Source of the DNA: Sabellastarte sp. h YS-2021
Lineage: Eukaryota > Annelida > Polychaeta > Sabellida > Sabellidae
Direction of reading: 5' to 3'
Assembly: GCA_964017235.1 (NCBI GenBank)
Contig: OZ024931.1
Location: 96,800,221-96,864,220, forward strand
Length of the DNA stretch: 64,000 bases
Shown here: positions 1 through 64,000 of the stretch, one piece after another
Layout of the letters: each line of letters starts with the position of its first letter
How positions within the stretch are numbered: the stretch's first letter is position 1
Position numbers and translations under genes: made by a program
The notes under the pieces: generated by a model
Told to the model about the DNA's origin: nothing
What the model saw: the letters and a program-made list of their open reading frames with translations, nothing else
Databases searched by the model: none

Positions 1-240
1 CATTGCACTCCAGTTCCCTAAACTAAGAACAGGACCGTGAGGAGTAACACCAGTATGCCCTAATTCTAAGTTAGTTACTATGTGACACAGTCTGTCCACT
101 CTAAATTCCGTCTCGTGGGCGACTCACGGGCACCCTACACTCCTCACTGAGCCTCTAGAATAAACAATTTCCCTAAAGTGAATCGAAGAGGGGATGGCCT
201 TAAGCTTAAGGAAAGTATTGGATTGACTAACAAAATAGTC
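1..240. other. unassigned sequence
   Basis: I see no coding frame, tandem repeat or recognisable element end here. The sequence is mixed in composition and could belong to a decayed element or to the intron or flank of the host gene suggested by the exon at 779-886. Confidence 0.3.
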
Positions 241-249
241 AATGGTATT

Positions 250-450
250 CAGTAGATATTTCACAACAGTGAAAAAACAACAATTGGAATGACCAGAAAC
301 TGGAGAATGACTATGATATTCAGGTGATATTGACAGCCACTACAGTGAAAAACAACAATGGACTAAAATATCAGTAAAATAGGAATAACTCACAATAAAT
401 CTGGGCCGATAATTCCCGCTAAATGGGCGATAATACCCGTACTATCAATA
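250..450 (-). repeat. fragment resembling the CR1 LINE 5'UTR
   Basis: Read on the minus strand, 395-445 contains the string GGGTATTATCGCCCA followed by a diverged match to 55540-55580, the 5' untranslated part of the CR1-type LINE at 55342-58940. The rest of the segment shares only loose AT-rich similarity. A 5'UTR piece without the LINE body is unusual because LINEs normally lose their 5' end, so this may be a rearranged or separately mobilised fragment. The boundaries are approximate. Confidence 0.35.
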
Positions 451-639
451 AACATGCAAATACAAGCTACAGCATTGGTAATAGGAACACAGATTACACA
501 TGTTGTGGATATTATTTAGTTTCCTTGCAATATATATTGAAAGCTCCTTATATTCGCCTAGACTTATGTACCAAACAGGGTTTCTTTTATTATTTACAAA
601 AAAAGACGTCTCCGCGGTGCGCACTACAAAGGCCTTCGT

Positions 640-913
<274 letters not shown>

Positions 914-1146
914 TAATAAGTTAGTTATCTAAGTTTAAAGTCCACAGTGCATGAAAGAAAAAATTTCTTTAAAATTTTGTATGTATATGCCAGAGAGTAA
1001 GACAATCCCAGTAATGAAAACCAGACATTAGTAATAGCATCCCCCACTGAGATACAGCCTCTCAAAGTGGCACATAGAATAACATCCCTGAAAACGTGTG
1101 ATGAAATAAAAGGCACACAATTGTACATTTGCCATGGTTTTTTATT

Positions 1147-2307
1147 AGGCGGGTTGCGTGTAACCAACCCGCCTATTAGATTGATGTGTCCGACGTCCGT
1201 CTGTCCGTCTGTCCGTCCACATTTTTCATTTCCGGACTCTAACTTTAAAACGGTTTGACCAATCAAATTTAAACTTCACAGGGAGATAGATCACCATCAT
1301 AGCTAGGTTCCTTTCGAAATTGGTGAAATTCCGTGTGTTCGTTTGTCCGTTTTTCGTCCGTTTGTCTGTCCATCCATCTGTTTGTCCACATTTTCGTTTC
1401 CGGACTCTAACTTTAAAACGGTTTGACCAATCAAATTCAAACTTCACAGGGAGATAGATCACCATCATAGCTAGGTTCCTTTCGAAATTGGTGAAATTCC
1501 GTGTGTTCGTTTGTCCGTTTTTCGTCCGTTTGTCTGTCCATCCATCTGTTTGTCCACATTTTCGTTTCCGGACTCTAACTTTAAAACGGTTCGACCAATC
1601 AAATTCAAACTTCACAGGGAGATAGGTCACCATTATAGCTAGGTTCCTTTCGAAATTGGTGAAATTCCGTCTGTTCGTTTTCTGTCCGTTTGTCTGTCCA
1701 TCCATCTGTTTGTCCACATTTTCGTTTCCGGACTCTAACTCGAAAATGGTTTGTCCAATCGAATGCAAACTTAACATGAAGATATATCACCATCATAGCT
1801 AGGTTCCTTTCGAAATGGGTGTAATTGCGCCCTTTCATTTGTCCGTTTTTGTCCGTTTGTCTGTCCATCCGTCTGTCCGTCCACATTTTCGTTTCCGGAC
1901 TCTAACTCGAAAACAGTTTGTCCAATCGAATTCAAACTTGACAGGGACATAGATCACCATCATAGCTAGGTTCCTTTCGAAATAGGTGTAATTCTGTTTG
2001 GTCGTTTGTCTGTTTGTTCATCAACATTTCTGTTTCCGGACTCTAACTCGAAAATGCTTTGTCCAATAGAATTCAAACTTGACAGGGAGATGCATCATAG
2101 CTAAGATGCTTTTGAAATGGGTGTAATTCAATCCTTTCGTTTGTCTGTTTATAGCATAGATACAATTATGTAACCTAGATTACAGGTTTTAGGTTTCTTA
2201 GCACGTCTAACAGATTCACCTTAACTGGGTAACCTAGCATTTCTTTCCTTGTTTCTAAATGTAATAACAGCAGTTGCTAACCTTGTTGCAGCCTGCGCAA
2301 CCCGCCT
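1147..2307. mobile_element. non-autonomous TIR element with an internal 168-bp array
   Basis: The ends are a perfect 12-bp inverted pair, AGGCGGGTTGCG at 1147-1158 and CGCAACCCGCCT at 2296-2307. Inside, about six tandem units of roughly 168 bases repeat from 1216 to 2150; the string CCGGACTCTAAC recurs at 1232, 1400, 1568, 1728, 1895 and 2036. Each unit carries CTGTCCGT-type microsatellite runs. There is no transposase ORF, and the open frames on both strands are products of the repeat. No clear target duplication is visible at the flanks. It is a MITE-like or foldback-like element of unknown superfamily. Confidence 0.6.
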
Positions 2308-2690
2308 TTTGGGGCATTTCTGACCCTCTTGTTTCAGCTGACATTATGTTGTCACTCTGTGGCATCCGCGTCTCCTCCTAAACTACAAGGCCTAGAGACA
2401 TCCTGTTTTTTTTTAAAAGATACCTTATCTATCGAGGATGATAAATTGTTCAAGACATGCAAATCTGTCTGTTCGTCAGTTTGCTAGAGATATTACAAAG
2501 GAGGTACCCCCACCAAAAGTGTTAAAATTTCAACACTTTATCACAATTTTCTCAGTGACTATTGCAGGGATATCTCTCATATCTTGCAAATATGTACTAG
2601 GCCAGAAGTAGATTCCCTTGTGTGATTATCAGACCTGGATCTGTCTTAATTTTTTGATTAATTTTTTTAATAACTTAACGGGGTAATGTT
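2308..2690. other. unassigned AT-rich spacer
   Basis: No gene, element end or tandem unit is recognised between the TIR element and the satellite that starts near 2700. Confidence 0.3.
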
Positions 2691-2699
2691 TTCACCCAT

Positions 2700-3990
2700 G
2701 GTGTCCGGATGGGCGGGCAGGCGGGAAAAGTTTGTCTGGGCTGTATCTCAGAAACCATAAGGTGTAGGAAGTTGATACTTCATAGGGACATTGGTTAGGA
2801 GGTGTAGGTGTGCAATGTCATGGTGTGACCTTGATTTGACCTTTGATCTTGCCGTAGTAACCTCAAGTTTGAAAATCTTGTCCGGTCTATATCTCGGAAA
2901 CCGTAAGGTGTAGGCAGTTGATACTTGGTAGGGAAATTAGTTAGGGGGTGTAGGTGTGCAACATCATGGTGTGACCTTGATTTGACCTTTGACCTTGCCG
3001 TAGTGACCTTGACCTATAGAAACTTGTCCGGGCTATATCACGGAAATCACAAGGTGTAGGAAGTTGATACTTGGTAGGGACATTGGTTAGGGGGTGTAGG
3101 TGTGCAATGTCATGATGTGACCTTGATTTGACCTTGCCGTAGTGACCTTGACCTAGAAAATCTAGTCTGGGCTATATCTCGGAAACCATAAGGTGTAGGA
3201 AGTTGATATTTGGTAGGGACATTAGTTAGGGGTTGTAGGTGTGCAACGTCATGGTGGACCTTGCTTTGACGTTGCTGTAGTGACCTTGACCTATAAAATC
3301 TTGTCCAGGCTATATCTTAGGAACCATAAGGTGTAGGAAGTTGATACTTAGTAGGGACATTGGTTAGGTTGTGTAAGTGTGCAACGTCATGGCATGACCT
3401 TGATTTGACCTTTGACCTTGCCGTAGTGACCTTGACCTATAAAATCTTGTCCAGGCTATATCTCCGAAACTGTAAGGTGCAGGAAGTTGACACTGGGTAG
3501 GGACATTGGCTAGGGTGTGTAGATGTAAAACGTCATGGTTTGACCTTGATTTGACCTTTGACCTTGCCATAGTGACCTTGACCTATAATGCCTTGTCCGG
3601 ACTATATCTCGGAAACCATAAGGTGTAGGAAGTTGATATTTGGTAGGGACATTGGTTAGGGGTTGTAGGTGTGCAGCGTCATGGTTGACCTTGCTTTGAC
3701 CTTTGACCTTGCTGTAGTGACCTTGACCTATAAAATCTTGTCCAGGCTATATCTCAGAAACCATAAGGTGTAGGAAGTTGATACTTGGTAGGGACATTGG
3801 TTAGATTGTGTAGGTGTGCAATGTCATGGCATGACCTTGATTTGACCTTGCCGTAGTGACCTTGATCTATAAAATCTTGTCCGGGCTATATCTCGGAAAC
3901 TGTAAGGTGTAGGAAGGTGACACCGGGTAGGGACATTGGTCGGGGGCTATAGGTGTGCAATTTCATGGTGTGACCTGGATTTGACCTTTG
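2700..3990. repeat. ~146-bp tandem satellite
   Basis: About nine head-to-tail units share GTAAGGTGTAGGAAGTTGAT-like and GACCTTGACCTATAAAATC-like strings. Spacing between equivalent positions is about 146 bases (for example TGGTGTGACC at 2821 and 2967). Units differ by scattered substitutions and short deletions. Open frames in it are repeat artefacts. Confidence 0.85.
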
Positions 3991-4900
3991 ATCTTGCATA
4001 TCTGATGCTATTTTATCTCTCTATGGGGATATCTGATAATATTTTATCTCTCTTCTATCTATTAATATCTTTTTACTTGAATCTTTACTGTTAAAGTCAT
4101 ATTAGAATTCATTAAGAGTTTTACTTTTGCAACTTCCCATTGTAACAGATGGTATTTCATCAAGTTTGCCACAGGTTTTGCCCCAACACCACACATAAGC
4201 ATGTATTGCCACATCTGTATGTATGGGTAATATTCAAAACATTCAAACCATAATTCAACAATACAAAACAAATATTAAAATGGGAAAGGACTTAAATGTT
4301 CACACAAATGTACAAGGTCACTTTGGTATGGTTGAACAATGTCAAAAACATGCAAATCATAATTCAGCTGTGCAAAATATGCATGTATATAACCATCTTG
4401 CAGCTTCTAGGACAAACAGACTGGCAGGATCTTAATCTTTTCAACCTGATAGCATTTCTATCAGTTGCGGACTGACGGATCGGCGCCAGTTTCAAACCCT
4501 GTCTTGATTTTACCTATAATATATTGTCTGGACATATTTCGGCAACTGTAAGGTTATGGATTGCTGCAGCTGATTATTATATGTACTTTTACATAATTGT
4601 GATATTTCATTGACGGCTATTCTCCAGTTAATAAATTTTACAGCTGCATTATCTTTAGTTTACTGAATTGTCTTGTTTTAATACTTAATCTTTACATGCA
4701 GTTTCATTCTCTTAGATGTTATTTTCTCTACTTAAACATTATTTGGAAGGTATCCCATTCTGTATACTGTTTCACTACTTCTATATCTCATGGTGTTGAA
4801 AACTATTTTCTGAGGGTGTGGGGTACGGGCATCTCTGATGCTATTTTTAATTCATTAAAATTCATGAAATCATGCACTAAATCACCAATTGCTTGAAAAG
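3991..4900. other. unassigned AT-rich region
   Basis: No coding sequence is supported. The short open frames at 4062-4271, 4223-4435 and 4696-4896 have no recognisable domain. The segment separates two different satellites and may be the non-repeated part of a larger element. Confidence 0.3.
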
Positions 4901-6146
4901 TATTGCATTTAGAGCATTTTGTTAAAATATGTTATTCAGCTACTTTTTTCATAGCTACAACATGGTGAGTAACTTGGGTGTCTATTCCAATAGCTAAGTG
5001 AGTAATAGCTACTTTCTCATTTTTCAATACCTTTCATAATGAGTAAAATCACTTGTAACTCAAAAACTATTGCATTTAGAGAATTTTGTATAAATATGTT
5101 ATTCAGCTACTTTGGGGTCAGCTATAACATAGTAAAATTAAAGGCCCGTAACTCATTGCATAGCTGAGTAATAGCTACTTTGAGGTTGTCACTGTTGAGT
5201 AAATTGCTTGTATCTTCAAAACTATTGCATTTAGAGTATTTTATTTAATATCTTTTTCATGGACTTTAAAGTCAGCTTTAACATAGTAAAATTGCAGACC
5301 TGTAGCTCATGGCATAGCTAAGCGATAGCTACTTTCAGGTTCTCACTGTTAAGTAAATCAGTTGTAACTGGAAATTAGGGAATTATGTTTAAATATGTTG
5401 TTCATCTACTTTTGAATTAGCTATAACATAGTAAAATTGCAGATGTGTTGCTCATGGCATAGCTGTGTAATAGTTATTCTCAGGTTCTCACTGTTGAGTA
5501 AATCAGTTGTAACTTGAAAACTATTGCATTTAGAGTATTTTGTTTAAATATGTCGTTCACCTACTTTTAGGTCAGCTATAACATAGTAAAGTTGCAGACT
5601 TGTAGCTCATTGCATAGCTGAACAATAGCTACTTTGAGCTTTTTTCTGTAGAGTAAATCAGTTGTAACTTGAAAACTTTTTCATTTAGAGAATTCTGTTT
5701 AAATGTGTTTTTCATCTACTTCTGAATTAGCTATAACATTGTAAAATTAGAGATGTGTAGCTCATGGCATAGCTGTGTAATAGCTATTCTGAGGTTCTCA
5801 CTGTTGAGTAAATCAGTTGTAACTTGAAAAATATTGCAATTGAAGTATTTTCTATAAATATGTTGTTCACCTACTTTTGGGTCAGCTATAACATAGTGAC
5901 TGTGCAGATCTGTATGTTATGACATAGCTGAGCAAGAGCTACTTGAGGTTTTCTCTGTTGAGATAATCAGTTGTAACTTGAAAACTATTGCATTTAGAGA
6001 ATTTTCTTTAAATATCTTATTCATTTACTTTTGAATTAGCTATAACATTATAAAATTGCAGACCTGTAGCTCATGGGATAGCTGAGTAATAGCTATTCTC
6101 AGGTTCTCACTGTTGAATTAATTAGTTGTAACTTGAAAAATATTGC
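4901..6146. repeat. ~155-bp tandem satellite, left block
   Basis: Units recur about every 155 bases (GGTTCTCACTGTTGAGTAAA at 5483 and 5793, a variant near 5637). Each unit has a TAGCTATAACATAGTAAA motif and an ACTATTGCATTTAGAG motif. The array is cut by the DIRS element at 6147 and resumes at 11970 in compatible phase, so the DIRS element is the younger sequence. A related array occupies 12780-18850. Confidence 0.85.
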
Positions 6147-6312
6147 TTTTATTATGCTACAATAGCTTACCATGTGGGACTTAATGCTGTTCTCGGGTGG
6201 CCACACCACGGCCAACGCCTTAGAAAAAAAAAAAATTTCTTGTTAGCCGTAGCATCTACCGGTAGTTGTCGTCACGTGATAACTTCTGACCAATCGCCCT
6301 ACTTTCTCGTTG
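6147..6312. repeat. left inverted terminal repeat of DIRS copy 1
   Basis: TTACCATGTGGGACTTAATG, the CCACACCACGGCCAACGCC region and CACGTGATAACTTCTGACC are found as reverse complement at 11778-11969 with few mismatches. The match ends at TTTCTCGTTG (6312). Confidence 0.85.
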
Positions 6313-8680
6313 GCCACGCGAATTAGCAATGCTTTATAATTTTTAGAAGGAAAGTTCTTTCATTTTACAAGGATATACTTGTCGTTGGATATGGAAACTA
6401 CATCAGTTTCTTTATTTTATTACATAGAATCATAATTCGATGTCTTTTCATAGTTCAGATAAGTATCTTTACCATTTTTTACAACTGAAGTCCACTTCCG
6501 GGTTCACGTTGTAAAGAAACAGCGACTCGTTTATGTGGTTTCTAATACAGGATATTTATATATATATGCCTGTCAGTAAAATAAATAAAATAAAATATTT
6601 AACCCCTATCTGCTTCATTATTGGACCATTTTTAGGGTTTAAAAGTATATAAATGTAACACAAACGAGTCCTTGTCGAGTGAAATCATCGGAAACAACTT
6701 CCGTTTTTTTGTCGAGACAGTATTTCTTGCAATATGCACATCTCGTGTAGGTAATTTATATACAGGAATATATGCCTGTTGAAATCAAATAAAATAAATT
6801 TTGCAAGGGTTTATCCCCGTTCTTCTACTCTATTGGTCCATTTTAAGGGTTTAAATATGATATAAAGCACGAAACTAACTTGGGGGAATCCTCGGTAGAC
6901 AACATGTGCTGAGAGACGCGTGTTTCTTACAGTACGTTTATCAATAAAATTAAATAAAATTAATAAATAAATGAAATAAAATATTTTATCCCTTTCTTTT
7001 CTGTATTATTGTCCATTTAAAATGTTAATACTTAAATAAACAGGAATAGAATCCTTCCTCAAATCGTCTAGACTATACGTGTTTCTTCAAACTAAGGTAA
7101 CCTTAAGTTTCCCATTATTTTAATCATATTTTAATTCATCCAGTTTCATAATATAAAAAATATTGTACTTGCCTTTTAGATTCTATGTTATTTAATCAAA
7201 TTCTGTGTAATTACTGCTTTCCTTATCTCACAACTAGCCCTACCTGCAGTGAGGCGGGTGGGGCAGGTGACCTTGTGTCACTGTTGATTTACATACGTAA
7301 ATCCAGTTGTGTAGTTCTTTCAAAGAAGGAAGGGCAAAGCTTACATGGAAGCTTACTTTTAAGGAAAGCTTACATAGAAATTATAATATCCAACTTCTTT
7401 CTCCAGGGTGGATCAGATCCCTGCTTGAATCTGAACCCAGATCAGATCTTAGTTCATCCGAGGTTTTTAATGCACCAGAGAATCGGATGCAGTATTCCCA
7501 ACTACACTTCACCCGAGTATGATTTGATACTCGGATTTTCATGCATCTCCCGGATCATCTAATCTGAAATCCAATGCTCGGTTGATTGTATATAGATCTG
7601 ATCCTCGGATGATCGGATCATCTAATCTGATGTTCGGATGATGATTCCAGATCAGAACACTGAACAATCCTAACACAAAAAAAAAAAAAAAACTTGGACT
7701 AATAGTTCACCAGCCTGGCAGTAAATATCACTTATTGGAGGCTTTGGTCCAAGTCCAAGTCCTCAAGCCCAAGAGGGCTTCTAAACAAGGTCCTTCATTC
7801 AGTCCTGACTGTATTTTTAGGGAAGTAGGTTGCCTGACTTCACCCTAACCATTTTTTGAGGACATTGAAACTTGGGCAGTTTTTTGAACCTCCCTGCCCC
7901 CAGGGAATTTATGCCTAGATCCCCGACAGTCTGGACTCTGAATGATTTACTAGGCCAACAGGAACTTGCGCTGTTAATTTCCCTTAAATGGAACAACCTT
8001 GTTTTGAACACAAATTACAAGTTTTCAAAGCTGTATCTCCCTAGGGGCCTCCTTGGGTAAGCCCCCCCTCCCCCTTCTGGTCAGCAAGAGTTGAGCTTCA
8101 GGCTGCTCTTCACTAGGTTCTTCTGAATACAACCTGGTTATGGATATCTGTTAAGACAGTAGCAAGGCTACTACCAGGTCAAACTCAATTTCATGGTGCA
8201 TATAAGTAGTCAGAAGGGTATGGTGAATTCAGGTGAGATACTGGATCTTTAGATCTTAAAGTTCCCCATTCACAACTACTTTAGGAGGGACAGAAGTCCC
8301 TCATCAAGGCACCTGTAATAACACTTAGGGTTTAGGCCCTATTAATCAACCCTTTCCAATTCCCCACATCTAGAGGCTCCTACAGGAACCACCCCAATGG
8401 GGGTCATTCCATCCCAAGCAGTATCCATTGTTTTCCCCAGGTAGGGGGAAATCGAGTAGCCGAGGCTCCAAGGTCTTTTTGACCCACTCCAGGGGATGAG
8501 GGCATGAAAACCCTTTCCCCCCAATGACTCCTCCAGCCTCCCTCAGTCCACCAGTAGGAAGTCGCCTCCGTTCTTTCAGATAAGACTGACAAACAAACCC
8601 TTCTTTCTTTTCAAATCCAAGTCCAGTCAGACTCCTGATCCAGTCAGAATACAAGGCCCTTCAAAGACCAAGTTCTGGCC
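6313..8680. other. 5' internal region of DIRS copy 1, decayed
   Basis: This stretch should hold the gag-like ORF1 but no intact frame is visible. 6313-7180 is AT-rich with two loosely similar segments (TTTATATACAGGAATATATG-type strings near 6550 and 6770). 7390-7680 is a separate block rich in GGATC and TCGGAT motifs, including the palindrome GATGATCGGATCATC near 7609. A short A-run lies near 7680. 7740-8680 is GC-richer and may be decayed coding sequence, but I cannot align it to the ORF1 seen in DIRS copy 2. Confidence 0.5.
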
Positions 8681-8682
8681 AC

Positions 8683-10257
8683 TTGTATCCAGTCTCTTCT
8701 GTCAAAGAACGCAATAGAAAGGGTGGAAAATGTAAAATCTCTCAGGTTTTACAGTCGCCTGTTCCTAGTTCCAAGCCTCACCAAAGGTGGAGGCCAATCA
8801 TAGACCTAACCAGGCTCAACACTTTTCTACATGTAGAAAAGTTCAAAATGGAAAGCCCAGAGTCCATCAGGACCTCCCTGATTCCAGGGGAATGGGTATC
8901 GTCGATAGATTTGTCGGATGCTTACCTACACATCCCCACCCATCCATACTCAAGGAAATACCTAAGGTTTTGCTACAAGTCTCAGGTGTTCCAGTTCACC
9001 TCCCACCCATTTGGACTAGCCACAGCCCCCCCCCCCCCCCCCCCCCCCAGGTCTTTACAATGATTGTAAAAGAAGTGAAACTAATGACCCTCTCCAGAGG
9101 ACTCAGACTTCACCAATACCTGGACGACCGACTGATCAGGTCCCAGTCTCAGGAGGAAGCCCAAGTGAACACTCAGGCAGTAGTAGACCTAACTCAGTCC
9201 TTGGGGTGGATAATAAATCAGGAAAAATCAGAACTGAAACCTACTCAGGTGTTTTTCGTTCGTGGACTACGAATACCATCTAGATTCAACCCTTGTAAAA
9301 CCCACTCAAGAGAGATGGCTCAAACTTCAGGATTTGATCTTACGACTCAAGTCAAAACGTGTTTTGACTGCAAGATGTTTGATGTCGCTAATTGGGTTGC
9401 TAGCCTCAATGGAGAAAATGGTCCCGGAGGGACGCCTTCACATGAGGCCCTTTCAGTTTCATCTCAAGGAGCACTGGAGATATCCTCAGTCGCTGGACAA
9501 CCTCCTTCCTTGGACAGAATCCATTGCAGCCCACGTAGATTGGTGGCAAAATCCCTCAAACGTGATGAAAGGTGCAGACCTTCATCCCAAGGGCCACAGT
9601 ATCCAACTCTTTACCGACGCCTCAAACGAAGGTTGGGGCGCTCACTTAGATCAAAATTCTACAAAGGGTCTGTGGTCAGATCGGGAAAAAAGGCTACACA
9701 TAAATGTTCTAGAATTGAAGGCGGTCTCCCTGGCCCTTCGAGACTTCAAGGACCAGTGCCAGAACCAAACAGTGCTAGTTGCGACGGACAACTCAACAGT
9801 GGTAGCCTACATCAACAAACAAGGAGGAACTCACTCAGCAGAGATGTGTGCTCTCCTGTGGAAGATCATGACCTGGTGCCATCACTACCATATAACATTG
9901 AAAGCCAGGCACATTCCAGGGTGCCTGAATGTGATGGCCGACATACTGTCCAGGTCCAACCAAGTGCAGTCAACAGAATGGTCTCTGCATCCGCAGGTGT
10001 TCAAACAGATCTACCAGAAGTGGTTCACACCTCATGTAGACTTATTTGCCACTCACCTGAACCACAAACTTCCACTGTACGTATCTCCTGTCCCAGATCC
10101 AAAGGTTTGGGACATAGATGCTCTAAACATAAACTGGACGAACCTCACGGCCTATGCTGACCCTCCTACGGCTCTCCTTCACAAGGTGATCCAAAAGATC
10201 AAGCAATGCCATTGCCTGATCATCGTAATAGCCCCAGGCTGGCCAGGGATGCCCTAG
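8683..10257 (+). pseudogene. DIRS reverse transcriptase/RNase H, broken
   Basis: RT motifs are visible in order: RWRPIIDLTRLN, SSIDLSDAYLHIP, QFTSHPFGLATAP, then the catalytic HQYLDDRLI box (YLDD; about 9108-9140) and GWIINQEKSEL. RNase H follows with QLFTDASNEGWGAHL, LHINVLELKAV and VATDNSTVVAYIN (about 9605-9820). A run of 23 C (9026-9048) replaces the codons after the FGLATAP motif and shifts the frame; the frame is recovered near 9262. A TAG at about 10255 stands where copy 2 has tryptophan in PGWPNMPWFWDL. The product would copy element RNA in the cell; here it cannot be made intact. Confidence 0.85.
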
Positions 10258-10381
10258 TTTTGGGACCTAGTGCAGCTCTCAACAGAGATCCCACTACAAC
10301 TCCCAGTGTCAACGACCCTACTCAAACAGTCCCCAAGTATGTGTTCCACAACAACCCACAACAGCTGAACCTCCACGCCTG

Positions 10382-11185
10382 GTGTCTAGGAGCGGACAAC
10401 TCCAAGAACAAGGCTTCTCTGTGGAGGTGGCAGAGAGAATTGCTGCTCCTCAGCGGTCATCAACAAGGACCATCTACAAGTCAAAGTGGGCCCTATTTGA
10501 AAAATGGTGCAGAGAAAATTCGGTGGATTTCTCCACTCCATCTGTGAAACAAATCTCAGATTTTTTCATGTACCTGTACCAAGACCTAAACAGGCGCCCC
10601 TCGACCATTGATGGTTACAGGACTGCAATCATTGACACTTTGGGCCCAACGGCCCACCATATTGCACATAATGCAGACCTTCATAGGTTACTCTCCAGTT
10701 TTCACAGGGATCGTCCAAAAAGTTCCAGAAGCCTACCTAAGTGGAACCTTTCTGTTGTTCTCAATGAGCTCACAAAAGCACCCTTTGAGCCTATGAAAGA
10801 CACAGACCTCAAACATCTTAACCTCAAAACTGCTTTCTTGCTAGCTTTGGCCTCCGGCAAACGCCGCAGCGAAATCCATGCCTGGGTCGCAAACAAAGTA
10901 TCTAATCTAAGCCAATGGGAAAAGGTCGCCTTGTTCCCTTCTTCTGATTTCATAGCCAAAAACCACCTAGCAAGAGAAGGTTCTCAAAGTGTGTCTCCGG
11001 TGACTATTCCTGCTTTGACTACCATTGTAGATAGACAATTTAAAGAAGACAGGACCCTGTGTCCGGTGCGGGCCTTGAGGTACTATCTGGACCGAACTAA
11101 AGACCTGAGAGGTCTCGTTCCCTCCTTTTCCCTCCGGGGCACATCCGCTACAACCAAGTCTTCAGGAGTCTCTCCCAGGATCTAG
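10382..11185 (+). pseudogene. DIRS tyrosine recombinase, C-terminally truncated
   Basis: This would join circular element DNA into the genome. The N-terminal SAM-like half is clear (YKSKWALFEKWCRE, SDFFMYLYQDLN) and the first catalytic arginine lies in SGKRRSEIHAW (about residue 160). The frame then runs through LCPVRALRYYLDRTKDLR and leaves homology with copy 2 near 11130. The HxxR box, the H/W position and the nucleophilic tyrosine, all present in copy 2 at 16915-17035, are missing. The frame overlaps the RT frame as is usual in DIRS elements. Confidence 0.85.
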
Positions 11186-11189
11186 GTAT

Positions 11190-11602
11190 TTTTTTACCTT
11201 TAAGATGTTACGGGTAAGGTCTTTTTTGTTTTTTAGTTTATCAAGTAATTTGTATTAAGGACTTATTAAGTTGTCATGAATCTCATATTCAGGTGGCAAA
11301 AATTTATGAGAATTCCAACCATTGGGCTGGTCTTTCACTCGTGAAGGGCCCCTAGGGACCCTTAGACCTCTAAGTATGCACTGCTGCACTTCCATCCTAC
11401 AATCAAAACATCTAGACAGTTTTTAGCACTGTCTCTCATTCTACTTAGGTTTTTGGCTCTTCACAGGCCCGGTCTTCAGGATTGGGGCACTGTGAATGGG
11501 ACTCAGACTGGTATTTCTAACACTATTTCTATATATATTACTTCAAATCTTAGAGAAAAAAAATGACATACCTTCCAGTCTCAACTGTAATCCCGCCACC
11601 GG
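11190..11602. other. 3' untranslated region of DIRS copy 1
   Basis: This is non-coding sequence between the truncated recombinase and the internal complementary region. The missing C-terminal recombinase codons are not found in this stretch. Confidence 0.5.
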
Positions 11603-11725
11603 GGGGTTGAATTCAGCATTAAGTCCCACATGGTAAGCTATTGTAGCGTAATAAAATTGAAAATTATAATTACTTAAATGTAGCTTTTATAAGCTACAAG
11701 CTTACCATGTGGGACTTAGAAGAGT
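11603..11725. repeat. internal complementary region of DIRS copy 1
   Basis: It contains TTAAGTCCCACATGGTAAGC in one orientation and GCTTACCATGTGGGACTTA in the other, joined by an AT-rich stretch. This joins sequence complementary to both outer ends, which is the usual DIRS arrangement used to complete the cDNA. Confidence 0.75.
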
Positions 11726-11777
11726 CCTACCCTGCCTCCCCGCTGTTTACAGCTGAGGGGTAGATTTAGAAAATTTC

Positions 11778-11969
11778 AACGAGAAAGTACTAGGGCGATT
11801 GGTCAGAAGTTATCACGTGACGACAACTACCGGTAGATGCTACGGCTAACAAGAAATGTCTTTTTTTCTAAGGCGTTGGCCGTGGTGTGGCCACCCGAGA
11901 ACAGCATTAAGTTCCACATGGTAAGCTTGTAGCTTATAAAAGCTACATTTAAGTAATTAAAATTTTCAA
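11778..11969. repeat. right inverted terminal repeat of DIRS copy 1
   Basis: It is the reverse complement of 6147-6312 (CAACGAGAAAGTACTAGGGC at its inner end, CACATGGTAAGC near its outer end), with an outer AT-rich extension to 11969. Satellite sequence resumes immediately after it. Confidence 0.8.
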
Positions 11970-12440
11970 ATTTAGAGTATTTTGTTTAAATATGTTGTTC
12001 ACCTACTTTTGAGTGAGCAATAACATAGTAAACTTGCAGACATGTAGGTCATGGCCTAGCTGAGCAATATCTACTTTCAGGTTCTCACTGTTGAGTAAAT
12101 CAGTTGTAACTTGAAAACTATTGCATTTAGAGTATTTCGTTTAAAAACATTGTTGACCTACTTTTGGATCAGGGATAACAAAGTGAAATTGCAGACCTGT
12201 AGCTCATTGCATAGCTCAGCAAGAGCTACTTTTAGGTTCTCACTGTTGAGTAAATCAGATGTAACTTGAAAACTATTGCATTTAGAGTATTCTGTTTAAA
12301 TATGTTCTTCACCTACTTATGGGTCAGCTATAACATAGTAAAATTACAGACCCGTAGCTCATCAGAAAGTGGAGCAATAGCTACTCTGAGGTTATCACAG
12401 CTGAGTAAAATCACTTGGGCCCCTGCTTCAAGGTCAAATG
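11970..12440. repeat. ~155-bp tandem satellite, right block
   Basis: This continues the array seen at 4901-6146 (TTTAGAGTATTTTGTTTAAA, then GGTTCTCACTGTTGAGTAAA), about three units. It ends near 12440 where unrelated sequence leads into the LINE fragment. Confidence 0.8.
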
Positions 12441-12554
12441 AGGGTAGCCAAACTTAAAAGTGCTTTCAACTTGCTTATTATTGAAAAATCCTGTTTATAT
12501 TCTAAACTATGTTAGTTGGCCTTTTCCAGTGGATACATCTTGCATCTGGCCACA

Positions 12555-12626
12555 GATGTGTCCTTGGTCTAGTTTAATCTTGAAAGAGGAATAAGACAAG
12601 GAGATCCTTTGTCTCCATATTTATTA
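12555..12626 (+). pseudogene. Tx1/L1-like LINE reverse transcriptase fragment
   Basis: The frame reads FNLERGIRQGDPLSPYLL, the conserved RT motif of L1/Tx1-type LINEs. The preceding codon is TAG where these proteins usually have tryptophan. The reading stops at 12626, the left edge of the Helitron-like insertion. The C-terminal end of a LINE of the same type resumes at 19347. Several hundred codons between the two protein regions are missing, so this LINE was already deleted or the two pieces come from different copies. Confidence 0.7.
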
Positions 12627-12779
12627 TCTCCCGCCGGGCTTTAGCCCGGGAGGGAGATTATGAAATGGTGCGTGCGTGCGTGCGTGCGTTAGTTAGTCAC
12701 ACAGATTTCTCCAAAACTACTACAGCTACAGATTTTTTGTAAATTAATTGTCCCAATGAATTTTCACGCCCTCGAAAAT

Positions 12780-13271
12780 TTTTTGGGTTTTATGGACTTA
12801 GGCCTAAAGATAAGTGAGTAATAGCAATCTTAGCTACTTTGAGTAAAGGGCTCATAACTCAAAAACTATTGCAGTAACAACTTTTTCTTCAAATATGTTG
12901 TTCAGCTACTTTGTCCTTAGCTATAAGATGGTACATAGTTTGGGGTTCTATTGCATGCCATAAGTGAGTAATAGCTATTTTCTCATTTGTAGCTAAATAA
13001 CAGAAGAAGTAAATGTCAAATATCTTCAAAACTATTAAAGTTGGGGAAATCTTTTCAAATATGTTGTCCATCTACTTTTTGGTAAGCTATGACATAGTAA
13101 AGTTTCAGACCTGTTGCACCTTGGATAGCTGAGTAATAGCTACTTTGAAATTCTGACTGTTGAGTAAAGCCATTGTAACTCCAAAACTATTGCACTTAGA
13201 GTGTTTTCCTAAAATGTGTTTGTTCTTAGCTATAAGATGGTACATAGTTTGGGGTTTTGTTGCATTTCACA
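12780..13271. repeat. satellite inside the Helitron-like element, left block
   Basis: These are units with AGCTATAAGATGGTACATAG, AAACTATTGCA and AGTAATAGCTA motifs, related to the 4901-6146 array but a distinct subfamily. The block ends abruptly at the truncated DIRS gag at 13272. Confidence 0.75.
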
Positions 13272-13272
13272 G

Positions 13273-13935
13273 GAGTACTTGCGTCGGTGGGAGAAGTGCG
13301 CCCGGGAGAATTCTTACATTGTTAATCATGCGGCAGGGTTTAACCGTTGCACCAGTGAGTTACAGGAACGCATGACCGGCCATGTCAACATGCTTCATGC
13401 TAGACTTAATAAGGGAAAAGCCCCCAAGGAAGTATCCGCTGCCCTCTCAGACTTGAAAGACCTTACTGCTTTTCACCAGAATCTGTCCGTGGCCATGGGC
13501 ACTGCGCTTCAGCACCTAGCGGACAGTCTTTTTGTACATATGTCCAACTTGATTTTGCTGTGTAGGGATTCTTACCTTGATCATGTCAAGAGCGGCATCA
13601 AACCTGACACCTATAACCAGTTGAGAAATCCTCCGTTATTCGGACATGGACTGTTCCCTGATGCAGTTATTCGCACAGCAGAACAAGATATTGCCAGTCA
13701 TCACTCCTCCGGTTCTGTTCCCAGACCCGGTCCGGGTGCTGCCCAACAGAGCGGATGGAGATCTTCTCATAGGTACCGTCCCTATGATAGCAGAGACAGT
13801 AGGAATACCGGTACCGGAGATCAGGACCGTCAGGCTTGGAGACAGTTTAGCCGGAATAGAGGCCGGGGTCGTGGCAGAGGACGTGGTGCCAATCTCCGTT
13901 TCTCTAAATCGAGAGGTTACAAGCAATATAAATGA
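13273..13935 (+). pseudogene. DIRS gag-like ORF1, C-terminal part
   Basis: The frame opens in satellite and becomes element sequence at EYLRRWEKCARENSY, about 220 codons. It includes helical segments (LQERMTGHVNMLHARL, SALSDLKDLTAFHQNL) and ends in a basic RG-rich tail (RNRGRGRGRGRGANL) typical of RNA-binding gag C-termini. The stop is at 13933-13935. The N-terminal cysteine-rich part of such gags, visible in the fragment at 35392, is absent here because the element is truncated. Confidence 0.7.
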
Positions 13936-16207
13936 CAATTACCTATTGTGTCCAACTCTCTCAAGATCAGTAGTTGCAAAGTTGGACCAGAAACCTTTAA
14001 CCAGGACTGTAAAATCGAGAGTAGTAGACAGTTCAGTGTTAAGCAAAGTTCAGATGACACCAAGGTTAAATTCTCAAAGTGTGTCTTATCTTGCTGTAGA
14101 TCATGCTCATTCTGTTTGTTTCCAAGGGCAACCGCAAAAGAAAGGTATAAGTCCCTGTACTCAAAAGATAGAAATAAAAGATGTCAAAGGTGTTTTTTGT
14201 GCAAATCAATGTCTTTTTGCCCCACATGTTCCAAATGTCCCCAATATTGCCCCAAGTCTGGCTGTAGGGGGCAGACTGCAAAAGTTTTGGCAAGTTTGGC
14301 TCACTCTCGGGGCGAATCCAAGGGTGGTCTCGATTTTACGGGAGGGATACACGCTACCCTTCAAAATCAGACCACCTCTGACCCGATCCCCGGTGATCAA
14401 GAGTGGTTATGCTCACCCCGGGAAAAGCAAGGCCTTGTGTCAAGCAGTAACAGAACTCATAGACAAGTTGGTAGTCGAAAAGGTGGTCATAAGATCCTCC
14501 CTGGCCTTTTACAACCGCCTCTTTCTGGTACCAAAATCAAATCAGAGATGGAGACCTATCTTGGACCTCAGCCATCTAAATCTTTTCTTGAAACCAGGCA
14601 CCTTCAAAATGGAAACTCCGGAAACAATAAGGTTGTCTCTCCAAAAAGGGGAGTGGGTAACGTCGCTGGATTTCAGCGACGCTTATTTTCATATCCCTAT
14701 CAGTCAGAGATCACGAAAGTACCTCAGGTTCTTTCTGGGAAGCAAAGCTTATCAATTCACGGCCCTTCCTTTCGGGCTCGCCACAGCTCCACTGGAATTC
14801 ACCAAGGTAGTCAAGGAGGTGAAACTGATGGCTCAAGCACGGGGTATCCGGATCCACCAGTACCTCGACGACTGGTTAGTCAGAGCCCCGGACCAGGAAA
14901 CTTGCCAGTTACATACCCAGACCCTCTTGGCCCTGTGCCACGAACTAGGGTGGGTGGTAAACATGGAGAAATCGGAACTTACGCCTCAACAGGTTTTCAA
15001 TTTCGTAGGTTACCGGTTCGACCTGCTGTCGGGTCGAGTGTTGCCCACTCAGGACAGATGGATCGCTCTTCAGCAGAAACTACAGTTCATCAAAGGCAGG
15101 GACTGTTGTTCAGTCCGACAGTTCATGTCCCTCATCGGGCTGCTTACTGCCACAGAAAAACAAGTGTGGGCCGGTCGTCTTCACATGAGACCGGTTCAGT
15201 GGCATCTAAAAAGACACTGGCATGTGCCGGAGAGCCTGAAGAAGACTATCCCGGTTCCCCTCTCTCTTCATCCACACCTGGATTGGTGGTTGGACAAGAC
15301 CAATGTGCTAAAAGGGCAACCTTTGCACCCTCTTCAGCACGCCCTACAAATATTTACAGACGCCTCAAACGAAGGCTGGGGCGCACACTTAGGGGGATCC
15401 ACAGCAAGAGGCGTTTGGTCAGAATCCGAAAGTCGCCTCCATATCAACTTCTTGGAACTCAAGGCAGTTCTTCTGGCTCTCAAGAGCTTCGAGAGGCGGT
15501 GCAGGGGACAGATTGTTCTCATAGCAACCGACAACACGACTGTAGTGTCTTACATCAACAAAGAGGGCGGTATGAGATCAGGGTCTCTCTGTGCCCTACT
15601 TTGGCGACTCCTATCCTGGTGTCATCCCAGGACAATAATTCTGCCTGTCTCAACAGGTGTTCAATTGCTTGTGCTCCAACTGGGGCCAACCGCAGATAGA
15701 TCTTTTTGCCACCCGATTCACAAGCTTCCCAAGTTTGTCTCTCCGGTTCCGGACTCGACAGCTTGGGCGGTGGATGCTCTCAGCCTATCATGGAGCAACC
15801 TGGACGTGTATGCTTTTCCTCCAGTCTCCCTTCTCAGTCAGGTCATATCCAAACTGGTGAACCAGGGCTTTCGCAGGATGATATTAATCGCCCCGGGTTG
15901 GCCAAACATGCCTTGGTTTTGGGATCTGATCAGTCTATCAAGTCAGATTCCCTTCAGTCTTCCCTTGGAGAGGGACCTGTTGACTCAACCCTTCAACGGC
16001 CTTCTTCACAGGAACTTGAATCATCTAAATCTGCATGCTTGGCTCCTAGAGCCTCGTCCGTCAGGCGACAAGGGTTTTCTGAGGAGGTGGCAGCAAGAAT
16101 TGAAGCTCCTCAAAGAAGTTCAACCAGAGCTGTCTATAAGTCAAAGTGGGCCATTTTTGTTAAATGGTGCGAATCCAACCAGGTGGACTTCAGGTCGCCC
16201 TCTCTGA
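13646..16207 (+). pseudogene. DIRS reverse transcriptase/RNase H
   Basis: This is a long frame overlapping the gag end; the true start is uncertain. RT spans roughly 14430-15000: RWRPILDLSHLN, TSLDFSDAYFHIP, TALPFGLATAPLEFT, and the catalytic HQYLDDWLVRAP box near 14860. RNase H follows with IFTDASNEGWGAHL (15350), LHINFLELKAVLL and IATDNTTVVSYIN (15525). A deletion after the LLSWCH motif, near 15640, removes the KARHIPG..ADRLSR segment that copy 1 retains. About 85 bases are then read out of frame before the reading recovers at KFVSPVPD. The PGWPNMPWFWDL motif is intact. A second frame (13948-15699) is open over most of the same DNA. Confidence 0.85.
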
Positions 16208-17111
16208 AACAAGTGGCCGATTTTTTGTTGTATCTCTTTAAGGAGAGACAGTTACAACCCAGTACTATAGAGGGCTACAGAACAGCCATTGCCGATATGG
16301 TGGGTAACGACCTGGTTCATTCTGGCAAGGATGAAAGCCTGACTCGCTTGTTGGACAGTTTCCATAGAGACAAGCCGAAAGGCAGGCGGGGAGTCCCTGC
16401 GTGGAACCTTTCATTAGTGCTCCACCAATTGACCAAGGCTCCTTTCGAACCCATGCGGAAGGCCTAAAACATTTGACTTTTAAGACGGTTTTCTTATTGG
16501 CCTTGGGTTCCAGCAAAAGGCGGAGCAAAATCCATGCATGGTTGTACCGCAACATCAGGCATCAGGAAAACTGGAGTCAGGTCTCCCTTTATCCCTCTCC
16601 CGGTTTCCTATCGAAAAATCAACTGGCGCGGGACGGACCGGCGGCTGTGGCACCGGTTGTCATTCCCGCGTTGGCTCCATCTTTGGACAAGTCCCTCAAG
16701 GAGGACAAGTCACTTTGCCCGGTAAGGGCCTTGCGTTACTATTTAGACAGGACCAAGGACTTACGCTCGGGCAAAGATCTGGTGTTTGTGTCGTTCCGGA
16801 AGAGCTTTCAGAAGGACATTGTTCCAGCTACTGTTTCTTCCTGGATCAAGCAAACTGTGTTGTTGTGCTATCAGCTTTCCGATCAGGAGGCTCAAGCGAT
16901 ATATCCGGTTCGGGCTCATGATGTTCGGGCCTTTGCCGCCTCCAAAGCCTTTCAGGGAGGGGTTTCCTTGGATCAGATCCTATCAGCTTGCCATTGGAAA
17001 GCCCACAACACTTTTACACAATTCTACCTGAAGGACCTAGCCTGGGCAGATTCAGAACTGTACCACCTAGGTCCTGTGGTAGCTGCTCAGCAGATCCACG
17101 AACATAAGTAG
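16030..17111 (+). pseudogene. DIRS tyrosine recombinase, one frameshift
   Basis: The N-terminal core-binding half reads to about 16467 (YKSKWAIFVKWCES, VADFLLYLFKERQ) and the catalytic half continues in another frame to 17111. All catalytic positions are visible: arginine in SSKRRSKIHAW (about 16515), the HxxR box in RAHDVRAFA (16915), the H/W position in ACHWKAHNTF and the tyrosine in FTQFYLKDL (about 17025). The only break is the frame change near 16460. It is the most complete recombinase of the DIRS copies here. Confidence 0.85.
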
Positions 17112-17187
17112 TAGATTTATTCCTGCTTGTATATAGTGTACATAGTGTACATATGTCTTTGGGTTTTTTCTCATTCAGTATAAACAC

Positions 17188-17219
<32 letters not shown>

Positions 17220-17527
17220 CCACTATCCTTTGCTACTGGATTGCCATGATCCAAAGTGGATCCAGGAGCTTTTCAAGGATGGTGTTTTCTTTGCTCCTGT
17301 TCTTCTTCCTCATTCATGAATTTTGTTAGTTCATGCCCTCATTAGTCTCCCTGCGCATTCGGGTCGAATTTGTGCACAGACTGTTTCCTTTTGGAAAATT
17401 CAGGGGGGGGGCAAGGGTGTTTTGGTCCTTAGAGGTTGGTTTATTTAACCAGTACCGGACTCACCCGTTGTACTATTGTCTATATGGGTTCCCCTTATTT
17501 GGCTACCCTCCATCCAATGGGTAGTCA

Positions 17528-17907
17528 TTCTGCATCTGTCCACTAGGTAAGTTGTATTAACGCAATAAAATGAAAAATTTAATAGTAAATTAAATTTTTA
17601 TAAGTTAATACCTTACCTAGTGGACAGGGGGAGTCCCACCCTACCTTCCCCGCTATCATACCCAAACAAGGGGTCGTAAGGTAGACAACAAAAAGAGGAA
17701 GAGCACATGCGCACGCATGCGCAGTATGCCGGCAGGTAGGCTGTACAGCCACCTGGCGAGTGAACAGGACACTACCGGTCCCGGCCAGAGCCCAGCTCAG
17801 GACGTTTTTTTCTAACGTTTGGCGTGACCGGCAGAGCGCCGGACAAATGCATCTGTCCACTAGGTAAGGTATTAACTTATAAAAATTTAATTTACTATTA
17901 AATTTTC
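17528..17907. repeat. terminal and internal complementary region of DIRS copy 2
   Basis: CATCTGTCCACTAGGTAAG occurs at 17531 and again at about 17847, and its reverse complement (CTTACCTAGTGGACAG) lies at about 17612. The AT-rich strings AATTTAATAGTAAATTAAAT and TTTAATTTACTATTAAATT are also complementary. This parallels 11603-11969 of copy 1. A terminal copy of this family also occurs at 640-725. Confidence 0.75.
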
Positions 17908-18850
17908 CATTTGTAAGCTATCACATAGTAAAGTTTCAGACCTGTTGCACATTGCTTAGCTAAGTAATAGCTACTTTGAAATTGTGACTGTTGAGTAAAT
18001 CCATTGTAACTCCAAAACTATTGCAGTTACAGCTTTTTCTTCAAATATGTTGTTCAGCTACTTTGTCCTTAACTATAAGATGGTATATATTTTGGGGTTG
18101 TATTGCATGCCATAAGTGAGTAATAGCTATTTTCTTATTTTTAGCAAAATAACAACATAAGTAAATGTCAAATATCTTCAAAAGTATTAAAGTTAGGGAA
18201 ATATTTTCAAATATGTTATTCATCTAGTTTTTGATAACCTATCACATAGTAAAATTTCATACCTGTTGCACATTGGATAGCCGAGTAATACCTACTTTGA
18301 AATTGTGACTGTAGGGTAAATGCATATAGTTTGGGGTTCTATTGCATGCCATAAGTGAGTAATAGCTATTTTCTTTTTTGTGGCAAAATAATGACATAAT
18401 TTTTCTCAAATAACTGCTTCATCTACTTTTGGGAGAGCTTTCACATGGTGAAGTTTCAGACCCGTAGCTAATTATTCACCTACTCAAAATGAGTAAATGT
18501 GAATTATCTGTAAAAGTATTGCAGATAGCCAATTTTTCTCAAATAACTCATTCACCTACTTTTGGGAGAGCTTTCACTTGGTGAACTTTCAGACCCATAG
18601 CTAATTATTCACCTACTCAAAATGAGTAAATGCGAATTATCTCTAAAAGTATTGCGGATACCCAATTTTTATGAAATAACTCATTCATCTACCTTTGAGA
18701 GAACTTTCACTTGGTGAAGTTCCAGACCCGTAGATAATTACTCACCTACTCAAAATGAGTAAATGTGAATTATCTCTTAATAGTATTGCAGATAGCCAAT
18801 TTTTCTCAAATAACTCATTCACCTACTTTTGGAAGAGCTTTCACACACGA
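17908..18850. repeat. satellite inside the Helitron-like element, right block
   Basis: This continues the units seen at 12780-13271, then shifts to a related ~120-base unit (AATGAGTAAATGTGAATTATC, CACCTACTTTTGG) repeated about four times between 18400 and 18850. Confidence 0.75.
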
Positions 18851-19346
18851 AAATGAAAAATTGTGAATATCTCGGAAAAGCTATTTCTTCTCCTTTAATG
18901 CTCAGCGGGAGATACACACCGCGTCAGTGGTCTTGTCAAAAATTTTTGTCTCCCCAAAAATGGTGGCCATTTTGAATTTTCAAAGTTTTTGCAAAACACA
19001 AAAATGCTTATATCTCGAAAACCGTGCTAGATGGAGCGAACTCAACAAAATTTTTGACCTGCTGGGTATCTCTGCAGAGTAGCCATGCCAATTTTCAAAA
19101 TATTTTTGTCTCGCCAAATGTAGCGGACATTTTGAATTTTCGAATTTTTTGCAAAACACAAAAATGCTTATATCTTGAAAACCGTGCTAGATAGAGCAGA
19201 CTGCGCTGACTTTGGTTGCCACAACAGTATAAGGCTAGAAACGAAGCATTTTCTTAATACTTTAGCACTCACCTTTATATCCTTTTCGGGACGCTTTGTT
19301 TTTGCTATGCAAAAACATTATCTTATTTTTGCGAGCGATCCTCTAG
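18851..19346 (+). repeat. ATTTTGAATTTT satellite and Helitron 3' end
   Basis: Two ~170-base units with ATTTTGAATTTTC, TGCAAAACACAAAAATGC and ACCGTGCTAGAT motifs are followed by GGGACGC, the hairpin at 19297-19317 and CTAG at 19343. The same unit family forms the array at 42800-43690 inside the Gmr1-like element, so one satellite occurs in two different element contexts. Confidence 0.7.
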
Positions 19347-20385
19347 TCTTATTTGGTATAACAAAGATTTAACTGTAGGAAATAATTTACTATACTGCGA
19401 GAATCTCTTTAAAGCTGGGTTATAGACAATCAAAGACTTGTTTGATGAATGAAATGCGGCGTTACCAAGTCTGATTATATGTTATGGCGAGGAATAATAC
19501 ACAGTATACCAAAAAATGGTTAACTTTAATAGATCCCAAAATCAATGTGATTTCAAATTATTATGATTTAAACAATTGTATCAAATATATGTGAAGGAAA
19601 AGTTATCCCAGTAAAATCTCTGACTCAAAAAATTATAATTGTGGAATTGGTAAACAGAATTAAATTGCATGACAAAGCAAAAAACTATTACACTAATAAA
19701 TATAACTTACAAGAATGTGATTGGCCAAAAATCTATACACTCCCCTTGACTGTTGGCGCAGAAAATATTATTAAGGAATTACAGTATAAATAATTCATAA
19801 GTACATTGCAACAGAAAAACTATTGTTTAAAATGAATAAGTCTGTCTCAAGACTATGTAATTTTTTGTAACCAGGAAGTTCAGGATATTGAACATTTATT
19901 CTGAAATTGTGTTATTGTTAAAAAATATTTGGTTTAAATTTATTGATGCTTATAATGAGGCACATTCATTGAACATAGTGCTAACTGAATTTGATATAAT
20001 TCTTGGTTATGGACATAAAAATGAAAAATTTTTAAGTTATAGAAGAGATTTGAACTGTTTAATATTATATGTAAAGAAATATATATATGATTGTAAAATT
20101 GGAAACAAAAATCCCCTTTGGACAGAGACTAAAACATATTTGAAATATAAAACAGGCGTTAATGTTCCAAGTGAAAAATGATAAAAAAAAGTTTATTTTG
20201 GAAAAATATAGAAGTGTTTGTCTCTAATTTGTAAAAATGTATTAATTTCTTTATGTAGGTGTCATCAATGTTTTCTTTATTTTGTCTTTTCATGTATTAT
20301 ACTTGTGTCTTGTGTCTATGTATTGATTGTAATGTTTTTTGTCTTTGTCAACTTGTGCATGAATAAAATATTAATAACAAAAACA
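19347..20385 (+). pseudogene. 3' end of a Tx1/L1-like LINE
   Basis: After the Helitron end the frame reads LIWYNKDLTVGNNLLYC, the region after RT in L1/Tx1-type proteins. Further on there is a cysteine/histidine cluster (CNFCNQEVQDIEHLF, then NCVIV; about 19855-19915), which is the C-terminal zinc knuckle of these ORF2 proteins. The last readable part is 19888-20181 and ends GVNVPSEK. Several stops and frame changes lie between 19380 and 19890. A short AT-rich 3' tail with ATAAAATATTAATAACAAAA follows. This is the probable partner of the RT fragment at 12555-12626. Confidence 0.7.
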
Positions 20386-20435
20386 TGTCCCGTCCGGGGA
20401 TACACTGTGTCAAGACGCAATATCTAGTTCCCAAC

Positions 20436-21381
20436 TCAAGAGATTTGATTGCCAACAAAGGTCAAGTCTTTGAATCCAATCTGACATTTCGATGGCTTAA
20501 CCATGAGTTTTGTGAGTTTCAGTCTTTCAAAAAGTCTCCTTAACTCATCCAGGTGGTCTTCCCATGAAGATGTGTGGCATAATATGTCATCCAGGTGGCT
20601 GTCTGAATAGAGTAAATGTTTCAGTAATTTCCGGACCATCTTGTTGAAGGTAGCAGCTGCGTTCACCAAACCAAAGGGCATATTCAAGAAACAAAAGCTA
20701 CCTTGAGGTGTAAGAAAGCATGTCTTGTCTTGACTGCTTTGTTCCAGGGGAATCTGCCAATATCCCCTTTTCATGTCAAACTTGCTCAGAAAGGAATGTA
20801 TATGTAGTTTTGTGTATTTATCAATTGACACCATCATCAGCTCTGTAGAAAAGACTGCAAATTTAAAAGTCAAAAATCAATGCAGAACCGAATCTTCCCA
20901 TCTTTTTTCTCACCAGAACAATTGGTGAAACAAACGGCGAGTCACAAACACGAATAACTCCTAGATCTAACTTCCTCTGCCAATGTCTCTCTCATATGGA
21001 AGAAATAGGATATGGTTTCTTCCTGATAGGCTCTTCAATGCTCAGTAGAATTTTGTGCTCAATCAGGTTGGTGTTACCAGGTAGATCAGAGAAAATACAT
21101 CTGTATTCCTTAAGTAAGTTGGTAACCTGTTCTTTCTGGAGACTCAATAAGTCTGAATTGATGAGAACGTCTCTGTAATCTTGGGAAGCCTTTGTTGGAC
21201 ATAAATTCAACCAACCATCCTCTTCAACACCTGGGTCTTCTATCTCTTCTTCAACAAGTGACGTAGCCACAACCTTATATGGAGAACCTCCAGTTGTCTC
21301 CACAAGCCTCTCGACATCTTCACTGTCGGCAACGTGTTGCAGATAGAGTTTCAGCATATTTGCATGGATCAACTTGGTCAT
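20436..21381 (-). pseudogene. Gmr1-like spacer and reverse transcriptase, truncated
   Basis: The spacer frame (21381-20992) carries FSDLPGNTNLIEHKI and PIRKKPYPI, the usual run-in to RT in this clade. RT motifs follow in another frame: FSKFDMKRGYWQIPL-type (read here as LSKFDMKRGYWQIPL), MPFGLVNAAATFNKMV, and the catalytic box as SHLDDILCH (LDD in place of the usual YIDD; about 20590). It ends at KDLTFVGNQIS, just before the thumb region. About 120 bases between 20873 and 20992 are out of frame. Confidence 0.75.
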
Positions 21382-22330
21382 TTATCCCCTTCACTGCCTT
21401 TATTTGGTATGGCCCTCTCCATGATATAAGTAGTTTATTGGCTTCAGTTGGGTGTAGAACCAACACTCTGTCACCAACTTCAAACTTTCTGGGTTTGATT
21501 TTCTTGTCATAACTGGCTTTTGGTCTCAACTGCGTCTTCTTCAGCTCTTCTTGTGCTAACTTGCATGTTTCTTCAAGGCTATTCCACAGATCAATCACAT
21601 ATCCATAGGTCGTCTTCACCTCTTTTGGAGTTACTTCCTGTGTCTACAAGTCATATAAAATCTGCCCCTCACTGTCCGTCCATGTAACAGTTTGAAAGGT
21701 GAGAACCCAAGACTTGCCTGAGGTGCTTCCCTATAGGCAAACAAGACTGCTGGAATGTAACGGTCCCAATCCTTTGGCTTCTCTTGGCATGGTCTGTTCA
21801 ACAGACTTCAGAACAGGATGAAACTTCTCAACTAAACCGTTGCGCATGGGGTGGTACGGTGTCATCACCAGCTGTTAAATGTTCAAAAGTCGACCCACCT
21901 CTTTCATAACCCGACTGAGAAACTGCGAACCCTGGTCACTAAGTGTCTCTGATGGTACCCCAACCCTGGTAAAAATATTAACCAGTGCTTCTGCCACAGA
22001 CTCTGCATTGATAAACTTCAAAGGTAATACCTCTGGATACCTAGACACATAACTCTTCCTGGTAACTCTTCCCTTGGACACAGTCCTTTGACATGTATTG
22101 CAGGAGTGACAATATCTGCTGAGACGTCATTCTGCAGACCCGGCCAGTAAAAGTTCAACATGACTGTCACACGTTTTCCTTATCCCTAGGTGGGTACCCA
22201 TAATGGGTTCATGAGCTAGTTTTAAGACTTTTTTCCTCAACATCTGTGGCACCATGAGCTGTTTCACTGTCCTTTCTCCATTCTGAAATCTTCTGTAGAG
22301 TAAACCAGACTTGACTTCAAACCATGACAA
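21320..22330 (-). pseudogene. Gmr1-like integrase, frameshifted
   Basis: The zinc-binding part is at 22330-22127 (LLYRRFQNG, LKLAHEPIMGTHLGIRKT). The catalytic core is seen at 22081-21875 with the DQGSQFLS box holding the second catalytic aspartate. The region with the third acidic residue (21650-21870) is scrambled by frame changes. The C-terminal domain at 21619-21400 has KPRKFEVGDRVLVL and SWRGPYQI, typical of gypsy integrases. It would insert element cDNA, but this copy is dead. Confidence 0.75.
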
Positions 22331-22393
22331 GTGCCCCTGGTTCTTGATTTAGTTCCTGATGAGGCCAAATTCTAGTACCGCTCAAGACTGCTG

Positions 22394-22862
22394 TCATTCT
22401 TCTGAGCTTCTTGCAAACCTAACATCTATGCCAATCTGAGGTGTCACCTTTAAATGTTTCAAAGGTGTAAATACCTTTTCCAGCTTGCTTCTTGTTTGGA
22501 CTGTACTAACATATTGAAAACCAACTGCAGATTGCAAACTGTCCCCAGCTTCTAAACCACTCCATTCAGGATCTGGCTCTCCAGGTGCTCTAACTTCAGG
22601 TATATTTTCTAATATCAAAGAACACACTGGGTTATCCATGCACATAGCCTGTACTTGACCCGTGAAGAACGGAGTATTATTGTTTATCTTGGCTGCAGAT
22701 ACTTTTTTCACCATGCCATCCACCACCACACACATGCATCTTCCCCGTAAGCTGCTGCTGATCAACCAAACTACATTTTACCACTACACCAGAACATCTA
22801 GTATCCCGTAAAGTGTCGACCATTTTAGAGCAAACCTTCTCTTTCAACACTGGCATATTCAT
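22394..22862 (-). pseudogene. Gmr1-like aspartic protease region
   Basis: Two overlapping frames give DTLRDTRCSGVVVKCSLV (active-site region, normally D-T-G-C-S; here glycine is replaced by arginine) and then KINNNTPFFTGQVQAMCMDNP. A frame change lies near 22740. The pattern matches protease segments that follow DAYLTRFE-type gags, the gag type found at 44170. Confidence 0.6.
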
Positions 22863-22931
22863 ATACTACCTGACCTAACACAGTCTCACACTTTGTTTTA
22901 CTACCAATGCAATTCACAATAAACATAAATA

Positions 22932-22950
22932 TCTTGGTCATGGCACCAAT
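22932..22950 (-). promoter_or_regulatory. PBS-like site of the Gmr1-like fragment
   Basis: Minus-strand TTGGTGCCATGACCAAGAT directly follows a TAACA string, the layout of an LTR end followed by a tRNA primer site. It lies only about 70 bases from the protease frame, so gag has been deleted between them. I cannot name the primer tRNA. Confidence 0.45.
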
Positions 22951-22955
22951 GTTAC

Positions 22956-24290
22956 ATTTACAGGTTAAATGCAGGCACACAATCATATAATGGCATTCAA
23001 GTTTATTGTAAATATTTAACCTCAACAACTACCAATATACAAGCCAGTACCAGCATACAACAATTTACAACAAAACAACAGTTTCAGACAAGAAGATAGT
23101 TAAAGTAGAAAATAACATATAGTCTATCAAATTTCTTTAGAATACTTCAGTCAATTACAGCTGTCATATACGAGTCCAATATTGTCCTACATCACAGGCA
23201 AGTACTGGTAAGCAGGACTGGTGAAGACATCAAGATTCATCTACCTAGTAAATAGCGATTCATTTTACTCCAGACACTTTGCAAGTAGGTCAGATAGACA
23301 ACGTAGCACATTTACTAATATCCCTGGTCATAAAGGGATCTCTGAGGAACTAGCACATATACAAGCAGTAAATGGGATGGTAGGATGTTCCATCACGAAT
23401 GTGTTCCAAATAAGGTAGTACAGGTCTACAGGGTGGTGCTGACAATAGTCTACAATAAAAGGTACTCTTTAGTAACTAGATTGAGCAACATTTTATAAGA
23501 AATAAGATATGAATAAGCTACAATAGCTGAAGCATAAGTAGTGCTCATAATACTAAGGTAAGTAATTCCAGCTAAAGAGGACAACAGAAGCATTAACCCA
23601 CGAGTTGCTAGTTATAATATAACTTGGTTCATAAAGTTGTTTATAATAAAATCAGTGATTATCTACATTACAACTTTCAAATTAACTATAGGCCAGTTGC
23701 AACAAAGCATAATTAAATATGGGCAAAAGTTAATCAAATACATAGGACTGTGTATAAAAATACTTAAGTACTGTATCATAATATACAACAAATAAAATTG
23801 GCAAAGGAAATACTTACATTATACAACACCCCCACAGAAATAACCCAAAACACAACTTGTGTCACCCTGAGTACAAACTTTGTGAGACAGAACAACAGAC
23901 CAAGCCCACCAAAATAAAAACAAGCAACATTTCCATATTAGAAACCAATATAAATGACCACTGGTTTTACTGGGCCTCAGCCCTCAGTGACTTCTCACAC
24001 TCTGATACACATAAAACAGAACCCCTGATTAGCAAAACAAAGTGCACAAATCTCTGTGTCACAACTCCTTGACATCTATTTAACTGGACCCTTGATTTAC
24101 CACATAATGCACACAACTATGTTTAGGAAGACATCAAATTCCTTGAATAATAGAAATACACAATGCACACAAAAACTCTGAAATACATACCATTACACAA
24201 CAAATGGCTTGGTTAAGGTTGTTAGATAAACTTAAAATCACATCTCTGCATTGGCCATTGGGTTGGATGGCTAAAAAAAAACTACTGTTA
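22956..24290 (-). other. possible LTR and AT-rich flank
   Basis: If the PBS call is right, the sequence upstream on the minus strand is the 5' LTR, but I cannot find its other end or a second copy. The region is AT-rich and without coding sequence. Confidence 0.3.
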
Positions 24291-24299
24291 GGGAACGGT

Positions 24300-24893
24300 A
24301 ATTATTTCTAATAAAAAATTAAATTACAACAAAATTTTTCAAATTTGTTTTTGCCTTATGTGCCCTTTATTATTGCTTTTGCAGCTTTAGAATGTATTGA
24401 GAGGTTATCGGAAATGATATTCATGGACTCTAGATACCCTGTTACATTTACCCCTGACCACCTCCTATTGGTCAAATTGGGGTCATAAAATAGCATATTT
24501 TGTCTTTTGGCCTTTTATCTCCTTTAGTATTGCTTTTACAGCTTTAGAATGTATTGCCAGATTATAGGAAAACCATACACAGGGATTCTAGATACCTGGT
24601 CATATGTACCGTAAGTATTCTTTTTAGTAGGCATATTTTACATCTGAAACAACTCTTCTGACAAACTATAGCATTTAGTAAATTAACTTTTCACAATTTA
24701 TGACCATAGAAAACAAAATAAAGCTTACATTTTTTTCTTTCATGCTGATGCACAAACCTCCACACTGCTTAACTTTCACGTCTTCTCTCAGCGCTGCTGG
24801 TGTTTCTTTCTAAAACCTTTTTCTACTTTTATACTATGTTGCATCTAACTTTGTGGAGATGCTTTGTTTTTGTCAGCAAAAACATTTTTCTAG
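24300..24893 (+). mobile_element. Helitron-like element, 3' part
   Basis: Two diverged units (about 24345-24480 and 24515-24610) with CCTTTATTATTGCTTTTGCA and AATTGGGGTCATAAAATAGC match the array of the element at 51145-52262. The 3' end has stems TGTTTTTG (24865-24872) and CAAAAACA (24877-24884) around a TCAG loop, then TTTTTCTAG, with T following at 24894. The 5' end was not located. Confidence 0.6.
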
Positions 24894-25079
24894 TTTATGT
24901 CTGTCATGGTAACTGTATTCAGTGTGCAAATATTGCGTACTCTTTTTTTTTTTTTTTTTGTCCAATAGAACTTCAAGGAAGTGAGGACATGATTGCATAT
25001 CTGATAAAACTGGAAGTGTCATTGGACCTACTTTTTGTGTCACCAGCATTTATGCTGCGTGGCATATAGGCATTGCTTC
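24894..25079. other. unassigned sequence with a T-run
   Basis: A 16-18 base T-run (about 24942-24959) is followed by TCCAATAG and a short open frame (ELQGSEDMIAYLIKLEVSL). It superficially resembles an acceptor plus exon, but there is no donor and the frame ends at once; I do not call a gene. Confidence 0.25.
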
Positions 25080-28000
25080 GTCATCCAATTTTCTGGCGTA
25101 GGCGTCGTCTGTCGTCATCGTCGTCACACTTTGTATTCCGGACATTATCTCAAAATGGCTTGTTGGATTTAATTCAAATTTGGCATGTGGATGTAACTGG
25201 TCCTGAGTAGTGTTAGGAATCGGTCAGAAAAATCAGAATCGATTAATCGGCCATTCTTAGCGATTTATTATCGATTATAATCGCCTTTCTGCTTGTTTTT
25301 CAAGAAAGACAAGGAATTCTTTATTTTTTCTCAAATATCAGAATACAGCAGTTTTTCTATCAATCAAGTCTAAAATAATCCATGTTATTTGGTTCCAGTT
25401 TGTGGTAGGGAAGGGGGGTATCATTGAAAGACTAAGCAAGTATGCTTATGAGCAATAATGTAGTAATCTACTAAGGCAACCTTAACAGTTAAAATTTTTC
25501 ATTTATTTCCATCAACCCTTTTCAGCTTAAAAATCATTTATGGTGTTTGAATGTAACTTCAGCAGATAAAAAAACAACCAAGAATGCTGAAAGTTAAAAT
25601 AAACATATTTCAACCACTTTTATTCAACATCACTCCATGCTTCTTTTTTATAACACATAATCGTATCTTCTGCCTTATATTTTACTCCAAGCTGTAAACA
25701 GTCTCCTGTAATCTTTTCTCTGAGTTTAGGTTACTGTAAAGTATTGGCCTATTGTTCTATTAAATTTCTGTCATCCTGAAAAAAAATATTCCATGAATTT
25801 TGCTTTTTAAGCCGATCTACATGATCTATTCATTTTATATAATTATAATTTCTTAAATACTGTACAATTCAGAGTATGATAATGTACTAAACATTTAATT
25901 TTTATTATTCAACAAAAGTTGTCAAAAACATTCATGGCAAATTGCTGAAGTGTTACAGTGAATGAGGCCTGTTCTCTCCACTTGATTGATGGCCAATCTT
26001 GTTATTCCCCATTTGCAGGGAGTATGCATGGTGTTTATGATGCAGTGAAAGTTAAATTTAACTTAGGTTACACTTAGTTTATTGTCTTAAAAGATCTTTT
26101 AAACTGTATACAAAAATCTCGAGTTTTAGTCTTACCCAACAGGAAGTATCAGTGAAACAAATATGGCAGATAATGTAAACAAATGTCACAGATATAAAAT
26201 GCTAAATATTTACACAAAAACTAAAATTGGGTGACTTTTAAACTTTATTTTCGATTCATAATCGATTCTTAACATGAGAATTGATTTTCTACATTGAAAT
26301 TTGTAAAAAGACGTCGAATCGATTTTCCGTCGAATCGTTGGACCACTAGTCCTGAGGGTGTGCTGTATAGTTTTGTGACCTTAAACTCCCACTAGTAAGA
26401 TACTTAAACTCATTTTAAGTTTTTTCGTTTCCGGACAGTATCTCAAAAATGGCTTGATGGATTTAATTCAAATTTAGCATGTGGTTGTAACTAGTTTTGG
26501 AGGTGTGCCCTATTTTAAGGTGACCTTAAACTCCCACGTATAAAAAACTTATGTCCAGTTTATGTTTTTTCTTTCTCCATGGAGTATACTGAAAATAACT
26601 TCAGAAATCTCATTCAACTTTTGCATGTATATGTAACTGGCCATAGGTAAGTGCCGTACAATAAGGTGACCTTAAACTCCCAGTAATAACAGAATTATAT
26701 TCACTTTAAGTTTGGTAATTTTTGAACAGTATTTCAAATATTGTGCAATTCTAGGCATATTTTAGTTGTGGATGTAACAAACCTTGAACAGAACCTTCAG
26801 AAAAAGATTACCTTAAACTCGCTAAAATATACAGCAGTGCAAACAAACTTTGAGTTTAAGGTTGGGACAGTATTTTTGGTGTTTGGAAGATATTTTATAT
26901 GCTAATTAGGACTTTTCACATTGATATTCATCATGTACATATGTCTCCACAAAAAATGGTCTCTTTTGTAGGGTTATAGTAAATTGCTGATATTTTATAA
27001 ACTTATGAGTTTAAGGTTGCATTAGTTTGTGTCAATAGCAGCTATGATAGAAAACATACATGGTCAGTGTCGTCGTCACACTTACTTTCCAGACAGTATC
27101 TCAAAAATGGCTTGATGAATTATATTCCAATTTGGCATGTTGATGTAACTGTTCCTCAATGTGTGCCCTATTTAAAGTGACCTTAAACTCACAGTAGTAA
27201 GATACTTATATTGTGTTGAAGGTTTTTCCTTTCCGGACAGTATCTCAAAAATGGGTTGACAGATTCAATTCAAATTTGGCATGTGGTTGTAACTGGATTT
27301 CAAGGTGTGCCCTATTTTAAGGTGACCTTAACCTCTCATGTATTAAAAAGTTATGTTAAGTTTAAGTTTTTTTACTTTTCTGTAAAGTATACTAAAGATA
27401 ACTTAAGAAACTTCATCCAAATTTTTCATGTATATGTAACTGACCATAGATAAGTGCCTCACATTAAGGTGACCTTAAACTCCCAGTAATAACAGAATTA
27501 TATTCACTTTAAGTTTGGCAATTTTTCAACAGTATTTCAAACACTATGCAATTCTAAGCGTCTTTCAGGTTGTGAATGTAACAAACCGTGAACAAAACCT
27601 ACAGGAAAAGATTCCCTTAAACTCCCTCACAGCTGCAAACTAATTTTGAGTTTAAGGTTGGGACAATTTTTTGGTATTTAAAAGATATTTGATGTGCTAA
27701 TTCAGACTTTATTCTTTGATATTCATCATGTACATCTGTCTACACCAAAAAAAGTTTCTTTTGTAAGGTTATAGTAAATTCCTGATATTTCATAAACTTA
27801 TGAGTTTAAGGTTGCATTACTTTTGTGTCACTAGCAGCTATATTGGAGGACAAGTATGGTCAGTGTCATTGTCACACTTCCTTCGCAGACAGTATCTTCA
27901 TGATGGATGAAATTCAGATTTGGCATGTGGATGTAACTGGTACTCAAGGTGTGCCCTGTTTTAAGGTGACCTTAAACTCCCACTAGTAACATCCTTCTAT

Positions 28001-30480
28001 TGATTTTAAGTTTTTCCGTTTTTAGACAGTATCTCTTTTTACATGTATATGTAACTGGCCATAGACAAGTGCATACATTAAGGTGACCTTAAACTCCCAG
28101 TAATAACACATTGTCAGTGTCGTCGTCACACTTCCTTTCCAGACAGTATCTCAAAAATGGCATGATGGAATAAATTCAAATTTGGCATGTGGATGTAACT
28201 GGTGATCAAGGTGTGCCCTGTTTTAAGGTGACCTTAAACTCTCACTAGTAACATACTTATATTGATTTTAAGTTTTTCTGTTTCCAGACAGTTTCTCGAA
28301 AATGGGTTGATGGATTCAATTAAAATTTAGCATGTGATTGTAACTGGTATTCAAGGTGTGTCCTATTCTAAGGTGACCTTAAACTCTCACTAGTAACATA
28401 CTTATATTGATTTTAAGTTTTTCTGTTTCCAGACAGTTTCTCGAAAATGGGTTGATGGATTCAATTAAAATTTAGCCTGTGATTGTAACTGGTATTCAAG
28501 GTGTGTCCTAATCTAAGATGACCTTAAACTCCCATGTATAAAAGAATTATGTTGAGTTTAAGTTTTTTTATTTTTCCATAGAGTATACTGAAGATAACTT
28601 GAGAAATTTCATTCAAATGTTGCATGTATATGTAACTGACTATAGATAAGTGCCATACATTAAGGTGACCTTAAACTCCCAGTAATAACATGTTGTTAGT
28701 GTTGTCGTCACACTTCCTTTCCAGGCAGTATATCAAAAATGACATGATGGATTAAATTCAAATTTGGCATGTGGATGTAACTGGTATTCAAGGTGTGTAT
28801 TATTTTAAGGTGACCTTAAACTCCTATGTATAAAAGAATTATGTTGAGTTTAAGTTTTTTACTTTTCTGTAAAGTATAGTGAAGATAACTTGAGAAACTT
28901 TATTCAAATTTTGCATGTATATGTAACTGGCCATAGATAAGTGCCACACATTAAGGTGACCTTAAACTCCCTGTAATAACACATTGTGAGTGTCGTCGTC
29001 ACACTTCCTTTCCAGACAGTATCTCAAAAATGGCATGATGGATTAAATTCATACTTGGCATGTGGATGTAACTCGTACTCAAGGTGTGCCCACTAGTAAC
29101 ATACTTATATTGATTTTAAGTTTTTCCATTTCCACACAGTATCTTAAAAGTGGGTTGATCGATTCAATTCAAATTTAGCATGTGGTTGTAACTGGTATTC
29201 AAAGTGTGTCCTATTCTAAGGTGACCATAAACTCCCATGTAAAAAAGAACTATGTTGAGTTTAAGTTTTTTAATTTTTTAATAGAGTATGCTGAAAATAA
29301 CTTAAGAAATTTCATTCAAATTTTCCATGTATATGTAACTGACCATAGATAAGTGCCATACATTAAGATGACCTTAAACTCCCAGTAATAGCACATTGTC
29401 AGTGTTGTTGTCACACTTCCTTTCCAGGCAGTATCTCAAAAATGACATGATGGATTAAATTCAAATTTGGCATGTAGGTGTATCTGGTATTCACGGTGTG
29501 TATTATTTTAAGGTGATCTTAAACTCCTATGTATAGAAGAGTTTAATTTTTTTTATTTTACTGTAGAGTATACTGAAGATAACATAAGAAATTTCATTCA
29601 AATTTTCCATGTATATGTAACTGGCCATAGATAAGTACCACACATTAAGGTGACCTTAAGCTCCCAGTAATAACACATTGTCAGTGTCATCGTCACACTT
29701 CCTTTCCAGACAGTATCTCAAAAATGGCATGATGGATTAAATTCATATTTGGCATGTAGATGTAACTCATACTCGAGGTGTGCCCTGTTTTAAGGTGACC
29801 TTACACTCCCACTAGTAACATACTTATATTGATTTTAAGTTTTTCTGTTTCCACACAGTATTTCCAAAATGGGTTGACAGATTTATTCAAATTTGGCATG
29901 TTGTTGTTACTGGTATTCAAGGCGTGTCCTATTTTAAGGTGACCTCCCATTTATAAAAGTTTTCTGTTGAGTTTAGGTTTTTAAGTTTTCCATAGAGTAT
30001 ACTGAAGATACCTTGAGAAATTTCATTGAAATTTTGCATGTATATGTAACTGGCCATAGGTAAGTGCCATATATTAAGGTAACCTTGAACTCCCAGTAGT
30101 AACACATTGTCAGTGTCGTCACACTTCCGTTCCACACAGTATCTCAAAAATGGCATGATGGATTAAATTCAAATTTGTTATGTGGATGTAACTCATCCTC
30201 AAGGTATGCCCTATTTTAAGATGAACTTAAACTCCCACTAGTAACAAACTTATATTGATTTTAAGTTTTTCCGTTTCCAGACAGTATCTCAAAAATGGGT
30301 TGACAGATTCAATTCAAATTTGGCATGTGGTTGTAACTGGTATTCAAGGTGTGTCCTGTTTTAAGATGACCTTAAACTCCAATGTATAAAAGAATTATGT
30401 TGAGTTTCAGTTTTTTATTTAGTGTATAGTATAGAGTATACTGAAGATAACTTGAGAAATTTCATTAAAATTTTGCATGT
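25080..30480. repeat. long irregular satellite array
   Basis: Two alternating sub-units recur. One contains CCAGACAGTATCTCAAAAAT and TTTGGCATGTGGATGTAAC. The other contains GAGTATACTGAAGATAAC and TGCATGTATATGTAACTGG. Both carry AAGGTGACCTTAAACTCCCA. Sub-units are roughly 140-150 bases and combine into longer units with deletions between copies. The array is interrupted by the MITE at 25208-26348. Open frames in it are repeat artefacts. Confidence 0.85.
25208..26348. mobile_element. hAT-type MITE with 8-bp target duplication
   Basis: The 8-bp direct repeat GTCCTGAG flanks it exactly (25200-25207 and 26349-26356), and without the insert the satellite unit is continuous. The ends are imperfect inverted repeats beginning TAGTGTTAGGAATCG and, on the other strand, TAGTGGTCCAACGATTCG. 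Eight-base duplications with TAGTG/CAGTG ends are characteristic of hAT transposons. ATCGATT motifs cluster near both ends. There is no transposase. Partial copies of the same family are at 37087-37790 and 47738-48018. Confidence 0.85.
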
Positions 30481-30499
30481 ATATACATAACTGTGCAGG

Positions 30500-30980
30500 T
30501 TTAAATGCATGAGAACTTGTATGTGATTGCTTTCTTGGCAATTTCTGCAACAAGTGTTTTCGTGGCAACACTTTTTCTGTTTCTTGGTCTTTTATTTTGT
30601 GGGCATTTAACATTATTCAAAACTTTCAAAATATGTTCATTACAAGAGGAACTTGTGATTTGGTTTTAGGCAACATTTGCCAACACTTTTCCTGTTGTTT
30701 TTCACTTTTAAATTGGTGGGATCTTAACTAGTATTTTCAGGATATATTTCATGCAAGGGGAACTACAAGAGTAGTGATGATGCTTTTTTGCAAGTTTTTG
30801 GTAACAGCTGCTGCCATGGCAACACTTTTTCTGTATTGTTTTTCAAATTGTGATTTTGTGGGTACTTGTCAACATTTTCTCATTTTTCTTGGGTATAAAA
30901 AAACTTTTTGCGGGTTCTTTGCGTCCCAAACCCCATGGCAACACTTTATCTTTTTCCTGAATTTCCTGCTTAGTGCTGAC
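30500..30980. repeat. short diverged repeats with GGCAACACTTTTTCTGT
   Basis: About four diverged units of roughly 120 bases share GGCAACACTTTTTCTGT-like and GATTTTGTGGG-like strings. They follow directly on the satellite and may be its non-satellite tail. Confidence 0.45.
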
Positions 30981-31678
30981 ATCTAGTAAAAACTTGGTAA
31001 GTGATAACTTCATGTGTTTGCCTCCCTGTCTGCCTGTGTCCATTTGTCATATCCTGTACATTGGATCTAGGTTATATTTTTTCAACAAGTTGGAGCCTCA
31101 CCATGGCTCGGTACTTCTCAAGGATTGTCTGGATCTGCAAAAATACTGCCAGTCAGCCAACTATTTATGTCCAGCACAATTTTTGTCCTTTTGAATTTCA
31201 TCCGCTTCAGTCTTTAACCAAAGCTGGTGACACAGTACAGTTCTTCTGAATTCTTGTCTATCTTAGCATCAAGTCAATTTGATTGTAGAACTTACGCACT
31301 CCATCCTCATCAACCTGGATTAAGAGTGGTTAGACTATGAAGGGGTTGAGCCAATCTGCTCAATCCGGCTCCAGAGTAGGGTTTAACTTTACCTTCCTGG
31401 ACCCATATTGTTACTGTTCACACCTTATCCTTTATCTGCTTCAGTTTGAATTAATCCAAGATCCAAGTAAATTCACCTGTCTGAACGCCAGGAAAGAAAT
31501 TGCAGCCAATAATTTCCAATAACCTAATTTTACATCCTTAAACTCTAAGATTAGTAAGAAGCCAGATGTAACAGGTCAACCCATTTGTATAAAAATCATT
31601 GATCTTGAAAAAACATTCCTTCAGCAACATGACCTTGATCATATGTACAAACTCTAGTAATAATAATTTTTATTTCAG

Positions 31679-32100
31679 GTTGCTCCATTCTTGCAGCAGA
31701 TGGTGGTGGGTCGCTATACATGAACAATGACAAGCTCCCAGGAACATTTCCTCTGTGATAAACTGATAATGCATGTAGATGTTTTTAATTGGTCAAATTT
31801 GTTATTTCTTCATATTTTTCATTTTATAAAAAATCTCTGTGAAACCTTGCATATTGAATGTGACCTGTTGGACACATAAAATGGTTAAATTTGGTTTTAA
31901 TTCAAACCTATAACTTCAAACATACATGGTAGGAGAGTAAAATCATTCATATATTTCATCGTTCATTGGATTAAAAACAAATTTAAAAGTTTGTAATGCA
32001 GCATTGAAAGTACAAAAAATATCAGAACTACATAATCAAATATGAAAATGTAAAATTTACATCATTGAGCATTGGCAATAAAATACTTGTATCCTAGAGT
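31679..32100 (+). CDS. terminal exon and 3'UTR of the unrecognised host gene
   Basis: A strong acceptor (TAATTTTTATTTCAG) precedes 31679. In the phase left by the exon at 779-886 the frame reads VAPFLQQMVVGRYT and stops at TGA 31721-31723. In the alternative phase an ORF continues 25 codons to a TGA near 31757, so the phase matters. An AT-rich 3'UTR follows with AATAAA at 32077-32082, about 20 bases before a plausible cleavage site. No satellite or element unit is seen in 31560-32100, unlike the flanks, which fits retained host sequence. Confidence 0.5.
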
Positions 32101-32694
32101 TGGTGCCTATCATGCCAAGTCTAGAAACTGTTATGTTTGATGTTGCTTCTTTCTGGCAGAATTTTAGTGGTTTTATTGGTCTTCTGAATGGCAGGGTCAT
32201 TCATCAGTGCCCGTTGTTTTTCAATAAATGACAAATCTTAATAAAAGCTTCCATTCAAAGCAATTTAATATAATAAAACTTCAATTTCAATATATTTTCA
32301 TTAATTCAAAAACAAATAATAATGATAAAATTCCTGCCATGCAGGACAGTTTACACAAAACAAATGAAAATAACCCAAATTTAGTTAATGCATTTTCTGT
32401 AAATTTTGAAGATGTTACGTTTACTTAGAATTTCTTTAAAACATGTCCAAAAGCAAGCTAAAAACTCTCTTGTTTAAACTTCTGTGTGGAAACAAAGCTG
32501 GGCTGTCAAGATCTTTTCATTCAATTCTTCATATGGTAGCTGCTAATCACTGTCATTAATTTTGTTTACCAAAAGCAGCACATGATACACCATGCCTGAT
32601 AGTAAGATTTCCAAGTTTTTTTATGGCTCATGGTTACCTATCACAGCTGTTATTTAACTGTCATAAATCTGTTTTTGCAGGCATTTTGAGTAAT
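32101..32694. other. flank with one arm of a direct repeat
   Basis: No gene is seen. The string CCATGCCTGATAGTAAGATT near 32590-32607 recurs with a mismatch at 34878-34895, on the other side of the CR1 LINE copy. A second AATAAA is at 32222-32227. Confidence 0.4.
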
Positions 32695-34830
32695 TATAGA
32701 CTAAACAGCTCTTCAAACCAGCCCCAAGCTGGATAACTGATCAGTATAGAACTGCCAAGTGCATGAGAAGGCAGTATGAACGCGCCTGGAGAAGAGACAA
32801 ATCCTCTGAAAATCGTTCCCGTCTTCGACGGCAGATAAACAGATGTATCCACATTCTAAATAGAAACAAGGGGTGTTTCTACCGTGATCTAGTTAGTGAA
32901 AATTGCGGTGATAGTAAGTGGTTATGGCATGCACTAAATAGAACATTGAGTCGGTCAAATTCTACTGTCCTCCCATCCTTTGATGATGAAAAATCTTTAG
33001 GAAACAGATTTGGTTCGTTTTTCATTGATAAAATTAAAAAGATTCGAGACACCTTTAAATACACCTGATCTCAGGTTCTTCACCCAGACAAGGAGCTGCC
33101 GACTTTCAGTTCCTTTCAAGTTGTCACTGTTACTGAAGTCCTTAAGTTTATCAAGGAATCCCCTTCAAAAACTTGCTCCCTTGATCCATGCTCCACTCAC
33201 ATTGTGAAACAATGTATTGACATTCTTCTCCCTTCATTGACTAAACTGGTTAACTTGTCCCTCAAAAATGGCATTTTCCCTAATCCTTTCAAACAGACTA
33301 TTGTCACACCCCTCCTCAAAAAGTCCACCCTTTCAAAAGAGGACTTGAAGAGCTATCGACCGGTGTCCGGTCTTAGCTTCTTGTCAAAATTGGTCGAGCG
33401 AATTGTGGCTGCCCAAATTAGATCTCACATGGATTCTCATGATCTTGGCAACACTTTCCAGTTAGCCTATAAGTTGGGGCACTCAACAGAAACTGCGTTG
33501 TTGTGCATCAAAAATGAGATTCACTTATCTCTGTCCAAGGGCATGCTTACAGCACTAGTGCTACTCGACCTGTCCGCGGCTTTTGACACTATCGATCATG
33601 ACACACTCCTATCCTGTTTGTCGTCTAGATTTGGTTTTGCTGGATCAGCACTAAAATGGTTTAGATCCTACCTCCAGGATCGTTTTCAGTCAGTCAAGAT
33701 TGGTTCCAGTCTTTCGAATTTGTTCAAATTGAAGTTTGGAGTCCCCCAAGGTTCTGTCTTAGGTCCTCTTCTGTTTTCCCTCTACACAACACCTCTTGGT
33801 CAAGTCATCAGAAAATATACCGGAGTCCGTTACCACTTCTATGCAGACGACACTCAGCTGTTCATTCACTTATCCCCTGATGATAGTCTCAAGTCTTTTG
33901 ACCGTCTTTTTTAAAATCGTGTTTGAATGATATTCAGGTCTGGAAACAAACTCAAGCTAAATCCTGATAAAACAGAATTCATAGTCTTCGGTGCCAAAGA
34001 CAGACACAAATGGCTCAGTGACTCATTTCCTGTCAATATCCTGGGCACTTGCCTCTCTCTCGCAGATGTTGTACGCAATCTGGGTGTTCTGTTTGATGCA
34101 AAGTTTTGTTTCACCAATCACGTAAATTCTGTTATCAAATCCTGTTTTATTAGCCTCAGGGACCTTCATCGCATCAGGAGGTTTCTTTCTGTGGATACAT
34201 CTGTGTTGATTGCAAATGCTCTGGTCAGTAGTCGTTTGGATTATTGCAATTCTCTTTTTCGCAGTTTGTCATCCCAAAATGCTACAAGGCTCCAATATGT
34301 TCAAAATGCACATGCACGGTTTGTCACTGGTGCTTCAAAGTACACTCACATTACATCCACCCTTAGGACACATCATTGGCTACCCATTAGACAACGTATT
34401 ATCTTCAAAACCCTAGTTTTGGTTTATAAGTACCTCACCACTGGCCAGCGGAAGTATTTTGCACCATATCTCCCCTTGTACAAATCTGCCATGAATATAA
34501 GACGTTCCAATCCCAAAAATTTGTTCCTTCAGGTTCCCTCTTACTGTGCTTCCATCCATAAATCAAAGGTCCATTTTAACAATAGTTTCTCATATGATGC
34601 CCCTAAGTGATGGAATGATCTTCCATATGATATACGCAGTGCTCCAAATCTCTCCAGTTTCAAAAGTCGACTCAAAACCTACCTATTTCAGAAATCATTC
34701 CCACCATAGCTTCTTACTACCGAACACCGGACCACCTCTCTGGGAACGACTCGGAACATGTCTAATGTCTTATGACTTATGCCTTATGAATTGGATGATG
34801 TGCCTTGGTGCATTTTGCTTTTTCAGATCT
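32695..34830 (+). pseudogene. CR1-type LINE, copy 1, 5' truncated
   Basis: Homology to copy 2 begins at AGACTAAACAGCTC (its equivalent is at 56786), between endonuclease and RT. RT motifs are LKSYRPVSGLSFLSKLVER, LVLLDLSAAFDTIDH, GVPQGSVLGPLLFSLYTTPL and the catalytic HFYADDTQLF (about 33840). The C-terminal region (LDYCNSLF, LQYVQNAHARFVTG, HWLPIRQRI) runs to TGA at 34608, where copy 2 reads through (KLWNDLPHDI). Breaks: stop at 33066, frame change near 33190, frame change near 33910, stop at 34608. The LINE machinery copies its RNA at a nicked target; this copy cannot encode it. Confidence 0.85.
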
Positions 34831-35190
34831 CTTTTAATAATCAATTTTTTTTTTGGAAGAATTTCTTCAAAAATACCATGCCTGATAGCAAGATTTTCAA
34901 GACTGTCAAAGGATGGTATTATCCAGATAACATGAGTGATATTAACATATTTTACCACTGCATCAGATGATTTGAACTGATTTCTATACAATTATCACAA
35001 AACACCAAATCTCAGAAATTCTTTAATATTTAACCCTGAAAAATGCAAGCAGTGACTTTCAAAAACTTTGAGGGGATGTAGCAAAAAGACTGTATCTCTG
35101 GAATTTCTGAATGGATTTTGCTACAAGTATTAGTTACAATAAGAATTTGCCTCAAAAGATTGCCACATACAATTTACATAGAATTCAACA
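34831..35190. other. unassigned flank
   Basis: No gene is seen. It holds a T-run near 34845 and the second arm of the direct repeat (about 34874-34904). The short frames here are not supported. Confidence 0.3.
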
Positions 35191-35199
35191 TTTTCATTG

Positions 35200-36500
35200 T
35201 GTTAATACATCCTACCCAACGGACATATGCTATGCGTGTCCGGTCTAGCTAAACAACAGAAAAAGCCGTCCTGTGTTTCCACAGGCAGGACCAGTCTTGA
35301 AGACTGACGAAGTGTGCATTCGCTAGGTGGTGCATCATACATCCTTCCTGTCTAGACAGCGTGATGTCATAGCATCTTTTTTGTTTGGCGCATGTACTGT
35401 GCAGACGGATTATTTTGTGAGATTTTAAAGTGTGAATATTTGTGGATTATCACAAGTTTAAAACGTTATTTCGCTTCTGCGGATATCTCCAGGTCAGAAA
35501 CGAGGAAGTTGTGGCCATTAATGGCAGGATTTGACTCACACAGTTTTTGTACAAGATGCCGTGACAAAGGTAAGGGCCCAGACTCCTGTATTTCTAAAAG
35601 TGACTGTAATTCCTGCAATGTGTTAACTAGTGATCAACACTTGCAGTTGTCAATTCCTAGTTACAAACTTAAAAAGGTGAGTCAAAGAAATCTAGTGATA
35701 CTCCTACTAAAGGTATGGACTCAGACAGTTCCTCCTCGTGGACTCAGGCTTAGTTTCTGTAGTGGGGGCAGTGGACGGCCAGGGGATGCTACAGCCTCCT
35801 GGTTCAAGTTCCAGCAGCATTGTAAAGAAGAAAAAGGTCACTTCTGAAGAAAAGACAAAGACTCCAGCTTCAAAACTGGCCAGGTCATCCACAGACAAGC
35901 CTGCCAAGTCAGACTCTGATAGCAGATCGGCCAAGTCTTCAGCTGATACTCAAATCAATGAACCTGACCAGAAATGCTCTGACAGATTCAACAGACTGGA
36001 GGCTTTACTTCTGGCAAGAACTTTGGATAGAACCGACCTTTCAGACTGTCAAGGTCACGCCAATGCACACTCCACCTACCCCTTCATCAAGCCGGCCAAC
36101 CAACCTCAGTCTCTCTCAGCCTGTCAACTGACCGGCACCCTCAGATTTGTATGGTATCAACCACCCACAAATATTAAACATTGGATTGAATGTAAGACCA
36201 AGATTCATTTAAACTGGAACAAGATAGCTTGTATACTTGGATATAGTTTGTGTGATGCCAATTTCAGAACTTGTTGTCAGAACTTGTATACCAAGGGAAA
36301 GGCACCTCACTACTCATCACGACCGGCAAAGGGTCAGCAGTCCTATAAATGACAATTATTGTGTAAATGCTCCAGTTTATGCAGGACTGCAGGCCAGGAG
36401 CAAAGAGACTAAATATTTGTCTGTCACCAGACTTTAAGGTTCACCAGAAAGACATTAGAACCTCAGACAGTATTAGAAAATTGTGCAACTAAGGTTAATG
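35200..36500 (+). pseudogene. DIRS gag-like ORF1 fragment, copy 4
   Basis: The N-terminal part (35392-35690) has a cysteine-rich segment, HSFCTRCRDKGKGPDSC followed by CNSC, of the kind found at the N-terminus of DIRS ORF1 proteins. Two frame changes then lead into 35738-36352 with a Ser/Lys-rich linker and a C-terminal part ending just before ATAAATGACAATTA, the same end-of-ORF1 string as in copy 2 (13927). The middle of gag is deleted. Upstream, 35215-35390 is GC-richer and may be the left end of the element (ACGGACATATGCTATGCG). No RT follows, so the copy is truncated after ORF1. Confidence 0.55.
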
Positions 36501-37086
36501 GCTGTCGGGCTTGTAACCTTGGAAAGTTGGAAGCCGTTTACAAAAGTTTGAAATTCCATTAGAACTGGATATTTTTTAAGATAGAAAAAATTGAAAAAAT
36601 AAAAAAATGCTCATAAGTTGTAGTGATGTGTTTTGATAATTGGATAAAGTTTAAGATAAAGATGGGCATCATGTTCAACAACCAGGGTCATAATAACTGA
36701 GACAGGCACGCAGCATTGCCACTTGTGGGAGTGGAACCCACGAAGAGGTAACAGCCTATGATAAAATAGAAGCCAGACTTATTAACCACTAGGTAAAAAG
36801 CCAACTCTTGATGAATTCATTTATTGTCTGAACATTTTGTTGTAAAATATTTTCAAATTAAGTTCATTGCCAATTTTTCCCACAGATTCAAACCAAGGAA
36901 TGTAGTTCTGGAAAACTAAACAATGCCACTCCCCTTCCATTTCCCCAGACTCCACCCTTAATACACATCACTTCTGAATCAATACAGATGGTAGGACGTG
37001 TATTAATTTTTCCCCAGCATTACCCAAAGATGAGACGTGCACTTTTCATTAACCATAATACAGTAGAGTCTGAATATACAAGTTGA
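36501..37086. other. unassigned AT-rich sequence
   Basis: I see no gene or repeat unit. Confidence 0.3.
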
Positions 37087-37790
37087 ATGTCAAAAATCCC
37101 GGCTATTTGGTTCAAGTTCAGGGTGGGGAAGGGAGTTTGTTAAAATATCAGAAGATTTAAAGACTCAGCAAAAATGTGATTATCTATTAATGGAATCTTA
37201 ACAGTTACAAATTTTTCTTTCTTTTTGTTATCAACCCTTTTCAGCTCACAAAATCATCTAAGGTATTTTGAATGCAACTGTAGTATATTAAGCAACCAAT
37301 CAAGCTTACGAAATAAACATTATTTCAACCAGTTTTGTTCAATGTAACTCCACACTACTAACCTAACCATGTCTTACTTGTTCCTACTTTACTTAAAACT
37401 CCAAAGATCTCCATCTAAGTCACAAATGAGGTTTATAAATTAAATTAATTATGTTGGCTTCAACAAAGTTCCCTGTTCTCTTTTCTTCACTGAATCTTAC
37501 TGTAAAGCTTTTGCCTATTATTCTGTTTAATTTCTCTCATCCCTAAAAAAAATATTTCATGAATTTCCCTTTTTAAGCAGATCTACATGATATGTTCATT
37601 TCATACATTCAAAGTCTGTTAACTGCTGTACAATTCAAAGTATGATAATGCAGTCAACATTTAATTTCTATTGTTCAACAAAATTTGTCAAAAATATTCA
37701 CAGCAAATTGCTGAAGTGTTACAGTAAATAAAGTGGTGTTTATGTTACTTGATGTCTTTTTTCTCTATTCTTGATTCATGGCCAATAGCC
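37087..37790. mobile_element. hAT-type MITE fragment, left part
   Basis: It aligns with about 25385-26000 of the MITE: CTATTTGGTTCAAGTT, TATCAACCCTTTTCAGCT, TGAATGCAACT, then TTGATTCATGGCCAAT at the end. The left terminus is missing. At CATGGCCAAT the homology stops at the edge of a ~10 kb insertion, and the right part of the same MITE continues at 47738. Confidence 0.75.
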
Positions 37791-37849
37791 TGGCCTTCCA
37801 GGCTGTCTAAAACCATAATGCAAGTGTAAATTTTTTTTTGCCATAATGC

Positions 37850-38477
37850 ACACTGTGTCAGGGTGATTGTTTCCCTTCAGTGGGAAAGGTTGAAGACAGA
37901 ATAAATACCCAATGTTTAACAAGATATTTGGAGTTTATTAAAACATTACATTAAAACAACTTCAGTTACAACACATTCATTATTTACAAGTATTAGAAAC
38001 TCTATGTTAATTGACACCAGGTTACACCAGATTTCTTTAATGTCTTGTATTAAAGAGTATAAATAGCTTCCAGGCAAGCCCAGTACCACTAAGCAACAAT
38101 TAGAAGAGCTACTACTTTATGTGTGAAAACATGTTAATTAGAAGTAGTCCTCATACTACTAGCTACTAACTATATACAAGTTTAAGAACTGACAACCACT
38201 ACTGTTATCAACTTTCAGAGACATCAGGTTGGTTAAGCAGTAAACTTAAACAATTACATGACTGTGAAGGCTTGTTATATTTTAGAAGATGCAAGCTACT
38301 GTAATTTGACCTTAAAGGTCACCATTTAACTTTAACTATTTATGACACTTTGAAGGCTATAATAGAGCCAAAGACATTCAATGTAGGTAACTGTTGGTGA
38401 AAAGTGATTGACCTCTGAAGGTCAAATGCTGGTTAATGGTGAAAAAGTTCCTTACTGAACTGCCCAAACCCCAAATA
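37850..38477 (-). other. 3' non-coding part of the YR retroelement
   Basis: AT-rich, no gene. The short open frame at 38378-38575 overlaps the recombinase end and is not supported. Confidence 0.4.
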
Positions 38478-39430
38478 TCATTGTAGTAACTGTTGGAATG
38501 TGGTAGGGATGACACTAGCTCTGGCCGGTGTGTTCTGTAGGTATACCCACACTGCCTCGCTTCTCCAGTTACCATGTTGTTTTATATTTTCTAAAGCAAC
38601 GTTGCCATCGAAGGCCAGTGAGGCGCCACTGCGCCTGAAGGAATGGAACGTAAAGTGTTTTGGGTTCAAACCCAAGCTGGTAACCGCCAGTTTTAGTACT
38701 GATCGAGCATTTGCAGCTACTAAAGGGGTCATGCCTTTCTTTGTCATTATTTGAAACGAAGGGCCATCTTTGTCCAGTAAATTTTGTGTTTTAATCAAAG
38801 TTTTAATAGCTTGCACAGGACATAAGATCAAATCGTGTAGCAAAGGAAGCTGGACTACTTGATATTGACCCGAGTTCTGCTTATTTTTTGCACATGTGAT
38901 TTAAGATGGAGTTCAGCTTTCCCCCAAATAACATCGCCTACAGTTAAATATCTAGTTCTTTGAAATTCTTTGGCACTACTTGGCAGAAGCGAGGCAAGGC
39001 GAAAAAACCTCAAAAAGGCCACTAAGAACACAGTTTTGTATACCTGGCCATTTTTAAGTGGTTCGACTATCTTTATTAACTTTTCTAGCAAAGATATAGT
39101 GAAGACTCCTTTTACACGAATTTGCATTCTTGCATTCCTTTCCACTGACCTAATCAACAACTGGACCTTTCTGTGATTAAATACTTCTACAGGCCAACCA
39201 AAAGAGGCAAAGAAATGTTTTAAAACTGATATATGATTGCGCAAAGAGCATGACTTTAAGCTATTTTGAGCCAAATATTCTAAATACAGAACTATTGTGT
39301 CCATGGTGGCTGGCAACTGGAGGTCCATGAATATCACAAAGGCAAGGAACAGCTTGAATGTAGCCAAGTATGCAGAGGAGGTCCTGGGTCTGAGTCCTGC
39401 TGTAATTCTGGCATCAGCCTGTGAAGCCAA
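38478..39430 (-). pseudogene. tyrosine recombinase of the YR retroelement
   Basis: Minus strand. The N-terminal core-binding half is at 39430-38855 (MASQADARITAGLRPRTSSA, LFLAFVIFMDLQLP, SVLKHFFASFGWP) and ends at the first catalytic region (LVAFLRFFRLASLLP). The catalytic half is at 38843-38478 in another frame: CPVQAIKTLIK, the HxxR box in FHSFRRSGAS, the H/W position in QHGNWRSEAVWVYL, and the tyrosine, probably that in VWVYLQN. The frame change lies in 38843-38860. The protein would integrate circular element DNA by site-specific recombination. Confidence 0.8.
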
Positions 39431-39599
39431 GGCTTGAGCTCGACCCTTACCTAGAAAATGAACAACACAAGAACGGCAGTAACAAGTTCAACATTGTACT
39501 AGGGGCCCCTATCTGGGGCCGGCAGCCAACTTCTATGGTGTAGTAAATCTGAAAATTTGGCAATAGGTCCTTAGATACTACTTGTTTCCATTCACAGGT

Positions 39600-41392
39600 T
39601 TTTAAAAATCAGACCACTGTCGTATTTAAGTTACAATAATAGGGCCATCTAGACAAAACGTCAGCATATACATTGCTTGTGCCTGAAATATGCTTTTCTA
39701 CCAGGTTAATATTATATGCTGCAGTGTACAGCCATACATAACGTATTATAGCCATGAGAATATTGTCCCTCATCCTATTGTAGGTAAATGCGTTTACGAC
39801 CGCCACATTATCACACCAAATTCAAACTGTGGCATTCGCCCAATTTTTTGCCCAGCATCTAATTGCTAGTAAAATATTTGCAGCCTCAAAGTGAACTATG
39901 GAACCCATATTTTTAAGTGTCTCAGGAATATCACAAGTATAGATTTCCTTATTATACTTTGCACCTACTGCATTTAAGGATGCATCTACAAAAAGATTTC
40001 ATGGGTTATCTTCTCATGACCATAAAAGTTAACCATACCATTAAATTTTTCTAGAAAACGTGTAAACCAATTTATATCCTTACAAAAACCCATAGGAAGG
40101 GCTATATAACCTCTAGCTGGAGCATTGCGCAGTACCTGTAAAATTCTATTTATGAACAACCTGGCAGGTTTTACACAACAATGTATGTATATAAGCTTTC
40201 CCACCAGTTTTTGGAGCTGATTTTTCGTTGCCACACTCTTGCTAACCCACTGGGCACATAATTTTTTGATTTGATATATTTTTTCATCAGGAATTGTGAG
40301 TGTACCTGTATCTGCATTAATAATAATGCCGAGACAGTTAATTGTACTGCTAGGTGGTTCCAGTTTTCTTTGATTTATTGGTAAGCCTACATATTGCAAC
40401 ATATTAACCAATGACAAATAATGACTTTCAGCTTGGTAGTTTTTTGCAACCCCAAGGTAATCATCCAAATAATTCATTAGCCAGACGTTACGTTTACGTA
40501 ACGTAAGCGTTATAGCGTCTGTACATAATTGACAAGCCGCAGACCCAAATTTAAATCCGAACGCGACGCCTACGTCGACGTATACATCATTTTTGCAACG
40601 CAGTCCCATCAAGGGGTAATCATATGTGTCCACTCTCAAGTTTCTAAATGCACGTTCTGGGTCAACTTTAAACAATTTTGCAGAGGGACCTATTTCCTTA
40701 ATGCGCTCTACTATTAAATCAATTGTGGGATATTTCAATTTAAATGGCATATCATCATAGATATCAGACGGCCATGATAAATCTACTATGACCCTCACCC
40801 CACCATCTGGTTTATCTCTTGCCAGTAGGGGGGGAAAATGAGTATTCTCAAAGGGGGATTTTGTAAAAGGGCCAAACATAGCTTTTTTATCTACTTCTGT
40901 TTTAAAATATCTACTGACCCCTTCAGAGCGTTGGCAGGCCGACTTATGATTTTCTGCAAATTTTTGAAACTTAAAAATGCTGTAATCTACTCCCATGGGG
41001 AACCCAAATTGTAAATACTGTATTAAAACAGGTACTTCATAGTTTTGTAGCACTTCTCTCCAGGCAGGTATTATTAAACCCGAAGGCACGGGTATACGGG
41101 CCCCTTTATAATTTGGACATCTAAATTTTTCAATTTTACTGTGCATCTGTTGTAGATATTTAAAAGGATTACTCATATCCATAAGTACCGAATTACTATC
41201 TATGAATTTGATTATTTTTGGGATTTTTTCTGGCATAAAACCAAACCCCCTTCTAATGTTTTCACAGTTGGTACCGCCATTATTTGTGATTTCCTGTTCC
41301 TTAGTTTCACCTTCCTTACCTCCAATATTTTGATCAGTATAGTCCCCTTTTCTTGAGTCGACAATATCTTGCTTCATGCTAAAATATAACAT
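39600..41392 (-). pseudogene. RT/RNase H of the YR retroelement
   Basis: Minus strand. The 468-codon frame at 41392-39986 holds RT: ARDKPDGGVRVIVDLSWP, LFKVDPERAFRNLRVD, GVAFGFKFGSAACQ, then the catalytic MNYLDDYLGVA box (YLDD, about 40460) and INQRKLEPP. The following part (LQKLVGKLIYIHCCV, INWFTRFL) is the connection to RNase H. RNase H is damaged between 39986 and 39800; its end is readable at 39806-39609 (HISGTSNVYADVLSRWP). The upstream part of the frame (SRKGDYTDQNIGG) is low complexity and may be linker. The RT frame is the longest intact piece of this element. Confidence 0.85.
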
Positions 41393-41475
41393 ATTTACAT
41401 TGTGGTGGCAGCACTGCCACCCTCCCCCCGTCTCTAGGTTGCTAAAACTAAAACTAGCACTTATACTAAAACTTA

Positions 41476-42627
41476 TGTCACAAAGTGATTTTTACTGTAC
41501 AGATAAATCATGGTATTATAGAGGACATTATGATTTCTAAAACATTTGTGGTATGCACATTGGTATACACAAGTTCTTGATGATAGAAATGTGTGTGATT
41601 TTCATGGTTGATTGAATGCCTCTTGGTTTGTGGTGTGATACTTAAGGGCTAATATGTGTTTTATATGAAAAGATTGATACCTTTTAGGGAATGTTGTGCG
41701 CATGTATTCAGAACTAAAGTCAGTGTGTAAAGTTGACACTCGAGGGTGAACTTGTGTTTTTGAAGTTTAACCAGTATATAGGTAAAACTTTAATAATTTC
41801 TTGTTAAATAACTTTGTTACATTTGCTTGTAATTTGCATATTACATGAAACAAGTTATAATAGTTTAACAGTTTATAATTAAACATTATATTATGATACA
41901 CTTAATACAACTTCATATATCATGCTATCATAACTGTTGTGTTTCAGCTGGTTTATTGGTGTTGTTATAATTGATGATTGGAAAGCTGTTTCCTACACTG
42001 TTGGAGATGTGTTTGATTCATTAAATCTGGTGTGATCAAGAAAGCTGTTTCTTGGTATTGTTGAAACTCTTTTGTGATATTACTTGGAAGGCTGTTTCCA
42101 GGGTGTTGGTGCTGTGATTGAATTTGTATTTGATGGTGTGCATTATTTATTTCGAGGAATCCCTAATGACATGAACTATGAATTAATGTGGATGATGACC
42201 ATTTATTGGTGTGAACTTGGACAAAATTACTGTTGAATTAAGTGCGATCATTAACCTTGACTTTAACTTTAAACGTGTACAACAAAGTGAATAGTTTTAA
42301 ATGAAAATGTGTTGAGAACTGAATTTTATTGTGTTTTAAATTGACCAATGTATTGTTTTTTAAATTTGTTGACTTTGCATTGACTCCTGTTTTGTATGTT
42401 TGTGTATGTTTACGTTGTGCATATTCTATGATGAGTGAAAGAGTGTGTATGTTGTGTGATATTGAGTGAAGTTAGTATTGTGTGAACTTCAAAGACTTTG
42501 GGACATTTGATTAATTTGCATGATTATATAAATATACATATGTCTTGGACATAATTTTTGTTTGAATATAATAAATTCATTAAATCTCCGCTGACTTTTA
42601 CCCGTCCTCAATTAGAACACTGTGACA
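41476..42627 (+). repeat. LTR of the nested Gmr1-like element
   Basis: It begins TGTCACAAAG and ends CACTGTGACA, so the ends are an inverted TGTCACA/TGTGACA. It is about 1152 bases long. A TATAAATA-like string and AATAAATT lie near 42525-42575, suitable for promoter and polyadenylation signals. Directly after it comes ATTGGCGAGCTTGCCAGGA, in PBS position. Only one LTR copy is in the window, so the limits rest on end motifs and flank. Confidence 0.6.
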
Positions 42628-42799
42628 ATTGGCGAGCTTGCCAGGATTGAGGATTTCGTAGGGTAAAAGTTTTTTTCATTATTTTTCGGATTCCCGGCAA
42701 CTTGATTTTTTTTTTTAATTAATATTTTCTTGTAAATTGTTGTTTTTTTTAAGTTCAGCAATCTGCACAGATTGTAGGTAACCAAATGATGTGCTTTGC
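42628..42799 (+). other. primer site and start of leader
   Basis: TTGGCGAGCTTGCCAGGAT at 42629-42647 is in PBS position immediately after the LTR. The rest is T-rich leader. Confidence 0.45.
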
Positions 42800-43690
42800 C
42801 AAATATTGGTGGTGATGAATTATGAATATTGATCAGGGTATCTGACAATTCTACTCTTGCCAATTTTGAAAAAGTTTTCCCCTCCCCAAAAATGGCGGCT
42901 ATTTTGAATTTTAGAATTTTTGCCAAAAATGGCAAAACACAAATTTCCTTCTATCTCCTTAACTGTGTGAGATAGAGCGATTTCGTCGAAATTTTCAACC
43001 CACAGGGTATCTAAGGAGTATACTCTTTGCAATTTTCAAAAAATTTTCCCCTCCCCAAAAATGGAGGCCATTTTGAATTTTCGAATTTGTGCCAACAATG
43101 GCAAAACACAAATTTGCTTCTATCTCCTTAACCATGCGAGATAGAGCGATTTCGTCGAAATTTTTGACCCACAGGGTATCTAAGGAATGTAATCTTTGCA
43201 ATTTTCAAAAAAATTTCCCCTCCGCAAAAATGGCAGCCATTTTGAATTTTCGAATTTTTACCAACAATGGCAAAACACAAATTTGCTTCTATCTCCTTAA
43301 CCGTGCAAGATAGAGCGATTTCGTCAAAATTTTCGACCCACAGGGTATCTAAGAAATGTACTCTTGGCAATTTTCAAAAAATTTTCCCCTCACCACAGAT
43401 GGCGGCCATTTTGAATTTTCGAATTTTTGCCCAAAATGGAAAAACACAAACTGGCCTTAACCGTGCAAAATAGAGTTATTTCGTTGAAATTTTCGACCCA
43501 TAGGGTATCTAAGAAATGTACTCTTGGCAATTTTCAAAAAAATTTCCTTTTCCCAAAAATGGCGGCCATTTTGAATTTTCAAATTTTTGCCAAAAATAGA
43601 AAAACAGGAATTTGCTTCTCTCTTCTTAATCGTGCAACATAGAGTGATTTCGTCAAAATTTTCAACCCAACCAATGCAAAAAGGCATGAA
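42800..43690. repeat. ~170-bp satellite inside the retroelement leader
   Basis: About five units share CCATTTTGAATTTTCGAAT, AATGGCAAAACACAAATT and ACCGTGCAAGATAGAGCGAT. This is the same family as the two units at 18851-19200, so it was probably brought in by a Helitron-like or similar insertion. Short frames on both strands repeat with the unit and are not genes. Confidence 0.8.
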
Positions 43691-44169
43691 GCTGAAATCA
43701 TTTACATCTACACTAATAAATATTTAAGCATCATTGATATATTTTACAAATGAAACAGGGTCTTGTAAGACTACTGTACAATTTGGGCAAGGTTCATGGG
43801 GTGGACATTACACATGATAATGTGTGTTCTTCTATGCTATACTGTTTCTATTCGCATCTACTATCAACAGGGCGTCCTATTTCTAGTTTTATTGAACGAA
43901 ACTGCTGTTCAAGTAGTAGTCATTTTAATTTTTTTTTTTATTGGGAGTTGTTGCTGCATCTTTGTCCATTTTGATAGTGCTTCTTAACTGTATTCCTTCT
44001 TCTTTGGTTGCTACACTTACTAATAGGACTTTTTTTTCTGAATAAGGAATGTAATGGTGGCAATCTCATAAGAATTCTTGTTTCTAAGTGTGAAGATTAT
44101 TCTTTTTTAGAATTCTTATTCATAAGTTGTTACAGATATTTGAATTCAGATATTGCAATTTGAAATAAA
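43691..44169 (+). other. leader before gag
   Basis: AT-rich sequence between the satellite and the gag start, no coding sequence. CTAGT at 43886 resembles a Helitron end but lacks the hairpin. Confidence 0.3.
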
Positions 44170-45317
44170 ATGGACATTGATTCTCTTGAAAGGTTGGCAA
44201 GGGTAGGTAGGGAGTTGGGCTATGAAGGCAAGGATCTTCAAGATTTCCTTAGGGATGAGCATGCTACTTTTAGGGAAGAGCTTGAGCGCAAAAGGGAGAA
44301 GGAAGAAATGGAAAAGCAATTGGCAAAAGAGGAAAGCCTTTGCCAATTTGAACTTGAAATGGCTAAGTTAAAAGTTGAGGAATCTAAGAATACTTCTACT
44401 TTGAGTGAAACTTCTTTTTTCCATTCTGCTGGATTGAAATCTGCAAAATTGCCCCATTTTGATGACAGTAAAGATAGTATTGATGCGTACTTGACTAGGT
44501 TTGAAAAATACAATGAAGTCATGGGCTCTGATAGAAACAATTGGGCAATATACTTAGCAGCACTATTAAAGGGTAAGGCTCTAGAAGTATATTCACGCTT
44601 GTCAAGTGCTGAATCAAATGATTATGAGGCTCTCAAAAGTGCATTACTCCGTAGGTACCAATTAACTGAAGAAGGGCTCTAGCGAAAGTTTTATGCTAGT
44701 TCCCCAGAAGTTGGTGAAACATGTTCTCAATTTATGGTTAGGCTAGAAAGTCATCTTGAAAAGTGGTTAGTTGCTACTAAGATTCCACAAACCTACAAAG
44801 ACTTGACAAATCTCTTAGTTCGTGAGCAGTTTCTTAGTTCTTGTGATGTTAGCATTTCTGCACATCTTAGAGAAAAACATGTGGACAGTAATTCAGAATT
44901 AGCCAAATTAGCTGAGAGGTACATGGATGCACATGGTTTAATGTCTTTGAAAACTGCTAAGGTTCCTAAATCTGTGTCTTCTGAAAGGTTTTCTGGAAAA
45001 AGTCTGCCAAAAGTTGAAAAAAATTGGGAGATACAAAAACACATGATAAAAGTAGTCAAAGGAAGTGTTTTTTGTGTGGCAAATCTGGTCACTTTGCTAA
45101 AGATTGCTTTGTCAAAAAGAAAATAATGGCTGCTCTTGTTGCTGATGGTGAACTATGTGATGTGTCTTCAGATGACGATAGTGATTCCCAAAGTGAAAAG
45201 TGTTCAGTTCGTAGTAGTAAAAGCTGCAAGACAGAGTACTTACCTGGCCATGCGGTGCATATGTTCAAAAGTACATGTACTGTTAGCATAAGTGTTATAA
45301 TTTACAGCGACAGGTAA
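44170..45317 (+). pseudogene. Gmr1-like gag with one zinc knuckle
   Basis: It starts MDIDSLERLARVGRELGYEG, followed by a charged coiled-coil segment (residues 40-75). The capsid-like core follows, with DDSKDSIDAYLTRFEKYNEV, LKGKALEVYSRLS and LRRYQLTEEGL; a TAG at 44680 interrupts it. Translation resumes at 44734 (LLVREQFLSSCDVSISAHLR, LAERYMDAHGL). A further frame change near 45030 leads to the CCHC knuckle CFLCGKSGHFAKDC (about 45065-45108). Gag assembles the particle that packages element RNA. This gag type goes with the protease seen in the fragment at 22394-22862. Confidence 0.8.
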
Positions 45318-45850
45318 CCTTTCTGTACTTGTATCAGTACTATTTATAGTATGGCCATATTCGTCTATCATGTACCCATAATATTGTGAAATACTCCTAT
45401 TTTTGGGAAGGTCACATTCCTGTGTGACCACACCAAGACACGAATGTCCATGACCTTTGTCAGAAAATACTGGGACATTCACTTCATTATTTTTACTTTG
45501 TAAATTAAATTCCTTAGCCATTGGATTCAAGTCAGAAATTACTGAGACATTCACTTCATTATTTTTACTTTGTAGAGTAATTTCCTTAGCCAGTGGACTC
45601 AAACCACCACTATTTACCCATGTAGCTTTTAAACCATTGTAACACCTTTTACTATTTCTACTAGTATTACTAGGTTGTTTTAAACATGTAATGTGTATTA
45701 TTCAGATATTTAGATCACTATTTTTTGTTTCTAGACTACAAATGTTCATGTGTGATTGAATGTTGTTGTTACCCACACATGTATTGTTTAAACCGTTATA
45801 ATACTGTTGACTTCTTTCATTAGTATTACTAGGCTGTTCCAAACATAACT
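45240..45850 (-). pseudogene. linker coding region of the YR retroelement
   Basis: The minus-strand frame 45602-45240 contains two copies of a short peptide (AKEITLQSKNNEVNVSVISD and a close variant; the duplicated DNA is at about 45480-45600). I do not recognise a domain. It lies between gag and RT of the element and probably belongs to the N-terminal part of the RT polyprotein. It is cut at 45240 by the Gmr1-like insertion. Confidence 0.45.
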
Positions 45851-45852
45851 TG

Positions 45853-46853
45853 TCAAACCTTCTGCTCTTTTCTAGGAACTATTGTACTTTCACTCTTTGT
45901 GGTTTGGGTATTTTTGATTCGTAAACATTTAGTAAGTGGGTGATAAAATTTTTTGCCCGTTTCTTTAAGGCAGAAGCTACAACAATGCTGGTATAGGACT
46001 CCATTAGCAACATGGTCGTTTTGTACTCTACACAAATCTTTATTGAAATGGGTACAGGCTTGAGCAGTAGCAGAACCACCCACCCTCTGGTTTTGTACCA
46101 GTCTTTGTGTATATCTATTTTTTGTTTTTTCAATTTCCTCTGACTGTTCCCAATTTAATTTTCCTTTCTCGATTTCTTGTAGAACCGCCGCATGGGCCCT
46201 TTTAACTGTGGGGAAATTTAGCTCAACTGCATCTTGCATCAAAAGTGCATAATATTGCAACCTTTTATTTGTTTCTGGTTCTTCAAGCATACACAACAAT
46301 ACACCTTGTACCCATTGTTCCTGTATTAATACGTCATACGTGGGTTGTTTACTACGTGGTTGCACTGTACACATATCTTGTGGCCAATTAACATGAACTT
46401 TAATATTCGATACACCCGCTCTGAATCTACCAGATTTCAAAGAAGTTGGCTTACCTTCAATCCGAGAAGCATCCTGGTAGTCATGCAGCCTTCTGGCAAC
46501 TTCTACTTGAATCTTCGAATCTGACTTTAATACTTCAAAGGATGGTAGCTTTACCGGCTTTAAAGTAACAGGTTGCTGGGCAGCTCCCCCTTTCACATGC
46601 TTAGGCCAACTATGGGCAGATTGTACCATAGACATGTTGTGGAAACTGGCTTTTTCCTCCTGTTTCCGTAGCCTGTCGTCTTGATCTTTCAGCTTCTGGC
46701 CCATATCGTTCACTACTGCCAGTAATGCATCCAGCTTCTGTCCCATTGTCGTATCTTGAGTAACGTTTGACTGGGGGGCTCTCCCATACTCGTGTTATGT
46801 ACAATGTTTTTATCAGTCTGTTTAGATTTTGATTTTTTACCACCGTTCTTGCC
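45853..46853 (-). pseudogene. gag-like protein of the YR retroelement
   Basis: The minus-strand frame 46746-45853 (about 297 codons) starts with a coiled coil (MGQKLDALLAVVNDMGQKLK). Further on, VKLPSFEVLKSDSKIQVEVA and WVQGVLLCMLEEPE form a helical core. A C-terminal cysteine/histidine cluster (CTHFNKDLCRVQNDH, then HCCSFCLK) is a zinc-finger arrangement typical of gag proteins of DIRS-type elements. The upstream frame to 46853-46931 (MGKNGGKKSKSKQTDKN) joins after a frame change near 46760 and is probably the true N-terminus. Confidence 0.65.
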
Positions 46854-46859
46854 CATTCT

Positions 46860-47735
46860 GAAAAACAGTAAATTTTTTAACTTGGGAACTACTCTGCCTG
46901 AATCCAAGAGAAGAACCTCAAATAAAATCATAAATCGAGTAAAATAACAGTAGATTCTTTTCTATAGATTCAAGCGAGAATTTCCCAAGGCTTCATGCAC
47001 TGGCCACATGAACCTCACAGCGACGAGCTAGTGTATTACACCCATTTTATAATTATTTTTGGCGGGAGTTCTTCAATTACTCAAATTCCAAACACCCATT
47101 TCTTCCAATGTCTTCATGAATATTCATGATGTACTGTTTACCAATATTTCTCAGCATTTATAAATAGAATAATCTGAAAACCAGGTCACCCAATTTTAAA
47201 CTATTAATTAACCCCCGTTCCTACTGACATGGTGTGCTACCTTCTTCTCGCAACACCCAACATCCTCCCACTGATTGTCCCCCTTTTTTCAACCAATGTA
47301 TGGCTTTCCCCCTGTGATATTGTGATTTCCCCCCTTCATATTTTAACATAAAAACCAAACCAAACATAAGTTATGCACTTGTAAGGGGGAAGAAATAAAA
47401 AACTATGTCCCGGTTTACTCCAGTTGGTGTGACTAACTAAATTAACTAAATTCTATGTATATTTATAGCACTAAATGACATAAATATAAAGGGGATAACT
47501 CAAAATATAATCACTGTATCATTGGGGGAAAACCATAACTTTGTAAAAGAAATTGGAGGACTATCAGCAGTGGGGAAATTCCCTAAGGGGCAAATCATAG
47601 GTAATCCTGTATCAGAGGCCTTTCTCAGTTACCTAAGCTTAAGCTTAATAAATATATGAGAACGTTATGAAGAATAAATATAATGCAAACAGTTGGGTCT
47701 GTACTATATGTATTTATGCCTTTGGCAAGGCTAGA
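46860..47735. other. 5' non-coding part of the YR retroelement
   Basis: No coding sequence. Two clusters of C-runs (47212-47340) stand out in AT-rich DNA. The stretch ends in the GCCTT/AAGGC hairpin beside the MITE junction. Confidence 0.4.
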
Positions 47736-47737
47736 TG

Positions 47738-48018
47738 GCTAGAAGGTTGTCATTCCCCATTTACAGGCAGTATATATGTTGTGTATGAACCAGTGCAAGT
47801 TTAATTTATGTTAGGCTGAACTTAGTTTATTATGTTAAAAGATCCTAAATGTACAGAATTTTCGAGTTTTAGTTGGAACCAACAGGAAGTACCAGTACAA
47901 ACATGGCAGATAATGTAAACAAACAATAAAAATATTCTACTAAATATCTGTAAAAATAAGGAAAATTAGGTAACTTTTGCATCTTGTCATTAGTAATCGA
48001 TTCTTAACATAGCAAATT
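47738..48018. mobile_element. hAT-type MITE fragment, right part
   Basis: It aligns with about 25990-26275 of the MITE: TCATTCCCCATTTACAGGCA, CGAGTTTTAGT, AACAGGAAGTACCAGT, ATGGCAGATAATGTAAACAA, ATCGATTCTTAACAT. It breaks at AATT, exactly where the gypsy LTR begins, and a short diverged MITE end may follow the other LTR at 62527-62544 (TTGTTACCAGCACT). Confidence 0.75.
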
Positions 48019-48225
48019 TATAATATAAATACCTCATAGCAGGCTGTGCTAGGGTTTCTGGAGAGTTCACTGGTCACTTGCTCACTGTAGTAAGTCAGGT
48101 AGATCCTTCTGTTGAGAGGCAACCAAAGATACAAACGTAAACGAACACTCGGCGAGTACTAAAATCTTTCACTGTGACGTCTACGGCCGTCACATAAATC
48201 CCGGAAATCTCCGCGATTTACTACA
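48019..48225 (-). repeat. 3' LTR of the gypsy element
   Basis: On the minus strand it starts TGTAGTAAATCGCGGAG and ends ATTTATATTATA. It matches 62290-62522 over its length (ACTTCGGCGAGTACT-type strings: ACACTCGGCGAGTACTAAAA here, ACACTTGGCGAGTACTAAAA there) with about 26 bases less. It is short for a gypsy LTR but the match is unambiguous. Confidence 0.85.
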
Positions 48226-48237
48226 CTGTCTCCCCTT
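48226..48237 (-). promoter_or_regulatory. polypurine tract
   Basis: Minus-strand AAGGGGAGACAG lies immediately upstream of the 3' LTR start TGTAGT. A purine run in this position primes plus-strand synthesis and confirms the element's orientation and its 3' boundary. Confidence 0.7.
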
Positions 48238-49119
48238 AAATTTTTAGGAGATATACTACTTCTAAATACACTCTAAACTCTAGCTAGTATCTAATCTAAT
48301 AATCTAGATTACTACAAGAAGCCATCTAAGTTGATATATTTTCACAAAAATTTTGCATCTACAAGAATACCTTTGTAGACATACTAACTCTAAATAACAC
48401 AACTAATCTATCAAGCATCACTAATCTAAATCAGCATAAAAGCTTTCTAAGGTAATACATTTAACACAAAAATTTGCATATGCAAAATTAAGTTTATAGA
48501 CCCAAAATGTACTTTACGAATCAACCCTATGTAAGTCCCTATTATTAGAATATGTTAATTCTATCACACTGTCATATATATAAGACATGTATAAAGGTTG
48601 GATACTCACAGCTTACTTTTTCAGATCCATGCAAGTGATATGTCTACTATAAATTACAAAAAATGCATATGAATGTACAAGCATACAAATACTAAATAGA
48701 TAAACACTCTTCCAACAACCATATATATTGGAAATGTGCAATTGCTTGTTGGCTTTAATGATGTTTGTGCCCAGACTAATAGTGTCACAACATCTATGTG
48801 AACATTAGCCACTAAACATACAGACTATTTGTAAGAATACATCACAATACAGTTTAATCTCTAAGACCTTGCATGTTAGAAAATACAATAGCAATACAAA
48901 GTACTTTCTAACAACGTTGCATGTTAGAAAATATATATACAACTCTATAAAACAACAGTAGTGGTTATTACATTTAACAATATCTAAATATTATTTTTAC
49001 AAACTGTTGACAAGCCTCAATGGCATCACAACAGATAATAACAACAGTTTATAATGACTCTTTATACAATACATAACCTTATAAATAAAACCTGAATCCT
49101 GCCAATTCTGATTCCTAGC
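48238..49119 (-). other. 3' non-coding tail of the gypsy element
   Basis: AT-rich, without coding sequence. It contains two similar stretches (CTCTAAATA/CATCTAAGTTGATATATTTTCACA near 48265-48345 and a diverged repeat near 48400-48480) and two GCATGTTAGAAAATA strings near 48865-48935. It sits between the TatD-like ORF and the PPT, so it is element sequence. Confidence 0.5.
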
Positions 49120-50462
49120 TCAAATTTTATACAACACTACAGTATTTTTAAAAGTTGACTGCAGGACCCACTGATATGATCTGCCTAGTAATTTTGAAAC
49201 TTCCACTGCTACTGCTAAAACTAAGCCTGGATGACTTTCTCCCCCATCCTGAACACACAGATATGGAGAATCACTTTCCAACACAAAACGACTCATTTGA
49301 AGAGTTTTTACTAAAGCCCTGGTTGTTCTGTTTCCTATGCACTTTGGAGCTAACCCAAACCTGACATTGGGAAATAATCCTACCCATTCCAGTGCTTCTC
49401 CCACATCCCCTTGAAAACAGTGTACATGTATCCTATGATACTTTGGTAAAACTTTACTCAAAATGTGTCTGCAATCCCTACCAGCTTTCCCATGACCTGC
49501 TGCATTCTCTCTACAATGTATCACAACTGCTTTATCATGTATGACTGCCAGAGGTAACAAAGTCTTTAACACTACCCTTTGGGCCCCCAAGTGTTCTCTG
49601 CATGAGTGTAGTCTAACCCTACCTCTCCTAATCCAACCACCCTGTTACCTTTTAACAACCTATCCAAAATATGGTAATGTTCACTTTCAAAACTAGTCAC
49701 TAGTCTAGGATGGAAACCAAATGCCAACCATAATCTTGAGTCTTGAATTTCTGAATGGCACACCCATTTGTTTGGAAAACACAAATTGCCAATAAGACAA
49801 CCCATGGTCAGAGGCTCACCTACTTTAGAATCAATTTGTTTCAGATTTGAAACCCTGTATTTCTTCAAAAGCATTTCTGGATGAAAATGAGAGTCGCATC
49901 CCTGAACCTCATTATTTGAACCATCAAACCCAACACCTTCAATCTCCCTAAACAGGATTACCCTATCTGGGCTCAGTACCATGAGAATGTTGGCCACAGT
50001 TCTCCAATGCAACAATTCCTGCAGATCACTCTGAGAAATACCTTTTATTTCATCCACTAGCTTCTCAGAAACTAAAGTAACATTTTTGTCAATCACATGA
50101 GGTTGCACAGTGCAGAGACTCTTTTCTTTTACATGCATGGCTAAAGCTAAACAATCTACCAGTCCTAATTCCCTACATAGGAAAGACAGAATTTCCCTAT
50201 AAACACTCAGCAATACGCTATCTTCTACATGTTTTACATCTAATAATTTTGGGAAATGGTATCTCATGACATGTCTCTTCACAACTACAGCATGGCCTTG
50301 GCACACTGGACAAGAATGCAGTTTTTTATGGCCTACCTTAACAGGTATAGATTGGTCTCCCACATTTAGACTATCAGTGCTGTCTTTTAGAGGAAGTGGC
50401 ACATCTTCTTTGATTACATTGCAAGGATACCCTTCCTTATAATAGTCCAGCTCTATATCCAT
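49120..50462 (-). pseudogene. TatD-family nuclease ORF inside the gypsy element
   Basis: TatD proteins are metal-dependent nucleases with a TIM-barrel. Frame 50462-49572 has a C2H2-like finger at residues 51-69 (CPVCQGHAVVVKRHVMRYH), a ~115-residue helical linker, then the barrel: D-S-H-F-H-P at 190-195 (HxH), GFHPR at 249-253 and GLGEVGLD at 277-284 (metal-bridging glutamate). Frame 49590-49120 continues with VVIHCRE, HVHCFQGD and LESDSPYL, giving the remaining His, His and Asp ligands. All expected ligands are present; the only visible break is the frame change near 49580. No introns. It lies 350 bases downstream of a small basic ORF on the same strand. The domain layout resembles TATDN2-type proteins; the role in the element is unknown. 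Confidence 0.8.
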
Positions 50463-50817
50463 GCTAAAACATTGCAGAATAATAAGGAATTATAGTAGCT
50501 GTTAATGCCAGTTCTCATTACAACATTGTTTGAATGTAAAAATGTCCCGAATACAGAGACCTAAAAGAAAAATACAAAGGATGTGTCATTAATCTAAAGA
50601 GCAATATGTTCAAACTGCTTCAGCCACTGACCTGAAACTGTCTCTTTTTCTACAAGTCAAAAGATTATGATAATCTTGAGTTTTACTCCAGTGCAAAACT
50701 CAAGATACATATAAAATATTACATTTTCCTTAACATTAACCCCTTACATATTTTAACAATTTAAACAGAACAACCAGCTATATTTAACTATAAATTACCA
50801 CATTTACAATGACTTTA
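50463..50817 (-). other. spacer between the two extra ORFs
   Basis: AT-rich and non-coding on both strands. It could hold a promoter or reinitiation signal for the TatD-like ORF, but no motif is convincing. Confidence 0.35.
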
Positions 50818-51139
50818 CTACTCAAAATCAAGGAGATGGGAGGGTTTCTTAATTTTCCGCCCCTTTGATGTGGTAACTGTTGCTTCTGCATTTTCAAATA
50901 ATTTTTTAATACCATCATAACACACATCACTGTCTTTTCCTCTGGGATTGGTTCTTTGTTTCTGTACGGTCTTATAATTAAGCGTCCCTGAAAGGGCGCT
51001 TATTTGTTTTCGCCTCAGTTTCCTCGCCGCCGCCGCATTATGATTAGATTTTGGGAGCAATCCCTTGAAAAATGTCTCGTTTATGAGTGATTTTCTGACA
51101 CCTTCCAATCTGAAAGCCTTAAATTTAGGCCAACCCCCC
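50818..51139 (-). CDS. small basic ORF downstream of integrase
   Basis: The minus-strand frame is open from about 51139 to the stop at 50818, about 105 codons, without a clear ATG near its start. It is rich in lysine and arginine (ARKLRRKQISAL, TSKGRKIKKPSHLLDFE). No domain is recognised. It directly abuts the Helitron insertion. If the Helitron is ignored, the integrase frame would run on into the same DNA in a different frame and end soon after, so this ORF could be either a displaced C-terminal part of pol or the start of the extra gene region. The basic character would suit nucleic-acid or chromatin binding, but this is inference. Confidence 0.4.
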
Positions 51140-51144
51140 TATTA

Positions 51145-52262
51145 TCTTCTTAAGTATTGCATTTAGAGCTATAAAATGTACTGGCAGGTAATAGGAAACC
51201 ATATGTGGAGAGTCTAAATAGCCGGTCAGTTTTACCCCACGCCCCCCCCCCCCCTTATGGGTCAAACTGGGGTCATAAAATAGCCGATTTTGAGTTTTTG
51301 CCTTATATCTCCTTTATTGTTGCTTTTATAGCTTCAGAATGTATTAAGAGGTATTGGGAAAGCATATATATGGAGAGTCTAAATAGCTGGTCAGTTTTAC
51401 CCCCCGACCCCCCCTTATGGGTCAAACTGGGGTCATAAAATAGCCGTTTTTGAATTTTTGCCTTTATCTCCTTTATTGTTGCTTTTATAGCTTCAGAATA
51501 TATTAAGAGGTATTGGGAAAGCATATGTGGAGAGTCTAAATAGCCGGTCAGTTTTTTACCCCCTGGCCCCCCCTTATGGGTCAAACTGGGGTCATAAAAT
51601 AGCTGATTTTGAGTTTTTGCCTTATATCTCCTTTATTGTTGCTTTTATAGCTTCAGAATGTATTAAGAGGTATTGGGAAAGCATATATGGAGAGTCTAAA
51701 TAGCCGGTCAGTTTTACCCCCAGCTCCCCCCTTATGGGTCAAGCTGGGGTCATAAAATAGCCGATTTTGAGTTTTTGCCTTTATCTCCTTTATTGTTGCT
51801 TTTATAGCTTCAGAATATATTAAGAGGTATTGGGAAAGCATATGTGGAGAGTCTAAATAGCCGGTCCGTTTTACCCCCGACCCCCCCTTATGGGTCAAAC
51901 TGGGGTCATAAAATAGTTGCTTTGGAGTTTTGCCTTATATCTCCTTTATTGTTGCTTTTATACCTTCAAAATGTATTAAGAGGTATTGGGAAAGCATATG
52001 TGGAGAGTCTAAATAGCCGGTCAGTTTTACCCCCCAACCCTCCCTTATGGGCCAAACTGGGGTCATAAATAGCTGCTTTGGAGTTTTTGCCTTATATCTC
52101 CTTTATTGTTGCTTTTATAGCTTCAGAATGTATTAAGAGGTATTGGGAAAGCATACGGTGCAGCTTTGTGCATTCTTAGCTTTACAGCATGCTTATTAAA
52201 ACCACAAAGCATTTTAAACTTTAAGGGACGCTTTGCTTTTGTTAGCAAAAGCATTCCTCTAG
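51145..52262 (+). mobile_element. Helitron-like element with satellite core, in gypsy
   Basis: Left junction A|TCTTCTTAAG (51144/51145). Right end CTAG at 52259-52262 followed by T, after a perfect hairpin TGCTTTTG-TTAG-CAAAAGCA (52234-52253). The core is about six tandem units of ~150-170 bases (AGGTATTGGGAAAGCATAT, GGTCAAACTGGGGTCATAAA). Its 3' end creates the TAG that ends the integrase frame. No Rep/helicase is present, so it is non-autonomous. The same family's 3' end is at 24893 and a variant at 19346. Confidence 0.7.
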
Positions 52263-53428
52263 TTTGGTTTGGTTTCTGAAGCATTATTCCCTTGTTCAGT
52301 ATCTCCTTTATCCTCGAACAACAATTTTCTTTGTTGCCTGACCCAAACCGGAACATCTCTGTCGAAACATAGTTTCAGTCTGTCATTGTGCACTATTCTA
52401 GGTTCCTTGGTTCCCTTTATTTGATATAAGGCTGGACTTATTACGTTAACTACCAAGTATGGCCCCTTCCACATTTTCTTTAATTTCCTACTCTGCCCCA
52501 GCTTCGTAGAGGAATCTATTTCATATACCAAATCACCCAGTGAATATTGATGCTCAAACAGTTTGACATCATAGTCCCTCGTTTGTCTTGTTTGGAACTC
52601 ATTGATATTTCCTCTGGCAAAGCGGTATAGCTTTTCTACTTTCTTTTGGAGCCTATCAATGTAATTTTCCGGTGCTAATTCTTCTGCTCTTAATTCATCC
52701 ATTCCCAGTATAATGTCAAAGGGCATATTCAGCTCTCTTCCTAACATTAGCTTGTTTGCTGTAAATCCTGTTTGTCTGCTTGTGATGGCTCTTATAGCTG
52801 ATGTTAACAAAGGAAGGTATTTGTCCCACTCAGAGTGTTCCTTGTCCACGTAGCATCGAATCATTTGCAATAGTGTTCTGTTGTAGCGCTCTACCTGTCC
52901 GTTCGAAGATGGGTGGTATGGTGTTGTTCTTGTTTTATTAATTTTTAACTTTTCACAGACAGCATTCATCAAAGATCCATCAAAGTTCTTTCCTTGGTCA
53001 GTGTGTATGTTTAAAGGTATTCCAAATCTTGAAAAATACTCATTTGATACTACATCAGCAATGGTTTCTGCTGATTGATTTGGAATTGCAAATGCTTCCA
53101 CCTACTTGGTAAATTGGTCAATCACCATTGATATGTACTGATTTCCTTGGCTGCTTTTGTTGAAGGGGCCTAAAATATCCACGTGTATCCTTTCCATCGG
53201 ATAACCTGAATGAAAACTTTTCAGGTGCCCCTTGGCCTTCCTGTTTGCTTTTTTGCTTTTCGCACAGACACCACAAGACTTCACATACTGGTCAATGTCA
53301 GATGACATGCTATACCAGATATATGACCTTCTAATGTTATTTTTGGTTTTATTGATTCTTACATGACCTGCAGTTACAGAGTCATGACAATGATTCAGAA
53401 CTTCCTGTCTCAGGTTATCTGGTATCAT
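52263..53428 (-). pseudogene. gypsy integrase
   Basis: The zinc-binding H2C2 part is at 53428-53230 (HCHDSVTAGHVRINKT, then CGVCAKSKK). The catalytic core follows with IHVDILGPF (first Asp), NIHTDQGKNF (second Asp) and YHPSSNGQVERYNRT (Glu). One TAG at 53099-53101 stands where tryptophan is expected in the FTKWVE motif. The C-terminal domain has HQYSLGDLVYEID and KKMWKGPYLVVNV. The frame is ended at 52263 by the Helitron insertion. It catalyses insertion of the cDNA; apart from the TAG it is well preserved. Confidence 0.85.
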
Positions 53429-53567
53429 TAGGAGTAAGTGTAGTTAATCTTGTTTGTCATGCCAATTGTAGTATAAGACACCTTCTTTTAACTCCAGCAA
53501 ATTCTTGTTTAGCCAGAAATGGTTCACAGCTGGACTCTGAATCATTAGTTCATTTTGATCTGGCTCA

Positions 53568-55332
53568 CTATTCTGTTCTTTCCAACTTATCAATGGTCCT
53601 ATATTCGGGTCGTTCAATTGAAATTCTCAACTGTTGTTTTGAGTAATTTTCAATGGACTCTGTAGTTGTATATCCAGTGTTAACTTGTACTGAATGGATT
53701 GTTAATGGAATGACATTGTCCACTGCAGCATCAAATCTACTCCACTGGCTATGTGCTCTTGTACAAAACTTACACCCACCACATGGGAGTGACTTTAAAT
53801 CTGTGCCAGATTCATAGTGTTCGCAGTATGGAGCATCATCAGGGATTCTTGAAAGGCCATCAGCATTCCCATGATGAACACCTGGACGGTGGACAATGTT
53901 GATGTCATACTGGCTCAATTCTTCTAGCCATCTAGATAACTGCCCTTTGATATTTTTGAATTTTATTAACCAGATAAGGCTGTTTTGATCAGTTCTTATC
54001 ACAGATAAGAGTTCCTTTCTTGTGGTACAATAGCGCCTCTGAGCAGGAGTTAATACAAAACTTCCATAGCTGATGACTTTCTCAGTACCATCTTGTATTT
54101 GGGACAAAACTCCCCCAATTGCTGTGTCAGAAGCATCAGTATCCAAAACAAACAAGTTGTCACTATTTGGAAATGCCAATAGTGGAGCTTCTGATAAAAG
54201 CAATTTTAGTTTCCTGAAGTCCTGATCATGTTCCTTCTTCCATTGAAAAGTTGCTTTGCTGCCAGTGAGTTGATACAATCTGGCCGTAACTTCTGCAAAT
54301 CCTTTAATGTGGTCCCGATAGTAATTTGCAAAACCTAAGAAGGACTCCACCTCTTTGGTACATTTTGGAAATGGCCAATTTTGTACTTTTTCCACTGCTT
54401 CATGTGTCATGGACACATCATTTCTACCTACTAATCTTCCCAGAAATGTAAGTTCTGTTTGGAAGAATACACATTTTCTTGGCTTCAATTTTAGGTTATA
54501 CTGGCGAAATCTGGTAAGTGTTTCTCTGACATTTGAGAGATGATGATACGACCAATGATACAAACATCATCTAAATAAAATACGACTTCTTTCCACTGTA
54601 GGCCTTGTAGTACCAATGTCATTGCTCGCATAAATGTAGCTGGAGCATTAGTCAGATCAAATGGCATACGCTTGTATTCATATAACCGATACTTAGTGAT
54701 GAAAGCAGTCTTGTGGCGATCATTTTCATCCATCTCGATTTGCCAGTAACCAGAGTTTAAATCTACAGTGGACATGTATTTCAGATTTGAAAATAATTCT
54801 GCACACTGTGAAAATGATGGGATTGGCCAAACCTGCTTGACAGACTTCTCATTAACAACTCTGTAGTCTATGCACCAGCGAATTGATCCTTCTTTTTTCC
54901 GCACTAAAACGGGTGCAGATGCCCATTCAGAGATGGAGGGTGTTATTACACCACACTCTAACATGGACTTTAAATGCTTTTCTTCCTCTTCCTGAAATCC
55001 AAGTGGTGTACGGCGCATTAGTTGTTTCACAGGTTTTGAATCTCCAGTGTCAATGGAATGTTTTATGGTCTTAAAGCATCCTAAATCAGTATCACTTTTG
55101 GCAAAGACATTCTGGAAATCATGTAGTAAAGATGCAAACTGTTCTGACTCACCGTCAGATATATGTTTACATGATTACATGATTTCCTGAACATTTCTTG
55201 CAAGTGACATGGAACCCTGCTGCAAAGATATTTCTTTTTATCAGTTTCAGTTTTATTTCTGCCCACTTCAGTGTCTTCATTAACTGAATAAGAACATTCA
55301 GCATTCTGTATTGAACGAGTCAAACAGGTTGG
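53568..55332 (-). pseudogene. gypsy reverse transcriptase and RNase H
   Basis: Spacer after the protease at 55332-55081 (VPCHLQEMFRKSC). RT at 55030-54491: SAPVLVRKKEGSIRWCIDYR, MSTVDLNSGYWQIEMDE, YKRMPFDLTNAPATFMRAM and the catalytic VVFYLDDVCIIG (YLDD). A frame change near 54550 joins to 54563-53568: LKPRKCVFFQTELTFLGRLV, VESFLGFANYYRDHIKGFA, then RNase H with LFVLDTDASDTAIGGVLSQ, YCTTRKELLSV and HRPGVHHGNADGLSR. A stop or frame change near 53440-53565 separates it from integrase. RT-RNaseH-integrase is the normal gypsy order. The CR1 LINE lies between this region and the protease. Confidence 0.85.
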
Positions 55333-55341
55333 TGAACATTC

Positions 55342-58300
55342 GGTGTTCGGTAGGACCGTAAACAGACGCATATTTCAAAAATATATAAAAGTGGTTAAAT
55401 TTACCTAAAAATCTGGGCTTTTAATCGTACTTTCAGTACTTATTATTGCTTTCCATGATATACCTTCAGTTATTTATAGTTTTTATGTTGTTCTGAATTG
55501 TTTTAGATCTATCAATAGCCTGCTAGTTGATATCGCGGGTATTATCGCCCACTACCGGGAGTTACTCGGTGATTAGAGTGTGGTCTGTATTTTAATTATT
55601 CTGCTAGTTGATATTGTGGGTATTACTGTCCTTTACCGGTTACTTTTACTGAGTTACTCTGTGATTTTTGGTTGTGGTCTGTGCTTTAAATATTTCAAAG
55701 ATTGAACAACTGTACTGTACTTTAAATATTTTATAACTGTGGTTTGTGAATTTCTGCATGTTCTGTTTTATTCTGTGGTCCCTAAATTCCTTATGATACG
55801 GATTATTAGGCTTGATTGTTAGACTCAAAACAGAATTCAGAGCAGGTGTGATGTTGGCCTGCATGTATGTAAATATAATGAACCTACTGCCAAATCCATT
55901 CTGTTCATTTATGTCAAGTCAGATAGAGTTACATTTTGTGAAAAGGCGTCCTTCAGGCAGCTCGTTCTGGTTCACTTGTCGGGCGATGTCGCTCTCAATC
56001 CTGGGCCAATGAAGTTGGGATTCCCTAACTGTCGGTCCATTAGGAATAAAGGCCCAACTCTTTGTGAAGAAGTTAAAACTGGAAATTTTGATGTTTTTGG
56101 TCTCACTGAGACCCATATTAAAGCTCTAGACACACCCTCATTAACACCTGAAGATTTTTCCCTTGTTCACACCAATGGAGAAAACAAATGTGGTGGCGGT
56201 GTTGGCTTTTTTCTTAATCAGCTCTTGATTTCAAAACCATCCATTCCCCTGAGTTCCCCTCCCTTGAAAATTACACTGTCTCTCTCACTCTCGATGGGCG
56301 TCACATGTTTCTTGGGGTCGTTTACCAGCCCCCTGCCTCATCTGTTGTAAAATTTTTGAAGATTTTCTGTCATATGTGGGTTTTTTGTCTTCCTTATCCC
56401 CCTCCTTTGTCATTTGTGGTGACTTTAATTTTCATGTCGACGCTATGTCCCCAACAGTCTCTGAATTTAAATCAGTCATAGATTCTTGCTGTCTGTCCCA
56501 ATACATTGATTTTTCAACTCACCTTCATGGTCATACCTTAGACTTGCTGATTGCTCCATCCAAGTTTTCTGCAATTTCTGATGTAAAAGGTTCAGGCTTC
56601 ATAAGTGATCACAAAATTATCAAAGTTGTTACCTTCCGTCAGTATCATAAATTGAATATTGATAAATTCAGAAGTGACCTCCTGGCTATTCCGTTTGTAA
56701 GTTCACCATCTGATGACATAGATTTATTGCATGAACAGTACATGTCTGGTTTGTCTGGCCCTCTAGATATTCATGCACCAGTGAAGACTAAACAGCTCAT
56801 AAAACTAGCACCAAGCTGGCTAACTGATGAGTATAGAACTGCCAAGTGCATGAGAAGGCACTATGAACGTTCTTGGAGAAGAGACAAATCCTCTGTAAAT
56901 TGTTCCCGTCTTCGACGGCAAATAAACAGACGTAACCACATTCTAAATAGAAACAAGGGGCATTTCTACCGTGATCTAGTTAGTGATAATTGCAGTGATG
57001 GTAAGAAGCTATGGCAAGCACTCAATAGAATATTGAGACGGTCAAATTCCACTGTCCTCCCATTCTTTGTTGATGAAAAATCATTAGCAAACAGATTTGG
57101 TTCGTTTTTCATTGATAAAATTAAAAAGATCTGAGACACCTTCAAACACACCCGATCTAAGTTCCTTCACCCTGACAAGGAGCCGCCAACTTTCAGTTCC
57201 TTTCAAGTTGTCACTGATAGCGAAGTCCTCAAGTTTATCAAGGAAGCCCCTTCAAAAACTTGCTCTCTAGATCCATGTCCCACACATTGTGAAACAATGT
57301 ATAGACATCCTTCTTCCTTCATTGACAAAACTGGTTGACTTGTCCCTCAAAAATGGCTTTTTCCCAAATCCTTTTAAACAAGCTATTGTCACACCTCTCC
57401 TCAAAAAGTCCACCCTTTCAAAAGAGGACTTGAAGAGCTATCGACCGATGTCCAGACTTAGCTTCTTGTCAAAATTGGTTGAGCGAATAGTGGCTGCCCA
57501 AATTAGATCTCACATGGATTCTCATGATCTTGGTAACACTTTCCAGTCAGCCAATAAGGTGGGGCACTCAACAGAAACTGCCTTGTTGCGCATCAAAAAT
57601 GAGATTCACTTAGCTCTGTCTAAGGGCATGCCTACAGCACTGGTGCTACTCGACCTGTCCGCAGCTTTTGATACTATCGATCATGACACACTCCTATCCT
57701 GTTTGTCAGCTAGGTTTGGCTTTGCTGGATCGGCACTAAAATGGTTTAGATCCTACCTCTAGGATCTTTTTCAGTCAGTCAAGATTGGTTCCAGTCTTTC
57801 AAATTTGTTCAAATTGAAGTTTGGAGTCCCCCAAGGTTCTGTCTTAGGTCCTCCTCTGTTTTCCCTCTATACAACACCTCTTGGTCAAGTCATCAGAAAA
57901 TATACTGGAGTCAAATACCACTTCTGTGCGGATGATACTCAGCTGTTCATTCACTTATCCCCTGATGATAGTCTCAAGTCTTTTGACTGTCTTAAATCAT
58001 GTTTGAATGATATTCAGGTCTGGATGTCTGAAAACAAAATCAAGCTAAATCCTGATAAAACAGAATTCATAGTCTTTGGTGCAAAAGACAGATACAAATG
58101 GCTCAGTGATTCATTTCCTGTCAATATCCTGGGTAATTGTCTCTCTCCCACAGATGTTGTACGCAATTTGGTTGTTCTGTTTGATGCAAAGTTTTGTTTC
58201 ACCAATCACGTAAATTCTGTCATCAAATTTTGTTTTATTAGCCTCAGGGACCTTCATCGTATCAGGAGGTTTCTTTCCGTTGATACATCAGTGTTGATTG

Positions 58301-58940
58301 CAAATGCTCTGGTCAGTAGTCGTTTGGATTATTGCAACTCTCTATTTCGCAGTTTGTCATCCCGTAATGCTACAAGGCTCCAATATGTTCAAAATGCTCT
58401 TGCAGGGTTTGTCACTGGTGCTTCAAAGTGCACTCACATCACATCCACCCTGAGGACACTTCATTGTCTACCCATCAGACAATGTATTATCTTCAAAACC
58501 CTAGTTTTGGTTTATAAGTACCTCACCACTGGCCAGCCTAAGTATTTTGCACCATATCTCTCCTTGTACAAATCTGCCATGAATACAAGACGTTCCAATC
58601 CCAAAAAATTGTTCCTCCAGGTTCCTCATTATTGTACTTCCATCCATAAATCAAAGGTCCATTTCAACAACAGTTTCTCATATGATGCCCCGAAGTTATG
58701 GAATGATCTTCCACATGATATCCGCAGTGCTCCAAATCTCTCGTGTTTCAAAAGTCGACTAAAAACCTACCTATTTCAGAAATTATTTCCACCATAGCTT
58801 CTAACTACCAAACACCGGATCGCCTCCCTGGATACGACTTGGAATATGTCTAATGTCTTGATGATTTATGCCTTACGAACTGGATGGTGTGCCTTAGAAT
58901 CTGTAGATACAGAGATTAAGCACTTGGACAACTGATTGAT
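55342..58940 (+). mobile_element. CR1-type LINE, copy 2, near full length
   Basis: It is flanked by the 9-bp direct repeat TGAACATTC (55333-55341 and 58941-58949), which gives exact limits of about 3.6 kb. It is inserted on the + strand into the minus-strand gypsy element. It has a 5'UTR with a ~110-base tandem duplication (about 55518-55694), a single long coding region with an endonuclease and RT, and a 3' tail ending ACTGATTGAT. Retention of 5'UTR and endonuclease shows that it is not, or only slightly, 5' truncated. Confidence 0.85.
55823..58797 (+). pseudogene. CR1 endonuclease-reverse transcriptase with 2A-like motif
   Basis: The frame opens after a TAG at 55820 and carries LVLVHLSGDVALNPGP (55961-56008), which matches the 2A ribosome-skipping consensus D-V-E-x-N-P-G-P except Ala for Glu. 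The apurinic-type endonuclease follows: PNCRSIRNK, VFGLTETHI, a frame change near 56345, VICGDFNFHVD, HGHTLDLLIAP and GFISDHKII. RT has LKSYRPMSRLSF, LLDLSAAFDTIDH, GVPQGSVLGPPLFSLYTTPL and FCADDTQLF (ADD box; Tyr replaced by Cys). The C-terminal region ends LKTYLFQKLFPP at 58797. Other breaks: TGA near 57134, frame change near 57285, TAG at 57763. Not functional. Confidence 0.85.
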
Positions 58941-58949
58941 TGAACATTC

Positions 58950-59110
58950 TTCAGTCAAAATTTGAGCTTCCATGCAATTGCCTACGACTGATCCTTTTTT
59001 AAGAGTATGGTACCTGCCAGTTTGATTCCAAAAATTTATCTTTTCACTTACGACTGTTACTTGAGCTGCTGTATCAATGACTGCTTGGCACTGAACTCCA
59101 TTGATTTCGG
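58950..59110 (-). pseudogene. gypsy aspartic protease active-site region
   Basis: On the minus strand the sequence reads GVQCQAVIDTAAQVTVVSE, the D-T-A-A active-site segment (D-T-G-A in most relatives) of a retroelement protease, which cuts Gag and Pol. The C-terminal half of the protease should lie on the other side of the LINE, at 55333 and below, and is not clearly readable. Confidence 0.65.
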
Positions 59111-59582
59111 TGGGAATTACAAGACTCTACCCTTCATTTCTTGCCATATGTATTTCTCTGATGTCACCAGCTGATTCAGCTTTTATTTATTTATTTCTAA
59201 CATTTTGCTTCTTTCCTCCTTCATATGCCATACGTCCATTTGGTTGGTTTCTTATTTTAATACCCAAATCAGGAGGATCACCAGATGGAGGCAAAGCTGT
59301 ATCAGTGACAGAAAAGCAACCACCCATTTCACCTGGACTGACTAGCATTTTTTCGACCAGTTGATTTATCAGGAGATGTCAAAGTTGTATCTAGGACAAA
59401 ATTGTCATCACCCAACTTATCATCACATACCAATGGACTGGCTTTCATTGTAGGATCAATAAGTTTACCAGATGACACCATAGCTGTATCATGGACAGAA
59501 ATGTCATCACCCTGCTTACCACTAATCCCCACCCTATGACCTATCACGTTAGCTGAGTGTAGGCCAGCACACTCAGCATCTC
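59111..59582 (-). other. region between gag and protease
   Basis: A minus-strand frame at 59547-59329 contains a twice-repeated peptide pattern (GDDISVHDTAMVSSGKLIDP and GDDNFVLDTTLTSPDKS). The duplicated DNA unit is about 100 bases (59350-59540), with a third weaker copy near 59270-59330 (GGCAAAGCTGTATCAGTGAC). It is probably a flexible spacer in the polyprotein. No domain is recognised. Confidence 0.45.
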
Positions 59583-61052
59583 CTAGTTTAAATTTTTCCT
59601 TGGTGATCTGTTTCTCAGGTTTGGTCTTGGAGACTCAGATCTTTCCCGAGAAGGCTTGGACTTGTTTAGACAGTCTTTTCCATAGTGGCCCTCATTTCCA
59701 CAATTGAAGGAAGTTTTCCTGGCTAGACTTAGACTTCGACTACGATGTGGACACTTGTTGGCAAAGTGACCAACCTGCCCACAATTGTAATATCTACCTC
59801 TAGCTGGACTACTTGGTGGTGTGGGGTCTTTCATATCCAGTTTGTCCGCTATCTTGCACATAGGCTTCAACTGTTTGTCCATCAGTTGCTTCAGTTCTTC
59901 TATTGCAGACTGATCTTGTTTGTCATTAGTTTCAGCAAAGTGAACCTGTCTAATTTGAGGCTTAGGATTTCCATGAAGAACTTTGTGATTTTGTGAAGCC
60001 AAGATAACAGCATGTAGAGCCTCCTCTAGGGATTTCGGCTCTTGATTCATTGCCGCTAAAGCAGATGATTTATCCTTCCATCCTTTCAAAAAGGCATCTA
60101 CAGCCAAAATTTCTATCTCCGCCTCTTTAAAATCGCTATATGCGCCCATCGATAATTTCCATGTTCTTCTGGAGAACTCTTCTATACTTTCATCCTGCCC
60201 TTGTCTCAGATCCTGTATTTTCCGTCGGATCACTGACTGTGAATCCTTGTGGTCAAAAGCTGAGCTCATTTTATTCTTCAGCTGGTCATAGTCATCCAGG
60301 ATGAAATTTGACAGCGAGGAGTAGTAGTCCAACGCATCATCCTGAAAACTCTCACCAAGATGGTATGCTCTTTCATCATCATCCCATCCATACCTCTTGG
60401 CCACTCTTTCAAATTGGAAGATAAATGTATTCCAATTTTTCTGACCATCAAATGTGGGCAATTTCATGGATGGTGGACCAGTAGCAGTTGTTGATTTTGG
60501 CTTTTCACATTTATTGGCAACTGGAGTTGACTGATGAATATCCCCTAGGGGTTGATAAACACCATGATCTACAACCCCTCTAGTAACAAGTGCTGCTGAT
60601 GGAACAGTGTATGGCGAAGCAGGTGACTGTTCTCGGGTTTCCAATTTGAGCACCCTGGAATTTAAGTTGTCCAAACAATCACTCATTGTGTACATTGTTT
60701 TTTTCAATTTTTTCCATGCACTGCATCATTTTTGACATCTGTGAGTTCATACCATTGGAATCATCAGAAATTTGTTGAGATGAACCATGGAGCTTGAAGT
60801 TGTCACAAAGTCATCCGTTTTTTAATTTTCCTGATCTCCTTCCTGTTCCACAGACCCGAACATAAAGTTACCTTCATTTTCCGCCCACACTGAAAGTGGA
60901 ATGCTCGGAATAGACATCAGGTCATCCATGGTTAAATGTCCTTGACATTCCTCCCTTTTTTGAACAACCATCCTAGCCCTGGCTTTGCCAATGTTCACTA
61001 GAGTTTTGACTTCATCAACAGTAGCTGTATTGAGATTCATTTTGTTGTTCAT
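59583..61052 (-). pseudogene. gypsy gag with N-terminal helix-hairpin-helix
   Basis: The first frame (61052-60822) contains MNLNTATVDEVKTLVNIGKA followed by RARMVVQKREE, a helix-hairpin-helix of the ComEA/competence-protein type. After two frame changes (60820-60710) the main frame (60707-59583) continues with a coiled coil (CLDNLNSRVLKLETRE). The capsid-like core follows, with MKLPTFDGQKNWNTFIFQFE, DDALDYYSSLS and IRRKIQDLRQGQDESIEEFS. Two CCHC-type knuckles come next (YYNCGQVGHFANKC and SFNCGNEGHYGKDC). In both knuckles the first cysteine is replaced (Tyr, Ser), so neither can bind zinc in the normal way. The C-terminal tail is Ser/Arg/Pro-rich. Gag forms the particle and binds element RNA. 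Confidence 0.75.
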
Positions 61053-62275
61053 TTTTGCTGATAACTATTGCACTAACTTAACAGTTTTAACAACCAACTA
61101 TATTCAGACTTATTAAATATTAGTTGACAAAATGAAATTATTTTAAAATTCTTTAAATTTAGATTTTGAATTGTGCAAAACGCCAAAAATGATTCAAATT
61201 TTTTTTTTTAAATAATGTGGGGGACAATTATTAGAAACTTACAAGATTACGAAATATTTCACAATGTTTCAGCAACTTACAAGATTAAGAATATTTCACA
61301 ATGTTTCAGCCACATATAAGATTAAGAAATATTTCACAATGTTTCAGTAGGGGCGGAAAGTTCAGTTAGTAGTTTAAATAATTCAGAATTTAATGTAAAG
61401 ATCTAGAAAGGTTATAGCAGGACTATTAATGTACAACTAATTATACAAATAAAAACAATATTATGAAGTTATCACAAATATTGCTTAAAATATGTATGCA
61501 CTAGTTAAATGACACAACAATAATGTGAGGCTTACACAAAATTGTTCAAATACATAAATCACAACAGGTTTTGTTATGAAACACAATACAACAAGATATA
61601 CAAAATAACACAATACTGTGAGGCTATCACAATATCATTTAAAAATTAAATTATCTGTCAATAGTATATCACAACAGGTTTTGTTATGAAATACGGTAAG
61701 GTAATTACTAAATTATGGTCACTAAATTAAAATTAAATGCAGCAATTTAGAAATTCGGTTATCAATTTATTTAAAATTCTGTAAAAGAAATAAATAAAAT
61801 TCTAAACTTGTGATAAATCAGTAGCAGTATATTTCTTAAATCATTAAAATAACAACCGTAATTGCAGGATCAATATGTCAACCAGTAAAATTCATGACAA
61901 TAATTGTAATGTCAATTTATGACTAAAATGACACAAAAATTATCATAAACTAGTTAAAATATTGTTACAACCACTTTATGTTATTAATGACAGGAAAACA
62001 CTAAAACTAATTTAAATAAAGTTTAAGCAAAATTGGTTTAAGTTGGTAAATGGAATTTTTTGAATGATACAAACACTAACTTTCTTAAAAATGCAGATAA
62101 AAATTCCAAAATAGTACCGAAATGTGCCTAATACTCTAAAACTAAATAAATATGTTATTTGTTGTTAACTTTAACCAAGACACTAAAATTTTAAATTTCA
62201 CCAACTTCCAGGATCAGCTGTCAACTGTCAAAATTTGAATTCTGTCAGAGCCTCACCTCAACTTCAAATTGTTTG
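61053..62275 (-). other. gypsy leader between PBS and gag
   Basis: 1.2 kb of AT-rich, non-coding DNA. Three ~37-base tandem copies containing ATATTTCACAATGTTTCAG occur at about 61248-61350, and two ATCACAACAGGTTTTGTTATG strings near 61560 and 61668. Leaders of this length can hold packaging or translation signals, but nothing specific can be read. Confidence 0.5.
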
Positions 62276-62288
62276 ACTTCTGACACCA
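62276..62288 (-). promoter_or_regulatory. primer binding site, tRNA-Leu type
   Basis: Minus-strand TGGTGTCAGAAGT, one base from the LTR end, is complementary to the 3' acceptor end of metazoan tRNA-Leu (ACTTCTGACA plus CCA). This primes minus-strand synthesis. Confidence 0.7.
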
Positions 62289-62289
62289 A

Positions 62290-62522
62290 TATAATATAAA
62301 TACCTCGTAGCAGGCTGTGCTAGTGCTTCTGGAGAGTTCACTGGTCACTTGCCACTGTAGTAAGTCAAGTAGATCCGCTGTACAGCCGGAAATATGAAGA
62401 CTTCTGTTGAGAGGCAACCAAAGATACAAACGTAAACGAACACTTGGCGAGTACTAAAATCTTTCACCGTGACGTCCGTACAGCCGTCACGTAAATCCCG
62501 GAAATCTCTGCGATTTAATACA
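62290..62522 (-). repeat. 5' LTR of the gypsy element
   Basis: On the minus strand it starts TGTATTAAATCGCAGAG and ends TTTATATTATA. It matches the 3' LTR at 48019-48225. About 26 extra bases (62375-62400, AGCCGGAAATATGAAGA region) are absent from the other copy. The first bases outside, AATT, match the duplication at 48015. Confidence 0.85.
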
Positions 62523-62724
62523 AATTGTTACCAGCACTCGGGTTTCCTTCAATGAAAACATGACAGCCCGTCATTAAACTTACCGGTAATTTGCTTGCGG
62601 GCAGACGGCAGTTTCGAACACTGACCTCAGAAATAACAGACTTTAAGTGTTAACTTACCTGCTGTAACTCTTGCAGAGATTAACTATCAGAGATTAAAAT
62701 ATGTGCAAGATGTTTCCTGTATCA
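62523..62724. other. flank of the gypsy element
   Basis: It begins with the AATT duplication, then TGTTACCAGCACT, which could be the diverged terminal repeat of the MITE that the element entered. The rest is unassigned and leads into the DIRS fragment. Confidence 0.35.
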
Positions 62725-63802
62725 CTCAATTGTCTTTTGCAAAACCTTGAACCAATGTCCCAACTATTGCTTCCGATCTACCTGTAGGGGCAAGACTGCC
62801 CTGGGTGCCTCTCCAAAAGTGGTAAAAATTCAAAATGGAGACACTAGAACCAATTTGAACCTCCCTCCAAGAAGGGGAGTGGGTGACTTCCATAGATTTC
62901 AAAGATGCATACTTCCACATACCCATTCAAACTTAGTCAAGGAAGTACCTGTGTTTTCATGTACAGGGGCAGAGCTACCAGTTCAAAGCACTACCATTTG
63001 GTCTGTCGACAGCACCCATGGAGTTCACGGTGGTAGCAAAGGAGGTCAAACTGATTGCCTTACGACACGGTATAAGGATCCCCCAGTACGTAGACGACTG
63101 GTTGGTCAGAGCCAGGTCCCACCAAACTTGTCTCCAGCATACACAAACTCTAGTAGCTATTTGTCAGGATCTAGGTTGGCTGGTGAACATGGAAAAATCA
63201 GAGCTGGATCCTAAACAAGTCTTCAACTTAGGTTACCACTTCGACCTGAAAGGGGGCAAGGTCAGACCCACTCTAGAGCGTTGGCAGTTATCCAGTCTAG
63301 GCCAGACTCAAACAGAGTGGTCTCTCCTTCCAGAGGTCTTCCAGTCAATATGCAACAGGTGGCACCAACCACATATACATCTTTTTGCTGCAAGGTTCAA
63401 CAAAAAACTGGCCCAGTTTGTGTCACCAGTTCCGAACCCTCTGGCCTGGGCAAACAGTGCACTCAGTCTGCCATTGGAGGATCTGGACCCATATGCCTTT
63501 CCATCAGCAGCCATCTTGGGCAAAGTGGTGGTGAAGTTGCAGGATTACCCATGCAAGAGAATCATTTCGATTGCACCAGGATGGCCGAACATGCCTTGGT
63601 TCTGGGATCTAGTGACCAGTTAAGTGATAAGTTAATACCTTATCCAAAGGACAGCCGAGACCCTTCCAACCGACCCCGCTATCAGCTTACACCAAACCTA
63701 CCAGACACCTATCAGGCACACCAAACCACCATCCCCACAAAAGAATGGATCAGTCACAAAGACCCACGGGGTAACCAGAAAAATTCAAAGACTTTGTTAT
63801 GA
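62725..63802 (+). pseudogene. DIRS RT fragment, copy 3, internally deleted
   Basis: RT is readable in several frames: GEWVTSIDFKDAYFHIP (about 62876), SYQFKALPFGLSTAPMEFTV, PQYVDDWLVRARS (YVDD, about 63085) and GWLVNMEKSELDPKQVFNL. At 63285 the frame jumps from RPTLERWQ straight to QTQTEWSLLPEVFQ, so the RNase H domain (about 150 codons in copies 1 and 2) is deleted in frame. PGWPNMPWFWDLVTS ends at a TAA (63621-63623). The region after it has no readable recombinase. The subfamily is intermediate between copies 1 and 2. Confidence 0.8.
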
Positions 63803-64000
63803 CATAATCAAAAGCTGTAACAATAACTTTTAAATATCACATGGACTGTTCAACATAACCGTGTATTTAATTCATTTCATGGAGAAGACTTTTGATAAAC
63901 AATTCACTGGAATAGACACAAAAGTTTTATTGCATTAAATTACTTCCTGTTGTCTGGTTTGAATCCCACCTTTCTGTTGTACATATGTTTGATATGTGGT
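63803..64000. other. unassigned end of window
   Basis: AT-rich sequence without recognisable coding or repeat structure. Confidence 0.3.

What the first reader, a model, noticed from the sequence alone, without database searches (positions are those of the whole stretch)
48019..62522. LTR retrotransposon carrying a TatD-family nuclease gene
Seen: a Ty3/gypsy element with both LTRs, tRNA-Leu-type PBS, PPT and AATT duplication encloses, on the same strand between integrase and the 3' LTR, an intronless ORF with a C2H2-like finger and a TatD barrel in which HxH, His, Glu, His, His and Asp ligand positions are all recognisable. Known: TatD enzymes are metal-dependent nucleases acting on DNA ends. 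Inference: the nuclease is element cargo, in the position where some gypsy elements carry env, and could act on cDNA ends, on host DNA or against competing nucleic acids. Retained catalytic residues in an otherwise broken element suggest that the gene was under selection until recently. I do not know of a described LTR element class with this cargo.
Basis: partly seen in the sequence, partly recalled or inferred. Interest (0 to 1): 0.9.

Follow-up and report, generated by a model that had tools for sequence, protein, structure and literature searches.

The report
Jumping gene carrying a TatD nuclease
The window holds an old copy of a retrovirus-like jumping element that carries a TatD-type nuclease gene, and the same genome holds many younger relatives with open versions of that gene in the same place, so the nuclease looks like a working part of the element rather than a chance passenger.

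Summary
On the minus strand at 48019-62522 lies a Ty3/gypsy element (LTRs, AATT duplication, gag, RT-RH-IN, weak PR) with a TatD gene between IN and the 3' LTR. In this copy the TatD frame is broken by one frameshift, and the element holds two private insertions.

In the host genome (1.79 Gb) 7 of 8 fetched sister copies run from IN straight into TatD. I fetched the DNA downstream of 10 integrases chosen without knowing what followed: 10 of 10 have TatD behind IN, whole in one frame in 5. Some copies are young: LTR pairs 100%, 98.0% and 97.6% identical. TatD is under purifying selection like pol in one family pair (barrel dN/dS 0.136, pol 0.145), and IN and TatD distances agree, apart from one clear module exchange.

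I conclude that TatD is a standard third gene (ORF3) of a multi-family Ty3/gypsy lineage. Its job is inferred: a metal nuclease acting on DNA ends or RNA-DNA hybrids of the element's own replication. I found no paper describing it.

The parts
62523..62526 (.). target-site duplication AATT, right
   Evidence: sequence
62290..62522 (-). 5' LTR (233 bp)
   Evidence: 43 matches listed in the genome
62276..62288 (-). primer binding site TGGTGTCAGAAGT
   Evidence: tRNA type recalled
60822..61064 (-). helix-hairpin-helix ORF upstream of gag (PF12836)
   Evidence: the same domain stands before gag in young relatives
59583..60725 (-). gag with zinc knuckle
   Evidence: PF03732, PF00098
58866..59126 (-). 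aspartic protease remnant
   Evidence: weak (PF13975 E 2.3e-4, below gathering score)
55342..58940 (+). nested LINE insertion
   Evidence: copy L007 lacks it; TGAACATTC on both sides; second LINE copy at 32698-34806
53568..55174 (-). reverse transcriptase and RNase H, two frames (54491-55174; 53568-54566)
52259..53443 (-). integrase (H2C2, rve, p58_C), one in-frame stop
50980..52262 (.). insertion with tandem array of about 157-bp units and imperfect 15-nt inverted arms
   Evidence: absent in L006-L011, L014, L020/L034
50818..50979 (-). integrase C-terminal tail cut off by that insertion
   Evidence: contiguous with 52263 in sister copies
49572..50489 (-). TatD ORF3, first piece: finger CPVC..H..H, then DSHFH and GEVGLD of the barrel
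49120..49644 (-). TatD ORF3, second piece: VIHCR, HVHCF, LESDSP
48226..48237 (-). polypurine tract AAGGGGAGACAG
   Evidence: by eye
48019..48225 (-). 3' LTR
48015..48018 (.). target-site duplication AATT, left
   Evidence: sequence

Best explanation
A decayed member of a Ty3/gypsy LTR-retrotransposon lineage whose normal gene set is HhH-gag, PR-RT-RH-IN and, as ORF3, a TatD nuclease with a long N-terminal extension (basic or RS-rich in most families seen, with a C2H2-like finger in the window and in 8 of 16 ORF3s by a simple pattern). Shown: gene order, its repetition over several families, young LTR pairs, open frames, purifying selection, co-inheritance with integrase, one exchange of the TatD module. 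Inferred: ORF3 is made from its own RNA and acts as a metal-dependent 3' exonuclease or endonuclease inside the element's own cycle, most likely on RNA-DNA hybrids or unpaired 3' ends of the cDNA before integration. My odds: ORF3 identity 0.97; active nuclease serving the element 0.65; the specific hybrid/3'-end step 0.3.
For: Sister copies with the same order and LTR pairs around them. TatD behind 10 of 10 integrases picked by integrase family and mostly for long pol frames, none of which had a listed TatD at the time. Of 138 integrase places listed, 21 have one of 93 typed TatD places (of the 126; not used) within 6 kb downstream, 0 upstream, 0 on the other strand; with the 10 fetched ones TatD is seen at 31 of 138, and 107 were not examined further. 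A 1306-aa PR-RT-RH-IN frame is followed by an 831-aa TatD frame. LTRs 100% (204 bp, TSD ATAT), 97.6% (TSD ATAT), 98.0%. 11 places hold the whole 830-831-aa frame at 99-100%. dN/dS of the barrel 0.136 against pol 0.145 for L040/L042; 0.093 and 0.046 for two further pairs, on only 4 and 7 changes. IN-TatD distance correlation r 0.953 on 14 loci (0 of 2000 permutations) and 0.907 on 6 representatives (1 of 720, the unpermuted order itself). Ligand residues kept. For function: human TATDN2 is reported as an RNA 3' exonuclease and endonuclease on R-loops (PMC12709183, passages).
Against: No assay, no transcript, no structure model (structure prediction busy). L062 has Lys at the Glu ligand and L064 a gap there. 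5 of the 10 frames (L060, L062, L063, L064, L068) are broken. Window-family copies give dN/dS 0.30-0.89, L035/L044 0.454 and L040/L041 0.838 on four changes. Without L040 the correlation is 0.833 with 4 of 120 permutations. Copy C8:64633058 has IN (to query residue 182) and an LTR about 1.15 kb apart, too close for TatD, so copies without it exist. Two of the 15 nearest IN places, this one included, have no listed TatD. L043 shows TatD with no gag or pol detected in 3.35 kb upstream.
Confidence: 0.75

Rival explanations
1. Counter-defence: ORF3 goes to the nucleus or germ granules and degrades host nucleic acids that would silence the element (R-loops, small-RNA precursors, sensed cDNA).
For: Charged and serine-rich N-termini (R+S+K+D+E 0.32-0.50 of the first 250 residues) would suit nuclear RNA work; the N-terminal part changes faster than the barrel in L040/L042 (dN/dS 0.237 against 0.136); in one case, L035/L040, TatD differs while pol is nearly the same.
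Against: No host target known; in L040/L042 the barrel is as conserved as pol, unlike a typical arms-race protein.
Confidence: 0.22
2. ORF3 works mainly as an RNA- or DNA-binding structural factor and its catalysis is a relic.
For: Large non-catalytic N-terminal part (the barrel starts at residue 553 of 831 in L035); L062 has Lys and L064 a gap at the Glu ligand.
Against: Apart from L062 and L064, every row keeps each ligand that it covers; low dN/dS of the barrel in three pairs.
Confidence: 0.1
3. Chance: a host TatD gene or retrocopy inserted into one element, or two unrelated LTRs around it.
For: In the window alone this could not be excluded; TatD has a pyrimidine-rich AG (acceptor-like) just before its ATG (by eye).
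Against: Sister copies, 10 of 10 downstream of IN, LTR pairs, no poly-A by eye and no convincing own repeats.
Confidence: 0.01
4. A weapon against competing elements: ORF3 attacks foreign cDNA or RNA in shared particles.
For: 4878 first-look integrase candidates (138 scored) suggest that many families share one cell; in one case TatD types differ between elements with nearly the same pol.
Against: I did not look for a specificity determinant or immunity partner; not tested.
Confidence: 0.07

Closest known systems
Bdelloid rotifer LTR retrotransposons Juno and Vesta with ORF3 DEDDy exonuclease (PMC5408684; outline with abstract and passages read)
   Same: LTR element with gag, pol and an enzymatic ORF3 in the env position; ORF3 is a nuclease and is shared between element groups
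   Different: DEDDy/RNase D-like fold there, TatD barrel here; dUTPase in pol there, none matched in L035's pol frame; the main text holds no 'TatD'
Vertebrate TATDN2 (PMC12709183; passages read)
   Same: TatD family; nuclease acting on RNA of R-loops as reported
   Different: A host gene; no link to retroelements in the passages read; its sequence was not compared here
TatD/YcfH DNases of bacteria, TATDN1, TATDN3
   Same: Barrel family (PDB profile matches 1yix 1.3e-43, 2y1h 8.1e-29, 2xio 7.8e-22)
   Different: They align from profile position 210 on, i.e. to the barrel part only; a bacterial MAG row and three other outlying rows stand apart from all element rows in the tree
env-bearing Ty3/gypsy elements (errantiviruses; recalled)
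   Same: Extra gene between IN and 3' LTR
   Different: The ORF3s scanned match TatD only, no envelope family
Orchid Ty3/gypsy elements with an m6A demethylase domain (PMC9289625; search listing only)
   Same: Enzymatic domain gained by Ty3/gypsy elements
   Different: Different enzyme and host kingdom

Membership tests
Ty3/gypsy LTR retrotransposon | two direct LTRs with short target duplication | tested here: met
   window AATT; ATAT in two young copies, GATT/GACT in a third
Ty3/gypsy LTR retrotransposon | pol order PR-RT-RH-IN | tested here: met
   one 1306-aa frame in L035; window pieces in that order
Ty3/gypsy LTR retrotransposon | named clade by RT tree | not tested
   no reference RT set at hand; GPY-type IN tail seen by eye (WKGPYLV), clade left open
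TatD nuclease family | PF01026 barrel | tested here: met
   (of the six ORF3 frames one, the 735-aa L063 piece, has no Pfam match; its other piece matches the TatD profile)
TatD nuclease family | HxH, E, H, H, D ligands | tested here: met
   exceptions L062 (Lys) and L064 (gap) at E; L019 and L063 rows cover only part
TatD nuclease family | metal-dependent nuclease activity | not testable with these tools
   needs protein
bdelloid ORF3 DEDDy elements | DEDDy exonuclease domain | tested here: not met
   only TatD matched at E 0.01 in the ORF3s scanned
env-bearing errantivirus | envelope family match in ORF3 | tested here: not met
   membrane segments not tested
host TATDN2 orthologue | direct tree placement with vertebrate TATDN2 | not tested
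   vertebrate sequence not fetched; named relatives are bivalve proteins called TATDN2, TatD or metal-dependent hydrolase

The most novel reading that the evidence does not exclude
A bivalve-wide (perhaps mollusc-wide) Ty3/gypsy clade has a TATDN2-like nuclease as an obligatory core gene that is swapped between families as a module and kept in pol-less derivatives, so that many genes annotated as TATDN2 in mollusc genomes are retroelement ORF3s.
Probability: 0.55. Interest if true: 0.82.

Novelty: new variant of a known kind. Interest (0 to 1): 0.78.

Why it matters
A nuclease of a family known as host repair or R-loop enzymes has become a standard gene of a successful retrotransposon lineage. 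That asks which step of retrotransposition needs a TatD activity, gives a natural series of intact and exchanged TatD modules to study it, and warns that multi-copy 'TATDN2' genes in mollusc annotations may be element genes.

Tried and rejected
Rejected: separate insertion of TatD or of the LTRs; the ORF at 50818-51138 as an upstream TatD exon (it ends in the integrase tail behind an insertion).

The structure model never ran. A gag search of the genome did not complete and was not repeated. Further TatD searches for a census and a search for other copies of the L036 junction did not complete. PMC10711561 is not held. Paper searches: 0 papers; 3; 27, 20 listed; 2; 24, 20 listed; 6; 0; 625 with 4 of 5 terms, 15 listed.
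Full report
WHAT IS IN THE WINDOW. On the minus strand the window holds LTR (62290-62522), PBS, HhH ORF, gag, protease remnant, RT, RNase H, integrase, TatD, purine tract, LTR (48019-48225), with AATT on both sides. The LTRs differ at 10 of 206 aligned bases plus indels of 25, 2 and 1 bp. The TatD frame is in two pieces (305 and 174 aa) separated by a frameshift; both match PF01026. No other TatD was found in the window's frames of 30 aa or more.

INSERTIONS IN THIS COPY. Against sister copies two blocks are insertions: 50980-52262 with the tandem array (absent in 7 of 7 copies covering the place), and the LINE 55342-58940 (absent in L007). Without them TatD follows integrase directly.

SISTER COPIES. 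The host genome (1,785,957,881 bases, 647 contigs) gave 126 matches to TatD piece 1 (129 of 329 candidates scored). Eight further places are of the window's family (best piece 77-95% identity): L006, L007, L008, L009, L010, L011/L014, L020/L034, L027; two more places with best pieces of 72-74% (C1:10.99 Mb, C18:31.35 Mb) were not fetched. In 7 of these 8 (not L027) integrase position 52263 is joined to 50979 and leads into TatD. In 5 of 8 (L006, L007, L008, L009, L011) the LTR follows TatD within the fetched letters. LTR matches (43 listed) pair up around the copies on C1 (95507275 and 95515841), C4 (96508289 and 96517866), C14 (37174128 and a partial one at 37184292) and C19 (42140742 and 42168154, 27 kb apart); for L007, L009, L020 and L027 I saw no full pair in that list.

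A SECOND, HALF-IDENTICAL FAMILY. Copies at about 50% protein identity have the same order (IN then TatD in L012, L018, L019, L022/L029, L023-L026/L030-L033, L028). In L016, L017 and L021 a gag match stands within about 1 kb before TatD, with no pol matched between; in L013 and L015 nothing of pol matched in the 1.5 kb upstream. The four C19 places lie 26.2 kb apart and look like one tandem duplication.

YOUNG FAMILIES. The weak matches lie mostly in long open frames. I fetched 11 of these regions, 10 kb each (L035-L045). In 9 of 11 integrase sequence stands before TatD on the same strand (L035-L040, L042, L044, L045; in L036 only the integrase tail); L041 has HhH-gag before TatD and inverted pol pieces upstream; L043 shows nothing upstream. 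In 10 of 11 the TatD barrel lies in one open frame (not in L045). L035 has a 1306-aa PR-RT-RH-IN frame and then an 831-aa TatD frame. A search with that ORF gave 2093 first-look candidates, 54 scored, 71 matches, 11 of them whole 830-831-aa frames at 99-100%.

LTR AGE. Of 5 copies checked for a 5' LTR, 4 gave one in direct orientation: L036 204 bp 100% identical with TSD ATAT; L045 205 bp 97.6%, ATAT; L042 202 bp 98.0%, GATT/GACT; L035 only 83 bp, 100%. L040 gave none in the stretch checked. In L044 the 5' LTR copy is inverted, a rearranged place.

THE LESS BIASED TEST. From the 138 integrase places (4878 first-look candidates) I picked 10 by integrase family and frame length, mostly long pol frames, none with a TatD place in the list, and fetched 3.7-3.9 kb downstream (L059-L068). 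All 10 carry TatD behind IN: in one frame in L059, L061, L065, L066, L067 (682-1039 aa), broken in L060, L062, L063, L064, L068. So TatD is seen at 31 of 138; the other 107 were not examined. Among the 15 integrase places nearest to the window's (62-100% identity, window included), 13 have one. One of the two others, C8:64633058, lies about 1.15 kb from an LTR and so has lost it.

SELECTION AND CO-INHERITANCE. Barrel dN/dS: L040/L042 0.136 (pol 0.145), L059/L066 0.093 (4 changes), L061/L065 0.046 (7 changes), L035/L044 0.454, L040/L041 0.838 (4 changes); deeper pairs are saturated; window family 0.30-0.89. The 16 frames have no stop, but they were chosen as open frames. Integrase-tail and TatD distances correlate: r 0.953 over 14 of 26 loci (12 dropped because one row was too short; near-copies included), 0.922 over 8 (4 of 5000), 0.907 over 6 (1 of 720) and 0.833 over 5 (4 of 120). 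The clear exception is L035 against L040: pol 98.4% identical over 3192 bp (dS 0.029), TatD about 67-70% identical with saturated dS. L040 and L042 share the barrel at 91% nt. This is exchange of the TatD module, probably by template switching (inference).

POL-LESS DERIVATIVE. L036 lacks about 3.29 kb of the pol of L035 (from base 106 to 3398), joined at the shared heptamer AAAGGGA, yet has identical LTRs and a clean TSD. So a copy with gag and TatD but without RT seems to have inserted recently, presumably helped in trans; a deletion after insertion is not excluded, since whether others share the junction could not be searched.

RELATIVES ELSEWHERE. Protein searches gave 10 and 62 relatives, some named by their sources as TATDN2, TatD or metal-dependent hydrolase in Saccostrea, Magallana and Mytilus; two (P0030, P0035) are fused to a NADAR domain. 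In a tree of 74 TatD rows the element rows of this genome fall into three groups among these, away from four outlying rows, one of them from a bacterial MAG (quick tree, backbone open; the window's family is represented by P0003). Linkage to retroelements in other species was not tested. The giant squid paper names TATDN2 beside a pogo-type gene and others within the Hox cluster (PMC6962438, one passage), which would fit.

HOW IT LIKELY WORKS. Shown: conserved ligands and a TatD barrel by profile. From the paper: human TATDN2 is described as RNA 3' exonuclease and endonuclease resolving R-loops, E. [quoted passage not shown] Inferred: the element enzyme acts on RNA-DNA hybrids or unpaired 3' ends of its cDNA; an AG after a pyrimidine-rich stretch just before the window's ATG (by eye) would suit a spliced ORF3 RNA.

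NOVELTY. LTR elements with a nuclease ORF3 are known (DEDDy, bdelloid rotifers). A TatD ORF3 was not found in the searches (open-licence PMC only; Repbase-type notes not covered). Hence: new variant of a known kind.

Noticed in passing
60822-61064: Helix-hairpin-helix domain (PF12836) before gag; a related domain stands before or in the gag region of L041, L044, L049, L050, L051, L052, L053.
   Followed up: partly
50980-52262 and 24347-24610: Tandem array of about 157-bp units with imperfect 15-nt inverted arms, an insertion of this copy; a related unit sits elsewhere in the window. Resembles tandem-core mobile elements of bivalves (recalled).
   Followed up: partly
62684-63802: Retrotransposon-like RT frames just outside the element, by eye like a DIRS or YR retroelement; not tested.
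   Followed up: no
L036 2380-2425: Pol-deleted, TatD-bearing copy with identical LTRs; deletion junction at heptamer AAAGGGA.
   Followed up: partly
L044 622-827: LTR copy in inverted orientation, 97.6% identical to the 3' LTR, directly before the leader: an odd rearranged terminus.
   Followed up: partly
P0030, P0035: TatD proteins with a NADAR domain, an unusual fusion; origin unknown.
   Followed up: no
L023-L026 (C19:30.98-31.07 Mb): Four copies spaced 26.2 kb, apparently a tandem duplication that contains a TatD element.
   Followed up: no
P0034 and P0150: TatD and integrase of this kind recorded in a Candidatus Thiodiazotropha MAG, probably host contamination.
   Followed up: no
L043 3351-5399: 683-aa TatD frame with no gag or pol detected nearby: a stand-alone or domesticated copy?
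   Followed up: no
20583-22006: A second Ty3-like element in the window (RT and IN matches, 25-50% identity), without a TatD match in the window.
   Followed up: no
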